Positions 1 to 41,207 of a stretch of DNA of 41,207 nt are shown here, one piece after another (positions within the stretch are counted from its first letter, which is position 1; the number at the start of each line of letters is the position of its first letter). This DNA comes from Calothrix sp. PCC 7103 (GTDB lineage Bacteria > Cyanobacteriota > Cyanobacteriia > Cyanobacteriales > Nostocaceae): contig NZ_KB217479.1 in NCBI RefSeq assembly GCF_000331305.1, positions 3,046-44,252 of the forward strand, in the 5' to 3' direction. The notes under the pieces were generated by a model. It worked only from the letters and a program-made list of their open reading frames with translations. It ran no database searches and was not told where the DNA came from. Both the position numbers and the translations under genes were made by a program.

Positions 1-20
1 TCATACCATTGTTTTTTCAT
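1..20 (-). CDS. start of a gene running off the left edge
   Basis: On the minus strand an ideal AGGAGG ribosome-binding site (complement of bases 25-30) sits four bases before an ATG (complement of 18-20). The first residues read MKKQWY before the window ends. The Shine-Dalgarno match is the best in the window, so I take this as a real start. Nothing can be said about the product. Confidence 0.45.
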
Positions 21-50
21 AAAACCTCCTGGTAGGCGGGAAACTCAGTT

Positions 51-161
51 ATCTATAGCAGTCCTAAATCATTTGTGTAACCCGCACGTTGTAGAGACGC
101 GATTAATCGCGTCTCTACGCGGATATAATTTTCACGACTCATATAGGATTGCTATATATAC
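51..161. repeat. nested inverted-repeat element (REP/MITE-like)
   Basis: Bases 91-118 form a perfect 28-bp palindrome whose arm reads GTAGAGACGCGATT. It lies inside imperfect outer arms: TATAGCAGTCCTAAATCA near 54-71 and, inverted, ATATAGGATTGCTATA near 141-156. The same GTAGAGAC...GCGTCTCTA core recurs inside the first CHAT gene at 20844-20870. Palindromes of this kind are common in filamentous cyanobacterial genomes (family knowledge). It has no coding capacity. Confidence 0.7.
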
Positions 162-219
162 TATAAAGGGTCGCAATTCGATGCGCGGCGCCTTTGATAA
201 ACAAGATTTGTAAAAATAA

Positions 220-1245
220 TTAACTTAGGATTGGAACAGGCGCCTTTAAAAATTGTTTAATTTGTTCTAGGCATTGATACCTGCTGCCATCTGGTAAAAT
301 GGCATCGGTTAAATCGGCGCCAGTTAGGTCAGCACCATCAAGTTTAGCACCTTTAAGGCAGGCTCCTTTTAGATTAGCATTCCTTAAATCAGCTTTCGTT
401 AAATCAGTATTTTGTAAAATAGCATTTTTGAGAATAGCACTTTTTAGACAAACACCAGGTAGAAAGCGTCCACTAAGATTAGCATTTTCTAAGTCAGCGG
501 AATATAAAAACACTCCTGAGTCAGCACACTTTGATGAACCAGGCGATTGATTTTCAATTCTCTTAATAATGCACTCATCAGTAAGGCTTAAATCAGCATG
601 ACTTAATTTGGCGTATCCTAATTTGGCACATTTTAGCTTTACATTATTTAGATTGGCGCCAGTCAAATTTGCTAGCTCTAAATCTAACTCACCTATCAAT
701 CCTGCATCGCTTAAAAACCTTATGATACGTCCTTTACGTTCTCCATCTTGAGTTAATCTAAATAATATCGATAAAGTACACGCGCTTGCTGCGTCTAATA
801 ATGCATTAAGCTTAGGGTCTTTAAAATTCTTATCTTCCTTTTTTTTGGTAATTAATAGTTTCAACTCTTTATCTATAAGTAGTTCTGAAATATGCTTGAA
901 ATAAGCAAGCATCGCTTCTTCGCGCGAATTATTCTCAACTTGCTTCTGTTCACTACGTTGAAATTGGTACAAAGCTATTGGGATTGCTATAGTACCTCCT
1001 AGTCCCAGCCAGTCCCAAAGTGTCTTACCTGATTGAAAATGTTCAGTTGTTTTTGTCAGTTTAATAATTTTCCCATCTTTGGGATTAATTACCTCTTCTA
1101 CTGTTACCGATTTATTCGAGTCGGCGCCAAACCCTGCCCACGACGTTCGATACAGTGTAGAAATAATTGTAATAACTCCAGCAACTGCAAGCACTATTAG
1201 TAGTTTGTGCTTTATATTCCAGTTATTCTGTTCTCGCACGCTCAT
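220..1245 (-). CDS. pentapeptide-repeat membrane protein
   Basis: The 341-residue protein has a short N-terminal cytoplasmic stretch, a membrane segment at about residues 14-32 (LLIVLAVAGVITIISTLY) and a second hydrophobic segment at about 80-94. A charged helical region follows (about 95-190, with QFQRSEQKQVENNSREEA). The C-terminal half is made of A(D/N)LxxA pentapeptide repeats in two blocks, about 190-220 and 248-325, which fold as a right-handed quadrilateral beta-helix. This two-TM plus pentapeptide layout is a common cyanobacterial family of unknown function; scaffolding at the membrane is the usual guess. It is monocistronic, and the ATG start is supported by the hydrophobic segment directly behind it. 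Confidence 0.85.
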   Translation of the reverse strand: MSVREQNNWNIKHKLLIVLAVAGVITIISTLYRTSWAGFGADSNKSVTVEEVINPKDGKIIKLTKTTEHFQSGKTLWDWLGLGGTIAIPIALYQFQRSEQKQVENNSREEAMLAYFKHISELLIDKELKLLITKKKEDKNFKDPKLNALLDAASACTLSILFRLTQDGERKGRIIRFLSDAGLIGELDLELANLTGANLNNVKLKCAKLGYAKLSHADLSLTDECIIKRIENQSPGSSKCADSGVFLYSADLENANLSGRFLPGVCLKSAILKNAILQNTDLTKADLRNANLKGACLKGAKLDGADLTGADLTDAILPDGSRYQCLEQIKQFLKAPVPILS

Positions 1246-1473
1246 AGTCAGTACTCGAATAAGTTATGTATAGTTATATTCAGCATCTCAATGGCTAATT
1301 CCCGATAACTATTTACTGAAGAGCCAACTCTTTTATTCTTCTGTAACGAAATAATTGCTTCTGTTTCTAGAATTTTCTTTACTACCTTGGCTTTATTACA
1401 GGCGCCACTGGTTTAACAGCTAAAGAATTAGCCACACGATGGCGCACTCGGTGCCGTAGATGAGACATAAATT

Positions 1474-1956
1474 TTAGTCACGAGGTATAGCCGAACTACT
1501 TTCATAAGACCAACTACTACCAGGACCAACACAGAGAACATTTCCATCAGGCGTATAAAGCATCCAATGTTCATATTCTTCCGAATAAATTGAAAATAAA
1601 CGTAAAACAACCTGCTCTGAGAACATAAATACAGTGTCCCAAGCTGGAGGAAATATTTCAACAGAATCAAGTGTAAGACCTTCCATACGCTTTACTGCTA
1701 GTTCAAGTTTAGGTCGTGGGTCTTCTGAACTAGCTAATACCGAGTTACCTTCCTCCAAACGCCATGCACAGCAATAAATCCACAAGTGCCAATCTCCAGT
1801 AAAACGAGAAATAGAAACTTCTTTCGATTGAACTGGGTTTCCAAACTCTAAAGTAATAAAGCTCCCTACACCTAGAGATACCCCCCAAGCTTTTTGTCCA
1901 ATTATTGGATGAATATGAGCTTTAATTTCACGAATATCCGCTTCTGTTACAGTCAT
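1474..1956 (-). CDS. hypothetical 160-aa protein, possible immunity protein
   Basis: Soluble protein without signal or membrane segment. It is rich in Trp and in acidic and aromatic residues, with conserved-looking blocks WGVSLGVGSFITLEFG (about 24-39), WHLWIYCCAWRLEEG (about 56-70) and HWMLYTPDGNVLCVGPG (about 130-146). I do not recognise a named family with certainty. It lies downstream of, and on the same strand as, the toxin-like fragment at 2248-3153. Small acidic single-domain proteins in that place are typically immunity proteins of polymorphic toxins, so that is my inference. The gap between the two holds an inverted-repeat element. ATG start; no obvious promoter seen. Confidence 0.6.
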   Translation of the reverse strand: MTVTEADIREIKAHIHPIIGQKAWGVSLGVGSFITLEFGNPVQSKEVSISRFTGDWHLWIYCCAWRLEEGNSVLASSEDPRPKLELAVKRMEGLTLDSVEIFPPAWDTVFMFSEQVVLRLFSIYSEEYEHWMLYTPDGNVLCVGPGSSWSYESSSAIPRD

Positions 1957-2007
1957 CTGCTAAATTTTTATGTTCTTTTATTAGGGTGAATCACTTTAAA
2001 ACTCACT

Positions 2008-2170
2008 TTCCGCACTTCACCATATAATATACGTACATTTCCAAGATTTGCTTAAAAGAGGTTAAATAATAATCATAAATTACTAAAATTTATAAGTATT
2101 ATTACTTTATTCTTAAGCATTATTAATAATTATTTTTGAAAAGAGTGATACTACATCTTTAAGTGCGGAA
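2008..2170. repeat. inverted repeat pair TTCCGCACTT, IS-end-like
   Basis: TTCCGCACTT at 2008-2017 faces its exact complement AAGTGCGGAA at 2161-2170, enclosing an AT-rich non-coding stretch. A third copy lies at 17600-17609 (CATATTCCGCACTTC), sharing the neighbouring CCCATA with the right copy here (TATGGG at 2171-2176). The arrangement resembles a short non-autonomous element or decayed IS ends. No transposase is present between the arms. Confidence 0.45.
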
Positions 2171-2247
2171 TATGGGTTAAAACAAACAATGTATCAAATT
2201 TGCCGTTAATACATACATATTTATCCGGCAAATTTTACGTAAATTAA

Positions 2248-3153
2248 TTACCTTCCAAACATACCTACACCTTCTTCAACAATATCGTGATATCCATAGT
2301 CCTGACCGCTAATCGCATCGTGCAACCTTCGTATCTCATCTTTTGAGAGTCTTCGCCCTATACGCCTTTCGATTTCACGAACCGCATCATTAAATTGTTT
2401 ATTTTGAGCCTGGTTATTTCCTGGTGTGCCTGTCGAACTCATCATAACAGTCGAAGTTATTGCCTGATGTCCAGCAGATTCAGGAATACCAACACTTGTT
2501 ACGATTAACCCAATCAAAACGGCAGCTGCAATTCCACCAATTAATATTGGTGGTGGAAGGGGAATTGGTGGAAGAGAAATTGGCGGAAGAGGTAGAGGTA
2601 TAGCTTGTGCAACTTTCTGTTCCTTATTTAAATATTTATTCTGGGATTGCGATTCCTTTACTCGAACCTGAATGACACCATCATTTAACGCACCTCTAGG
2701 AGCAATAAAGCGCATATACACTTGTTCATGTACTTTACTCCAAGGTGTCTCTGTACTACCCCCAGGTAAATTAGCGTCTTTGGGAGTTACAAAGCTATTC
2801 GCTAGTGGACCGTAACTAAATCGGGAAAGCAAAATTTCTTCGCGTGCTCTTAACAAGGATTTAGTAATATCCCCTACACTTCCCAATTTATCCAGGGTTT
2901 CGTTGAATGAAGGTAATTTTGTGAGGCGAGAAGCATGATTCCAAGTCCCAATCAGCTTTTCATAAAAACCAACATCCATCTTTCCCTTATATTCGGGAAT
3001 TAATTCGTCAACAAGAGCTTTTGAACTATCAGCAAGTTTGTTATAATGAACTCCTGCTTGAATGCTCCAAGATAAAACTTGTACATCACTAGTTGGCTTA
3101 CCTGTTTTACTAGCACGCAGATACAAGGTACTCAAAGCACAGAAAATAATCAA
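2248..3153 (-). CDS. toxin-like C-terminal fragment (5' truncated)
   Basis: About 300 residues. It has an N-terminal helical region, a Pro-rich linker (repeated PLPLPPISLPP pattern, about 188-203), a membrane-type segment at about 204-224 and a compact charged C-terminal domain (about 250-301). That domain carries AVREIERRIGRRLSKDE, RRLHDAISGQDYGYHDIVEE and a final GMFGR. It resembles C-terminal modules of Rhs/polymorphic-toxin proteins as I remember them, so this is inference, not a firm family call. There is no ATG: the first usable codon is TTG at 3153, and the frame's upstream neighbour is the antisense of recD2. The 5' end was therefore probably lost at a recombination junction near 3130. 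Partner candidate: 1474-1956. Confidence 0.5.
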   Translation of the reverse strand: MIIFCALSTLYLRASKTGKPTSDVQVLSWSIQAGVHYNKLADSSKALVDELIPEYKGKMDVGFYEKLIGTWNHASRLTKLPSFNETLDKLGSVGDITKSLLRAREEILLSRFSYGPLANSFVTPKDANLPGGSTETPWSKVHEQVYMRFIAPRGALNDGVIQVRVKESQSQNKYLNKEQKVAQAIPLPLPPISLPPIPLPPPILIGGIAAAVLIGLIVTSVGIPESAGHQAITSTVMMSSTGTPGNNQAQNKQFNDAVREIERRIGRRLSKDEIRRLHDAISGQDYGYHDIVEEGVGMFGR

Positions 3154-4927
3154 AGAGGTGATGATTTTTCTGCAATCACATGGTGTTTCAACTACTTACT
3201 GTGTAAAGATTTATAAAGAATATGGCGCCGCTTCCATCGGTATAGTTACGAATAATCCCTATCAACTCTCAACTGATATATATGGTATTGGTTTTATAAC
3301 TGCCGACAAAATAGCACACGGTTTAGGTGTACCTTCAAACTCGGAATTTAGGTATAAAGCTGGTCTTACTTATTGCCTCTCTCAAGCTGCGGAAGATGGA
3401 CACTGTTATTTACCAAAGTCTGAACTAGTACAAAAAACAGTTCAACTTCTCAGGACTGAAGACCATACACCTAAAACAGATGCGATTGAATTTATTATTC
3501 ACGTCATGTCGAACGAAGGTGACATAATCACAGAACTTGATACTGATACAAAAAATTGAATTTGTTACAAGCCAGTACTTTTCCATACTGAACAAAATCT
3601 TGCTGTACTACTAAACAGGCGCCTGTTGTTCCTATCAAATCAAGATGTACCGCGCGTTCGTAGTTGGATAGAAAAATTCTCTTCTTCTCGTAAAATGCAG
3701 CTTTCTCCTCAACAACAACAAGCTGTTGAAATTGCTGCTTATTCTAAAATTTCTATAATCACGGGTGGCCCGGGTACAGGTAAAACCTTTTCGGTACGTA
3801 CCGTTGTACAGTTGTGGAAAGCGATGGGTAAGAAGATAGCACTTGCAGCGCCTACCGGACGTGCGGCACAAAGGTTAATGGAGATGACTGGTTTGGAAGC
3901 TAAGACCATACATCGTTTATTAGAGTTTGACCCAAAGAGTATGGGTTTCAAGCGTGACGAAAGAAACCCGCTGACTTGTGATGCTTTAATAGTCGATGAG
4001 GCAAGTATGCTTGATTTGTTTCTGGCGTATAGTTTAATTAAAGCTGTTCCTGAAGGCGCCCAAATATTATTCGTCGGCGACATAGACCAGTTACCATCAG
4101 TAGGCGCAGGGCAAATTCTCGCTGATTTAATTAATTCTGGTAAGTTACCCGTTATTAGATTGACTCAGGTATTCAGGCAGGCATCGGCAAGTGCGATTAT
4201 TAGAAGCGCGCACCAAATTAATAATGGAGAATTTCCAACATTAGACCCTATAGATTTTGATGCTGATACTATTACATCAGATTGTCTTTGGCACACTGGA
4301 GGTCAAAATCCTGAACAAGGTGTGCAAATTATTACTAATTTAATTACTAATTTTATTCCTTCCCTTGGCTTTAACCCTGTTACCGATGTACAAATATTAT
4401 GTCCTATGTTGCGGGGAATCGTTGGAAGTTATAATTTGAATAATGTATTGCAGCAGGTAATTAATCCTCCTGGCGCCGATAAAACCGAAATCACCTGGGG
4501 CAATATTATATATAGAGAAGGTGACAAAGTAATTCAACTAACTAATGATTACCAGAGAGAAATATTTAACGGTGATGTTGGTTTTATCTCTTGTATTGAT
4601 ACGGAAAATCAAGAAGTTGTAATTCAATTTAGTGAACGTGAAGTTGTATATGACTACAGCGATTTAAATGAAATTAATCTTGCATTCGCTGTTAGTGTGC
4701 ATAAGTCTCAAGGCTCGGAGTATCCTGTAGTCATTTTACCCCTATATACTCAGCATTATATGATGCTGTCACGTAATTTATTTTATACGGGGTTAACGCG
4801 CGCGAAAAGACTTGCCGTTGTTGTGGGCGCCTCTAAAGCAATAAATCTGGCGATAAACTCCAACCGGCATATAGAAAGATATACAAAGTTAAAGCATAGG
4901 CTTGCTTTAAATAATATACTTTCTTGA
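3131..4927 (+). pseudogene. recD2: recD2-type helicase remnant (truncated, in-frame stop)
   Basis: Two stretches in the same frame encode the middle and C-terminus of a RecD2 SF1B helicase. The first (about 3131-3556) holds the helix-hairpin-helix region (KIYKEYGAASIGIVTNNPYQ, then YGIGFITADKIA). The second (to 4927) holds the motor: Walker A GGPGTGKTF, APTGRAAQRL, Walker B ALIVDEASMLD, GDIDQLPSVGAGQ, FRQA, and the terminal VSVHKSQGSEYP and YTGLTRAKR motifs. They are separated only by a TGA at 3557-3559; the frame continues through it with family-like sequence (CYKPVLFHTEQNLAVLL). The N-terminal OB-fold region is missing: homology begins at about QKIIKEV, where the minus-strand toxin-like frame ends. 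A TTG at 3626 could restart a helicase-only product of 433 aa, but function is doubtful. Confidence 0.85.
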
Positions 4928-4964
4928 ATATAGATGGCGCCGTATATATTATTGCAATTAAATG

Positions 4965-5441
4965 CTAACTTTGTTGTTGAACATTGCGAGCTACCAATCC
5001 AAACTTGCCCTCAACTAGCTCAAATTTAACAGGAGTACCAGCGGACAAAGTACGGTATCCCTCGCCAGGAATCGCAGTGAAGTTAAAAAAGATATCCTCT
5101 CCACCATCGTTTCTGGCAATCATGCCATTGCCTGTAATGATATCAAACCAACGCACAACTCCTTTTACCACAGAAAGTCCACTCGCTCCTAGTACTGGAG
5201 TGCCATTCAGCCACTCTTGTTGAGGAATACGAACTTGTTTTACTTGGGGTGTATCATAAGCTTCATAGCTATAATTCGAGCGCGTCTCCATTATTGCCCG
5301 TAAATCGTGCCGCAATTCCTCTACAGTTGGGCGCCCAACAAAGAACCAACCGTTGTAAATTTTGTAGATAGTTAGGTTAGGGTTCAAAATAAAAGTATAA
5401 GGTTGCGCGCGGTAAGCATACTCTCCTTCTGTGCTATCCAA
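4965..5441 (-). pseudogene. C-terminal part of a redoxin/cold-shock fusion
   Basis: The product has the end of an AhpC/TSA-like redoxin (PYTFILNPNLTIYKIYNGWF, then RPTVEELRHDLRAIM, residues about 14-50), a linker, and a cold-shock domain at about 90-155 (GVVRWFDIITGNGMIARND, EDIFFNFTAIPGEGYR, GTPVKFELVEGKFGLVARNV). The N-terminal half of the redoxin, with the peroxidatic cysteine, is absent. The frame is open only a few codons further up (ELLKQINILDSTEGEYA) to a TAA, and the only start is TTG at 5441. Those upstream codons still look like redoxin sequence, so the gene was cut rather than mis-started. A nucleic-acid-binding CSD product could still be made. Confidence 0.65.
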
Positions 5442-5558
5442 AATATTAATTTGTTTTAGAAGTTCTTACTTTTAGCTGTTTCGTGGTTCATATTTTTAGT
5501 GTGTCTTTATGCTCGATTACATGTGAATAGAGACAAAGTTATAAGTGCTGACAACACA

Positions 5559-6131
5559 TCACTTTTTAATTAGTGGTAGTCTCATTCTTAATGCTCTATC
5601 TCTTGCTTGCTTTTTAGCTAAATCTCTACGTTTCCGAATTTCTAATCTTTGTTTTTCTGCTAAAAATTTAGGATTAGATTTTTCCTGAATAAATTTATCT
5701 ATCTCCGCTGGGTTAGTCCTAGCCTTCCTTAAAACATCTTTGATATCTTGTGAAAGATTAGAATCCTCTAAAGCATATTTATACCTTTCCTCATTATTCA
5801 GAATTTCTTTCAAATGCGCTCTGAGTTGAGCCTTTTGCTTGTCTAATTCATTTCTTACTTCCGGTTTTTTGAGTGAAGCTTCTACTTCTAACAGTTGTTT
5901 ATCTAATTGAGCTTCGGCAATAGCCGCTTCAGAGTCTATTTTATCCAGAGTTTGTTTTAAAGTTTGAGCGCTAGCTGGACGTATATTAAATAAAGTCAGC
6001 CAATTGACGTTATTACTCAACTTTTCTTGTGGATAACTGACCGAAAATAATGTAACAAAATTTAATGTTATAAATACAGCTAAAATTTTAAGAACAATAT
6101 AATACGCGCGAGTAGTACTCAAAAATCTCAT
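5559..6131 (-). CDS. secreted coiled-coil protein, function unknown
   Basis: The 190-residue protein starts with a basic N-terminus, a hydrophobic core at about 12-32 and a signal-peptidase-I-like site PASAQ at about residues 52-56. The signal peptide is therefore long or preceded by a membrane anchor. The mature part (about 57-190) is almost entirely charged helix with heptad-like spacing (EAAIAEAQLDKQLLEVEASL, KQKAQLRAHLKEILNNEERY) and a very basic end (RKRRDLAKKQARDRALRMRL). It contains no cysteine. It looks like a periplasmic coiled-coil protein. It is monocistronic with an ATG start, and I recognise no family. Confidence 0.7.
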   Translation of the reverse strand: MRFLSTTRAYYIVLKILAVFITLNFVTLFSVSYPQEKLSNNVNWLTLFNIRPASAQTLKQTLDKIDSEAAIAEAQLDKQLLEVEASLKKPEVRNELDKQKAQLRAHLKEILNNEERYKYALEDSNLSQDIKDVLRKARTNPAEIDKFIQEKSNPKFLAEKQRLEIRKRRDLAKKQARDRALRMRLPLIKK

Positions 6132-6471
6132 ACCTGAATCCTTTTATAGTTTTTATGTACTGCCACATGATTTACTATGAGTTATATATTTCTACAACTT
6201 GAATACTTATGCAACGAACTGTAAATAATTATTCGGCGCCGTATTGCTTATATCTAGGTATGACTACTTGGTGGCGCCGCTCTAGTAACATTTAACTATG
6301 CAGTTAAGGCGCCGTTCTTTATAATTGCGACTTGCGGCTTGTAGTGTAGTGCCGTTATCAATCAACCAAGTACCTAGATACTTGGACATTTAAGTATTTG
6401 ATGTTTGGTGCCTGACTATTGTTATACTCAGGCGTTTAAATAAATGCATGTGCAATTAAAGGATCACCATT
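6132..6471. other. intergenic, GGCGCC-rich, one near-perfect palindrome
   Basis: No gene seen. The stretch holds three GGCGCC hexamers (about 6235, 6273, 6308). It also has a 20-bp near-palindrome at 6366-6385 (CCAAGTACCTAGATACTTGG, one mismatched pair), whose half-site recurs at 8047-8072. The 6366-6385 site could be a regulator site or a decayed repeat. Confidence 0.5.
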
Positions 6472-6699
6472 TCACCCAACTCCGTACTCCTGTTCCATCA
6501 AAGATAATAATTCTTCTTGTATTGGTGTTAAATATGGCGTTGGCAAGTGCGCGTAGAATTCAAACATCGAAACAACTACTTCTTCCACATTAGGAACCTC
6601 GGAAAGGCGCCGCAGCCTAGTATGTAATTTCTCAGCTGCTGCGCGCTCTTCTTCTGATAAGTTACTGTTTTGATTCTCCAATTCCATAATTTCTTTCAA
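6472..6699 (-). pseudogene. second copy of the ParB-like C-terminal domain
   Basis: This 75-residue frame (LHTRLRRLSEVPNVEEVVVS ... PYLTPIQEELLSLMEQEYGVG) is a diverged duplicate of the C-terminus of the neighbouring upstream frame (RIRRLYQLPDCDGAVNS ... PYLTPIQEELFKTIERNYGIG). It overlaps that frame by a few dozen bases. In the full-length family this is the last domain, so the arrangement is a tandem partial duplication. A free-standing small protein made by translational coupling cannot be excluded. Two ATGs are possible (6699 or 6687). Confidence 0.55.
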
Positions 6700-7326
6700 T
6701 CGTCTTAAACAATTCTTCTTGTATTGGTGTTAGGTACGGCTGTGATTGTTTACCAAAATAAGTAAGCAAACTATTTACTGCCCCATCGCAATCTGGCAAT
6801 TGGTACAGGCGCCGTATCCGCCCTAGCAATTCTCGCATAAATTTACAATTATCATCGCTTAGTTCCATCGATAATAAATGCTCTATTTTTACAGTGTACT
6901 CTGCTTCCCAAGTTTTAATGGTACAAGAATATTCGCCTACATGAGTAATGGCGCCCCAACACCCGCTTTTACCCCGTAACTCAGGATTATTCTTGGGGAT
7001 GAGAATACATAAGTACCTGGACAGAAATAATTACATCTTAAGTTCTAGGCTGGGTAAAGGTTTCAAGCCCATTTTGTTGTAATTAATTTTGTCTGACTAC
7101 TTATCTCTCCTTCACGGTAAGGATTTGGTACTTTGGTTCTTTCCCGAATTCTGTCAACGATATCTTTAACTTGGCGCCCTGATGGTACTTTATCACCCGC
7201 TGCTTTTACTGCTTGGCGCCAGCACTCTCGCTGCTGAGATGGTTCCAGCCTCGCAAGGGGTCTAACTTGGCATTCGTTGGTCGGCAAAATTTGGGAACCA
7301 ATGGTTATATATACCACAATGTACAC
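6662..7326 (-). pseudogene. ParB-like plasmid protein split by a MITE
   Basis: The 5' part (about 7326-7102, minus strand) encodes LPTNECQVRPLARLEPSQQR, a block I associate with ParB/KorB-like or DUF3102-type plasmid proteins, then GRQVKDIVDRIRERTKVPNP and YREGEI. The family sequence resumes at 7009 with CILIPKNNPELRGKSGCWG, AITHVGEYSCTIKTWEAEYT and the C-terminal PYLTPIQEEL block, ending at 6662. Deleting 7010-7101 joins GAG-ATA to TGT-ATT-CTC in frame, so the break is exactly one inserted element. The N-terminus of the family protein is also missing: there is no proper start, and homology stops near 7290. Assignment to ParB-like is from memory of the motif; that the two halves belong together is seen directly. 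Confidence 0.6.
7010..7101. mobile_element. 90-bp MITE with TA target duplication (IS630/Tc1-like)
   Basis: Terminal inverted repeats TAAGTACCTGGACAGAAATA at the left and, inverted, TAAGTAGTCAGACAAAATTA at the right enclose about 50 bases with no coding capacity. Counting one TA as the duplicated target, the element is 90 bp and its removal restores the ParB-like frame. A TA target duplication is the hallmark of IS630/Tc1-mariner transposition (established); assignment to that group is inference. Confidence 0.7.
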
Positions 7327-7360
7327 AACGCCAAATCCTTACCCAGTGAGCGTTGTGTAC
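7321..7360. repeat. 11-bp inverted repeat
   Basis: GTACACAACGC at 7321-7331 and its exact complement GCGTTGTGTAC at 7350-7360 enclose 18 bases. It lies between the relic on the minus strand and the gene starting at 7520. It could be a terminator-like hairpin (no T-run) or a binding site for a dimeric regulator. Confidence 0.45.
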
Positions 7361-7436
7361 GTTTTGATGTATATAATAAATTGGACACACTTGAAACACT
7401 ATATTACATCAGTAATATACTGAAGAGGGTGAAATT

Positions 7437-7455
7437 TGTGAACAATTCGTTCACA
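7437..7455. promoter_or_regulatory. operator-like perfect palindrome upstream of 7520
   Basis: TGTGAAC-AATTC-GTTCACA is a perfect 7+5+7 dyad, 64 bases before the ATG at 7520. The position and symmetry are those of a dimeric repressor or activator site. No candidate regulator is adjacent. I do not see a second copy in the window. Confidence 0.45.
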
Positions 7456-7519
7456 TCTGTAGCTTTGTAATATGTGTAGTAAAATTTTGAGAAGCGCGCT
7501 TTAATTCAAGGTAACTGTT

Positions 7520-8026
7520 ATGGCTATCGAGCAAGACTCAAAAATTGAAGAAAATATCATAAGTCGTTCTGAAGCAATTGAGTTATTCTTCGGTAAAGGT
7601 TCGAGTGAGAGAGGCGCCCGCATTGAGGACGAAGCCGCAGTAGGAAACATCAGTGCTGGGTTAGATTGGGGCACCGCATTACCAAAACTGTTACTAAATC
7701 CAGGTTTGTACTGCCGCCTAAAAACCTTACGTATATCTTTAAACCGAGAAATGCGCTTAACCCTTGAAAGTATGGACTTGGGAGTTGCTAGAAAACCTGC
7801 GCTTGAGGCCGCGCGCGCTTGTATAAAAGAAAAATTAATCTCCCCATCCCCTGACATAATTCCTCACCTCGAAGCTGTGTTACGGCAGGATGAGCTATAC
7901 AATGAAGAATTTATTTCTAATCGGGATGTACTACAATCGCTGCTCCAACAACTCTTAACTAATGAAGACAAGGAATCAATCGCAACGGCAGCAGCGGATA
8001 AAGTTAGATGCTCAGTTTTGTTGTAG
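7520..8026 (+). CDS. hypothetical 168-aa soluble protein
   Basis: ATG start with an AAGG-type ribosome site at about 7508-7512. The product is soluble and mostly helical. It has an N-terminal acidic region (EQDSKIEENIISRSEAIELF), a middle block GLDWGTALPKLLLNPGLYCR and a leucine-rich C-terminus (RDVLQSLLQQLLTNEDKESI). No motif or family is recognised. It stands alone between the ParB-like relic and a CRISPR-type repeat, and is probably controlled through the 7437-7455 palindrome. Confidence 0.65.
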   Translation: MAIEQDSKIEENIISRSEAIELFFGKGSSERGARIEDEAAVGNISAGLDWGTALPKLLLNPGLYCRLKTLRISLNREMRLTLESMDLGVARKPALEAARACIKEKLISPSPDIIPHLEAVLRQDELYNEEFISNRDVLQSLLQQLLTNEDKESIATAAADKVRCSVLL

Positions 8027-8046
8027 GTTTGGGCGCCTTTCATACT

Positions 8047-8072
8047 TAGATACTTAAATACCCAAGTATCTA
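8047..8072. repeat. hairpin TAGATACTT/AAGTATCTA after the 7520 gene
   Basis: TAGATACTT (8047-8055) and AAGTATCTA (8064-8072) form a 9-bp stem with an 8-base loop, just downstream of the stop at 8026. There is no T-run. It shares its half-site with the palindrome at 6366-6385, so it is a dispersed motif rather than a simple terminator. Confidence 0.4.
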
Positions 8073-8114
8073 GCATTGGTTTGTATATTGAAGGCGCCAT
8101 AATTATGTAAAATA

Positions 8115-8151
8115 CTTGAAATATTACGAAACCCGCTTGCGGGATTGAAAC
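8115..8151 (+). CRISPR. solitary CRISPR-type repeat (37 nt)
   Basis: A 37-base unit starts CTTGAAATATTACGAAA, has a perfect CCCGC-TT-GCGGG stem and ends in GATTGAAAC. Length, central stem and the GATTGAAAC end are those of cyanobacterial type I-D/III repeats (established). No second copy is present on either side, so there is no array; it is an orphan or relic repeat. No cas gene is in the window. Confidence 0.5.
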
Positions 8152-8519
8152 TTTTGTAGAGCAGAATGTTAGCTGTTGGGATATCCTTCTTGACCACCAT
8201 TGATTTTAAAAAGCAAAGAGCGCGACTGACGTAAGCGATGTCCAAACCCTGCAAATGTATCCTCAATCGAAAAGCGTGGTAAGTTGTAATGATTGTGAAA
8301 TACCCCTTCATGTATAAATGCCTACTGTAACCAGGAGGCGGCGCAAATACGCTCGACCGTGAAGGCTGTTAGAAAAGCGGGTATCGCTGGGTACTCTAAA
8401 GTTAGGATTCAACGATTACTTTACTCTCAAACGTGCAAGCGCGTAAAAATGGCGTAGTAAATTGATGATTTAAAAAATCGGGAATTCCCTTATAAAAAAC
8501 AAATTTTTCTTAATTCATT
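8152..8519. other. intergenic, no convincing gene
   Basis: This lies between the CRISPR-type repeat and the GNAT-like gene. The plus strand has an open frame of about 52 codons ending at 8457 (it includes STVKAVRKAGIAGYSKVRIQ) without a start codon; it may be the tail of a lost gene. The minus strand has an 85-codon frame across the repeat with no recognisable family. I call neither. Confidence 0.4.
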
Positions 8520-9848
8520 GTGTTTAACTCCGAAAACAACTCCACAAGTAATTATCCTTTACCACCTGGATATTCTGTCCGTCGCGCGACAGCCGAAGAT
8601 ATCCGCAAGTTAAATAATAATATAAATCTGCCAATTTTAATCGGTACAATTCTGGGTTGCATAGTAATCTCAATTCCAATTATTCAATTTGCTATTGAAA
8701 TGAGTATGAAAAATTGGGAAATTATGCAGAGAGCTATATTATATGAGACTGGAACGCGAAAATACACTCCTACCCTTGAAGATTGGTATCAAATTATTAT
8801 TATTAACTTGGGTTTAGATAAATTGTTATTGGGAATAACTACAGGCTTGGGAATTGGACGTGGAATTTATTTATTTTTACAATCACTTTTTCCACAATCA
8901 AAACAAATATTTCAACACTGGATTGCTGTATATAAAGGTAAAATTATCGGACAAGCAGTACTTCAAATAAAGCGAAACTATACATTACTTATGTATGTAT
9001 CTGTTAATTCTAGCCATTGGTGGCAAGGTATTGGTTCTTGCTTAGTCTGGAATAGTATCAAAGATGCAAAAAAACCACTTTATTTGACGTGTAGACCTGG
9101 ACTAAAAGCTTTTTATCAACGCTTTGGGTTTGTTTCAGTGACTAATCTTAAGCAACCAGTGGAATTCAGAAGATACAATATTCGTTGTGTCATGGTATTA
9201 CTTAACAAATCTACTTTACCATTAGAACGGTGCCAACCTAAGTTTTCATTACCTGCTGAATATTCAATTAGTAGCTTTGAAAATATCTGGATGCGATGGC
9301 AAGTGTATAAACAATTATGGTCAAGTCAAATATTTAACCAATCGCGCTTTTATATCTTAAACTTAATTGCTGTAATACATATACCATTAATTTTAATCAT
9401 TGTAACTATTTGGAACATACTCAGTATTTGGGATATTACCTGGTTGGCTGGTATAATTAGTATCACTGCACTTTTAACCCCAATATTTACCATCTTTATA
9501 TATTGGCAAGAATGGCGAATCGAACAAAATAACAAAACAATTGCTTACGCTCACTTGTCATGTCGTTTAAAATATTCAATTCTTTACTGCTTGTATGTAG
9601 AAAATAGCCATACTCCACAAATTTATCAAGCATTTTTAGAACGCTTAACTCGAAGAATTCAATTACCTATTTACCTAGTTTGCCCACGTCAGTCAGCTAA
9701 ATTGTATATTCAACTTGGCTTTGTTCCAATTAATCAACAATCTCTACCATTTGAACTACAAATTATTCGCTTTCAGCATTATGTCACACTTAAATTTTAT
9801 GGTCTTTGTGTAAATACCAGTCTCGGTTTTGTGCAATCGAAAATCTAG
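8520..9848 (+). CDS. GNAT-like acetyltransferase, duplicated, with membrane segments
   Basis: The 442-residue protein is built from two similar halves. Each half has a hydrophobic hairpin and then a GNAT-like core. Half 1 has membrane segments about 37-57 and 100-120, then YVSVNSSHWWQGIGSCLVW (about 159-177) matching the acetyl-CoA-binding motif A (Q-G-I-G), and a motif-B-like GLKAFYQRFGFVSV. Half 2 has membrane segments about 280-325, then a degenerate core (LYVENSHTPQIYQAFLERLT ... SAKLYIQLGFVPI) without the QxxGxG loop, so it is probably non-catalytic. The start is GTG at 8520 with no good ribosome site. The next gene begins two bases after the stop. The substrate is unknown. Confidence 0.7.
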   Translation: MFNSENNSTSNYPLPPGYSVRRATAEDIRKLNNNINLPILIGTILGCIVISIPIIQFAIEMSMKNWEIMQRAILYETGTRKYTPTLEDWYQIIIINLGLDKLLLGITTGLGIGRGIYLFLQSLFPQSKQIFQHWIAVYKGKIIGQAVLQIKRNYTLLMYVSVNSSHWWQGIGSCLVWNSIKDAKKPLYLTCRPGLKAFYQRFGFVSVTNLKQPVEFRRYNIRCVMVLLNKSTLPLERCQPKFSLPAEYSISSFENIWMRWQVYKQLWSSQIFNQSRFYILNLIAVIHIPLILIIVTIWNILSIWDITWLAGIISITALLTPIFTIFIYWQEWRIEQNNKTIAYAHLSCRLKYSILYCLYVENSHTPQIYQAFLERLTRRIQLPIYLVCPRQSAKLYIQLGFVPINQQSLPFELQIIRFQHYVTLKFYGLCVNTSLGFVQSKI

Positions 9849-9850
9849 AG

Positions 9851-10429
9851 ATGGACGAGCATCACTGCTACGACGATGCTGGAGAAATCGTTGATATCAT
9901 ATACCGTGTTTATCCTACCGAGTGGATGGTCTCAGACGAAGACCCAAAGTTGGGATTTAGTTTGTGGGATTATTTTGAACTACTTCTTTACGCGCGTAAA
10001 GTCGCTTTAATCAATCCAGTTAGTTCTTTTGTTCTGCAAAACAAAGCTTTGATGGCTTTAATTACAGAATTGGGAAGTGATTTCTTTGGTAGTGATGGGT
10101 TAGATTGTAGTAACTTTTTACTAACATTCATGGCGCCAGATCAAATCAAACCTCCATATGTAACAAAACCAACCTGGGGACGGGAAGGTAGAGAAGTGGA
10201 AATTATTAAAGGCACCGGAGAAATCATCAATAATCCAGACCCCGAATATATTCATTACGCCAAGGTATATCAACAATATGTAGATTTACCGTGCGCCTAT
10301 ATAGAGGATGAAGAGTATAAACTACAGCTTTCTTGCTTCCTTATTAATGGTGTACCCGAAGGCGTTGCGGCTCGAATCGGGAAAGATGTAATTAGTAATA
10401 ACTCGAAATTTATACCAATTGGGTACTGA
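9851..10429 (+). CDS. hypothetical acidic 192-aa protein
   Basis: I chose ATG 9851 (MDEHHCYDDAGEIVDII), two bases after the preceding stop, over an upstream start that would overlap the GNAT-like gene. The product is soluble and acidic, with blocks SDEDPKLGFSLWDYFELLLY, TFMAPDQIKPPYVTKPTWG and YIHYAKVYQQYVDLPCAYIE. No family is recognised. It is probably co-transcribed with the gene before it and with 10434-10757 (five-base gap). Confidence 0.6.
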   Translation: MDEHHCYDDAGEIVDIIYRVYPTEWMVSDEDPKLGFSLWDYFELLLYARKVALINPVSSFVLQNKALMALITELGSDFFGSDGLDCSNFLLTFMAPDQIKPPYVTKPTWGREGREVEIIKGTGEIINNPDPEYIHYAKVYQQYVDLPCAYIEDEEYKLQLSCFLINGVPEGVAARIGKDVISNNSKFIPIGY

Positions 10430-10433
10430 CTTT

Positions 10434-10757
10434 ATGAAAAAAAGAAACAAAAATAAGATAACCTCTCATATGAACGATCGGGAACCCCTCCTATATGAAC
10501 ATAATGGCGAACTTACTCCTAAAGCATTAGAGCAACTCATATTATTGCATACACAAGGCTATATAAAAGGTGGATACAGTTTGATGATTTACGGGGTAAA
10601 TCAGTTTCGCCCTGCGGATACTTTTGCAGAAATTGAGGAATTTAATTACAGCACAGACAATAAAATACTATTGCTAAATGTATGGATGTATGGTAATCTT
10701 TCTATCATTAAAATAGTATCTCCGTGCGGATTTAAAGTCTATAATAACTATGAATGA
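10434..10757 (+). CDS. hypothetical basic 107-aa protein
   Basis: ATG 10434 follows the previous stop by four bases and starts MKKRNKNKITSHMNDREPLL. A middle block KALEQLILLHTQGYIKGGYS and a beta-rich end (KILLLNVWMYGNLSIIKIVS) follow. No family is recognised. It is the third gene of the 8520-10836 operon by spacing. ATGA-type overlap with the next short frame suggests translational coupling. Confidence 0.55.
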   Translation: MKKRNKNKITSHMNDREPLLYEHNGELTPKALEQLILLHTQGYIKGGYSLMIYGVNQFRPADTFAEIEEFNYSTDNKILLLNVWMYGNLSIIKIVSPCGFKVYNNYE

Positions 10758-10836
10758 AATAGAAGGCGCCGAGGAAGTTTGGTTAGATGATTCTCTTATT
10801 AATGGCAAAGAAATACCTTGTATAGCTTTCAATTAA
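10750..10836 (+). CDS. 28-residue ORF overlapping the end of 10434-10757
   Basis: ATG at 10750 lies eight bases inside the preceding gene. The frame reads MNEIEGAEEVWLDDSLINGK and ends EIPCIAFN before TAA. It is acidic, could be a coupled micro-protein, and could equally be a chance frame. Confidence 0.3.
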   Translation: MNEIEGAEEVWLDDSLINGKEIPCIAFN

Positions 10837-10984
10837 TGTAACCAGACCCAAAATTTGTCCAAATATTTTCGGCGCCTTGGTATATGAGTTTTTGGGTAGG
10901 GCAGGACGCCAAGCATTATCAAGCATGTTTTGGTTATATACTTAGATAACTGGTGTCACTGGTTACACTATTCTAGTATTTTGT

Positions 10985-11008
10985 GAAACAACGTATATAC
11001 GTTGTTTC
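10985..11008. terminator. 24-bp perfect palindrome with T-run
   Basis: The arm GAAACAACGTAT is followed immediately by its complement, then AGCCTTTTTGTT. The T-run on the plus strand suits a terminator for the 8520-10836 operon. The perfect symmetry also allows use for the convergent RTX gene. Confidence 0.6.
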
Positions 11009-11025
11009 AGCCTTTTTGTTCGTAA

Positions 11026-11071
11026 TTGCGCGGAGAACGTCAAATGTATAAACTTGCTGTTCTCCGCGCAA
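11026..11071 (-). terminator. 13-bp inverted repeat downstream of the RTX gene
   Basis: TTGCGCGGAGAAC (11026-11038) and GTTCTCCGCGCAA (11059-11071) form a perfect GC-rich 13-bp stem with a 20-base loop, 26 bases after the stop of the minus-strand gene. With 10985-11008 it makes a double hairpin between convergent genes. Confidence 0.6.
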
Positions 11072-11096
11072 CTACAAATCTACTCCAAACCCAATT

Positions 11097-13967
11097 TTAG
11101 ACAATAATAAAATCTGATGTTGTAATTAGATTGGCATCCACACCACTTAAAAACGCTAGTGGCTGGTTGTTAGTAGTGTTGATAACTGTACCGCCATTCT
11201 GGGCAAAAATGGATAGCGAACCAAAGCTTAATCCACCTGTTAAACCCAACAAATCTAAACCATCTTGGAAGTCAACAATATTATTTTTGCCTAAGAGCGA
11301 AATAACAAAGGTATCTCTTCCAAGACCTCCAGTCAAAATATTATCGCCTGTACCACCATTGAGAATGTCATCACCTGCATCGCCAACTAGTTGGTCTTGA
11401 CCACTACCACCTAACAATGTGTCATTACCATCACCACCAAATAACTTATCATCGCCATCACCACCGTTAAGATGGTCATTACCTGCATCACCAAAGAGTT
11501 GGTCTTGACCACTACTACCTAACAATGTGTCATTACCATCGCCACCAAATAGTTTATCATCACCATCGCCACCATCAAGTAGGTCATCACCAGCCAAACC
11601 TCGTAAAGCGTCTTGCGAGTTCAAGCCCTTGATAGTGTCGTTGCGAGAGCTACCAGTGAGGTTATCATCATTGGAAGTACCGTTCTTGGTGACTCCTATA
11701 GTCAATTGTTCTCTGACATTTGAGAAAGTCCAAGCACCACGTCCTAAAGTTCCCGCAATTAGTAAATTATCAGTTGGGTCATAATCTAAATCCCAAATCG
11801 GAACATTGGGCATATCTGTACCCAACTCTAACCAGTCAGTAAAGTCGCTACTAATTGAAGAAAAGACACCAAAGTTAGTACCAACTAAAATTCCATCTAC
11901 TCCAGAGTTAGAAACAAACTCAATCGTCCGCAAGTTCAAATCTGCTGCTTGTAAGCCTAAACTGGTTGCAAATGTTTGTAAGTTGCCTGTAATATCATTC
12001 CAAGTTGTCCCCACATCAGTAGTTAGGAATACCTGGTCTTGGTCGATAACAAATGCAGACCTCCAATTGTTAGAGTCTAGAACTAAATCGGTAATAAAAC
12101 CACCTGGAAATGGATTTGTTGTAGGAGCAGCTTGGTTTCCGTTCTCAGTTCTAAGCAATACTTGAGAGCCAGACCCATAATAAACTACATCCACATTATC
12201 AACACCACCAGAACGACCACCGTAGGCCATCGCATTTTGACTAGTACCAAATCCAATGCGAGTTATTGTATCGCCACGATTAAGGGATTCATAAACACCA
12301 TTACTACCACCAATTAGCAAACGACTCTGGTTGATATTATTCAATTCAATCGGTGTTACAAAATTCGGAGCCAAAGTTGTTCCGTCTGTGGTTGTTAAAG
12401 CCGGAAATACAGTGTTGAGTAAATTACCACTACTATCATAAGTCAACCTTCTGAAGCCACCAAGATTTTGAAAGCTTGAATAACGAATTGAAGAATTCTG
12501 TATGGTAGTTGTATCTACTGCAACATCGCCACCATCTGCAACACTTACACTGTTCCAAGTCTGCGAGCCTGGTGCGATTTGTTGCGGTGTACCCGTGTCT
12601 TGTGCCCCACCGATGATGATATTAGAGACAGTATCATAGGCGATATCATGAAATTCCGTTTTTTGAAGGTTCCCATTGAGCGAGAACCAGTCACCCGTAT
12701 TATTTTGGGGATTGGTGCGCCGATAAACACCACCATCATCAACTTCTATTAAATTACCATTAGCATCAAATACTATTTCCCGTGAATCAGCGTGTGGTGA
12801 GCTATTATTGGCAGTCCCTCCACCAGGAATTTGGGCGATGGTATTACGATTTGTGAGGTGTTGCCATTGGGGAGAGGGTACACCACCATTGGCGATAACA
12901 GTTGTATCTCCTCGGAACAGACGACCGCTGAAGTCAGCCGCTCCAATAAAATTCGGGAATGGCGAATCCTGTCGGTCACCACCTACGTAAACAATATTTG
13001 GATTATTCGGGTCTGCCAAAATTGAGAAATGGATTGCACCCTGAGAGCCTGGTTTTTCTCTAGGATTAAGACCTTCGATTTCACCATTACCTTCAGGTGT
13101 TCTTGGCAAGTCCATTGCCGTCCAGTCACCACCACGATTGTCAGTAAAACCAATATATGAAGCCTGTCCGTTAGTTAGAACTGCTATATAAAGACGACCA
13201 TTACTAGCCACCGACATCTCGGCATTATTATTACCGAAGTTTGTAATAGTCGTGTTTAGCGCAGCATTACCTGCTGAAATATTTCTCCAACTAGCCCCAC
13301 TATCGTCGCTCCGGAATATACCAACACCTTGGACAGATACATAAAAACGGTTGAGGTTAGTAGGGTCAGCAATTAAATCCAATGCAGCGCCGTTAGATAA
13401 ACCATTAGTACCAGAAATGAATGTCCATGTTGTCCCATTATCGGTACTGCGATATAGTCCACCGCCCGTACCGCCACTAAAGTTATTGGCTGATGCCAAA
13501 ATCAAATTACCGTGTTTAGCAACACCAGAAAAATTTCGACCTTGAAGTAAAGAGTCGGTAATTTGCCTAAAACTATTACCACCATCTGTTGTCAACAACA
13601 GCCCAGTTAAAGGTCCTCCTTCTCCACTAAAAGAACTGAAACGACCAATACCTGCAATAATCGTTTGGTTAGTTGAGTCGGTAGGATCAAATGTCATCGC
13701 ACCTATCGAGTTGGACAACAAATTATCGGTTAGTGGCTCCCAAGTCGGTCTGGCAGTAGTCGCATTTCTTGTACGCCAAATACCACCGTTAGCTCCACCG
13801 ACATAGAGTATATCCGCATTCGTCGGATGAGCGATAACTGTGTGAACTGCACCAACTACTTCGTTATTTGGTCTAACATTCTCCACTTGTCCATTCTGAG
13901 TAGGAGATGGTCCTTGGGCAATCCATTTATTGATAGTACCTGTTGTGCCAGTAGATATCAATGACAT
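11097..13967 (-). CDS. RTX exoprotein with BNR/sortilin-like beta-propeller
   Basis: The 956-residue protein has no N-terminal signal peptide. Residues 1-750 are propeller-like repeats with Asp-box/BNR signatures (LYVGGANGGIWRTRNATTAR, GLLLTTDGGNSFRQI, GGLYRSTDNGTTWTF, GIFRSDDSGASWRNIS, DQVFLTTDVGTTWNDITG). Residues about 765-900 are hemolysin-type calcium-binding nonapeptides (GGDGDDKLFGGDGNDTLLG, repeated twice as a near-identical block), then LGRDTFVIS and an uncharged hydrophobic tail. RTX proteins of this layout are exported by type I secretion through the C-terminal signal (established); the export genes are not in the window. Predicted to be extracellular, calcium-folded. An AAGGA motif about 12 bases before the ATG suits 13967 as start. 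The gene contains no GGCGCC, unlike its surroundings. Confidence 0.88.
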   Translation of the reverse strand: MSLISTGTTGTINKWIAQGPSPTQNGQVENVRPNNEVVGAVHTVIAHPTNADILYVGGANGGIWRTRNATTARPTWEPLTDNLLSNSIGAMTFDPTDSTNQTIIAGIGRFSSFSGEGGPLTGLLLTTDGGNSFRQITDSLLQGRNFSGVAKHGNLILASANNFSGGTGGGLYRSTDNGTTWTFISGTNGLSNGAALDLIADPTNLNRFYVSVQGVGIFRSDDSGASWRNISAGNAALNTTITNFGNNNAEMSVASNGRLYIAVLTNGQASYIGFTDNRGGDWTAMDLPRTPEGNGEIEGLNPREKPGSQGAIHFSILADPNNPNIVYVGGDRQDSPFPNFIGAADFSGRLFRGDTTVIANGGVPSPQWQHLTNRNTIAQIPGGGTANNSSPHADSREIVFDANGNLIEVDDGGVYRRTNPQNNTGDWFSLNGNLQKTEFHDIAYDTVSNIIIGGAQDTGTPQQIAPGSQTWNSVSVADGGDVAVDTTTIQNSSIRYSSFQNLGGFRRLTYDSSGNLLNTVFPALTTTDGTTLAPNFVTPIELNNINQSRLLIGGSNGVYESLNRGDTITRIGFGTSQNAMAYGGRSGGVDNVDVVYYGSGSQVLLRTENGNQAAPTTNPFPGGFITDLVLDSNNWRSAFVIDQDQVFLTTDVGTTWNDITGNLQTFATSLGLQAADLNLRTIEFVSNSGVDGILVGTNFGVFSSISSDFTDWLELGTDMPNVPIWDLDYDPTDNLLIAGTLGRGAWTFSNVREQLTIGVTKNGTSNDDNLTGSSRNDTIKGLNSQDALRGLAGDDLLDGGDGDDKLFGGDGNDTLLGSSGQDQLFGDAGNDHLNGGDGDDKLFGGDGNDTLLGGSGQDQLVGDAGDDILNGGTGDNILTGGLGRDTFVISLLGKNNIVDFQDGLDLLGLTGGLSFGSLSIFAQNGGTVINTTNNQPLAFLSGVDANLITTSDFIIV

Positions 13968-14597
13968 AAAATATCTTTTCCTTAATTGAAATCTTTAATT
14001 TCTTCTGTCAGGTAAATAACTTATTTACCTGAAAACATATCGCGTATAAATTTAGCAAAACCATTCCTTGTTTATGAGAGTTAAATAAGATTAAAAACTC
14101 ATTTATCAAGAAATTAAAAAAAGCTAGTCAGATGGAAATACTATCGGATTAAATGATTCAAAAAACAATTAATACCATAAAGACGCACATTATTAGCCCG
14201 CTGGAAGCAGGCTTTGTTTAAATTAGACTCTGGCTTACAACAGCCTCGGTCGGTCTATGCAACTTCACATATAATTGGTATAACCTGAATCTTTTCAACA
14301 GTTAATTGACAGTATTATTTCCTTCATCAACGTATTTTCTAATCTAATCGAAAAAAATACTTAAGTAAATACGCTACCTAAATCTTTAAATAACTAGTGG
14401 GTAATGTAAAAATTTCATATATTATCTGGTAGCCCCTTGATATAACTGCACGTGTATTTAATGGCGCCACCATCTACCCAACTCCATAAGCTTTTTCAAT
14501 CAACGATTCCATAACACAGTAGTATCAATACTCTTTTTATCTAAAGTTAAATAGTGCATAAGTACTGTATAGACGTGCTTTGCAATAATCCTCGAAC
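13968..14597. other. intergenic, no gene seen
   Basis: This should carry the promoter of the RTX gene and separates it from the haemagglutinin remnant. One GGCGCC lies at about 14461. I see no reading frame with family sequence, no clear hairpin and no tRNA. Confidence 0.5.
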
Positions 14598-16153
14598 GTC
14601 TTTAACCTGACCATCAATACCCACTCTCTAAGCGTCCGGATATTGGAATTATATCTGCAACGGTGAGTTTAGGAAGTACTGGGCAAGGTGGTAATTTAAC
14701 CCTCAACGCCTCTGACTTTGTTGAAGTCGTTGGTAGTTCTCCAGACGGTCAATTTAGCAGCGTTCTGACAACTGCTACATTTGGTTCTGGGAATGCTGGA
14801 CGCATAAATATCAACACTCGTCGCCTCAGCGTTCGCAATCAGGGATTTATCTCGACAGCGGCAGATGAAGGAAGCACGGGGCAAGGTGGTGATTTAACTA
14901 TCAACGCCTCAGACTTGGTAGAGTTAGTTGGTCACTCTCAAGACAATAAGTTAGGTAGCTTTCTAACTACCTTTACAGAAGGTACTGGCACCGCTGGACG
15001 TTTAAATATTACTACTAATCGCCTCAGTATCCGCGATGATGGATATATCATTACAGGCACTAGCAGCACAGGGCGGGGTGGTGATTTAACTATCAACGCT
15101 ACCGACTCTGTAGAAATCGTAGCAAACCCTGCAAACACCGACCAAGCCGACGGAATATTTACATCAACTGCTGGCTCTGGCAATGCAGGAGATATAAGCA
15201 TCCGCACCCAACGTCTCAATGTCCGCAATGGTGGGGCGGTTTCTGCTGGTACAGCCCCAAGTAGCACTGGGCGGGGTGGTAATCTCACTGTTAACGCTTC
15301 TGATTCAGTTGAGGTAATTGGCGCCTCGAATAATGGTAGCCTCCCAAGCTTTCTTTCTGTTCGCAGCCGGGGAGAGGGACAAGCTGGAAATATCACCGTG
15401 AATTCACCGCTTATTAATGTTAAAGATAAAGGTGTAATTAATGCACAATCTTTTGCCACAGACGGCGGTAATATTACCTTAAATACTAATCTCTTACTAC
15501 TACGTCGCGGTGGTGGTGTTTCTGCTACCGCAGGCAATCAGCAAGCAGGCGGCAATGGTGGTAATATCAATATCAATGCTCCCTTCATCATCGCAGTTCC
15601 ATCTGAAAATAGCGATATTAACGCTAACGCCTATCAAGGACGCGGCGGAAACATTAACATCACAACCCAAGGACTTTTTGGCATTGCAGCTTCCCGCTTT
15701 GATACATTTTCTAGTGATATAACTGCCAGTTCTCAACTAGGTGTTCAAGGAGAAATATCTATTACTGAACCAGAAGTCCAACCAGCACAAGGACTAATCG
15801 AGTTACCAGAACAAGTAGTTGATGCGACGAGACAAGTAGCTCAAATTTGTCCAAGACAACCCGGCGCCAAACCATTAGGAGAATTTACCATAACTGGACG
15901 TGGCAGTTTACCACCCAGTCCCCTCGAACCACTGACAGGCGCCACGAACCAACAAGTATTAGCCACTTTGGAGCAAGAAAATTCCAACTCCAAGGCGCCT
16001 GTATCTTTAATAAACAATTCCCCTGCTCCTCAAATCGCTGAAGCACAAGGCTGGGTAAAAACTAGTGATGGTGGTGTTGAACTGGTTGCAGCGGCGCCAG
16101 TCGTTACGGAGAAGAGTACCACGACAACAACGAATTGCCCAGTTGTACAATAA
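14598..16153 (+). pseudogene. 3' part of a filamentous-haemagglutinin/S-layer-type gene
   Basis: About 500 residues of beta-helix repeats of the cyanobacterial two-partner-secretion type: STGQGGNLTLNASDFVEVVG, then GSGNAGRININTRRLSVRNQ, repeated about five times. The conserved C-terminal tail follows (GLIELPEQVVDATRQVAQIC, GEFTITGRGSLPPSPLEPL, EAQGWVKTSDGGVELVA). The N-terminal TPS secretion domain is missing. Upstream of the GTG at 14663 the family sequence continues in another frame (LTINTHSLSVR, about 14604-14637), so there is a frameshift near 14640 as well as a 5' truncation. Without the TPS domain it cannot be exported by a TpsB partner (established), so it is probably dead. Confidence 0.75.
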
Positions 16154-16376
16154 GGTTACTGTTAGCATAAAATTATAAGGAATATATAACCAAGGCATAC
16201 ATATTATTGATTTATATCATCTGTAATTATAACAATAGTTAGGCGCCAATATTCAAAAACACAAGTGTGAGTCTAACGTATACTAAGCATGATTACAATT
16301 AAACCAAGACATGTATTAATGAAGGCGCCATCAGTTTTTACAATGAGAGGCGCCGCTTCAATCAAACAATCTGGAA

Positions 16377-16835
16377 TTAAGGTAAATTTAGCATTTGATT
16401 AACATGCTCTTTAAAACCATCAAAACCGCCATTAATGTCCCAATATTCTTTAAAAGTGGGTAAAGTCGCTAGTTCCATTATATTACCACCTTGATAGTGA
16501 CGAGCTTCAGGATATCCAAGTACATTATCTGAAGACGCGCGCGGACATAATTCATTAAAATCAATTACCCAAAATACCTCAACAATTCTATAAATATTGT
16601 AGTCACCGAACCAGTCCTCTCGTTCATGCCTATAATCTAAAACTTTAACCAAGTGAGTGACATAACCTTTTTGTCTCAATAAAATTAGGTTATCTTTCTC
16701 TGGTTTATTAGCATTATTTGTATCATCTTTCCAATTGAGTTTAAATAAATCCCCTCCCTTAAAACTATCGTAAGCCCATGATTTTCCATTTGGATGCTTG
16801 ACATTTTTAGTCCATTTTAGGTTCGTTAAGTCCAT
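16377..16835 (-). CDS. hypothetical 152-aa protein
   Basis: ATG start, soluble, rich in aromatic and charged residues: GGDLFKLNWKDDTNNANKPE, DNLILLRQKGYVTHLVKVLD, YNIYRIVEVFWVIDFNELCP. The pattern of a small beta-barrel that reports on a ligand (VTHLVKVLD) recalls EVE/PUA-like modules, but this is only an impression. It stands alone, flanked by repeat elements. Confidence 0.6.
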   Translation of the reverse strand: MDLTNLKWTKNVKHPNGKSWAYDSFKGGDLFKLNWKDDTNNANKPEKDNLILLRQKGYVTHLVKVLDYRHEREDWFGDYNIYRIVEVFWVIDFNELCPRASSDNVLGYPEARHYQGGNIMELATLPTFKEYWDINGGFDGFKEHVNQMLNLP

Positions 16836-16938
16836 AATTACCTTTCGTTCTTATCTGAATATGGTTATCTTCATCATTTATTGTTCCCTTTATTCAGAGG
16901 TGAATATCGCTCGCACGCTAATATAAGGCGCCGTTATA

Positions 16939-17041
16939 CTTTTAATACCAATTTTTTGTGAAGCTGCATAGAAACGATGCTTATGTAGCAAGGCTTTAAG
17001 GCAATTGACTATGTGCAGCTTCGTATTAAAATGGTATAAAG
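16939..17041. repeat. 103-bp inverted-repeat element (MITE-like)
   Basis: The left arm includes TTAATACCAATTTTTTGTGA then AGCTGCATAG. The right arm, inverted, includes ATACCATTTTAATACGAAGC then TGCACATAG. Roughly 30-base arms match imperfectly around a 40-base centre. ATACCA...GAAGCTGCA elements are dispersed in filamentous cyanobacteria (recollection). It has no coding capacity. Confidence 0.55.
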
Positions 17042-17323
17042 CACACAACAACAAAGATATATTTATAGATACGAAACGTTTTATTTCATTAAGTTAGTAA
17101 CTGGCGCCAATATTCAAAAAACCTTTTACCGTTCTCAGAACCAACCTTTATGTTGACGATATAAAGATGTAGAAAGCAATGTTGTAATTCAAACTTTCTT
17201 CCGATGTATTTATGAAATCAAAATATCTAATATGAGACGTATGACATGCTTCGCTGCATACCCAGAATCACAAGCTGTTGAAGATCTGCGCTGCGGAGAA
17301 TAACAACAATAGGAAATAAAAGA

Positions 17324-17467
17324 ATGAATAACTTAAGCAAGAACGTCAATACATTTGAACTATCAAGACTTGAGCTTGATACTGTAGCTGGAGGTTTTGC
17401 AAATAATACAAATACATCAGATGTTTTCAAAGCAAAAACTTACCTTTTCCTCAACCAAGTTTTTTAA
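17324..17467 (+). CDS. double-glycine leader peptide, bacteriocin-like (47 aa)
   Basis: The peptide starts MNNLSKNVNTFELSRLELDT and continues VAGGF, followed by a 22-residue polar core ending LFLNQVF. The element ELSRLELDTVAGG matches the class II bacteriocin/ComC-type leader consensus (hydrophobic positions at -4, -7, -12 and GG at -2/-1), which is cut by C39-peptidase ABC transporters (established). The core has no cysteine. AGGAAA at 17311-17316 is a well-placed ribosome site for ATG 17324. The stop overlaps the start of the next ORF as TAATG. No transporter or modification enzyme is in the window, so processing would have to be in trans. Confidence 0.6.
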   Translation: MNNLSKNVNTFELSRLELDTVAGGFANNTNTSDVFKAKTYLFLNQVF

Positions 17468-17550
17468 TGAATAATAATTTCCAAAGTAATTATAACGTAA
17501 CTACTCACAATACAGGTTGCGAAATAATATACCCAATAACTGCTAAATAA
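17467..17550 (+). CDS. 27-residue ORF coupled to the GG-leader peptide
   Basis: The ATG at 17467 shares its A with the TAA of the preceding peptide gene (TAATG), the usual sign of translational coupling. The product starts MNNNFQSNYNVTTHNTGCEI and ends IYPITAK. It has no leader-type GG. It could be a companion peptide or a chance frame. Confidence 0.35.
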   Translation: MNNNFQSNYNVTTHNTGCEIIYPITAK

Positions 17551-18110
17551 TAGCTGCTCCCGGCTTAAAACTGGCGCCGAATCTACCATATATCCCATAT
17601 TCCGCACTTCAGAATGTCGCATGGAATATTACATAAATACTTACTGGCATTAGTAAATAAACATACTAAGAATTTTTAAGTAAGCTTATATCCTGTATTG
17701 AGCATGAAAACTCGTAGAAATAAAATAAAAAACGCACAAAAATAACAACAACAAAAAATATCTATTAAGTATAACTTGTAAAAAATAAAACTATACATAT
17801 AAATATTTTAACGTAAAAAAATATCCTTAATATGTAATTGCTGGATGGCACCTAGAATGAAAGAGCCTGTGTAATGGAATTGTTTTGGTCGCTACTAGAA
17901 AGCGTTAAAGAGCTTCTTTTTTAGAACAAAGTCACATAATCAGAAAATAGAATCTATATTACCCCAAATAGTTATGTATTTTATTTGACACAAGTATCAT
18001 AATTGAAATTATTTATACGGATTATAAATGTTACAATAAACTTGATGAATATAAAATATGAGTAAATCGATATTAAGAAATAAACCTATATTACGAAGTT
18101 ATTAGCAGGC
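17551..18110. other. AT-rich intergenic region
   Basis: The stretch carries one GGCGCC (17572) and the third TTCCGCACTT motif (17600-17609), then about 400 bases of very AT-rich DNA without a reading frame. I see no hairpin with a T-run and no RNA gene. Confidence 0.45.
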
Positions 18111-18280
18111 TGACTGCCTGACAGAACTCTCTAAATGCTTATTTAGCAAGAATTTTATTCTAGAGCGTGGTCTGGAACTCTAGACTGGATTTATCGCTCG
18201 AAACCCTTATTTCCCTCTACTAAGGGGATCGGGGTTGGAACGTAAAACCAAGGCTTTGAGGAGATGTGTCAGGCAGCCAG
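18111..18280. repeat. short inverted-repeat element at the end of the nuclease fragment
   Basis: TGACTGCCTGACA (18111-18123) and, inverted, TGTCAGGCAGCCAG (18267-18280) match except at one position. They enclose about 140 bases, including the last codons of the truncated nuclease frame. The nuclease family sequence stops at about the inner side of the right arm, as expected if this element, or an IS of which it is a scar, cut the gene. Confidence 0.45.
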
Positions 18281-18549
18281 GATGAGAAGTGTTCTGCTTT
18301 CTCAAGCTCCGCCAATATTGTTTGTTGATTTAGTTTATCATCTTTATAACGTTTACACTGGATTGCTATATATATATTAGAGCCATTTTGCTGCCCGTAG
18401 ATGTCAACACCATTTTGGTCTTGCCCACTTCTTCCATACCTTTGTGCATAGCTATCTTGCCATCTTCGTGTGTAAATTTCCCAAACGATATCTTCAAATT
18501 CATCCCATGATTTAGGTTTAGGTAAATCACTTGTAGAAGGTGTCGGCAT
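18220..18549 (-). pseudogene. N-terminal fragment of a PD-(D/E)XK (Mrr-like) nuclease
   Basis: Residues 1-85 carry SWDEFEDIVWEIYTRRWQD, RYGRSGQDQNGVDIYGQQNG and IYIAIQCKRYKDDKL. This is the E...GxD...QCK signature of restriction-endonuclease-like folds, common as the nuclease part of cyanobacterial conflict proteins. From about residue 88 (HFSSWLPDTSPQSLG) the sequence is unrelated and comes from an inverted-repeat element. All three catalytic positions are present, but the rest of the fold and any C-terminal partner domain are lost. It is divergent from the CHAT-NACHT-TPR gene at 18768. Confidence 0.65.
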
Positions 18550-18712
18550 AATTTATTTGCAACTTCTAAATAAACACCACTATTATACCTGTCGCAAAAA
18601 TAGCTCTTCCATGACTTTTGTGGGAGAATAATCTAGGGAGCCTGCTTTATAAGCTTTTTGCGAAAAGTTCAACAAATAAGACTTTTAGAATATATTTTCA
18701 GAAGTAAACTTT

Positions 18713-18739
18713 ACGGAATTACGTAATAATACTGTGAAG
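18713..18739 (+). promoter_or_regulatory. promoter-like block shared by the two CHAT genes (copy 1)
   Basis: Bases 18713-18739 (ACGGAATTACGTAATAATAC then TGTGAAG) match 24518-24544 at 23 of 27 positions. The block ends 28 bases before the ATG of gene 1 and 27 before that of gene 2, while the sequence around it has diverged. TAATAAT inside it would serve as a -10 element. Neither gene has a clear Shine-Dalgarno site. Confidence 0.5.
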
Positions 18740-18767
18740 AAGACTGTAAAACTAACGTTAGTTAACC

Positions 18768-21700
18768 ATGCCTCTCACCTTCGCTTTTGCCCTTAGCCAA
18801 AACCAAACTTTTGAACTACGTTGCAATCGTGCTACTCGTTACTTAGATACGTCAGCATTGGAAAGGTTAATTAATCTGTGTGAAGAAAATTATTACACTC
18901 AAGATTTCGACAATCATACCCAGCTAAAAAATATTGGACGGGAATTGTATCAATGGTTGGATGGGAAGGAAGGGTGGTTACGAAGCGCTTTGGAAGATGA
19001 TAGCGATTGCAAAATTTATCTCGATTTAATTCAAACCAGCGAAGCACAGGCTTTAAATCCACAAACTAAGAGAATTGCGCTGGGGTTGGCACATTTGCCT
19101 TGGGAATTGTTACATGATGGTTCGGGCTTTTTACTTGCAAAAGCGAATGTTTTACCCGTGCGGACAGTACAGCACCGCGAAAATAGTCATCTTGGTGTGC
19201 AGAATCGTCCTTTGCGGCTGATTTTTATGGCGACTTCTCCGGAACATTCAGGAATTAGACCGTTACAATTCGAGCGAGAAGAGGCAAATATCTTAGCAGC
19301 GACGAAAGATCAACGTTTGACACTGATTGTGGAAGAAAGCGGTTCAGTTGAGGAATTAAAAAATCTAGTACAATCCTATCCAGAAAATTATTTTGATATT
19401 TTTCATCTGACGGGGCATGGTGTAATTTATTCTGAAGAAACTTTCGGAAAATTTCTAGCGAAAGGGAAGAAAATTAAAGATAATACTCCCTGTTTTATTA
19501 CTGAAGATGATTTTGGAAACGCCGTATTTACGACTGCGGAGGATTTAGGAAAAGCATTCAAAAATCGCTTCCCACGTGTAATATTTCTTTCTGGCTGCCA
19601 TACCGGACAATTGGCCAATGGGGGAACAGTTCCCTCAATGGCACAGGCTTTGGTGAAAGTGGGTGCTGGTCTAGTACTGGGTTGGGCGCGTCCAGTTTAC
19701 GATAGAACTGGTATTGTGGCTGCAACCGCAATTTATCAAGCTTTGGCAACTGGTGAGACAGTAGAAGAGGCAGTAATTGCTGCACACCAAGAAATGTTGG
19801 CACAAAAGTGTCCCGATGGGCATTTACTGAGGATTTATCGGGATACACGGGGATTTCAGGGACTGGTGACTCCGTTGCGAACAAAGGGACGGGAACCGCT
19901 GAAATTTACATCTCCTGAAAAAGAATTTTTGGATGAGAATAACATCGTTAAAGTCGCTAGTAGAGGGGAATTTGTTGGACGCAGACGCGCCCTACAAAGA
20001 TGTTTAAGGGCATTGCGGGAAACCAGTGATGAAATTGGGGTATTTATTGCTGGGATGGCAGGACTTGGTAAAAGTTCATTGGCTGCGCGCTTGTGTACGC
20101 GGGTTCAGTCACAACGGGAGAATTTTGAACGAGTTGTGTTGGTTGGTGTCGTTGATGAGGTGGGGTTAATCAATAAACTCGCGAATAAATATCAAAGATA
20201 TGCTGGTATTCCGGCATTGTTGAACGAATCGGGGATTTCTCTACAAGGAAGGTTACAGAATTTTTTTGATGTGATCGAGACGCAGCACAGGAAACCATTA
20301 TTACTGATTTTGGATGATTTCGAGCAGAATATACCAAGAGCGAACATCGAAGATAGTAGTTTGCGGATGACTACTGAAGCTTACCAGGTTTTAGACGCTA
20401 TTTGTGCGGCTTTAAGGGAAAACCAAGCAGAGAGCCGGTTGATTGTCACCTGTCGGTATCTTCAGAAAAATACTTTACCAGTGCATAACTTACATTTGGA
20501 AAGTTTAGCAACGATGGGTAAAGAGGATATTGATAAGATTGTCCGGAATTTGGAGGGGGAAGTTAAAGAGAAGTTACTGCAACAAAGGGTTATTAAAGTT
20601 TCTGATGGGAATCCGCGTTTGTTGAAGTGGCTGCTTGATGTGGTGAAGCAACCGGGAATAACTGGAGATGAGTTATTAATGCGTTTGGAAGCAGTAGAGT
20701 TAAAGTTTCGAGAGGATATTTTAGCTCAAGCATTATTAAGTAGGTTGGACGATAGGGAAAAAAAGTTTCTGGCTAGGTTGAGTGTGTTTCGGTTGCCTGT
20801 GACAGAGCATATTATCAAAAAAGTTGTGCTTTCTCACGATGCTGTAGAGACCGAAAATGTCGCGTCTCTAAATCAGTTGCTTGCCCTCAGTCTAGTGGAA
20901 TCAGCAACTGTTTACGCTATGCAGCAGCCAGAATACCGGGTAACGACGATTTTAGAACCGTTGCTGCAACAACAAAATGTGCTAACTCCTGAGCAATGGC
21001 AAGCCACTAGGAAAATTGCAAGCCAAAGTATTTATAAAGCTTGGTGGGAAGGCGCCGAGAATTGCAGTGAAGAACAAGCACGGGAAATCATTAGGTTAGG
21101 AGTATTCGCAGAAGAGAAAGAAATCACTATCACTGTTGGGGAAACTATTGCCAAAGATTGGGTAAATTGCAGCAGATTTGTAGAAGCCCTAAAAATATGT
21201 CAGGAAATTCTCTTATTAGGCGAAGATTACCGGATTTTAGGAATCATTGCTAGAGCAGAAGTGACTCTAGGTTTAGTTGGGGAGGCAATGACGCATTATC
21301 AAAAAGCTTTAGAACTTTGCCCAGAAGATGACTTAAGTAGAAAAGGAAGTATTATTCATAATATGGCTAGTTTGATGGCACAACAGGGAGATATCCCTGG
21401 AGCGATTGACCTTTACAAACAATCTTTACATATCAATGATTTGATTAATAATGTAGGAGGAAAAGCTTCAAGCCTACACTGTATAGCTAATTTAAAAGCA
21501 GACCAGGGGGATATAGAAGTGGCGAGTGACCTCTACAACGAGTCTTTAAACATTAGAAAGTCTATTAACGATTTGAAAGGCAAAGCTACTACACTTCACG
21601 AAATTGCTTATTTAAAGGCACAGCAAGGACATTTTGAAGATGCATTCGCACTTTACCATCAATCTTTGCAAATTAAAGAGTCAATCAAAGATTTAGAAGG

Positions 21701-22055
21701 GAAAGCCAAGACACTTCAAAATATCGCTAATTTAAAAGTCCAGCACGGAGATGTTGAAGGTGCGATTACACTTTACAAGCAATCTTTAAAAATTAGACAA
21801 TCCATCAGTGATGTGCGAGGAACAGCGGAAACTTTACATGATATAGCTTATTTAGCAATGCAGCAAGGAGATATAGAAGGTGCCATAACTCTCTACCAAC
21901 AGTCTTTGAAAATTAGAAAATCTATCAACGATTTACAAGGGGAAGCCATAAGCCTTCACGAAATTGCTTATTTAAAGGCGCTGCAAGGACATATTGAAGA
22001 TGCGTTTGCACTTTACAATCAAGGTTCTTCAGTAGTTGTTATGCTAAATTGTTAA
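18768..22055 (+). CDS. CHAT-NACHT-TPR protein, 5' part, cut by ISL3-type IS
   Basis: An N-terminal CHAT protease domain (about 1-375) has HLPWELL, the catalytic His in FHLTGHG (H217) and Cys in FLSGCHTGQ (C277). A STAND/NACHT NTPase follows: EFVGRRRALQR (about 401-411), Walker A GMAGLGKSS (about 429-437), Walker B LLLILDDFEQN (about 511-521) and a helical arm. A tail of 40-residue TPRs comes next. After the sixth TPR (IEDAFALYNQ) the frame enters the insertion sequence and ends ten residues later (GSSVVVMLNC). CHAT proteases fused to STAND switches are regulated peptidases of prokaryotic immunity and programmed-death systems (family knowledge); the TPRs would be the sensor. Compared with its paralogue it also carries a palindromic repeat remnant at 20844-20870. 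Confidence 0.88.
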   Translation: MPLTFAFALSQNQTFELRCNRATRYLDTSALERLINLCEENYYTQDFDNHTQLKNIGRELYQWLDGKEGWLRSALEDDSDCKIYLDLIQTSEAQALNPQTKRIALGLAHLPWELLHDGSGFLLAKANVLPVRTVQHRENSHLGVQNRPLRLIFMATSPEHSGIRPLQFEREEANILAATKDQRLTLIVEESGSVEELKNLVQSYPENYFDIFHLTGHGVIYSEETFGKFLAKGKKIKDNTPCFITEDDFGNAVFTTAEDLGKAFKNRFPRVIFLSGCHTGQLANGGTVPSMAQALVKVGAGLVLGWARPVYDRTGIVAATAIYQALATGETVEEAVIAAHQEMLAQKCPDGHLLRIYRDTRGFQGLVTPLRTKGREPLKFTSPEKEFLDENNIVKVASRGEFVGRRRALQRCLRALRETSDEIGVFIAGMAGLGKSSLAARLCTRVQSQRENFERVVLVGVVDEVGLINKLANKYQRYAGIPALLNESGISLQGRLQNFFDVIETQHRKPLLLILDDFEQNIPRANIEDSSLRMTTEAYQVLDAICAALRENQAESRLIVTCRYLQKNTLPVHNLHLESLATMGKEDIDKIVRNLEGEVKEKLLQQRVIKVSDGNPRLLKWLLDVVKQPGITGDELLMRLEAVELKFREDILAQALLSRLDDREKKFLARLSVFRLPVTEHIIKKVVLSHDAVETENVASLNQLLALSLVESATVYAMQQPEYRVTTILEPLLQQQNVLTPEQWQATRKIASQSIYKAWWEGAENCSEEQAREIIRLGVFAEEKEITITVGETIAKDWVNCSRFVEALKICQEILLLGEDYRILGIIARAEVTLGLVGEAMTHYQKALELCPEDDLSRKGSIIHNMASLMAQQGDIPGAIDLYKQSLHINDLINNVGGKASSLHCIANLKADQGDIEVASDLYNESLNIRKSINDLKGKATTLHEIAYLKAQQGHFEDAFALYHQSLQIKESIKDLEGKAKTLQNIANLKVQHGDVEGAITLYKQSLKIRQSISDVRGTAETLHDIAYLAMQQGDIEGAITLYQQSLKIRKSINDLQGEAISLHEIAYLKALQGHIEDAFALYNQGSSVVVMLNC
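20844..20870. repeat. palindromic repeat remnant inside the CHAT-NACHT gene
   Basis: GTAGAGACCGAAAATGTCGC then GTCTCTA mirrors the 28-bp palindrome at 91-118 (GTAGAGACGCGATT arm). It encodes VETENVASLN in a segment where the paralogue has an unrelated sequence, so it is probably a repeat that inserted in frame between two helices. Confidence 0.5.
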
Positions 22056-23458
22056 ATAAAGATGTCAACTATTATTAATTTATTGTAAAAAATATTACAA
22101 AAATGCTTGATAGGATTGACTTGTAAGTCTTATTTATTATTGACTGTATGTACGTTCATTGTATTTTAGGGTACATTTACAGTCATGACTAATAAAAAAG
22201 ATATAAAAATCTTATCACAAATTCTGGATATAGACGAAGTAAAAGTTATATCGCACAGCATTTATAACGAAATTGGAATAATTTTACGAACAGAGCCAAT
22301 AAAGCTGTATAGTGTATGTCCATCTTGTGGTACGGAGAGTCATAAACTACATCAAAACCATCGTCATATTATTAAAGATTTACCTTTTGGAGAGAAACCA
22401 ATTTTTTTAGAAATAAATCGGCGCCAATTTAAATGTAGAATTTGTAAAAAACCGTTTAGTGAAGAATTTGAGTTTGCAAGAAAGAAAAGAACCTATACAA
22501 ATCGCCTTGCAAACAAAATAATACAAGAAGTTTTAGAAAACGACATACATAGCGTGGCATCAAAAGGTATAGTCACAACAGAAGAGATAGAAAGAATGTT
22601 AAAAGATGCATCTGAAAAACTAAATTTAACAAAACCTAAGAATTTAAAAAGGCTGGGAATTGATGAAATAGCTTTAAGAAAAGGAAAGGGTAACTACTGT
22701 GCAGTGTTAATAGATTTAGATACATCTAAACCAATCGCTATTTTGAACGCACGTACACAAGGAGTAATCGAGGAAGTTCTTATCAGTTGGGGAGTTGAGG
22801 TGTTAGAGCAAATTAAGGAAGTGAGTATAGATTTATGGCAAGGGTACAAAAATTTAGTGATAGAATTAATGCCTAACGTTCAAGTCGTCGCCGATAGATT
22901 TCACGTAATGGTGCAAGTAAATAAAGAATTAGACACACAGAGGAAGAGAGAAAAGTACAAAATAGAGGAACTAATTAAATTAGCAGAAACATCTGAAAAG
23001 AAAGATGAATATGAAAAAATATTAGAAGGATTGAAAAATAGTAAATATGCTTTACTTAAAAATGAAAAGGACTTAAATGAAGAACAAATAAAGAAATTAA
23101 TTCAAGTAAAAGCTGTATCTCCTACTTTAAAAATGATGCATGAATTAAAGGAAAAACTTAGAAAAATTTTTAATAAAACTAATCATTGGTATCCAGCAGT
23201 ATTTAAATTAGGTATGTGGCTTTCAAAAGCTAAAACATATTTTCCAAATAGCAATAACACTTTTATTCGTTGGTTTGATGAAATTATTGCTTATTTTGAT
23301 AATGGCACGACTAGCGGCGCCGTTGAAGGTATTAATAATAAAATAAAATTAATTAAGCGCTCGGCTTATGGGTTTAGAAATTTTGAAAATTTCCGAGTTC
23401 GATGCTTATTAGCTTGGCACTTTAATTGTTAGTTTAGCATAACAAGTACTGAAGAGCC
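22023..23458 (+). mobile_element. ISL3-family insertion sequence (1436 bp)
   Basis: Terminal inverted repeats of about 26 bp match at 24 positions: left GGTTCTTCAGTAGTTGTTAT, right (inverted) GGCTCTTCAGTACTTGTTAT, both continuing GCTAAA. The flanking 8-bp direct repeats ACAATCAA lie at 22015-22022 and 23459-23466. An 8-bp target duplication and TIRs starting GG are typical of ISL3 (established). The insertion is inside a TPR codon run of the CHAT-NACHT gene; excision with one duplicate restores the frame. Perfect TSD and an intact transposase suggest a young insertion. Confidence 0.93.
22185..23432 (+). CDS. ISL3-family transposase
   Basis: 415 residues, the usual family length. The N-terminal zinc-binding part has CPSC (45-48) and CRIC (84-87). 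The DDE catalytic core is D160 (RLGIDEIALRKG), D216 (VSIDLWQGY) and E381 (SGAVEGINNKIK), followed by the conserved RSAYGFRNFENFRVR. All three acidic residues are present, so it may be active. The AT-rich promoter region lies inside the IS at 22060-22180. It is slightly richer in A and T than the host gene. Confidence 0.95.
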   Translation: MTNKKDIKILSQILDIDEVKVISHSIYNEIGIILRTEPIKLYSVCPSCGTESHKLHQNHRHIIKDLPFGEKPIFLEINRRQFKCRICKKPFSEEFEFARKKRTYTNRLANKIIQEVLENDIHSVASKGIVTTEEIERMLKDASEKLNLTKPKNLKRLGIDEIALRKGKGNYCAVLIDLDTSKPIAILNARTQGVIEEVLISWGVEVLEQIKEVSIDLWQGYKNLVIELMPNVQVVADRFHVMVQVNKELDTQRKREKYKIEELIKLAETSEKKDEYEKILEGLKNSKYALLKNEKDLNEEQIKKLIQVKAVSPTLKMMHELKEKLRKIFNKTNHWYPAVFKLGMWLSKAKTYFPNSNNTFIRWFDEIIAYFDNGTTSGAVEGINNKIKLIKRSAYGFRNFENFRVRCLLAWHFNC

Positions 23459-23466
23459 ACAATCAA

Positions 23467-24279
23467 TCTTTACAAATCAAAGAATCAATCAATGATTTAA
23501 GAGGGAAAGCTGCAACATTACATAACATCGCTAATTTAAAATTACAACAGGAAGATATTGAAGAAGCAAGCTACCTGTATAACCAATCTTTACAAATTAG
23601 AGAATTGATACAAGATGTGGAAGGCAAAGCTATAACTCTCCACGACATAGCTAATTTAAAAGCGCGCCAAGGAGATATTGAAGGCGCAATTAACAGTTAT
23701 AAGAAATGCTTGCGGATATTTGAATCCATTAACAATGCGCGATGTAAAGCTACAACGCTGAATCAGTTAGCTAGTTTAAATTTCCAGCAAGGACATGTAG
23801 ATGAAGCATTACAAATGTTTTACCAAGCGGCTCAAGCTTTTGCAGAAATCCATGCTTATATTGATTTATGTAAAATTTTGGGTAACTTAGGTTTTATCGA
23901 TGAACGGAAAGGAATTATTTACTTAGCTCAAGCTCTATGGTTATGTCTGAAAATACAGATGCCTTTAGTATATACAATAGATATTTTCGAGGTTATGTAC
24001 AATACAGTACCAAAAGGTAATGAAATGCAAGCTTTGCTAGGTACTACGGCTTATTATTTATGTCAGGTTGATAATACAGAACATCCGCAATTAGAAGATT
24101 TTCAACGACGCAGTTTTAGGATTTTAACTGATGCAGCTTATGCTCAGGAGGTTAAGCCTGAATTATTTGAGGCTTGGCTTGTGCAGCTACAGTTGAATAA
24201 TCCCAAATACTTTATCCCAAGACTGATTGAGCGATTAGATAGAATAGTCGGTGATGATTGGTTATTTGAGCGATTTTAG
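23467..24279 (+). pseudogene. 3' part of the interrupted CHAT-NACHT-TPR gene
   Basis: From 23467 the frame continues exactly where the left part stops at 22022: ...FALYNQ|SLQIKESINDL. It holds three more TPRs (QQEDIEEASYLYNQSLQI, RQGDIEGAINSYKKCLRI, QQGHVDEALQMFYQAAQA) and the conserved C-terminal domain (RKGIIYLAQALWLCLKIQMP, VPKGNEMQALLG, YFIPRLIERLDRIVGDDWLF). Without the IS the protein would have 1355 residues against 1362 in the paralogue. An internal ATG at 23605 could give a 224-residue TPR fragment, but there is no reason to think it is used. Confidence 0.88.
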
Positions 24280-24517
24280 AAAAACGAAAATTCTAAAAGC
24301 CCTTACTTAGAATTGTATAGACAATTGGCGCCTTTCTAATTTATTAATCCAAGCATGTGCTTGTTTTGCATCATGTTTACCTTCTTCGATGCCATTAACA
24401 CAGCACGAAAAATTGTATCGTTTTTAACAATGTAAGCATTATCATCGTAGAACAGTCGAGCTTCTCTTCAAACCCAATTTTTAACTTACTAACAAGTAAA
24501 TAACAAACGACTTTTTT

Positions 24518-24544
24518 CCGTAATTGCGTAATAATACGGTGAAG
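24518..24544 (+). promoter_or_regulatory. promoter-like block shared by the two CHAT genes (copy 2)
   Basis: CCGTAATTGCGTAATAATAC then GGTGAAG, 27 bases before the ATG at 24572. It is the counterpart of 18713-18739. Also note the dyad CCGTA...TACGG inside this copy. Confidence 0.5.
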
Positions 24545-24571
24545 GTACTATTATAATACTGTAAGTGAACT

Positions 24572-27500
24572 ATGCCTCTCACCTTTACCTTTGCCCTCAG
24601 CCAAAACCAAACCTTTGAACTGCGCTGCGACTATGGTACTCGTCGCTTAGATACGGAAGCATTAGCAGCGTTAATTAATCTGTGTGAGGAAAAATACTAT
24701 TCCCAGGATTACGATAAACCAGCGCAGTTGAAAAAGATTGGACAGGAATTGTATCAATGGTTGGATGGGAAAGAGGGATGGTTACGCAAAGCTTTAGAAG
24801 AAGACAGTGAAAGTCGAATTTACCTCGATTTAATTCAAACCAGTGAGGCACAGGCTTTAAACTCCCAGACCCAGCGAGTCGCATTAGGGTTGGCACATTT
24901 GCCTTGGGAATTATTATATGATGGCGCCAGTTTTTTACTAATTGAATCAAATATTTTGCCTGTGCGTTCTGTGCAGCAGCGTCAAAATAATGTTCTTGGC
25001 ACACAAAATCGACCCCTGCGACTGTTGTTTATGGCGACTTCCCCGGAACATCCAGGTATTCCACCTCTGGCTTTTGAGCAGGAAGAGGTAAATATTTTAG
25101 AAGCTACAAAAAATCAACCTTTGGCTTTAGTTGTGGAAGAAAGCGGTTCGGTAGAAGAATTAAAAAATCTCGTGCAATCTTACCCGGAAGACTATTTTGA
25201 TGTTTTTCATCTCACCGGACATGGAGTAATTTACACGGAAAAAGCTTTTGAGAGGTTACTACCCAAGGGTAAGAAAATCAAAGATAATACCCCCTGTTTT
25301 ATCACCGAGGATGATTTTGGGAATGTAGTATTTACAACTGCCGAAGATTTAGGTCGGGCCTTTCAAAATCGGTTTCCACGGGTAATTTTTCTTTCTGGCT
25401 GTCATACAGGACAATTAGCAAGTCAAGGAACTGTTCCATCAATGGCACAGGCTTTAGTGAAAGCGGGTGCTAGTGTAGTATTAGGTTGGGCACGTCCGGT
25501 CTACGATAAAACGGGTATTGTTGCTGCACAAGCTTTGTATCAAGCTCTGGCGACAGGTGCGACAATCGAGGAGGCTATAATTTTAGCACATCAAGAAATG
25601 CTTGAGCAAAAATGTCCCGATGGGCATTTACTCAGAATTTATAGGGATACACGTCAAATTCAGGGGCTAGTAACTCCACTGAGGACAAAGGGGCGAGAGA
25701 AGTTAAAATTTTCACCGCCTGAACAGGAATTTTTGGATGAAAATAATATTGTTAAAGTTGCTAGTCGCGCAGAATTTGTTGGACGCAGAAGGTCTCTACA
25801 AAGATGTTTAAAATCTTTGGCAGAAGCTAGCGACAATATCGGTGTATTTATTGCTGGGATGGGTGGTTTAGGTAAAAGTTCTTTGGCTGCACGGTTATGT
25901 ACGCGCGTGCAGTCGCAACGAGATAATTTTGAGAGGGTGGTGTTAGTTGGTGTTATCGATGAGGTGGGTTTATTAAATAAGCTTTCGAGCAAATATCAGA
26001 GGTTTGCCGATGTGCCTCGGTTGTTAAATGAGCCAAGTATTTCTCTGCAAGGACGGTTACAAAACTTTTTTGAGGCTGTGGAGACTCAGCACGGTAAGCC
26101 TTTGCTGCTGGTATTAGATGATTTTGAGCAGAATATTCCCAAAGCGAATCTTGAAGATGGAAGTTTGCGAATGACTACGCAAGCTTACGGGGTTTTAGGC
26201 GCTATTTGCGCGGCTTTGTCAGAAAACCAAGCGGAGAGCCGATTGATTGTCACTTGTCGCTATCTCAAAGAAAATACTTTACCACCCCATCGTCTACATT
26301 TGGAAAATTTAGCGGCGATGGGACAAAGCGATATTAATAAAATTTATCGCGATATGGACGGGAACATTAGCGAAATAGTACGGAAAAATAGGATAGTTAA
26401 GATTGCCGATGGAAACCCACGCTTGTTGAAATGGTTATTGGATGTCGTGAAACAGCCAGGAATAGCTGAGGATGAGTTGTTGACGAAGTTAGAAGGAACA
26501 CAGCAGGAATTTCGGGAAAGTATTTTGGCAGACACCCTGTTAAGTGGGTTGGAGGATGAGGAAAAAAAGTTTTTGGCTAGGTTGAGTGTGTTTAGGTTGC
26601 CTGTAACAATAGAAATTCTCTCTACTGGCAGCAGAGAAACTTTAAATTCTCCTTCTTCCGTGTTAGCAAATGGGGTTGGGGGATTAAGTTTTTTGCCGAA
26701 ATTGGTTGCTTTGAGTTTGGTAGAATCTAGCACGGTTTACGGGGCACAGCAGTTAGAATATCGCATGACAACGATTTTAGAATCGTTGCTGCAAACCGTA
26801 TTAACTCCAGAGGAATGGCAAAGCGTCAGGAAAAAAGCAACACAGAGCATTTATAAAACTTGGTGGGAGGAGTCAGGAGATACCTACGATGAAGGTCAAG
26901 CACGAGAAATCGTTAGGTTAGCAGTGCTAGCGGAAGAGAAAGAAATAGCCATCACCCTCGGAAAGACTATAGCAAACAACTGGGTTAATAGTAGTCGCTA
27001 TGTAGAAGCACTGGAAATATGCCAGGAAGTTCTTCAGTTAGGCGAAGATTACCTAATTTTGGGAATCATTGCTAGAGCCGAACATACTTTGGGTTCAGTT
27101 GGGGATGCAATGAGGCATTATGAGAGAGCCTTAGAACTTTGTCCAGAAGATGATTTAACTATAAAAGCTTTAATTCTCCATAACATGGCTTCTTTAAAAG
27201 GACAACAGGGAGATATCATTGAAGCAACTACACATTATAACGACTCTTTATTAATCTACGAATCCATCAATGATTTGCAAGGGAAAGCTGCTACACTTCA
27301 GGAAATCGCTGGATTAAAAGCACAACAGGGGGACATCGAAGGTGCTATTTCACTTTACAATCAATCTTTGCAAATCACAGAATCTATAAATGATGAGCGA
27401 GGAAAAGCTAGCACGCTCTATCAAATAGCCGAATTGAAAGCGCAACAAGGAGAAATAGAAGATGCGCTTGCGCTTTACAGCCAATGCTTGCAAATTGCGG

Positions 27501-28660
27501 AATCTGTCAACGATGTCATAACAACAGCTTCGACTTTACACATGCTAGCAATATTAAAAGTTCAACAGGGAGATATAGAAGGTGCAATTGCGCTTTACAA
27601 GCAAACTTTTAAAATAAATGAATCTATAAATAATGTAAAAGGACAAGCTAAAATTATTAATAATATAGCAATATTAAAAGTGCAACAAGGAGACATAGAA
27701 GCAGCGCTTACACTTTACAACCAATCTTTGGGAATAACTGAATCCATTAATGATGTCCAAACAAAAGCTGCAACACTTCACAATATAGCAAATTTAAAAT
27801 TCCAGCAAGGAAACATAGAAGCAGCGCTTGTGTTTTACACTCAATCTTTGAAAATACATGAATCTATTAATGATGTAGGGAATAAAGCTGCGACTCTTCA
27901 TGAAATAGGACGGATAAAAGCCAAACAAGGAAATTTAGAAGAAGCATTCTTATTTTACAACCAATCCTTGGAAATAAAAGAATCCATCAACAATGTTCGA
28001 GGTAAAGCTGCGACTCTTAATCAAATGGCAGGATTGAAAGCTCAACAAGGAAACATAAAAGAAGCATTCGCACTTTACCAACAATGCTTAGAGTTAACTG
28101 AGTCTATTGGCTACATCGAAGGGAAAGCAGCAACTCTCTACAATCTCGCTGATTTAGCTAGACAAGAAGGAGACACAGTTAGAGAATTAGAACTATATTT
28201 ACAAGCTGCCCGTATTCTTAGTGAAGTTCAAAATTATGTGTACTTGTGCCAAACTTTAAAAAAATTAGGTATCGCCGATAAAAACAGAGGAATTATCTAC
28301 TTAGCCCAAGCTGTATGGCTGTGTCTGCGAGTACAAATACCCTTGACAGATACCGTAGACATCCTTGCTTATATGTATAATTTAGTGCCAAAAGGTAACG
28401 AGATGGAAGCCTTGCTTGGTGCCACTGCAAAGTATTTGTGTGAAGTGCGTGGTAACGAATATCCACAATTAGAAGAACTACAACAGCGTTGTTTAAAAAT
28501 TTTAGCAGGTGCAGCAAATGCACAAGGAATTGAGACGCAAGAAACACTTGCCACTTGGATTGTACAGCGGCAATTGAATAACCCTGATTATTTTATTCCG
28601 CAATTGATGAAGCAATTAGAGGAAATAGTGGCAGATCAGTGGTTATTTGAACGATTTTAG
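24572..28660 (+). CDS. CHAT-NACHT-TPR protein (intact paralogue)
   Basis: 1362 residues. CHAT domain 1-375 with AHLPWELLYDG (108-118), H217 in FHLTGHG and C277 in FLSGCHTGQ. NACHT/STAND module with EFVGRRRSLQR (401-411), Walker A GMGGLGKSS (429-437), Walker B LLLVLDDFEQN (511-521) and the sensor-like LIVTCRYL. A winged/helical arm (about 640-860) is followed by about ten TPRs of 40 residues. Eight of these share LKxQQGxIExAxxLYNQSLxIxESIND, and a conserved cap domain precedes the end (DNRG/NRGIIYLAQAVWLCLR to DQWLFERF). It is a paralogue of 18768-24279 in tandem, with the same promoter-like block, so both were meant to be expressed alike. Expected role: cytosolic sensor-switch whose CHAT protease is released on TPR/NACHT activation. 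The target is unknown and no obvious substrate is adjacent. Confidence 0.9.
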   Translation: MPLTFTFALSQNQTFELRCDYGTRRLDTEALAALINLCEEKYYSQDYDKPAQLKKIGQELYQWLDGKEGWLRKALEEDSESRIYLDLIQTSEAQALNSQTQRVALGLAHLPWELLYDGASFLLIESNILPVRSVQQRQNNVLGTQNRPLRLLFMATSPEHPGIPPLAFEQEEVNILEATKNQPLALVVEESGSVEELKNLVQSYPEDYFDVFHLTGHGVIYTEKAFERLLPKGKKIKDNTPCFITEDDFGNVVFTTAEDLGRAFQNRFPRVIFLSGCHTGQLASQGTVPSMAQALVKAGASVVLGWARPVYDKTGIVAAQALYQALATGATIEEAIILAHQEMLEQKCPDGHLLRIYRDTRQIQGLVTPLRTKGREKLKFSPPEQEFLDENNIVKVASRAEFVGRRRSLQRCLKSLAEASDNIGVFIAGMGGLGKSSLAARLCTRVQSQRDNFERVVLVGVIDEVGLLNKLSSKYQRFADVPRLLNEPSISLQGRLQNFFEAVETQHGKPLLLVLDDFEQNIPKANLEDGSLRMTTQAYGVLGAICAALSENQAESRLIVTCRYLKENTLPPHRLHLENLAAMGQSDINKIYRDMDGNISEIVRKNRIVKIADGNPRLLKWLLDVVKQPGIAEDELLTKLEGTQQEFRESILADTLLSGLEDEEKKFLARLSVFRLPVTIEILSTGSRETLNSPSSVLANGVGGLSFLPKLVALSLVESSTVYGAQQLEYRMTTILESLLQTVLTPEEWQSVRKKATQSIYKTWWEESGDTYDEGQAREIVRLAVLAEEKEIAITLGKTIANNWVNSSRYVEALEICQEVLQLGEDYLILGIIARAEHTLGSVGDAMRHYERALELCPEDDLTIKALILHNMASLKGQQGDIIEATTHYNDSLLIYESINDLQGKAATLQEIAGLKAQQGDIEGAISLYNQSLQITESINDERGKASTLYQIAELKAQQGEIEDALALYSQCLQIAESVNDVITTASTLHMLAILKVQQGDIEGAIALYKQTFKINESINNVKGQAKIINNIAILKVQQGDIEAALTLYNQSLGITESINDVQTKAATLHNIANLKFQQGNIEAALVFYTQSLKIHESINDVGNKAATLHEIGRIKAKQGNLEEAFLFYNQSLEIKESINNVRGKAATLNQMAGLKAQQGNIKEAFALYQQCLELTESIGYIEGKAATLYNLADLARQEGDTVRELELYLQAARILSEVQNYVYLCQTLKKLGIADKNRGIIYLAQAVWLCLRVQIPLTDTVDILAYMYNLVPKGNEMEALLGATAKYLCEVRGNEYPQLEELQQRCLKILAGAANAQGIETQETLATWIVQRQLNNPDYFIPQLMKQLEEIVADQWLFERF

Positions 28661-28672
28661 ATTTAAAAAATA

Positions 28673-28866
28673 GGTTCTTCAGTAGTTGTTATGCTAAATA
28701 CGTCGCGAAATCAGCTTAAATCCTTACTGGACAATGGTAACAGCCGTTATTACCAGTCTTTTAGGCTTGATTTTCAGACGAATGGCTATAAGTGCCTGTA
28801 AACCTTGATTTTTATGCAAGTTACCGACTTTAATTCAAAATTCAGTATAACACTTTATTCAGTCGT
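28673..28866. mobile_element. 194-bp ISL3-related MITE (copy 1)
   Basis: The left end is the same as the left end of the IS at 22023 (GGTTCTTCAGTAGTTGTTAT then GCTAAAT), with a degenerate matching right end (ATTCAGTATAACACTTTATT, 28840-28859). The interior matches copy 2 at 39721-39914 (AATCCTTACT, ACAGCC-TTATT, CTATAAG, CTGTAA, TTTAATT in the same order), and both copies are 194 bp. Non-coding. It starts 12 bases after the stop of the intact CHAT gene. No target duplication is visible. Confidence 0.7.
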
Positions 28867-29707
28867 GTTCATCCCAACTAAGTATCCAGGTAGTTTCGTA
28901 TATGTAGACAACGTTCAAACTAGTCAGATATAAGGAGATATCAATAATAACTGAAGTAATGAGTAACCATAAGCTTAATGCTCTCCCATTCATAACTAAA
29001 GATTTATAGAGGCACCATCAACATAATCTTAATTCATTAATACATTCAAATGTACCAGTAGATTCTCTATGCGAGCTTACTTTTTGGAGTCATCTCATAA
29101 ATGCAACTTTATTTAGTCGTTTAAAGGTATCATCAACACGCTCCTAAATATCGTCGGGTAGGTTGAGCAATGGTAGACGGTTGAGTCGTGAACGGGCCAA
29201 GTTTAATATTGCCCAATAAGTTTATTTGTTACAAAAAATTGAGCCTATTAGTGAAGTTAATACGGAAGCAGAATAAGGCAGAAAGATGGGGGCATCTCAT
29301 CTTTTTATAAGCGCCCCTAACAATTCCCAGCCAATTCTCCTGAAACTTCTTCAAACTGTGTAACGACTTAATTTTACTCAGGTGCCTATAAAAAAAACAG
29401 TGTTGTAAAAATTACGAATACTGCTCCTTTTGAATAGAATTACGGCTTCAAGCCTTTTATACCTAAAATAAATTTTTATTTTTTGCGAACGCAATATATA
29501 AACGGGGTTGCAATACCTAAAAGAAATGTATAACCTGACTATTGTTAAGTTGAACTCATTCTGAAGTATTTTAAAGTTGCACTTCAGTTGAGTGAAACCC
29601 GAACGAAAGCCACAAAGTTTGTAAATTAAAAACTAATTTACATTTCATTTTGTGAACCTTTAGTTTCTTCTTTTTTCGAGTAATAGTCTTATTTAGTTGG
29701 ATTTGAG
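28867..29707. other. intergenic region before the large operon
   Basis: About 840 bases without a convincing gene. A weak hairpin AAAGATG/CATCTTT lies at 29282-29304. Two imperfect direct repeats (GGCACCATCAACATAATC near 29012 and GGTATCATCAACACGCTC near 29126) are present. There is no GGCGCC in this stretch. The last 180 bases should hold the promoter of the operon starting at 29708. Confidence 0.45.
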
Positions 29708-30106
29708 ATGGTATGTGACGATGTTATGTACACCCAGAAAACTCTTGCTCAGAGGTATGAGATATCGATTGCGGCTTTGCAGCGCTGGTATCCTTTTGCA
29801 GGAATAGTCAAACCAAAAAAGCGTGGTGGATATTTTGATGCTGCCACTGTTGAGATAGCTGATACATTCTACGTTGCTATCAAAATTCGGCGCCTAACTT
29901 GTGAGGAGTATTTGCAGCAGGTAATTCCTGCGGGTGGTTTGGATGTTTTTATGCAAAAGGTCAACGGTATTGGTCTTTATGACTTTTTGACTAAACATAT
30001 TTCTGATGAAGAACGAGAGAACTATATTGTCCAGTCAGTAATTAAGAGGTTGGAGCGCAATGAAGCATATAAATCAGCTAGCACAACAGTTGCAAACGTC
30101 GCCTGA
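29708..30106 (+). CDS. HTH-type (MerR-like) protein heading the operon
   Basis: 132 residues. An N-terminal helix-turn-helix of MerR type is suggested by YTQKTLAQRYEISIAALQRW followed by GYFDAATVEIADTFYVAIKI. The C-terminal half is helical (LDVFMQKVNGIGLYDFLTKH). It may be the operon's regulator or a DNA-binding component of the machine. ATG 29708 follows a GAG-type ribosome site weakly; ATG 29726 (MYTQKTLAQ) is an alternative start. The gene overlaps the next by 47 bases. Confidence 0.6.
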   Translation: MVCDDVMYTQKTLAQRYEISIAALQRWYPFAGIVKPKKRGGYFDAATVEIADTFYVAIKIRRLTCEEYLQQVIPAGGLDVFMQKVNGIGLYDFLTKHISDEERENYIVQSVIKRLERNEAYKSASTTVANVA

Positions 30107-30677
30107 TAAGTTACGGGAAATCTGTAATTTACTAAGTTTGCCTTTGAAACCAAACGATACAGTTGATGAAACAGTTGAGCAGCAGCTAGTTAAATTAAAG
30201 GAGGTTGCTTCCAAAGAAGGTATTTCTTTAGATGAAGCCGCGCGCCATTTAGTTGAGATGCGCGACCGTAAAGTGGAAGCAGAAACAGGCGCCCACAAAT
30301 TCGATAAGCGTGATTACATTAAGCAGCGTTTTGGAACAGACCCAGAACTTGCGGCGCCTGATAGTTTTGTGGGGATGCTTTACCTGGATGCAGATAGAGG
30401 AATTCAGCTAGGGGAATTGCGCCATAAAGTGGTGCTAGAAACTTCCACCCTTGCTTTAGAGGAATTTGTTTTTAATGGCAACACCTCACTGGCTAATACA
30501 GATAACACTGATTACAACCAAGCCCAAGAACGAATTCAGTCTCGAATTGATAACGATTTTTTTGCCAAAGTAAATTGGGGGGAAGGGAGTCACCCACTGC
30601 TAGCCAGTTCATCGACACCTTCTCACAAACAGTTGAAGTCGTCGCAGCCGAAAACCGCGCAATCTCAGAAGAAATAA
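30060..30677 (+). CDS. hypothetical 205-aa protein
   Basis: ATG start inside the previous gene. The N-terminal 70 residues are helical with a HTH-like look (TSPDKLREICNLLSLPLKPN, EGISLDEAARHLVEMRDR). A middle domain follows (RFGTDPELAAPDSFVGMLYL, IQLGELRHKVVLETSTLALE). From about residue 172 the sequence becomes low-complexity polar, and it overlaps the next gene by 103 bases across a G6 run at 30577-30582. No family recognised. Confidence 0.6.
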   Translation: MKHINQLAQQLQTSPDKLREICNLLSLPLKPNDTVDETVEQQLVKLKEVASKEGISLDEAARHLVEMRDRKVEAETGAHKFDKRDYIKQRFGTDPELAAPDSFVGMLYLDADRGIQLGELRHKVVLETSTLALEEFVFNGNTSLANTDNTDYNQAQERIQSRIDNDFFAKVNWGEGSHPLLASSSTPSHKQLKSSQPKTAQSQKK

Positions 30678-30949
30678 TTGAACAAATGCTTCCAGTTTGT
30701 TATCAACTGCGCGATGAGAGTTTGCTTTCTTCAAGAAAAACATCGACTTTAGCGGTTGGTATAAATTGTCTTTCAGTTATTGCTGGTACAGTAATTGGAA
30801 CTTGGATAGCCATTCCTCCAACTCAGGAAAGACAAGAAATTTCGTCAATTGAACCAATTTTGATTGGCGCCAGTATAGGTGAATTAATTGGGTTAATTTT
30901 GGCACTTTTAATAATTTGGACACGGGGTACAAATGAGCGCAGCGTTTGA
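30575..30949 (+). CDS. small membrane protein with acidic N-terminus
   Basis: The frame is open from TTG 30575 and protein-like from the start (QFIDTFSQTVEVVAAENRAI, EEIIEQMLPVCYQLRDES). Membrane segments follow at about 60-80 and 93-112 (ILIGASIGELIGLILALLII). The best ATG is 30686 (MLPVCYQ), which would leave a plausible coding stretch unused. The TTG start, or a frameshift from the preceding gene at the GGGGGG run, are therefore both possible. The next gene starts 17 bases before its stop. Confidence 0.55.
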   Translation: MGGRESPTASQFIDTFSQTVEVVAAENRAISEEIIEQMLPVCYQLRDESLLSSRKTSTLAVGINCLSVIAGTVIGTWIAIPPTQERQEISSIEPILIGASIGELIGLILALLIIWTRGTNERSV

Positions 30950-31151
30950 TTTTTTGATTAATACAGCAGGTGGGTTGTTAATGAATCTGGGAGTTTCTGG
31001 GATGGTGGGTCATTTAATAGGAGTCGGCGCCACTCTTGCTCTGCACCCATTATTACTGCTAACTGGGATAGTTGTAGGTGGCGCCTCTCTTGCAATTGCA
31101 CGCGAACTAAACAAACGTCCCGAACTGAGATTGGTTGTTGATAATAGTTGA
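30933..31151 (+). CDS. 72-aa small membrane protein
   Basis: It starts MSAAFDFLINTAGGLLMNLG with one or two hydrophobic helices (about 10-30 and 34-53, LHPLLLLTGIVVGGASLAIA) and a short polar tail. It is rich in Gly, like holin or pilin-type small membrane proteins, but not assignable. Its ATG lies inside the preceding gene; the next ATG is nine bases after its stop. Confidence 0.65.
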   Translation: MSAAFDFLINTAGGLLMNLGVSGMVGHLIGVGATLALHPLLLLTGIVVGGASLAIARELNKRPELRLVVDNS

Positions 31152-31160
31152 GGTGTGGCT

Positions 31161-31991
31161 ATGTTTACACCAACTCCCGTTCGAGATAGTAAGCCAAGCC
31201 GTAAAAAGAAAAAGGTAAATATTGGTTTATGGACTGCTTGTTCTACTGTTGGCGCCCTATGTGTAATTGGTTCGGTTGCTTTAATGATAGGTTGGCGCCA
31301 GCAGTTACCAAACAACCAGCCATCCGAAGTACAACAAGCAAAAGCACAAGTTAAGCAAATTCGGGAAGTGTATCTTGAAAAGCTGTCTCGAACTGATTAC
31401 AACATCGACAATCTTTCTAATTATTCCTCATCTGAAGGCGTACCTACACTTACAGGATGGCGCCAGTTAGCAGCAGCGTTGTGGTCGCAGCAACTCAAAA
31501 GTGAAATATCCAAAATGCAAAGTAACGAAAATTCGGGATTTTACCGTCTGCACTATATGCCAGCTTTGGAGATAGTTAAATTTAACGCCTTGGACATTTT
31601 GTTAGAAGCAGCATCTGGTAATAATACGTTTTACTGGGGCTACCGCAAAACCGATGGTACTAAGGTTGAGGAAAAAATACCAACAGGCGCCGCTGCTGTT
31701 TTTCTGTTAGGTAAGTTAGAAGCAATTGACTACGCACAAAACTTAGAGTCACAGCCATCGGTTGATTTAAACCAAATGCTGATTCAAATTCGTAACGCAA
31801 GTGAACCATACTCTCTCGCTCAAGCTCAGTTATTAAGAGCGCGCGGATATTCTGACCCAGTAAAGCAGATGACACAACTGGGAGATATTCGAGCCAAGAT
31901 AAAACAACTTGAGGAAGAACGGCGCCAATATTTACAAGGTATGAAAGAAACAGTTAAGCCTGTTTACCCGAATAAAAAACCTGAGTCTTAG
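31161..31991 (+). CDS. single-pass membrane protein, 276 aa
   Basis: I chose ATG 31161 over GTG 31155 because GAGG at 31150-31153 is then seven bases away. A basic cytoplasmic N-terminus (KPSRKKKKVNIG) is followed by a membrane helix at about 24-44 (ACSTVGALCVIGSVALMIGW). A long extracytoplasmic helical domain follows (EVQQAKAQVKQIREVYLEKL, LEEERRQYLQGMKETVKPVY). This bitopic shape resembles envelope-spanning parts of secretion or transfer machines such as VirB10- or TraB-accessory proteins in topology only; there is no sequence match that I know. Confidence 0.65.
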   Translation: MFTPTPVRDSKPSRKKKKVNIGLWTACSTVGALCVIGSVALMIGWRQQLPNNQPSEVQQAKAQVKQIREVYLEKLSRTDYNIDNLSNYSSSEGVPTLTGWRQLAAALWSQQLKSEISKMQSNENSGFYRLHYMPALEIVKFNALDILLEAASGNNTFYWGYRKTDGTKVEEKIPTGAAAVFLLGKLEAIDYAQNLESQPSVDLNQMLIQIRNASEPYSLAQAQLLRARGYSDPVKQMTQLGDIRAKIKQLEEERRQYLQGMKETVKPVYPNKKPES

Positions 31992-32003
31992 GGGGTGATA
32001 TTT

Positions 32004-32456
32004 ATGTACGCTAAATTTGCTGCTGCGATAATTTGTATAATGCTTTCTACATTTAATGTTGTAGCAGCAGTGCGTCGTACACCCGTGCGTACAGTTTTAG
32101 AGGAATCATCACGGACAACTGTAGTTCAAATGCAATCACCTGGAGTCGGTGTGCATTGGAGTAGTGCAGTAATATTTGCAGCATTTTTTGCTTGTTTTTT
32201 AGGTTGGGGTTTGTCAGATTACAACAATTCTCTAGATTCAGGTGAACATAAATCTTCCAACGAGCAACCCGACACTAATAAACCTCCTGCAACAAACCTT
32301 CCTAAAAATGTAGTACAGTTTTCACCGCGCGTAATTTCTCCAGTAAAGCCAAATCAACCAGGAGTGCTTTCTCCTGAAGAGTTTTTTACTCAACTTGAAG
32401 ATTCTGAAGACTATTGGGCTGATGATACCCAGCCTAAAGATAACCATTCTCATTAA
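32004..32456 (+). CDS. membrane protein with Pro-rich tail
   Basis: ATG 32004 is preceded by AGGGGGTGAT, a strong ribosome site. The N-terminal hydrophobic segment (about 2-22) could be a signal peptide; a second membrane helix is at about 54-70 (AVIFAAFFACFLGWGLSDY). The remainder is polar and Pro-rich (PRVISPVKPNQPGVLSPEEF) with an acidic C-terminus. No family recognised; operon position five of eleven. Confidence 0.6.
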   Translation: MYAKFAAAIICIMLSTFNVVAAVRRTPVRTVLEESSRTTVVQMQSPGVGVHWSSAVIFAAFFACFLGWGLSDYNNSLDSGEHKSSNEQPDTNKPPATNLPKNVVQFSPRVISPVKPNQPGVLSPEEFFTQLEDSEDYWADDTQPKDNHSH

Positions 32457-32475
32457 GTTTTGAGGACATATTAAC

Positions 32476-32964
32476 ATGACTAAGAACCGTCGCAATTTTG
32501 ATGTTGATTATTCTGAAGGGGGAGCAATTATGCCGACAAACAGGTTGCAGAATATGCTCAATCAAGTACAGCAACAGGGTGGTATAACATCACAATCTGG
32601 TTATCCTAATGTAATTGATACTCAGGTCGTTCAACCAATTGAGGTAAAACATATTACCTCACCTGTATCGAACAAAGCAGTAGTTCCACGAATCGAGATA
32701 CCTTACGTTGAAATCTGGAAAGCTCATCGTTTACATCCTCAGAATCCCTGGAGATTTATTTGGTATCCAGCTTACTTTTTAGGAGACTGTATAAAATCTC
32801 CAGTTGGAGTAGGCGCCGTAGGTTCGTGGTTGTTGTTTTTGTTAGTCAATTTTTTACTGAATGGTTCTTATCAAGGGCCTGGTTATGTTAACGGTAAGAA
32901 AATTGAAGTAGTACCTGAGAAAGTTCCTACTATTTCTATGCCAGTGGTTCGGCAGTTGGAATAA
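32476..32964 (+). CDS. membrane protein, 162 aa
   Basis: A GAGGA ribosome site stands about ten bases before the ATG. A disordered, Gln-rich cytoplasmic N-terminus (about 1-75) leads to HPQNPWRFIWYPAYFLGDCI and a membrane helix at about 113-131 (AVGSWLLFLLVNFLLNGSY). A short C-terminal segment rich in Pro and Val follows. Unknown family. Stop and next ATG are two bases apart. Confidence 0.6.
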   Translation: MTKNRRNFDVDYSEGGAIMPTNRLQNMLNQVQQQGGITSQSGYPNVIDTQVVQPIEVKHITSPVSNKAVVPRIEIPYVEIWKAHRLHPQNPWRFIWYPAYFLGDCIKSPVGVGAVGSWLLFLLVNFLLNGSYQGPGYVNGKKIEVVPEKVPTISMPVVRQLE

Positions 32965-32966
32965 CC

Positions 32967-33239
32967 ATGTCGATGAAACTTACTTTCTGGTTGGTGTTGG
33001 TACTGTGGATATTAAAGATTTTGCAACCAGGTTATTTACAGTTTTACGGTTGGCGCCATGTTGTAACTCTAGCTCAAAAATTGCAATCTTCTTCTGTGGC
33101 TGTTCCTACTTCTAGTCCCACTACACGAACTGACACATCCAGTATTCAACAATGTCGCAAGCCAAATAACGATTTTGAGAAGGTATTAAGTTCAGCTTCG
33201 ATTGGCTGCTGGGCTAACAATGACTCTAGAAACCAATAG
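32967..33239 (+). CDS. small secreted or anchored protein with two cysteines
   Basis: 90 residues. A hydrophobic N-terminus (LTFWLVLVLWILKILQPGYL) acts as signal anchor. A Ser/Thr-rich linker (VAVPTSSPTTRTDTSSIQQC) and a short end with a second Cys (SIGCWANNDS) follow. The two cysteines in the outer part could form a disulfide. The next gene starts two bases after the stop. Confidence 0.55.
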   Translation: MSMKLTFWLVLVLWILKILQPGYLQFYGWRHVVTLAQKLQSSSVAVPTSSPTTRTDTSSIQQCRKPNNDFEKVLSSASIGCWANNDSRNQ

Positions 33240-33241
33240 CT

Positions 33242-34069
33242 ATGCGAATCACATTCGAGACTGATAATGATTACCAAACAGACGTTGCAAGTACGGATGT
33301 TGTTGATGAGCAGGGAGGAAGTTGGAAGTATGTGCTTGCAACTGCTATTTTAGCTGGGTCAATTGTAGTTGCTCCTATTTCCAATTGGCTAGATTCTTTA
33401 GCTGTGGTTCAGCAAGTTCGTTCCGTGGTCTATCCTCAGTTTGAGCAGCCTGTTAATAACAGTTTGGCTAGCCGCGTATACCAAACGATGAGGCGTAAAG
33501 GCTACCAAGTATTTACCAACGAAGGAGAGGTTAATATTGTTTATCTGCGTGGCGCCGATAAAGATGGTAAACCCAACGGTAACAAAATTAACGAATGGTC
33601 AGACCGTCGTTTGGTTTTAATGTTTCGCGATGGTCAGCCAACTATTATTGGTAACTGGGCTGCTACAGTAAAACCTGGTTTGCCTGCTATTCTTAATCCT
33701 CTGGGCAAATCAGGCGCCGCATTTATTGAGTTAGGACAATATAAAGCTTGGAGAGTAGGTATTCACAACGGTATATTTGGACGTTCTGAGGAAGGCTTGG
33801 TTCAAGTGGCGCCAGTTAACTTTCGCCGCGATGTTAACCGTAACGGCAAAGTTGATAGTACACCTGTGCAGTTAGGAATGATTGGGCTTAACCAACATTC
33901 GGGAAGCGACCAAGCTAAAGTTGACCGTGCTTCATATGCTTGTCTTGCTGGTCAATCAAAAAGTGGTCATTTGCATAATTTTATGCCGTTGGTGAAAGCT
34001 GACCCTCGTTACCGTCGAAATCGAGCTTTTGTTTTTACCACAACTATTTTGGATGCGGATGATTTGTAG
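33242..34069 (+). CDS. membrane-anchored protein with L,D-transpeptidase-like motif
   Basis: The 275-residue protein has a membrane helix at about 29-47 (YVLATAILAGSIVVAPISNW). The extracytoplasmic domain contains GYQVFTNEGEVNIVYLRGAD, WRVGIHNGIFGRSEEGLVQV and IGLNQHSG followed by VDRASYACLAG. The His...Ser-x-x-Cys arrangement recalls the HG...S(H/R)GC catalytic motif of YkuD L,D-transpeptidases, but a Tyr-Ala replaces His-Gly, so enzymatic activity is uncertain. It lies next to an M23/GH104 murein hydrolase whose N-terminus looks alike (WKYAIATGILVA), so the two probably sit side by side in the envelope. Confidence 0.6.
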   Translation: MRITFETDNDYQTDVASTDVVDEQGGSWKYVLATAILAGSIVVAPISNWLDSLAVVQQVRSVVYPQFEQPVNNSLASRVYQTMRRKGYQVFTNEGEVNIVYLRGADKDGKPNGNKINEWSDRRLVLMFRDGQPTIIGNWAATVKPGLPAILNPLGKSGAAFIELGQYKAWRVGIHNGIFGRSEEGLVQVAPVNFRRDVNRNGKVDSTPVQLGMIGLNQHSGSDQAKVDRASYACLAGQSKSGHLHNFMPLVKADPRYRRNRAFVFTTTILDADDL

Positions 34070-34098
34070 ATAGCTCAGGTAATTCAAGGAATTAGTAC

Positions 34099-35163
34099 GT
34101 GAGACTTGTTATTGATTTTCAGGGTAGCAAGCATCAGAGTAAAAATGTACTTAATAAAGCTTCTAACCCTGATTGGAAATATGCTATTGCAACAGGAATT
34201 TTAGTTGCAGCGATGATAGTTCCCCAATTTTCTGAATGGGTTGAATCTCAACAGTTCGTCAAATCTCTCCAAACAAGAGTTGGTAGCTTACCTACTACTG
34301 GCGCCACAATTAGTCGAATCACTTTTCCTACTGTTGCAAATGCTCCTGTCACGAGTGGGTTTGGTTGGCGCCAGCATCCAATTACAGGAGAGCGGAAGTT
34401 CCATACTGGTATTGATTTTGCTGCTTCTCTTGGGGCGCCGATTTACGCGACTGATGCTGGAATAGTTGAATTTGCAGGGGAGAAGGGGGGTTACGGAAAC
34501 ACAGTTGTTGTTAAGCACACCTCGGTATCTACTCTTTATGGTCATGCTAGTAAACTTTACGTTGCTACTGGTCAGAAAGTAACGCGCGGACAACTGATTG
34601 CAGCAGTGGGTAGTACAGGAATGTCCACAGGTCCACATCTACATTTTGAAGTTCGGGTTAACGATAAGCCTCAAAACCCTCGTCCTTATTTACAGCAGCA
34701 GATAGCAACTTCTTACTCCCAAAGAATGCGCGCTTTTTTAGCAACAATTCGTTGGGCTGAAACTGGTACTTCGGGTGATGAGAGTTATCGTAAATTAGTA
34801 TTTAATGGCACTTTCAACGATTTCTCAACTCATCCTAGGATTAAACAATGTGCGCCAATTAATGGAAAGCGCGTTTGTTCTACTGCTGCTGGCGCCTACC
34901 AGATGCTAGACAAATCTTGGTATGACCTTCAACCAAAACTAAAATTGACTAATTTTTCTCCTGCTTCTCAAGACAAAATGGCAGTTGAATATATTCGGCG
35001 CAATCAAGCTATAGCTGATGTTGAAACAGGTAATTTAGATGCTGCTCTTCAAAAATTAGGAAGAGTTTGGGCGAGTATGCCTTACAACAACTACAATCAA
35101 AATGCAAAAACTTTAGAACAATGGAGAAGTTATTATCAGCAGCAATTAGCTTATAGAGGTTGA
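34099..35163 (+). CDS. M23 endopeptidase fused to GH104 (lambda R-type) lysozyme
   Basis: The start is GTG 34099 and a membrane anchor lies at about 26-43. The LytM/M23 domain (about 75-195) carries GFGWRQHPITG, the zinc ligands in FHTGIDFA (H102, D106), YGH (H149) and GPHLHFEVR (H182), so the site is complete. The C-terminal domain (about 205-350) matches the lambda R/GH104 lytic transglycosylase fold: RAFLATIRWAETG with catalytic Glu E221, FNDFSTHPR, STAAGAYQML and FSPASQDKMAVEYI. The fusion would cut both peptide cross-links and glycan strands. As an anchored enzyme in an operon with a DNA translocase it most likely opens a local gap in peptidoglycan for a transfer channel. Confidence 0.88.
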   Translation: MRLVIDFQGSKHQSKNVLNKASNPDWKYAIATGILVAAMIVPQFSEWVESQQFVKSLQTRVGSLPTTGATISRITFPTVANAPVTSGFGWRQHPITGERKFHTGIDFAASLGAPIYATDAGIVEFAGEKGGYGNTVVVKHTSVSTLYGHASKLYVATGQKVTRGQLIAAVGSTGMSTGPHLHFEVRVNDKPQNPRPYLQQQIATSYSQRMRAFLATIRWAETGTSGDESYRKLVFNGTFNDFSTHPRIKQCAPINGKRVCSTAAGAYQMLDKSWYDLQPKLKLTNFSPASQDKMAVEYIRRNQAIADVETGNLDAALQKLGRVWASMPYNNYNQNAKTLEQWRSYYQQQLAYRG

Positions 35164-35167
35164 TAAT

Positions 35168-37177
35168 ATGCAGACAAGCTACTCAAATGATGAGATATAT
35201 CAAGCAATTGTGTGTCTCAAACAGGCAGGTTTATCTAATCAAGATATTTTGACTGAAGCTGAAAATTTATTTGATTTTAGCCAGCAGCTATATGTTTTGA
35301 ATATTCTGCAAGAGTCTGACTTTGGTAGTAAAATTATTCGACCTGTTAAAAGCTATGACCATGACTATTTATTTGAAATGCTTTACCAAGCGGTTGTTAG
35401 CGGTACTTCTGTTCATCAGATACTTGAAGTTTGTGAGTCAGAATTAAGCTTAGAAGATTTGGCTTTTTCTAAACTAGCCTTGGAATACATTTTAACTAAT
35501 AGATACATTAGCAAGCACGAGCGTAATGCTTTTATACTTGACCTGTATAAGCTTTATCAAGAAGTTAAATCTCACAAAGAGTTAATCAAGGTAGCCGATT
35601 CAACTAAAAATATTTATTTAAAACAGTTGGTATATAAAACGGTAGAGTTAGTTGCTACTCGAACAGGTGAAACTCTATCGTTATCACAAAAAAATCTAAA
35701 TAGCAATTCTTTAACAACAGGAGATAATAAAGACATCGCGCTTATTCAAGAAAACTTTGAAAACAAAGTTGGTGATGTATTAGTTGGCGCCTTAAATGAT
35801 TTTGGTATTGCCTGTAATTATATTGATACCAAGACTGGCCCGACCTTTAAACGAGTAAAAATTAAGTTAGGAAAGGGAGTTAGTTTTAAAAAAGTCCAGG
35901 GTTTAGGTAATGACTTGGTGCAGCAGCTTGGTGAAGAACTAGGTTTAGAAAACCCGCCTATGATATCTGTTGTGCCAGGGGCAGTTGTATTTGATATTCC
36001 CAGACTTGACAGGCAGGTAGCTTGTTTTGCTGACTATGTAGACTTAACAAGTGAGATTAATATTAGCCGGATAGTTATTCCTGGTGGGGTGGATGTTAAT
36101 GGTAAGTATATTGAAATCTCTTTGTGTGACTCTAATGTTTACCACAGTTTAGGCGGAGGTATGACCGGTGGCGGTAAGAGTCAGTACGAAAAGGCAATGG
36201 TTTTATATCTAGCATTACGCTATCCCCCAAGTTTGGTCAAACTAGCCCTCAGCGATGTAAAGCTAGTTTCGCTTACTTGCTTTAATGGACTTCCTCACTT
36301 AGTGGCGCCTGTTGCCGAAGATGCTCTTAGCACGCTACAAATTTTCAATTACCTCGTGGCAGAACAAGAACTTCGCTACCAAGAGTTTAAACGGGTGGGA
36401 GTTGAAAACATCAACGAATACAACCAGTTATTTTCTAATTGTCCTATACCTCGAATCGTTTCTGTCACTGACGAATGTTTTGACTTGCTCTCAGATACTA
36501 CTTACAAAGACCCTATGGAAATGGCATTAATGAAACTGCTGGCAAAAGCGGGTGCAGCGGGAATTAATATTTTCCTTTTTACCCAGCGTCCCGATAAGGA
36601 TGTAATCAAACCGCTGATTCGGTCAAACTGTTCAGGTAAGATTGCTTTTATGGTGTCCCGCCCTGAAGATAGCGGCATTATTTTAGGTAATCCTGATGAT
36701 GACCGTGCAGCTAGCTTGTTAGGAGGTGGAGACATGCTTTACAAATCTCCCAAAGGGGTTATGCGTCTTCAGGGGTTGTATTTAGGCGCCAAAGCTGACT
36801 TCCAGGCATTACTTGATACTTGTATGACTGTCCACACTAATATGCCTTGTTGGAATTCTGGGTTAGATTTTTCTAGTTTTGGTGTTTCAATAAACAGTAA
36901 TAGCGGCGCCAGTAATGGGCAAATACGTAGTCGGTTAAATAAAGCTATTACTCAATCGTTGATTAGTCATACTGAAGCAGATTCTTTGAATGTTTATCTT
37001 GATGATTTTACGAAATCTCAAATTATTTCTCTACATAGTAGAGGTTACGAGTTGCATCAAATTATTCAAGAAATATTTAAGTTATCGCGCGCAGATGGGA
37101 GAAAATATAAACGAGTGCGTGATATTGTATACAACTTTATCGTAAGTGTAGAGGCAGAGGATAACGATGATAATTAA
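35168..37177 (+). CDS. FtsK/SpoIIIE-like DNA translocase without membrane domain
   Basis: 669 residues. Residues 1-185 are helical and soluble. An alpha-domain follows (FENKVGDVLVGALNDFGIAC, then VKIKLGKGVSFKKVQGLGND, VVPGAVVFDIP). The RecA-like motor has Walker A GMTGGGKSQ (331-339), Walker B RIVSVTDEC (429-437) and the family block GINIFLFTQRPDKDVI, then SRPEDSGIILGNPDDDRAAS and LLGGGDMLYKSPKGVMRLQG. The C-terminal 60 residues (TKSQIISLHSRGYELHQIIQ, RKYKRVRDIVYNF) resemble a winged-helix DNA-recognition tail. It lacks the four N-terminal membrane helices of FtsK; small membrane proteins encoded upstream could supply the channel. Streptomyces TraB moves double-stranded plasmid DNA with this kind of motor (established). 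Confidence 0.88.
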   Translation: MQTSYSNDEIYQAIVCLKQAGLSNQDILTEAENLFDFSQQLYVLNILQESDFGSKIIRPVKSYDHDYLFEMLYQAVVSGTSVHQILEVCESELSLEDLAFSKLALEYILTNRYISKHERNAFILDLYKLYQEVKSHKELIKVADSTKNIYLKQLVYKTVELVATRTGETLSLSQKNLNSNSLTTGDNKDIALIQENFENKVGDVLVGALNDFGIACNYIDTKTGPTFKRVKIKLGKGVSFKKVQGLGNDLVQQLGEELGLENPPMISVVPGAVVFDIPRLDRQVACFADYVDLTSEINISRIVIPGGVDVNGKYIEISLCDSNVYHSLGGGMTGGGKSQYEKAMVLYLALRYPPSLVKLALSDVKLVSLTCFNGLPHLVAPVAEDALSTLQIFNYLVAEQELRYQEFKRVGVENINEYNQLFSNCPIPRIVSVTDECFDLLSDTTYKDPMEMALMKLLAKAGAAGINIFLFTQRPDKDVIKPLIRSNCSGKIAFMVSRPEDSGIILGNPDDDRAASLLGGGDMLYKSPKGVMRLQGLYLGAKADFQALLDTCMTVHTNMPCWNSGLDFSSFGVSINSNSGASNGQIRSRLNKAITQSLISHTEADSLNVYLDDFTKSQIISLHSRGYELHQIIQEIFKLSRADGRKYKRVRDIVYNFIVSVEAEDNDDN

Positions 37178-37196
37178 TCTACTATCCTTGTTTGAA

Positions 37197-37260
37197 GTGA
37201 TACTCCAGTTGGTGGATTATTGTTTTAGGCAATAAAGTAAGTTTCGATTCTTACTATCAC
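37197..37260 (+). tRNA. tRNA-like cloverleaf, anticodon loop UUUUAGG (degenerate)
   Basis: All four stems can be drawn: GTGATA/TATCAC (acceptor, 6 bp), TCC-AGTTGGT-GGA (D arm with the invariant A and GG), TATTG-TTTTAGG-CAATA (anticodon arm, perfect) and GTAAG-TTTCGATT-CTTAC (T arm with TTCGA). A normal reading gives anticodon UUA, which would pair with UAA. The acceptor is short, the T loop has eight bases and the variable loop only two. It is therefore a degenerate tRNA or tRNA-like element rather than a certain gene. Confidence 0.3.
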
Positions 37261-37442
37261 AATTGGGGATAAAACAGTTGACCGATACTGAAAATTAACT
37301 AGTACAGGATAATTTTACAGTTCTGGAAGATTTAACAGAGTAAGGTGTAGGCTTACTGTTTCTCCTCAAATCCCAATTAAAAAGATGCCGGGGCAAGAGT
37401 AATTGTTGTTCTTGTAAACCTGTATTTAAAGAGGGATAAACC

Positions 37443-38720
37443 ATGTTGAGAAAATTTTGTGGTCAAGTGTTTGAGACTGTTAATGTGGCACTGGGATTTA
37501 TTTCTCTAGCTACAATTGCTATCGGCGCCGTTTCAACTTTTACTGGTTTAGGACTTCGCTTAATTACAAAAGGCGGAGTTGAAATAATTCCAGAAGAACG
37601 CGCAGAAAGCCTAACTACTTTTGGTATGGGTCTATGCTTATACGGTGGAGTTGGATTTGCTGGCGCCGTTGTAGCTGCTGCAAGTGCTGCAAACCTCTTA
37701 GATGCTGTTGATAAGGATGGGGAGGAATCTCGAACTTCTGATAATAATCGTGTGGTATTTAAGCCAAGTTATAGCGTGCAACAAGAGCTAACTGATTCTT
37801 TATATTTGTATCAGGTGATGGGTCTTAATGGTTGTCGTGCGCTTGACGGTAAGTTGATTGTCGGGAGAATAAAAGATGAACTAAACAGAAAAGTTGTTAT
37901 CTACGATGAGTTGGGTTCGTTCGATATTGACTTGCTAATGGAAATATTTAACGCTGATTGTGACCAAGATAAGCTTATAGGTACAGCTTTTTCTTCAACC
38001 CTTTCAAGACCTCGCGATGCAGCTCGTGATTTTATTGATTACCATCGTCCTCAATTACAGTTTAAAGCTGATTTTGGGACTGATATTGAAAAATGTGCAG
38101 GATGTCGTAATTTTCATGGCGCCGATAAAGTCGTCTGCGGCTACCATCCCTATGGCTGGGATTCTAGTTGTATCTGTCCTGATTGGCAGCCTGATAAAAA
38201 CAATCAGCGAGCTTATTTTCCATACGAGCGGGAAGAAATACTACAGCGTTTGAATCAAGACATTGAGCCAAATAGAGCATATTTGAGTAAGAACGATGAT
38301 GGTACTTTAACTTTGTGGGACAATCATACCTTACGTAGATTCCATTTTTCTTGGGCAGGTATTCTTCTTCTTGACTCAAACGATTCAGACAAACTTTTAG
38401 AGTTAGGCGAACATGCCCGCTTACTTTCTTACATCCAATATTTTGGGGTACGCACGGTAGTTGAGTTTGATTACTCTGCTAAAATTGATGACTTTGCAAA
38501 ACAGTTAAAGGATATTGCTACTATTGAGATTGGAGACGAGGGTATTAGCATTCGGACTAATTACTGTCCGCGTTTAAATACTAAGATTACTCGTACTTAC
38601 CGTTTTCGTTTCGATGGTGTTCCGCTGTATCCTTATGAATCAATTGTTCCTGTAGAGTTAAAATATAATTACAATTTAGTTACCTTTATTGGATGGTTGA
38701 AAGCTAAGGTTGGAAAATGA
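37443..38720 (+). CDS. membrane protein with Cys-rich metal-binding-like domain
   Basis: 425 residues, with AGAGGGA about nine bases before the ATG. Two membrane helices (about 15-37 and 60-85, VGFAGAVVAAASAANLLDAV) are followed by a cytosolic or periplasmic domain. This has a Cys cluster at about 218-246 (CAGCRNFHGADKVVCGYHPY ... SSCICPDW), probably a zinc ribbon. The C-terminal third is beta-rich (IDDFAKQLKDIATIEIGDEG). The CxxC-FHG-C-HP-C-DW pattern occurs in cyanobacterial unknown proteins as I recall. It follows the translocase operon on the same strand and shares its high GGCGCC content, so I infer it belongs to the same module. Confidence 0.65.
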   Translation: MLRKFCGQVFETVNVALGFISLATIAIGAVSTFTGLGLRLITKGGVEIIPEERAESLTTFGMGLCLYGGVGFAGAVVAAASAANLLDAVDKDGEESRTSDNNRVVFKPSYSVQQELTDSLYLYQVMGLNGCRALDGKLIVGRIKDELNRKVVIYDELGSFDIDLLMEIFNADCDQDKLIGTAFSSTLSRPRDAARDFIDYHRPQLQFKADFGTDIEKCAGCRNFHGADKVVCGYHPYGWDSSCICPDWQPDKNNQRAYFPYEREEILQRLNQDIEPNRAYLSKNDDGTLTLWDNHTLRRFHFSWAGILLLDSNDSDKLLELGEHARLLSYIQYFGVRTVVEFDYSAKIDDFAKQLKDIATIEIGDEGISIRTNYCPRLNTKITRTYRFRFDGVPLYPYESIVPVELKYNYNLVTFIGWLKAKVGK

Positions 38721-38908
38721 ATCCTTTTTTGACTTGCACGTATCTACCAAAAATACCAAGAGCGGAGTATCAGGAGTAAAGAGTTTTATTAACCTACATA
38801 TTCCTTTGAAACAACCTCAAATAAGAATGCAATTTGGTTTATCTACTTCATAGTAGTGCCAATATTCCTTCTGACTGACCAGTGGTTTCTAAATAGTTCA
38901 TTCAGCAC

Positions 38909-38960
38909 GGGGGAATTTCCCCCACTACTGGGTGAATTATTTACAGTCACCCATCAGTAA
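38909..38960 (+). promoter_or_regulatory. double hairpin in the leader of 38976
   Basis: GGGGGA-ATT-TCCCCC (38909-38923) is followed by TGGGTGA (38929-38935) pairing with TCACCCA (38948-38954). Both lie just before the AGAGGA ribosome site of 38976. They could end transcription from 37443-38720 or control the downstream gene. Confidence 0.45.
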
Positions 38961-38975
38961 TTAAGAGGAACTACC

Positions 38976-39491
38976 ATGTTTAACTTGTTTTATTGTTCTG
39001 CATTTAAAACTTCTGCTTCTGTTCAAGCTATCAACAATATCTTATTTCCGGTTGTTCTGTTTGTAGTTATTTTTTGGCTAATGTGTGAGGTCTTTTTAGC
39101 CGATGTTGCTGTTGAAGACAATTTACTTGTGGTGAATGAAGAATTTACCGATAGTATTATCCACGGTCAAATTGGTAAAGATAGTACTTCCCAAAAAGCT
39201 GGAAATGACCATGTACTCGAACACTTACTTGCCGATATGGCAACAACAGCTGATGAGGATAAAAATAGTACAGAGCTACCGGACATTGATGGTAGGCGCC
39301 AAAACTTGAAAGCGTTGGGCATCCGTAAACTTCGAGATTTTTGCCGAAATCGCGAAATCAAAGGATACGCGGCTGCATATCGCCAACGTGGACTGGATGG
39401 TTTAGTGGAGTTTTTGTTCGCAAAACAAATTTATGCTCATCATGTTGAGCAACAGTTTAAGCATGTAGATACTTTGGCGCGCGGACATTGA
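38976..39491 (+). CDS. membrane-anchored protein with SAP/Rho-N-like domain
   Basis: 171 residues. One membrane helix lies at about 20-40 (NILFPVVLFVVIFWLMCEVF), followed by an acidic linker. A C-terminal domain (LKALGIRKLRDFCRNREIKG, then YRQRGLDGLVEFLFAKQI) looks like a SAP or Rho-N DNA-binding motif (LR..C...I.GY...L..FL). If right, it would tether DNA to the membrane, which fits the neighbouring translocase. ATG start with a good AGAGGA ribosome site. Confidence 0.6.
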   Translation: MFNLFYCSAFKTSASVQAINNILFPVVLFVVIFWLMCEVFLADVAVEDNLLVVNEEFTDSIIHGQIGKDSTSQKAGNDHVLEHLLADMATTADEDKNSTELPDIDGRRQNLKALGIRKLRDFCRNREIKGYAAAYRQRGLDGLVEFLFAKQIYAHHVEQQFKHVDTLARGH

Positions 39492-39584
39492 TGAAAAGCC
39501 CTGGTGCCTTTATTGGGATTAAGCGCTAATAGCAAAGCAAATACCTATTATTAGATAAATATGAATGTTTTTTTGATGCTAAAA

Positions 39585-39616
39585 CACTATGAAAGGAAAA
39601 TTTTCCTTTTATAGTG
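39585..39616. terminator. 32-nt hairpin after 38976-39491
   Basis: CACTATGAAAGGAAAA pairs with TTTTCCTTTTATAGTG with a single mismatch, about 95 bases after the stop. There is no separate T-run, but the stem itself has T4 at its base. Likely terminator or processing hairpin. Confidence 0.45.
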
Positions 39617-39700
39617 CCAGTTAAGCAATAGAAACACAAACAGAATAACTAAAGTTTAGACTAGAGGGAAAAACACATACATATAGCTAGGAGAACAAAT

Positions 39701-39720
39701 ATGAATTTTGCAGGACTTTC
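39701..39720 (+). pseudogene. gene start interrupted by a MITE
   Basis: A TAGGAGAAC ribosome site (39688-39696) precedes ATG 39701. The frame reads MNFAGLS and then, inside the MITE, ALP-stop. The element begins at 39721, so the reading frame was cut after about six codons. The rest of the gene is not recognisable after 39914. Confidence 0.35.
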
Positions 39721-39914
39721 GGCTCTTCCGTAGTTAGCGTGCTAAATATGTTGGAAAATTACCTTATAATCCTTACTATGCCTATCTTACAGCCATTATT
39801 CCATTTATAAAAATAAAATTACTGAAATTTCAACTATAAGAGGCTGTAAGCTTTGAAAATAAAGGATAATTATCGATTTTAATTAAAATTTAGCACGCTA
39901 TATACGAAAGAACC
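39721..39914. mobile_element. 194-bp ISL3-related MITE (copy 2)
   Basis: The ends GGCTCTTCCGTAGTTAGCGT (left) and, inverted, GGTTCTTTCGTATATAGCGT (right) both continue GCTAAAT, like the TIRs of the IS at 22023-23458. The interior and the length match copy 1 at 28673-28866. Non-coding. No target duplication seen. Confidence 0.75.
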
Positions 39915-40053
39915 TAGATTTTACACCAATCACCTTCGTAGCATCTTCAATACTAAGCACACTTAATAATATAAATATTTTCTCACATACAAATCTAAGA
40001 CAGTTCAGTAAATATTCTGGTAAAAAGTAATAATTGATGTATAAATTAAACGT

Positions 40054-40275
40054 TTACGTTGGGATTAGCTTTTTATGAGTCGCCTTTACAGCAGATGCAA
40101 ACTCATCAAAAGAGGCACCATAAAGGTTCAGTAACTTCTCAGTTTGGAGGATATTTAATGTTGGAATTGTTCTTCCCTGTTCCCAGTTGCGAACTGTTGC
40201 ATATGAGACACCTACATATGCAGCTACCTCCTCTGCTCTCAATCCCGCCTTACGCCTTAATTCTTTTAGAGTCAT
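40054..40275 (-). CDS. XRE-family helix-turn-helix regulator
   Basis: 73 residues, almost only an HTH_3 domain: KELRRKAGLRAEEVAAYVGV then SYATVRNWEQGRTIP, with a helical tail (ILQTEKLLNLYGASFDEFAS). It is typical of plasmid or phage Cro/CI-like repressors or antitoxin-type regulators. No toxin gene is adjacent. Its own upstream DNA has repeated GTTAGTAGTAT motifs, so autoregulation is likely. Confidence 0.85.
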   Translation of the reverse strand: MTLKELRRKAGLRAEEVAAYVGVSYATVRNWEQGRTIPTLNILQTEKLLNLYGASFDEFASAVKATHKKLIPT

Positions 40276-40294
40276 ATATATAAACTAATAATAT

Positions 40295-40333
40295 GTTAGT
40301 AGTATTGCATTTGTACGAATGGGTTAGTAGTAT
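40295..40333. promoter_or_regulatory. direct-repeat operator of the XRE gene
   Basis: GTTAGTAGTAT occurs at 40295-40305 and 40323-40333, spaced 28 bp (just under three helical turns). A partial third copy GTTAGTAGT lies at 40390-40398, next to the group II intron end. The repeats lie 20-58 bases upstream of the XRE start, over the expected promoter. Confidence 0.5.
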
Positions 40334-40435
40334 ATAGATATAAAGGCGAATATACCAATGCCACTCGGACTTCGCCCTTATGTTAACCAGTTAGTAGTTG
40401 GGTAGGGCAGGGATATTGCTACCCCTTTCCCCCCT

Positions 40436-40472
40436 AGAAACCGAGCGTGCAAGTTTTCCAAGCACTCGGCTT
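40436..40472 (-). ncRNA. group II intron domain V
   Basis: The minus strand reads AAGCCGAGTGCTTGGAAAAC then TTGCACGCTCGGTTTCT. The stem AGCCGAGTGC/GCACGCTCGGTTT with a GAAA tetraloop fits the catalytic domain V (AGC triad near the base; established). Domain VI follows at about 40397-40434. Confidence 0.75.
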
Positions 40473-40488
40473 GAGCAAGTCATTAAAG

Positions 40489-41207
40489 CTATTTACCAAA
40501 ATGGATTTGTTGATGGCAATATAAATGCACTAATTCAAGGTTTGAATAAGTGTCTGTTCCACCATCTTTCTTTGAGACTTTATGATGTTTGTGGACATCT
40601 TCACCGTTATACAGGCTTTGTCCACAGATAGGGGCATATATGTCCTTGTTTCTGGGCTATCTTCTGGATAGTTTTGGTATGCTCAGAAGCTTTTGCCTTT
40701 TCCCTGTCTTTCCAGTATTCCTTTAAATTTGGGTCATCAGGCGAAAATTTACCTTTAACAAGAACAGGTCTTTTAATTTTGAACCAAGAGAACTTTAAGA
40801 GATGTTTTCCGGTTTGTTTATTACCGAATACATAATTATCTTCTCTCTCTAGATTCAATCTGCCCCAGTATTTTTCCTACGCCAAGAGTTATTCTTTTTG
40901 GGTGTGTGTGGTTTGCGTACTTACATTCCCTTACGAACATCCAATGGTCTAGGTTTTAAATGTTTCACAGGAAACACCAATCCGAAAGTAATTGGCTTCA
41001 CCTCTAATAATTGGATTCAGTGTATCAATAACTGTATTGATATTATGACCCTTGAGATTAATCCATTTTTCTCGGAGCTTTCTCTTAATATTTAACACAG
41101 AGTCTTTGCTTGGTTTTATTAATAATTTCCAACCTGTTTGAGTATTGGAAACACTATATAGTTTTATATGAAAACCAAGAAAGTTGAAGCCTTCGGTTAT
41201 GTGAACA
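40489..41207 (-). pseudogene. ltrA: group II intron reverse transcriptase/maturase (frameshifted)
   Basis: Minus-strand frames give successive pieces of the intron-encoded protein: EGFNFLGFHIKLYS, LNPIIRGEANYFRIGVSCET (maturase X domain), LDHWMFVR, NYVFGNKQTGKHLLKFSW, VKGKFSPDDPNLKEYWKDRE, then CPICGQSLYNGEDVHKHH (HNH endonuclease) and LELVHLYCHQQIHFGK-stop. Joining them needs three frame changes, near 40950, near 40880 (A-run) and near 40640. The copy is therefore dead. It runs off the right edge; the reverse-transcriptase domain is outside the window. Confidence 0.8.

Follow-up and report, generated by a model that had tools for sequence, protein, structure and literature searches.

The closest described counterparts of the locus analysed here are the TraB/Spd systems of Streptomyces elements (pIJ101, pSVH1, pSAM2), in which an FtsK-family motor and several membrane proteins are encoded on a mobile element of a multicellular, septate host. 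Passages in PMC4170104, PMC12857230 and PMC3158045 describe the spread of such elements inside the mycelium, and actinobacterial FtsK-based elements are described in a passage of PMC3158045 as having neither relaxase nor T4SS genes. Further points of comparison are TcpA of the conjugative plasmid pCW3 and chromosomal FtsK/SpoIIIE. For Thermus, a passage on transjugation in PMC5365140 presents TdtA as an ATPase involved in intercellular DNA donation; by description, this resembles the cell-to-cell role proposed below for the motor of our locus.

The window (the whole stretch of 41,207 nucleotides from Calothrix sp. PCC 7103) carries a cassette of about ten kilobases. Its likeness to TraB/Spd is one of arrangement, with small membrane proteins encoded in an operon with the motor. 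In contrast to TraB/Spd, wall hydrolases are included and the motor, K, lies outside TraB by profile. Unlike the actinobacterial FtsK-based elements, those carrying the cassette have relaxase and T4SS genes alongside the FtsK motor. We consider it possible, at a probability of about 40%, that the cassette is an accessory dsDNA pump of conjugative plasmids and integrated conjugative elements in filamentous, heterocyst-forming cyanobacteria. No description of it was found in the titles and abstract openings of open-licence PMC papers, and the word FtsK is absent from PMC8600333, which deals with cyanobacterial conjugative plasmids.

Gene content of the window copy

The preliminary description had reported a tight run of eleven genes followed by two more, and this agrees with the open reading frames: A to K occupy 29708-37177 with spacings of -47, 8, -17, 3, 3, 19, 2, 2, 29 and 4 bp, L starts 265 bp past K, and M 255 bp past L. 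The features are listed below, with their frequency among 51 comparable loci where this was counted.

29448..29707, + strand: upstream region travelling with the cassette
29708..30106, + strand: A, small HTH-like protein, 132 aa (46/51 loci)
30060..30677, + strand: B, 205 aa, without membrane segment, overlapping A by 47 bp (45/51)
30686..30949, + strand: C, 87 aa, two membrane segments (49/51)
30933..31151, + strand: D, membrane protein, 72 aa (49/51)
31155..31991, + strand: E, 278 aa, long conserved domain plus a single membrane segment at the N-terminus (50/51)
31995..32456, + strand: F, 153 aa, two membrane segments (50/51)
32476..32964, + strand: G, 162 aa, invariant GPGY after a single membrane segment (50/51)
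32967..33239, + strand: H, 90 aa, membrane segment at the N-terminus (51/51)
33242..34069, + strand: I, 275 aa, candidate wall enzyme (His..Ser..Cys pattern) behind a shared anchor
34099..35163, + strand: J, shared anchor, M23 endopeptidase and lysozyme-type domain in one protein
35168..37177, + strand: K, soluble FtsK-type motor, 669 aa
37443..38720, + strand: L, 425 aa, membrane protein (two segments) with a cysteine cluster (47/51)
38976..39491, + strand: M, 171 aa, one membrane segment (45/51)
39484..39517, + strand: conserved element GACATTGATGAAAAGCCYYGG...TTGGG, spanning the stop of M and beyond

The start codon of C was assigned by hand. In the window copy, hydropathy (19-residue stretches with a mean of at least 1.6) calls membrane segments in C to I, L and M, and none in K. 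Those in C to H account for the at least five small membrane proteins claimed earlier, and the proposal that the membrane part is split into separate proteins beside an FtsK-type motor fits the segments outside K. The cysteine-cluster membrane protein is recovered as L. For M, termed a SAP-like membrane protein, the membrane segment stands, but the SAP assignment has no supported family match. A shows sub-threshold similarity to MerR_1 and weak similarity to mad1.

E carries the database label "phage terminase large subunit", which we reject since no Pfam domain stands behind it. A PDB sequence search with E, F and G gave nothing usable, and the AF2 model of E (pLDDT 44) is too poor for interpretation. 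Together with the lysin-type domains and PHROG matches described below, the label would fit a cassette derived from, or related to, a phage module for packaging/lysis or another secretion module. Such an origin is highly improbable: the label lacks domain support, none of the ten cassette proteins scanned matches a capsid family, the K profile and 66 pattern matches in viral contigs yielded no relative, and both the motor and the alpha domain of FtsK are found in K.

On the left, homology begins somewhere between 29372 and 29704, varying by relative, and its usual right edge is at 39522. The element at 39484..39517 is the final conserved stretch ahead of that edge. Its hairpin differs from copy to copy, and it was rejected as a known RNA, Rfam matches being at chance level. 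The alignments indicate a short conserved element closing the cassette, which we regard as new.

Motor K and the anchored wall enzymes

K matches PF01580 (68.7 bits) and FtsK_alpha PF17854 (26.7 bits) in Pfam. Walker A (GGGMTGGGKS) and Walker B (DE) are intact, with GKS and DE invariant. The motor is preceded by a helical N-terminal domain and followed by a three-helix domain. K scores 181 bits against FtsK structures and 87 bits against TcpA; membership in TraB was rejected, with 16.2 bits against the family model NF041214 (cut-off 800). The predicted model (mean pLDDT 60) recovers the FtsK motor fold with TM-scores of 0.16-0.36, so low that only the family was taken from the structure search. 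K shares with TcpA an FtsK-like motor on a conjugative plasmid, with sequence and fold matches, but differs from TcpA coupling proteins in scoring half as high against TcpA as against FtsK, in having no membrane segment, and in being accompanied by a separate VirD4. We thus assign K, on profile and structure matches, to the FtsK type; of the three motors compared, FtsK, which moves dsDNA, is the nearest to it, with TcpA and TraB further off. A soluble FtsK-like motor with a winged-helix-like end had been described. Motor and solubility are upheld, whereas the end consists of three helices (pLDDT about 80) without an FtsK_gamma match. Matches of K to SspH, mad8 and HerA were read as the common ATPase domain, and a role in defence was rejected; no defence partner genes were found among the ten cassette proteins scanned.

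The shared motor and alpha domain raise the question of plasmid maintenance, in which K would clear or sort large low-copy DNA at the closing septum like FtsK/SpoIIIE, with the wall enzymes acting there. The FtsK-like nature of K and the large size of the cassette plasmids (214-395 kb) would suit such a function, which we nevertheless judge quite unlikely. Unlike chromosomal FtsK/SpoIIIE, K has a different N-terminal domain without membrane segments, and neither FtsK_gamma nor 4TM is matched in Pfam. Hydrolases and about eight membrane proteins seem to exceed the needs of partition, and ParA/ParB and ParM genes are already present on the complete, T4SS-bearing cassette plasmid described below.

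J had been described as an anchored M23 and GH104 hydrolase. M23 is certain (Pfam, 118 bits), and the C-terminal part matches the endolysin/lysozyme profiles PHROG 90 and 17230. The anchor falls just under the hydropathy threshold in the window (1.51) and passes it in the M23 relative from Trichormus (1.76). In most relatives, the M23 and lysozyme-type domains are encoded by separate genes. Counted by motif, so that the figures are lower bounds, M23 occurs in at least 41 and the GH104-type domain in at least 43 of the 51 loci; the motif search found neither M23 nor lysozyme motifs in some loci. I is confined to some lineages. Its description as YkuD-like is not borne out by Pfam, which gives no match; PHROG 3000 and 33083 are matched and the His..Ser..Cys pattern recurs. 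The "Icys" motif row is unreliable, as it passes over the window's own I, and the labels of I and M23 are mixed in the gene-order comparison owing to the common anchor.

An HMM for I also caught M23 proteins via this anchor, and a search with an M23-anchor profile was therefore made. Among the 14 I proteins (13 distinct) it recovers 13 (12 distinct), and it finds all seven NlpC/P60 proteins that replace M23. Three unrelated wall-enzyme domains (M23, NlpC/P60 and the YkuD-like candidate) are thus predicted behind one N-terminal anchor, which we consider new. The fact that one anchor profile finds both I and the NlpC/P60 proteins indicates that the site of wall cutting is kept more than its chemistry.

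Recurrence, hosts and linkage to conjugation genes

The same gene order is found in 51 comparable loci (50 distinct, since L012 and L096 are one plasmid, so that every count over 51 includes one repeat), with A to H each present in 45-51. Motor and hydrolases thus recur in company with one set of small membrane genes, which had been set beforehand as a check. K was matched in 55 of 217 genomes of the family; a further 67 genomes of the order align with its motor core alone (E <= 1e-40). Against Dulcicalothrix desertica, the alignment is limited to 29448-39522 of the window (90.8%), and the cassette has been swapped without its flanks in this pair. dN/dS values against locus L048 are 0.03-0.52 (12 genes, C left out), which points to purifying selection; a comparison with L050 was discarded, its K being broken. 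The repeated gene order and the dN/dS values place the cassette beyond chance, and by sequence comparison genes A to M constitute one exchangeable unit.

The hosts of 57 loci (L048-L104) belong, with one exception, to taxa which we take to be filamentous, as the preliminary description had supposed. The exception is Hydrococcus rivularis (Pleurocapsales), where K is 96.8% identical to that of a Trichormus plasmid; this copy may reflect recent transfer or contamination. Among the filamentous hosts is the laboratory cyanobacterium Trichormus variabilis ATCC 29413, whose plasmid C bears a copy of the cassette.

A VirD4 coupling protein is encoded on all 13 cassette plasmids and on the same contig for 40 of 42 cassette copies. 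The preliminary description had asked whether the cassette is always plasmid-borne; it is not, and 15 of 16 chromosomal copies have VirD4 within 300 kb (2.4 expected). One complete cassette plasmid has VirD4, a relaxase, VirB10 (so annotated in the record) and a putative VirB4, a 942-aa ATPase taken as such from its position in the T4SS cluster alone, its Pfam matches being general and below cut-off. Because these genes are present, the canonical route would not need K as coupling protein, and K is nowhere the only coupling ATPase on the 13 plasmids. The absence of relaxase and T4SS genes noted earlier thus holds for the window, but not for the class of elements. For the dsDNA route proposed earlier, a relaxase/T4SS set directly beyond the window had been named as evidence to the contrary; the elements examined do carry relaxase and other T4SS genes, for the most part at distances of tens of kb, and this comes near to that situation. 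Since VirD4 is linked to plasmid and chromosomal copies alike, we consider the cassette an extra module on conjugative elements and not a stand-alone transfer system.

This linkage, often including a relaxase, could also mean that the cassette opens the wall and aids the T4SS of its own element, with K feeding, unlinking or clearing donor plasmid DNA. T4SSs commonly employ wall hydrolases, and those of the cassette could equally serve one. We regard this explanation as rather unlikely. The T4SS cluster already has its own VirD4, and on common contigs the nearest VirD4 is 11-397 kb away (contig C7 treated as circular). The cassette was exchanged without flanks in the pair compared, and the partner VirD4s are diverse (identities to a single query of about 75-100%, 50% and 37%). 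Full-length K is missing from 99 of 112 VirD4 plasmids, many of them from filamentous Nostoc; filaments thus do not require it, which also counts against the pump proposed here. In favour of that pump, the VirD4 plasmids of Chroococcidiopsis, Gloeothece and Acaryochloris, presumably unicellular, are outside the 13 with full-length K.

A possible route along the filament

In the preferred reading as an accessory dsDNA pump, relaxase/T4SS conjugation would bring the element into one cell of the filament. The membrane-anchored hydrolases would then breach the septal wall, C to H, with L and M, would build or line a passage, and K, a soluble hexamer docked on membrane proteins, would drive the duplex element into the adjacent cell. 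We infer DNA as the substrate, the crossing of the septum, C to H as the passage and the docking of the K hexamer on them. By analogy, our best guess is a mode of action like that of TraB/Spd, outside that family.

A dsDNA route similar to that of Streptomyces had been suggested earlier for filamentous cyanobacteria. Motor type, filamentous hosts and gene co-occurrence are in line with it; the presence of conjugation genes on the elements and the outcome of a search for clt-like direct repeats are not. On a complete cassette plasmid from Tolypothrix (214,777 bp), no exact 8-mer occurs five times within 600 bp; the strongest strand bias is 31 to 6, and no strand-biased or clustered octamer stood out.

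It is conceivable, if somewhat unlikely, that the cassette represents two-stage conjugation in multicellular bacteria: ssDNA entry by the T4SS would be followed by duplex spread through an FtsK-type pump with swappable anchored wall cutters, independent in origin from the Streptomyces systems, and the element after M would serve as loading or orientation site.

To our knowledge, the colonisation of a many-celled filament by a plasmid has been little studied, and nothing on it was found in the titles and abstract openings of the open-licence PMC literature. Here, genes for an FtsK-type motor and for conjugation occur together on one element. In a laboratory strain, a cassette uniting this motor with wall hydrolases and membrane proteins on conjugating elements would make the colonisation of filaments directly testable.

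Layout of the cassette and its surroundings

The window corresponds to positions 3046-44252 of contig C8, which is 45,255 bp long, lies nearly completely inside the window and has ends that do not overlap each other; the source genome has 11.58 Mb. The tight packing of eleven genes, followed by two more, as noted in the preliminary description, is borne out (genes A to K, then L and M, together termed the cassette).

Features of the window
3626-4927: helicase resembling RecD; a TraI helicase-associated match stays below threshold
11097-13967 (-): protein whose repeats are of the Sortilin and RTX (calcium-binding) types
18710-22022: large TPR protein gene, also with CHAT and NACHT-like domains
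22185-23432: ISL3-type transposase gene, between the two TPR stretches
24515-27844: large TPR protein gene (73% DNA identity to 18710-22022)
29708-37177: genes A to K, gaps of -47 to +29 bp
265 bp after K: gene L
a further 255 bp after L: gene M
40397-40474 (-): catalytic domain of a group II intron (RF00029 in Rfam, 47 bits), 0.9 kb past the cassette

Gene K codes for an FtsK-type motor with FtsK_alpha; the domain search gave no FtsK gamma match, and a membrane segment is absent. Protein J combines M23 and a lysozyme-type domain, a fusion found in 4 of 51 loci, while most relatives have two separate genes. For E, F, and G, no known domain was found by domain/profile and sequence searches. Databases label E and its relatives as "phage terminase large subunit family" or "GpA-like" but list no Pfam domain for E; this name looks like a propagated misannotation.

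Recurrence and exchange of the cassette

When one genome was scanned for each species, 95 stretches encoding a relative were obtained, the best 80 of which were kept and represent 78 loci, including 57 close-relative loci (L048-L104, a few being fragments). Gene content was counted in the 51 loci (50 distinct) which have enough sequence on either side, with presence of K required. On this basis, A to H are present in 45-51 of 51 loci, L in 47, and M in 45, which supports the co-occurrence of the motor with the same small membrane genes that the preliminary description had named as a check. The dN/dS values versus L048 are 0.03-0.52 for the 12 genes tested (K: 0.12).

Dulcicalothrix desertica has the closest cassette, with 92% identity in K. 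Comparison of the window contig with a 98-kb part of C19, a D. desertica contig, gives window 29448-39522 (90.8%) as the sole aligned block of at least 250 bp. The right homology edge is at 39522 versus four loci (L048, L013, L014, L102), at 39501 versus L049, and at 39606 versus L050, and the left edges are spread over 29372-29704. L014 and L102 also have common flanks, which would be expected for orthologous host elements.

The window's own genome carries four copies, on C8, C12 (two), and C7. In the C7 copy (L014), a partial second copy of B-D-E lies upstream (437-2556), and an IS605-type OrfB gene (9928-11292) separates the NlpC/P60 and lysozyme-type genes. K is broken or split in G222:C1, G252:C1:1640201-1642146, and G250:C13:299428-301293.

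Among 195 genomes drawn from the order, K is matched beyond the motor core only in the window's own genome, and 67 others match over the motor core (both at E <= 1e-40). Profile searches retrieved 84 proteins for E among the best 8,000 candidates scored, and 56 for G; matches with an organism name are cyanobacterial, bar one MAG labelled Methylacidiphilales. We take the host genera to be filamentous, with Hydrococcus rivularis (L061) as the clear exception; its K and the one on Trichormus plasmid C share 96.8% identity.

Wall enzymes and the conserved element following M

A profile of the N-terminal anchor, built from 49 M23 proteins, matches 13 of 14 I proteins (wall-enzyme candidates; one protein counts twice among the 14) and all seven proteins with an NlpC/P60 domain (Pfam was run for two of the seven). 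E-values are 4e-19 to 2e-6 among the matches listed (12 of 13). Searching all 6,717 ORFs that the loci contain gave 69 matches at E <= 0.01, the only one outside these three classes being a fragment (L009 11738-12088). NlpC/P60 takes the position of M23 in L014, L015, L088, L091, L092, L097, and L102. That the catalytic part is exchanged and the anchor kept suggests that selection acts on enzyme placement at the machine.

The regular expression GAAAARCYYYRG...GG, for a short conserved element at 39484-39517, matches after M in 39 of the 52 loci having this gene. The exact pattern TGAAAAGCCYYGG-N(6-10)-TGGG occurs 25 times in 46 genomes (reversed control: 1), and 23 occurrences are 1.6-4.8 kb beyond K and in its orientation; the other two come from G199 and G308, which lack K. 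It is present in 19 of 26 genomes with K versus 2 of 20 without and, because it was drawn from these same copies, its rarity elsewhere is the informative part of the count. The element might terminate transcription, serve in regulation, mark an end for recombination, or be the site where the motor is loaded. An exact 12-bp direct repeat, CGGACATTGATG, is found at 39280-39291 and 39482-39493, the second copy overlapping the element.

Association with conjugation genes and possible function

The preliminary description had seen no relaxase, VirB4 or pilin gene. Absence of relaxase and T4SS genes holds for the window proteins scanned but not for the class: on the complete plasmid of Tolypothrix PCC 7712, the cassette is joined by a MobA/VirD2-type relaxase and VirD4 (both by Pfam), a gene annotated as VirB10, and a putative VirB4 ATPase. 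In a VirD4 search ranking of 112 plasmids, all 13 cassette plasmids (at least 80% of K covered by one place) are within the top 14; the 14th and the remaining 98 lack K at this coverage.

VirD4 is on the same contig as K for 40 of 42 K copies (28 of 55 K-positive family genomes), the two others being the window's own short contig and one broken copy. The cassette is not always plasmid-borne (a check named in the preliminary description), with 16 copies residing on chromosome-sized contigs. Fifteen of these are within 300 kb of VirD4 (the C7 copy counts only on a circular contig, and the lengths of some contigs were approximate), compared to 2.4 expected and a maximum of 9 in 20,000 random draws, which overstate independence because the copies share descent and a cassette plasmid supplied the VirD4 query. 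Of the 10 genomes tested, 9 encode a PF03432 relaxase (the sole relaxase family searched), which lies near several copies (C12:1352314 and C12:370906 are 7.5 kb and 55 kb from one K each); it was not found in G373, which has two K copies. VirB4-like genes match in 191 of 217 family genomes, many at ~54% identity, chromosomal and not necessarily T4SS, and K in 55 of 217 (E <= 1e-90).

With these genes so regularly at hand, the cassette could be an accessory to conjugation, which we consider a possible but rather unlikely second choice; a role in maintenance ranks third and seems somewhat less probable still. Since VirD4, a coupling protein, accompanies T4SS genes, primary conjugation, judged from gene content, may do without K. 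A filament poses a second problem, that of getting to neighbouring cells, and for both reasons we rank spread within the filament first, at a probability of about 40%. The parts fit a pump which would drive duplex DNA through a locally opened wall. Streptomyces elements reach neighbouring cells by TraB and Spd proteins, as described in sections of PMC4170104 and PMC12857230. The cassette is not a member of that system, because three defining features (TraB family model, clt repeats in one plasmid, absence of relaxase/T4SS) were tested and not found. The cassette may nevertheless work in a way similar to TraB/Spd.
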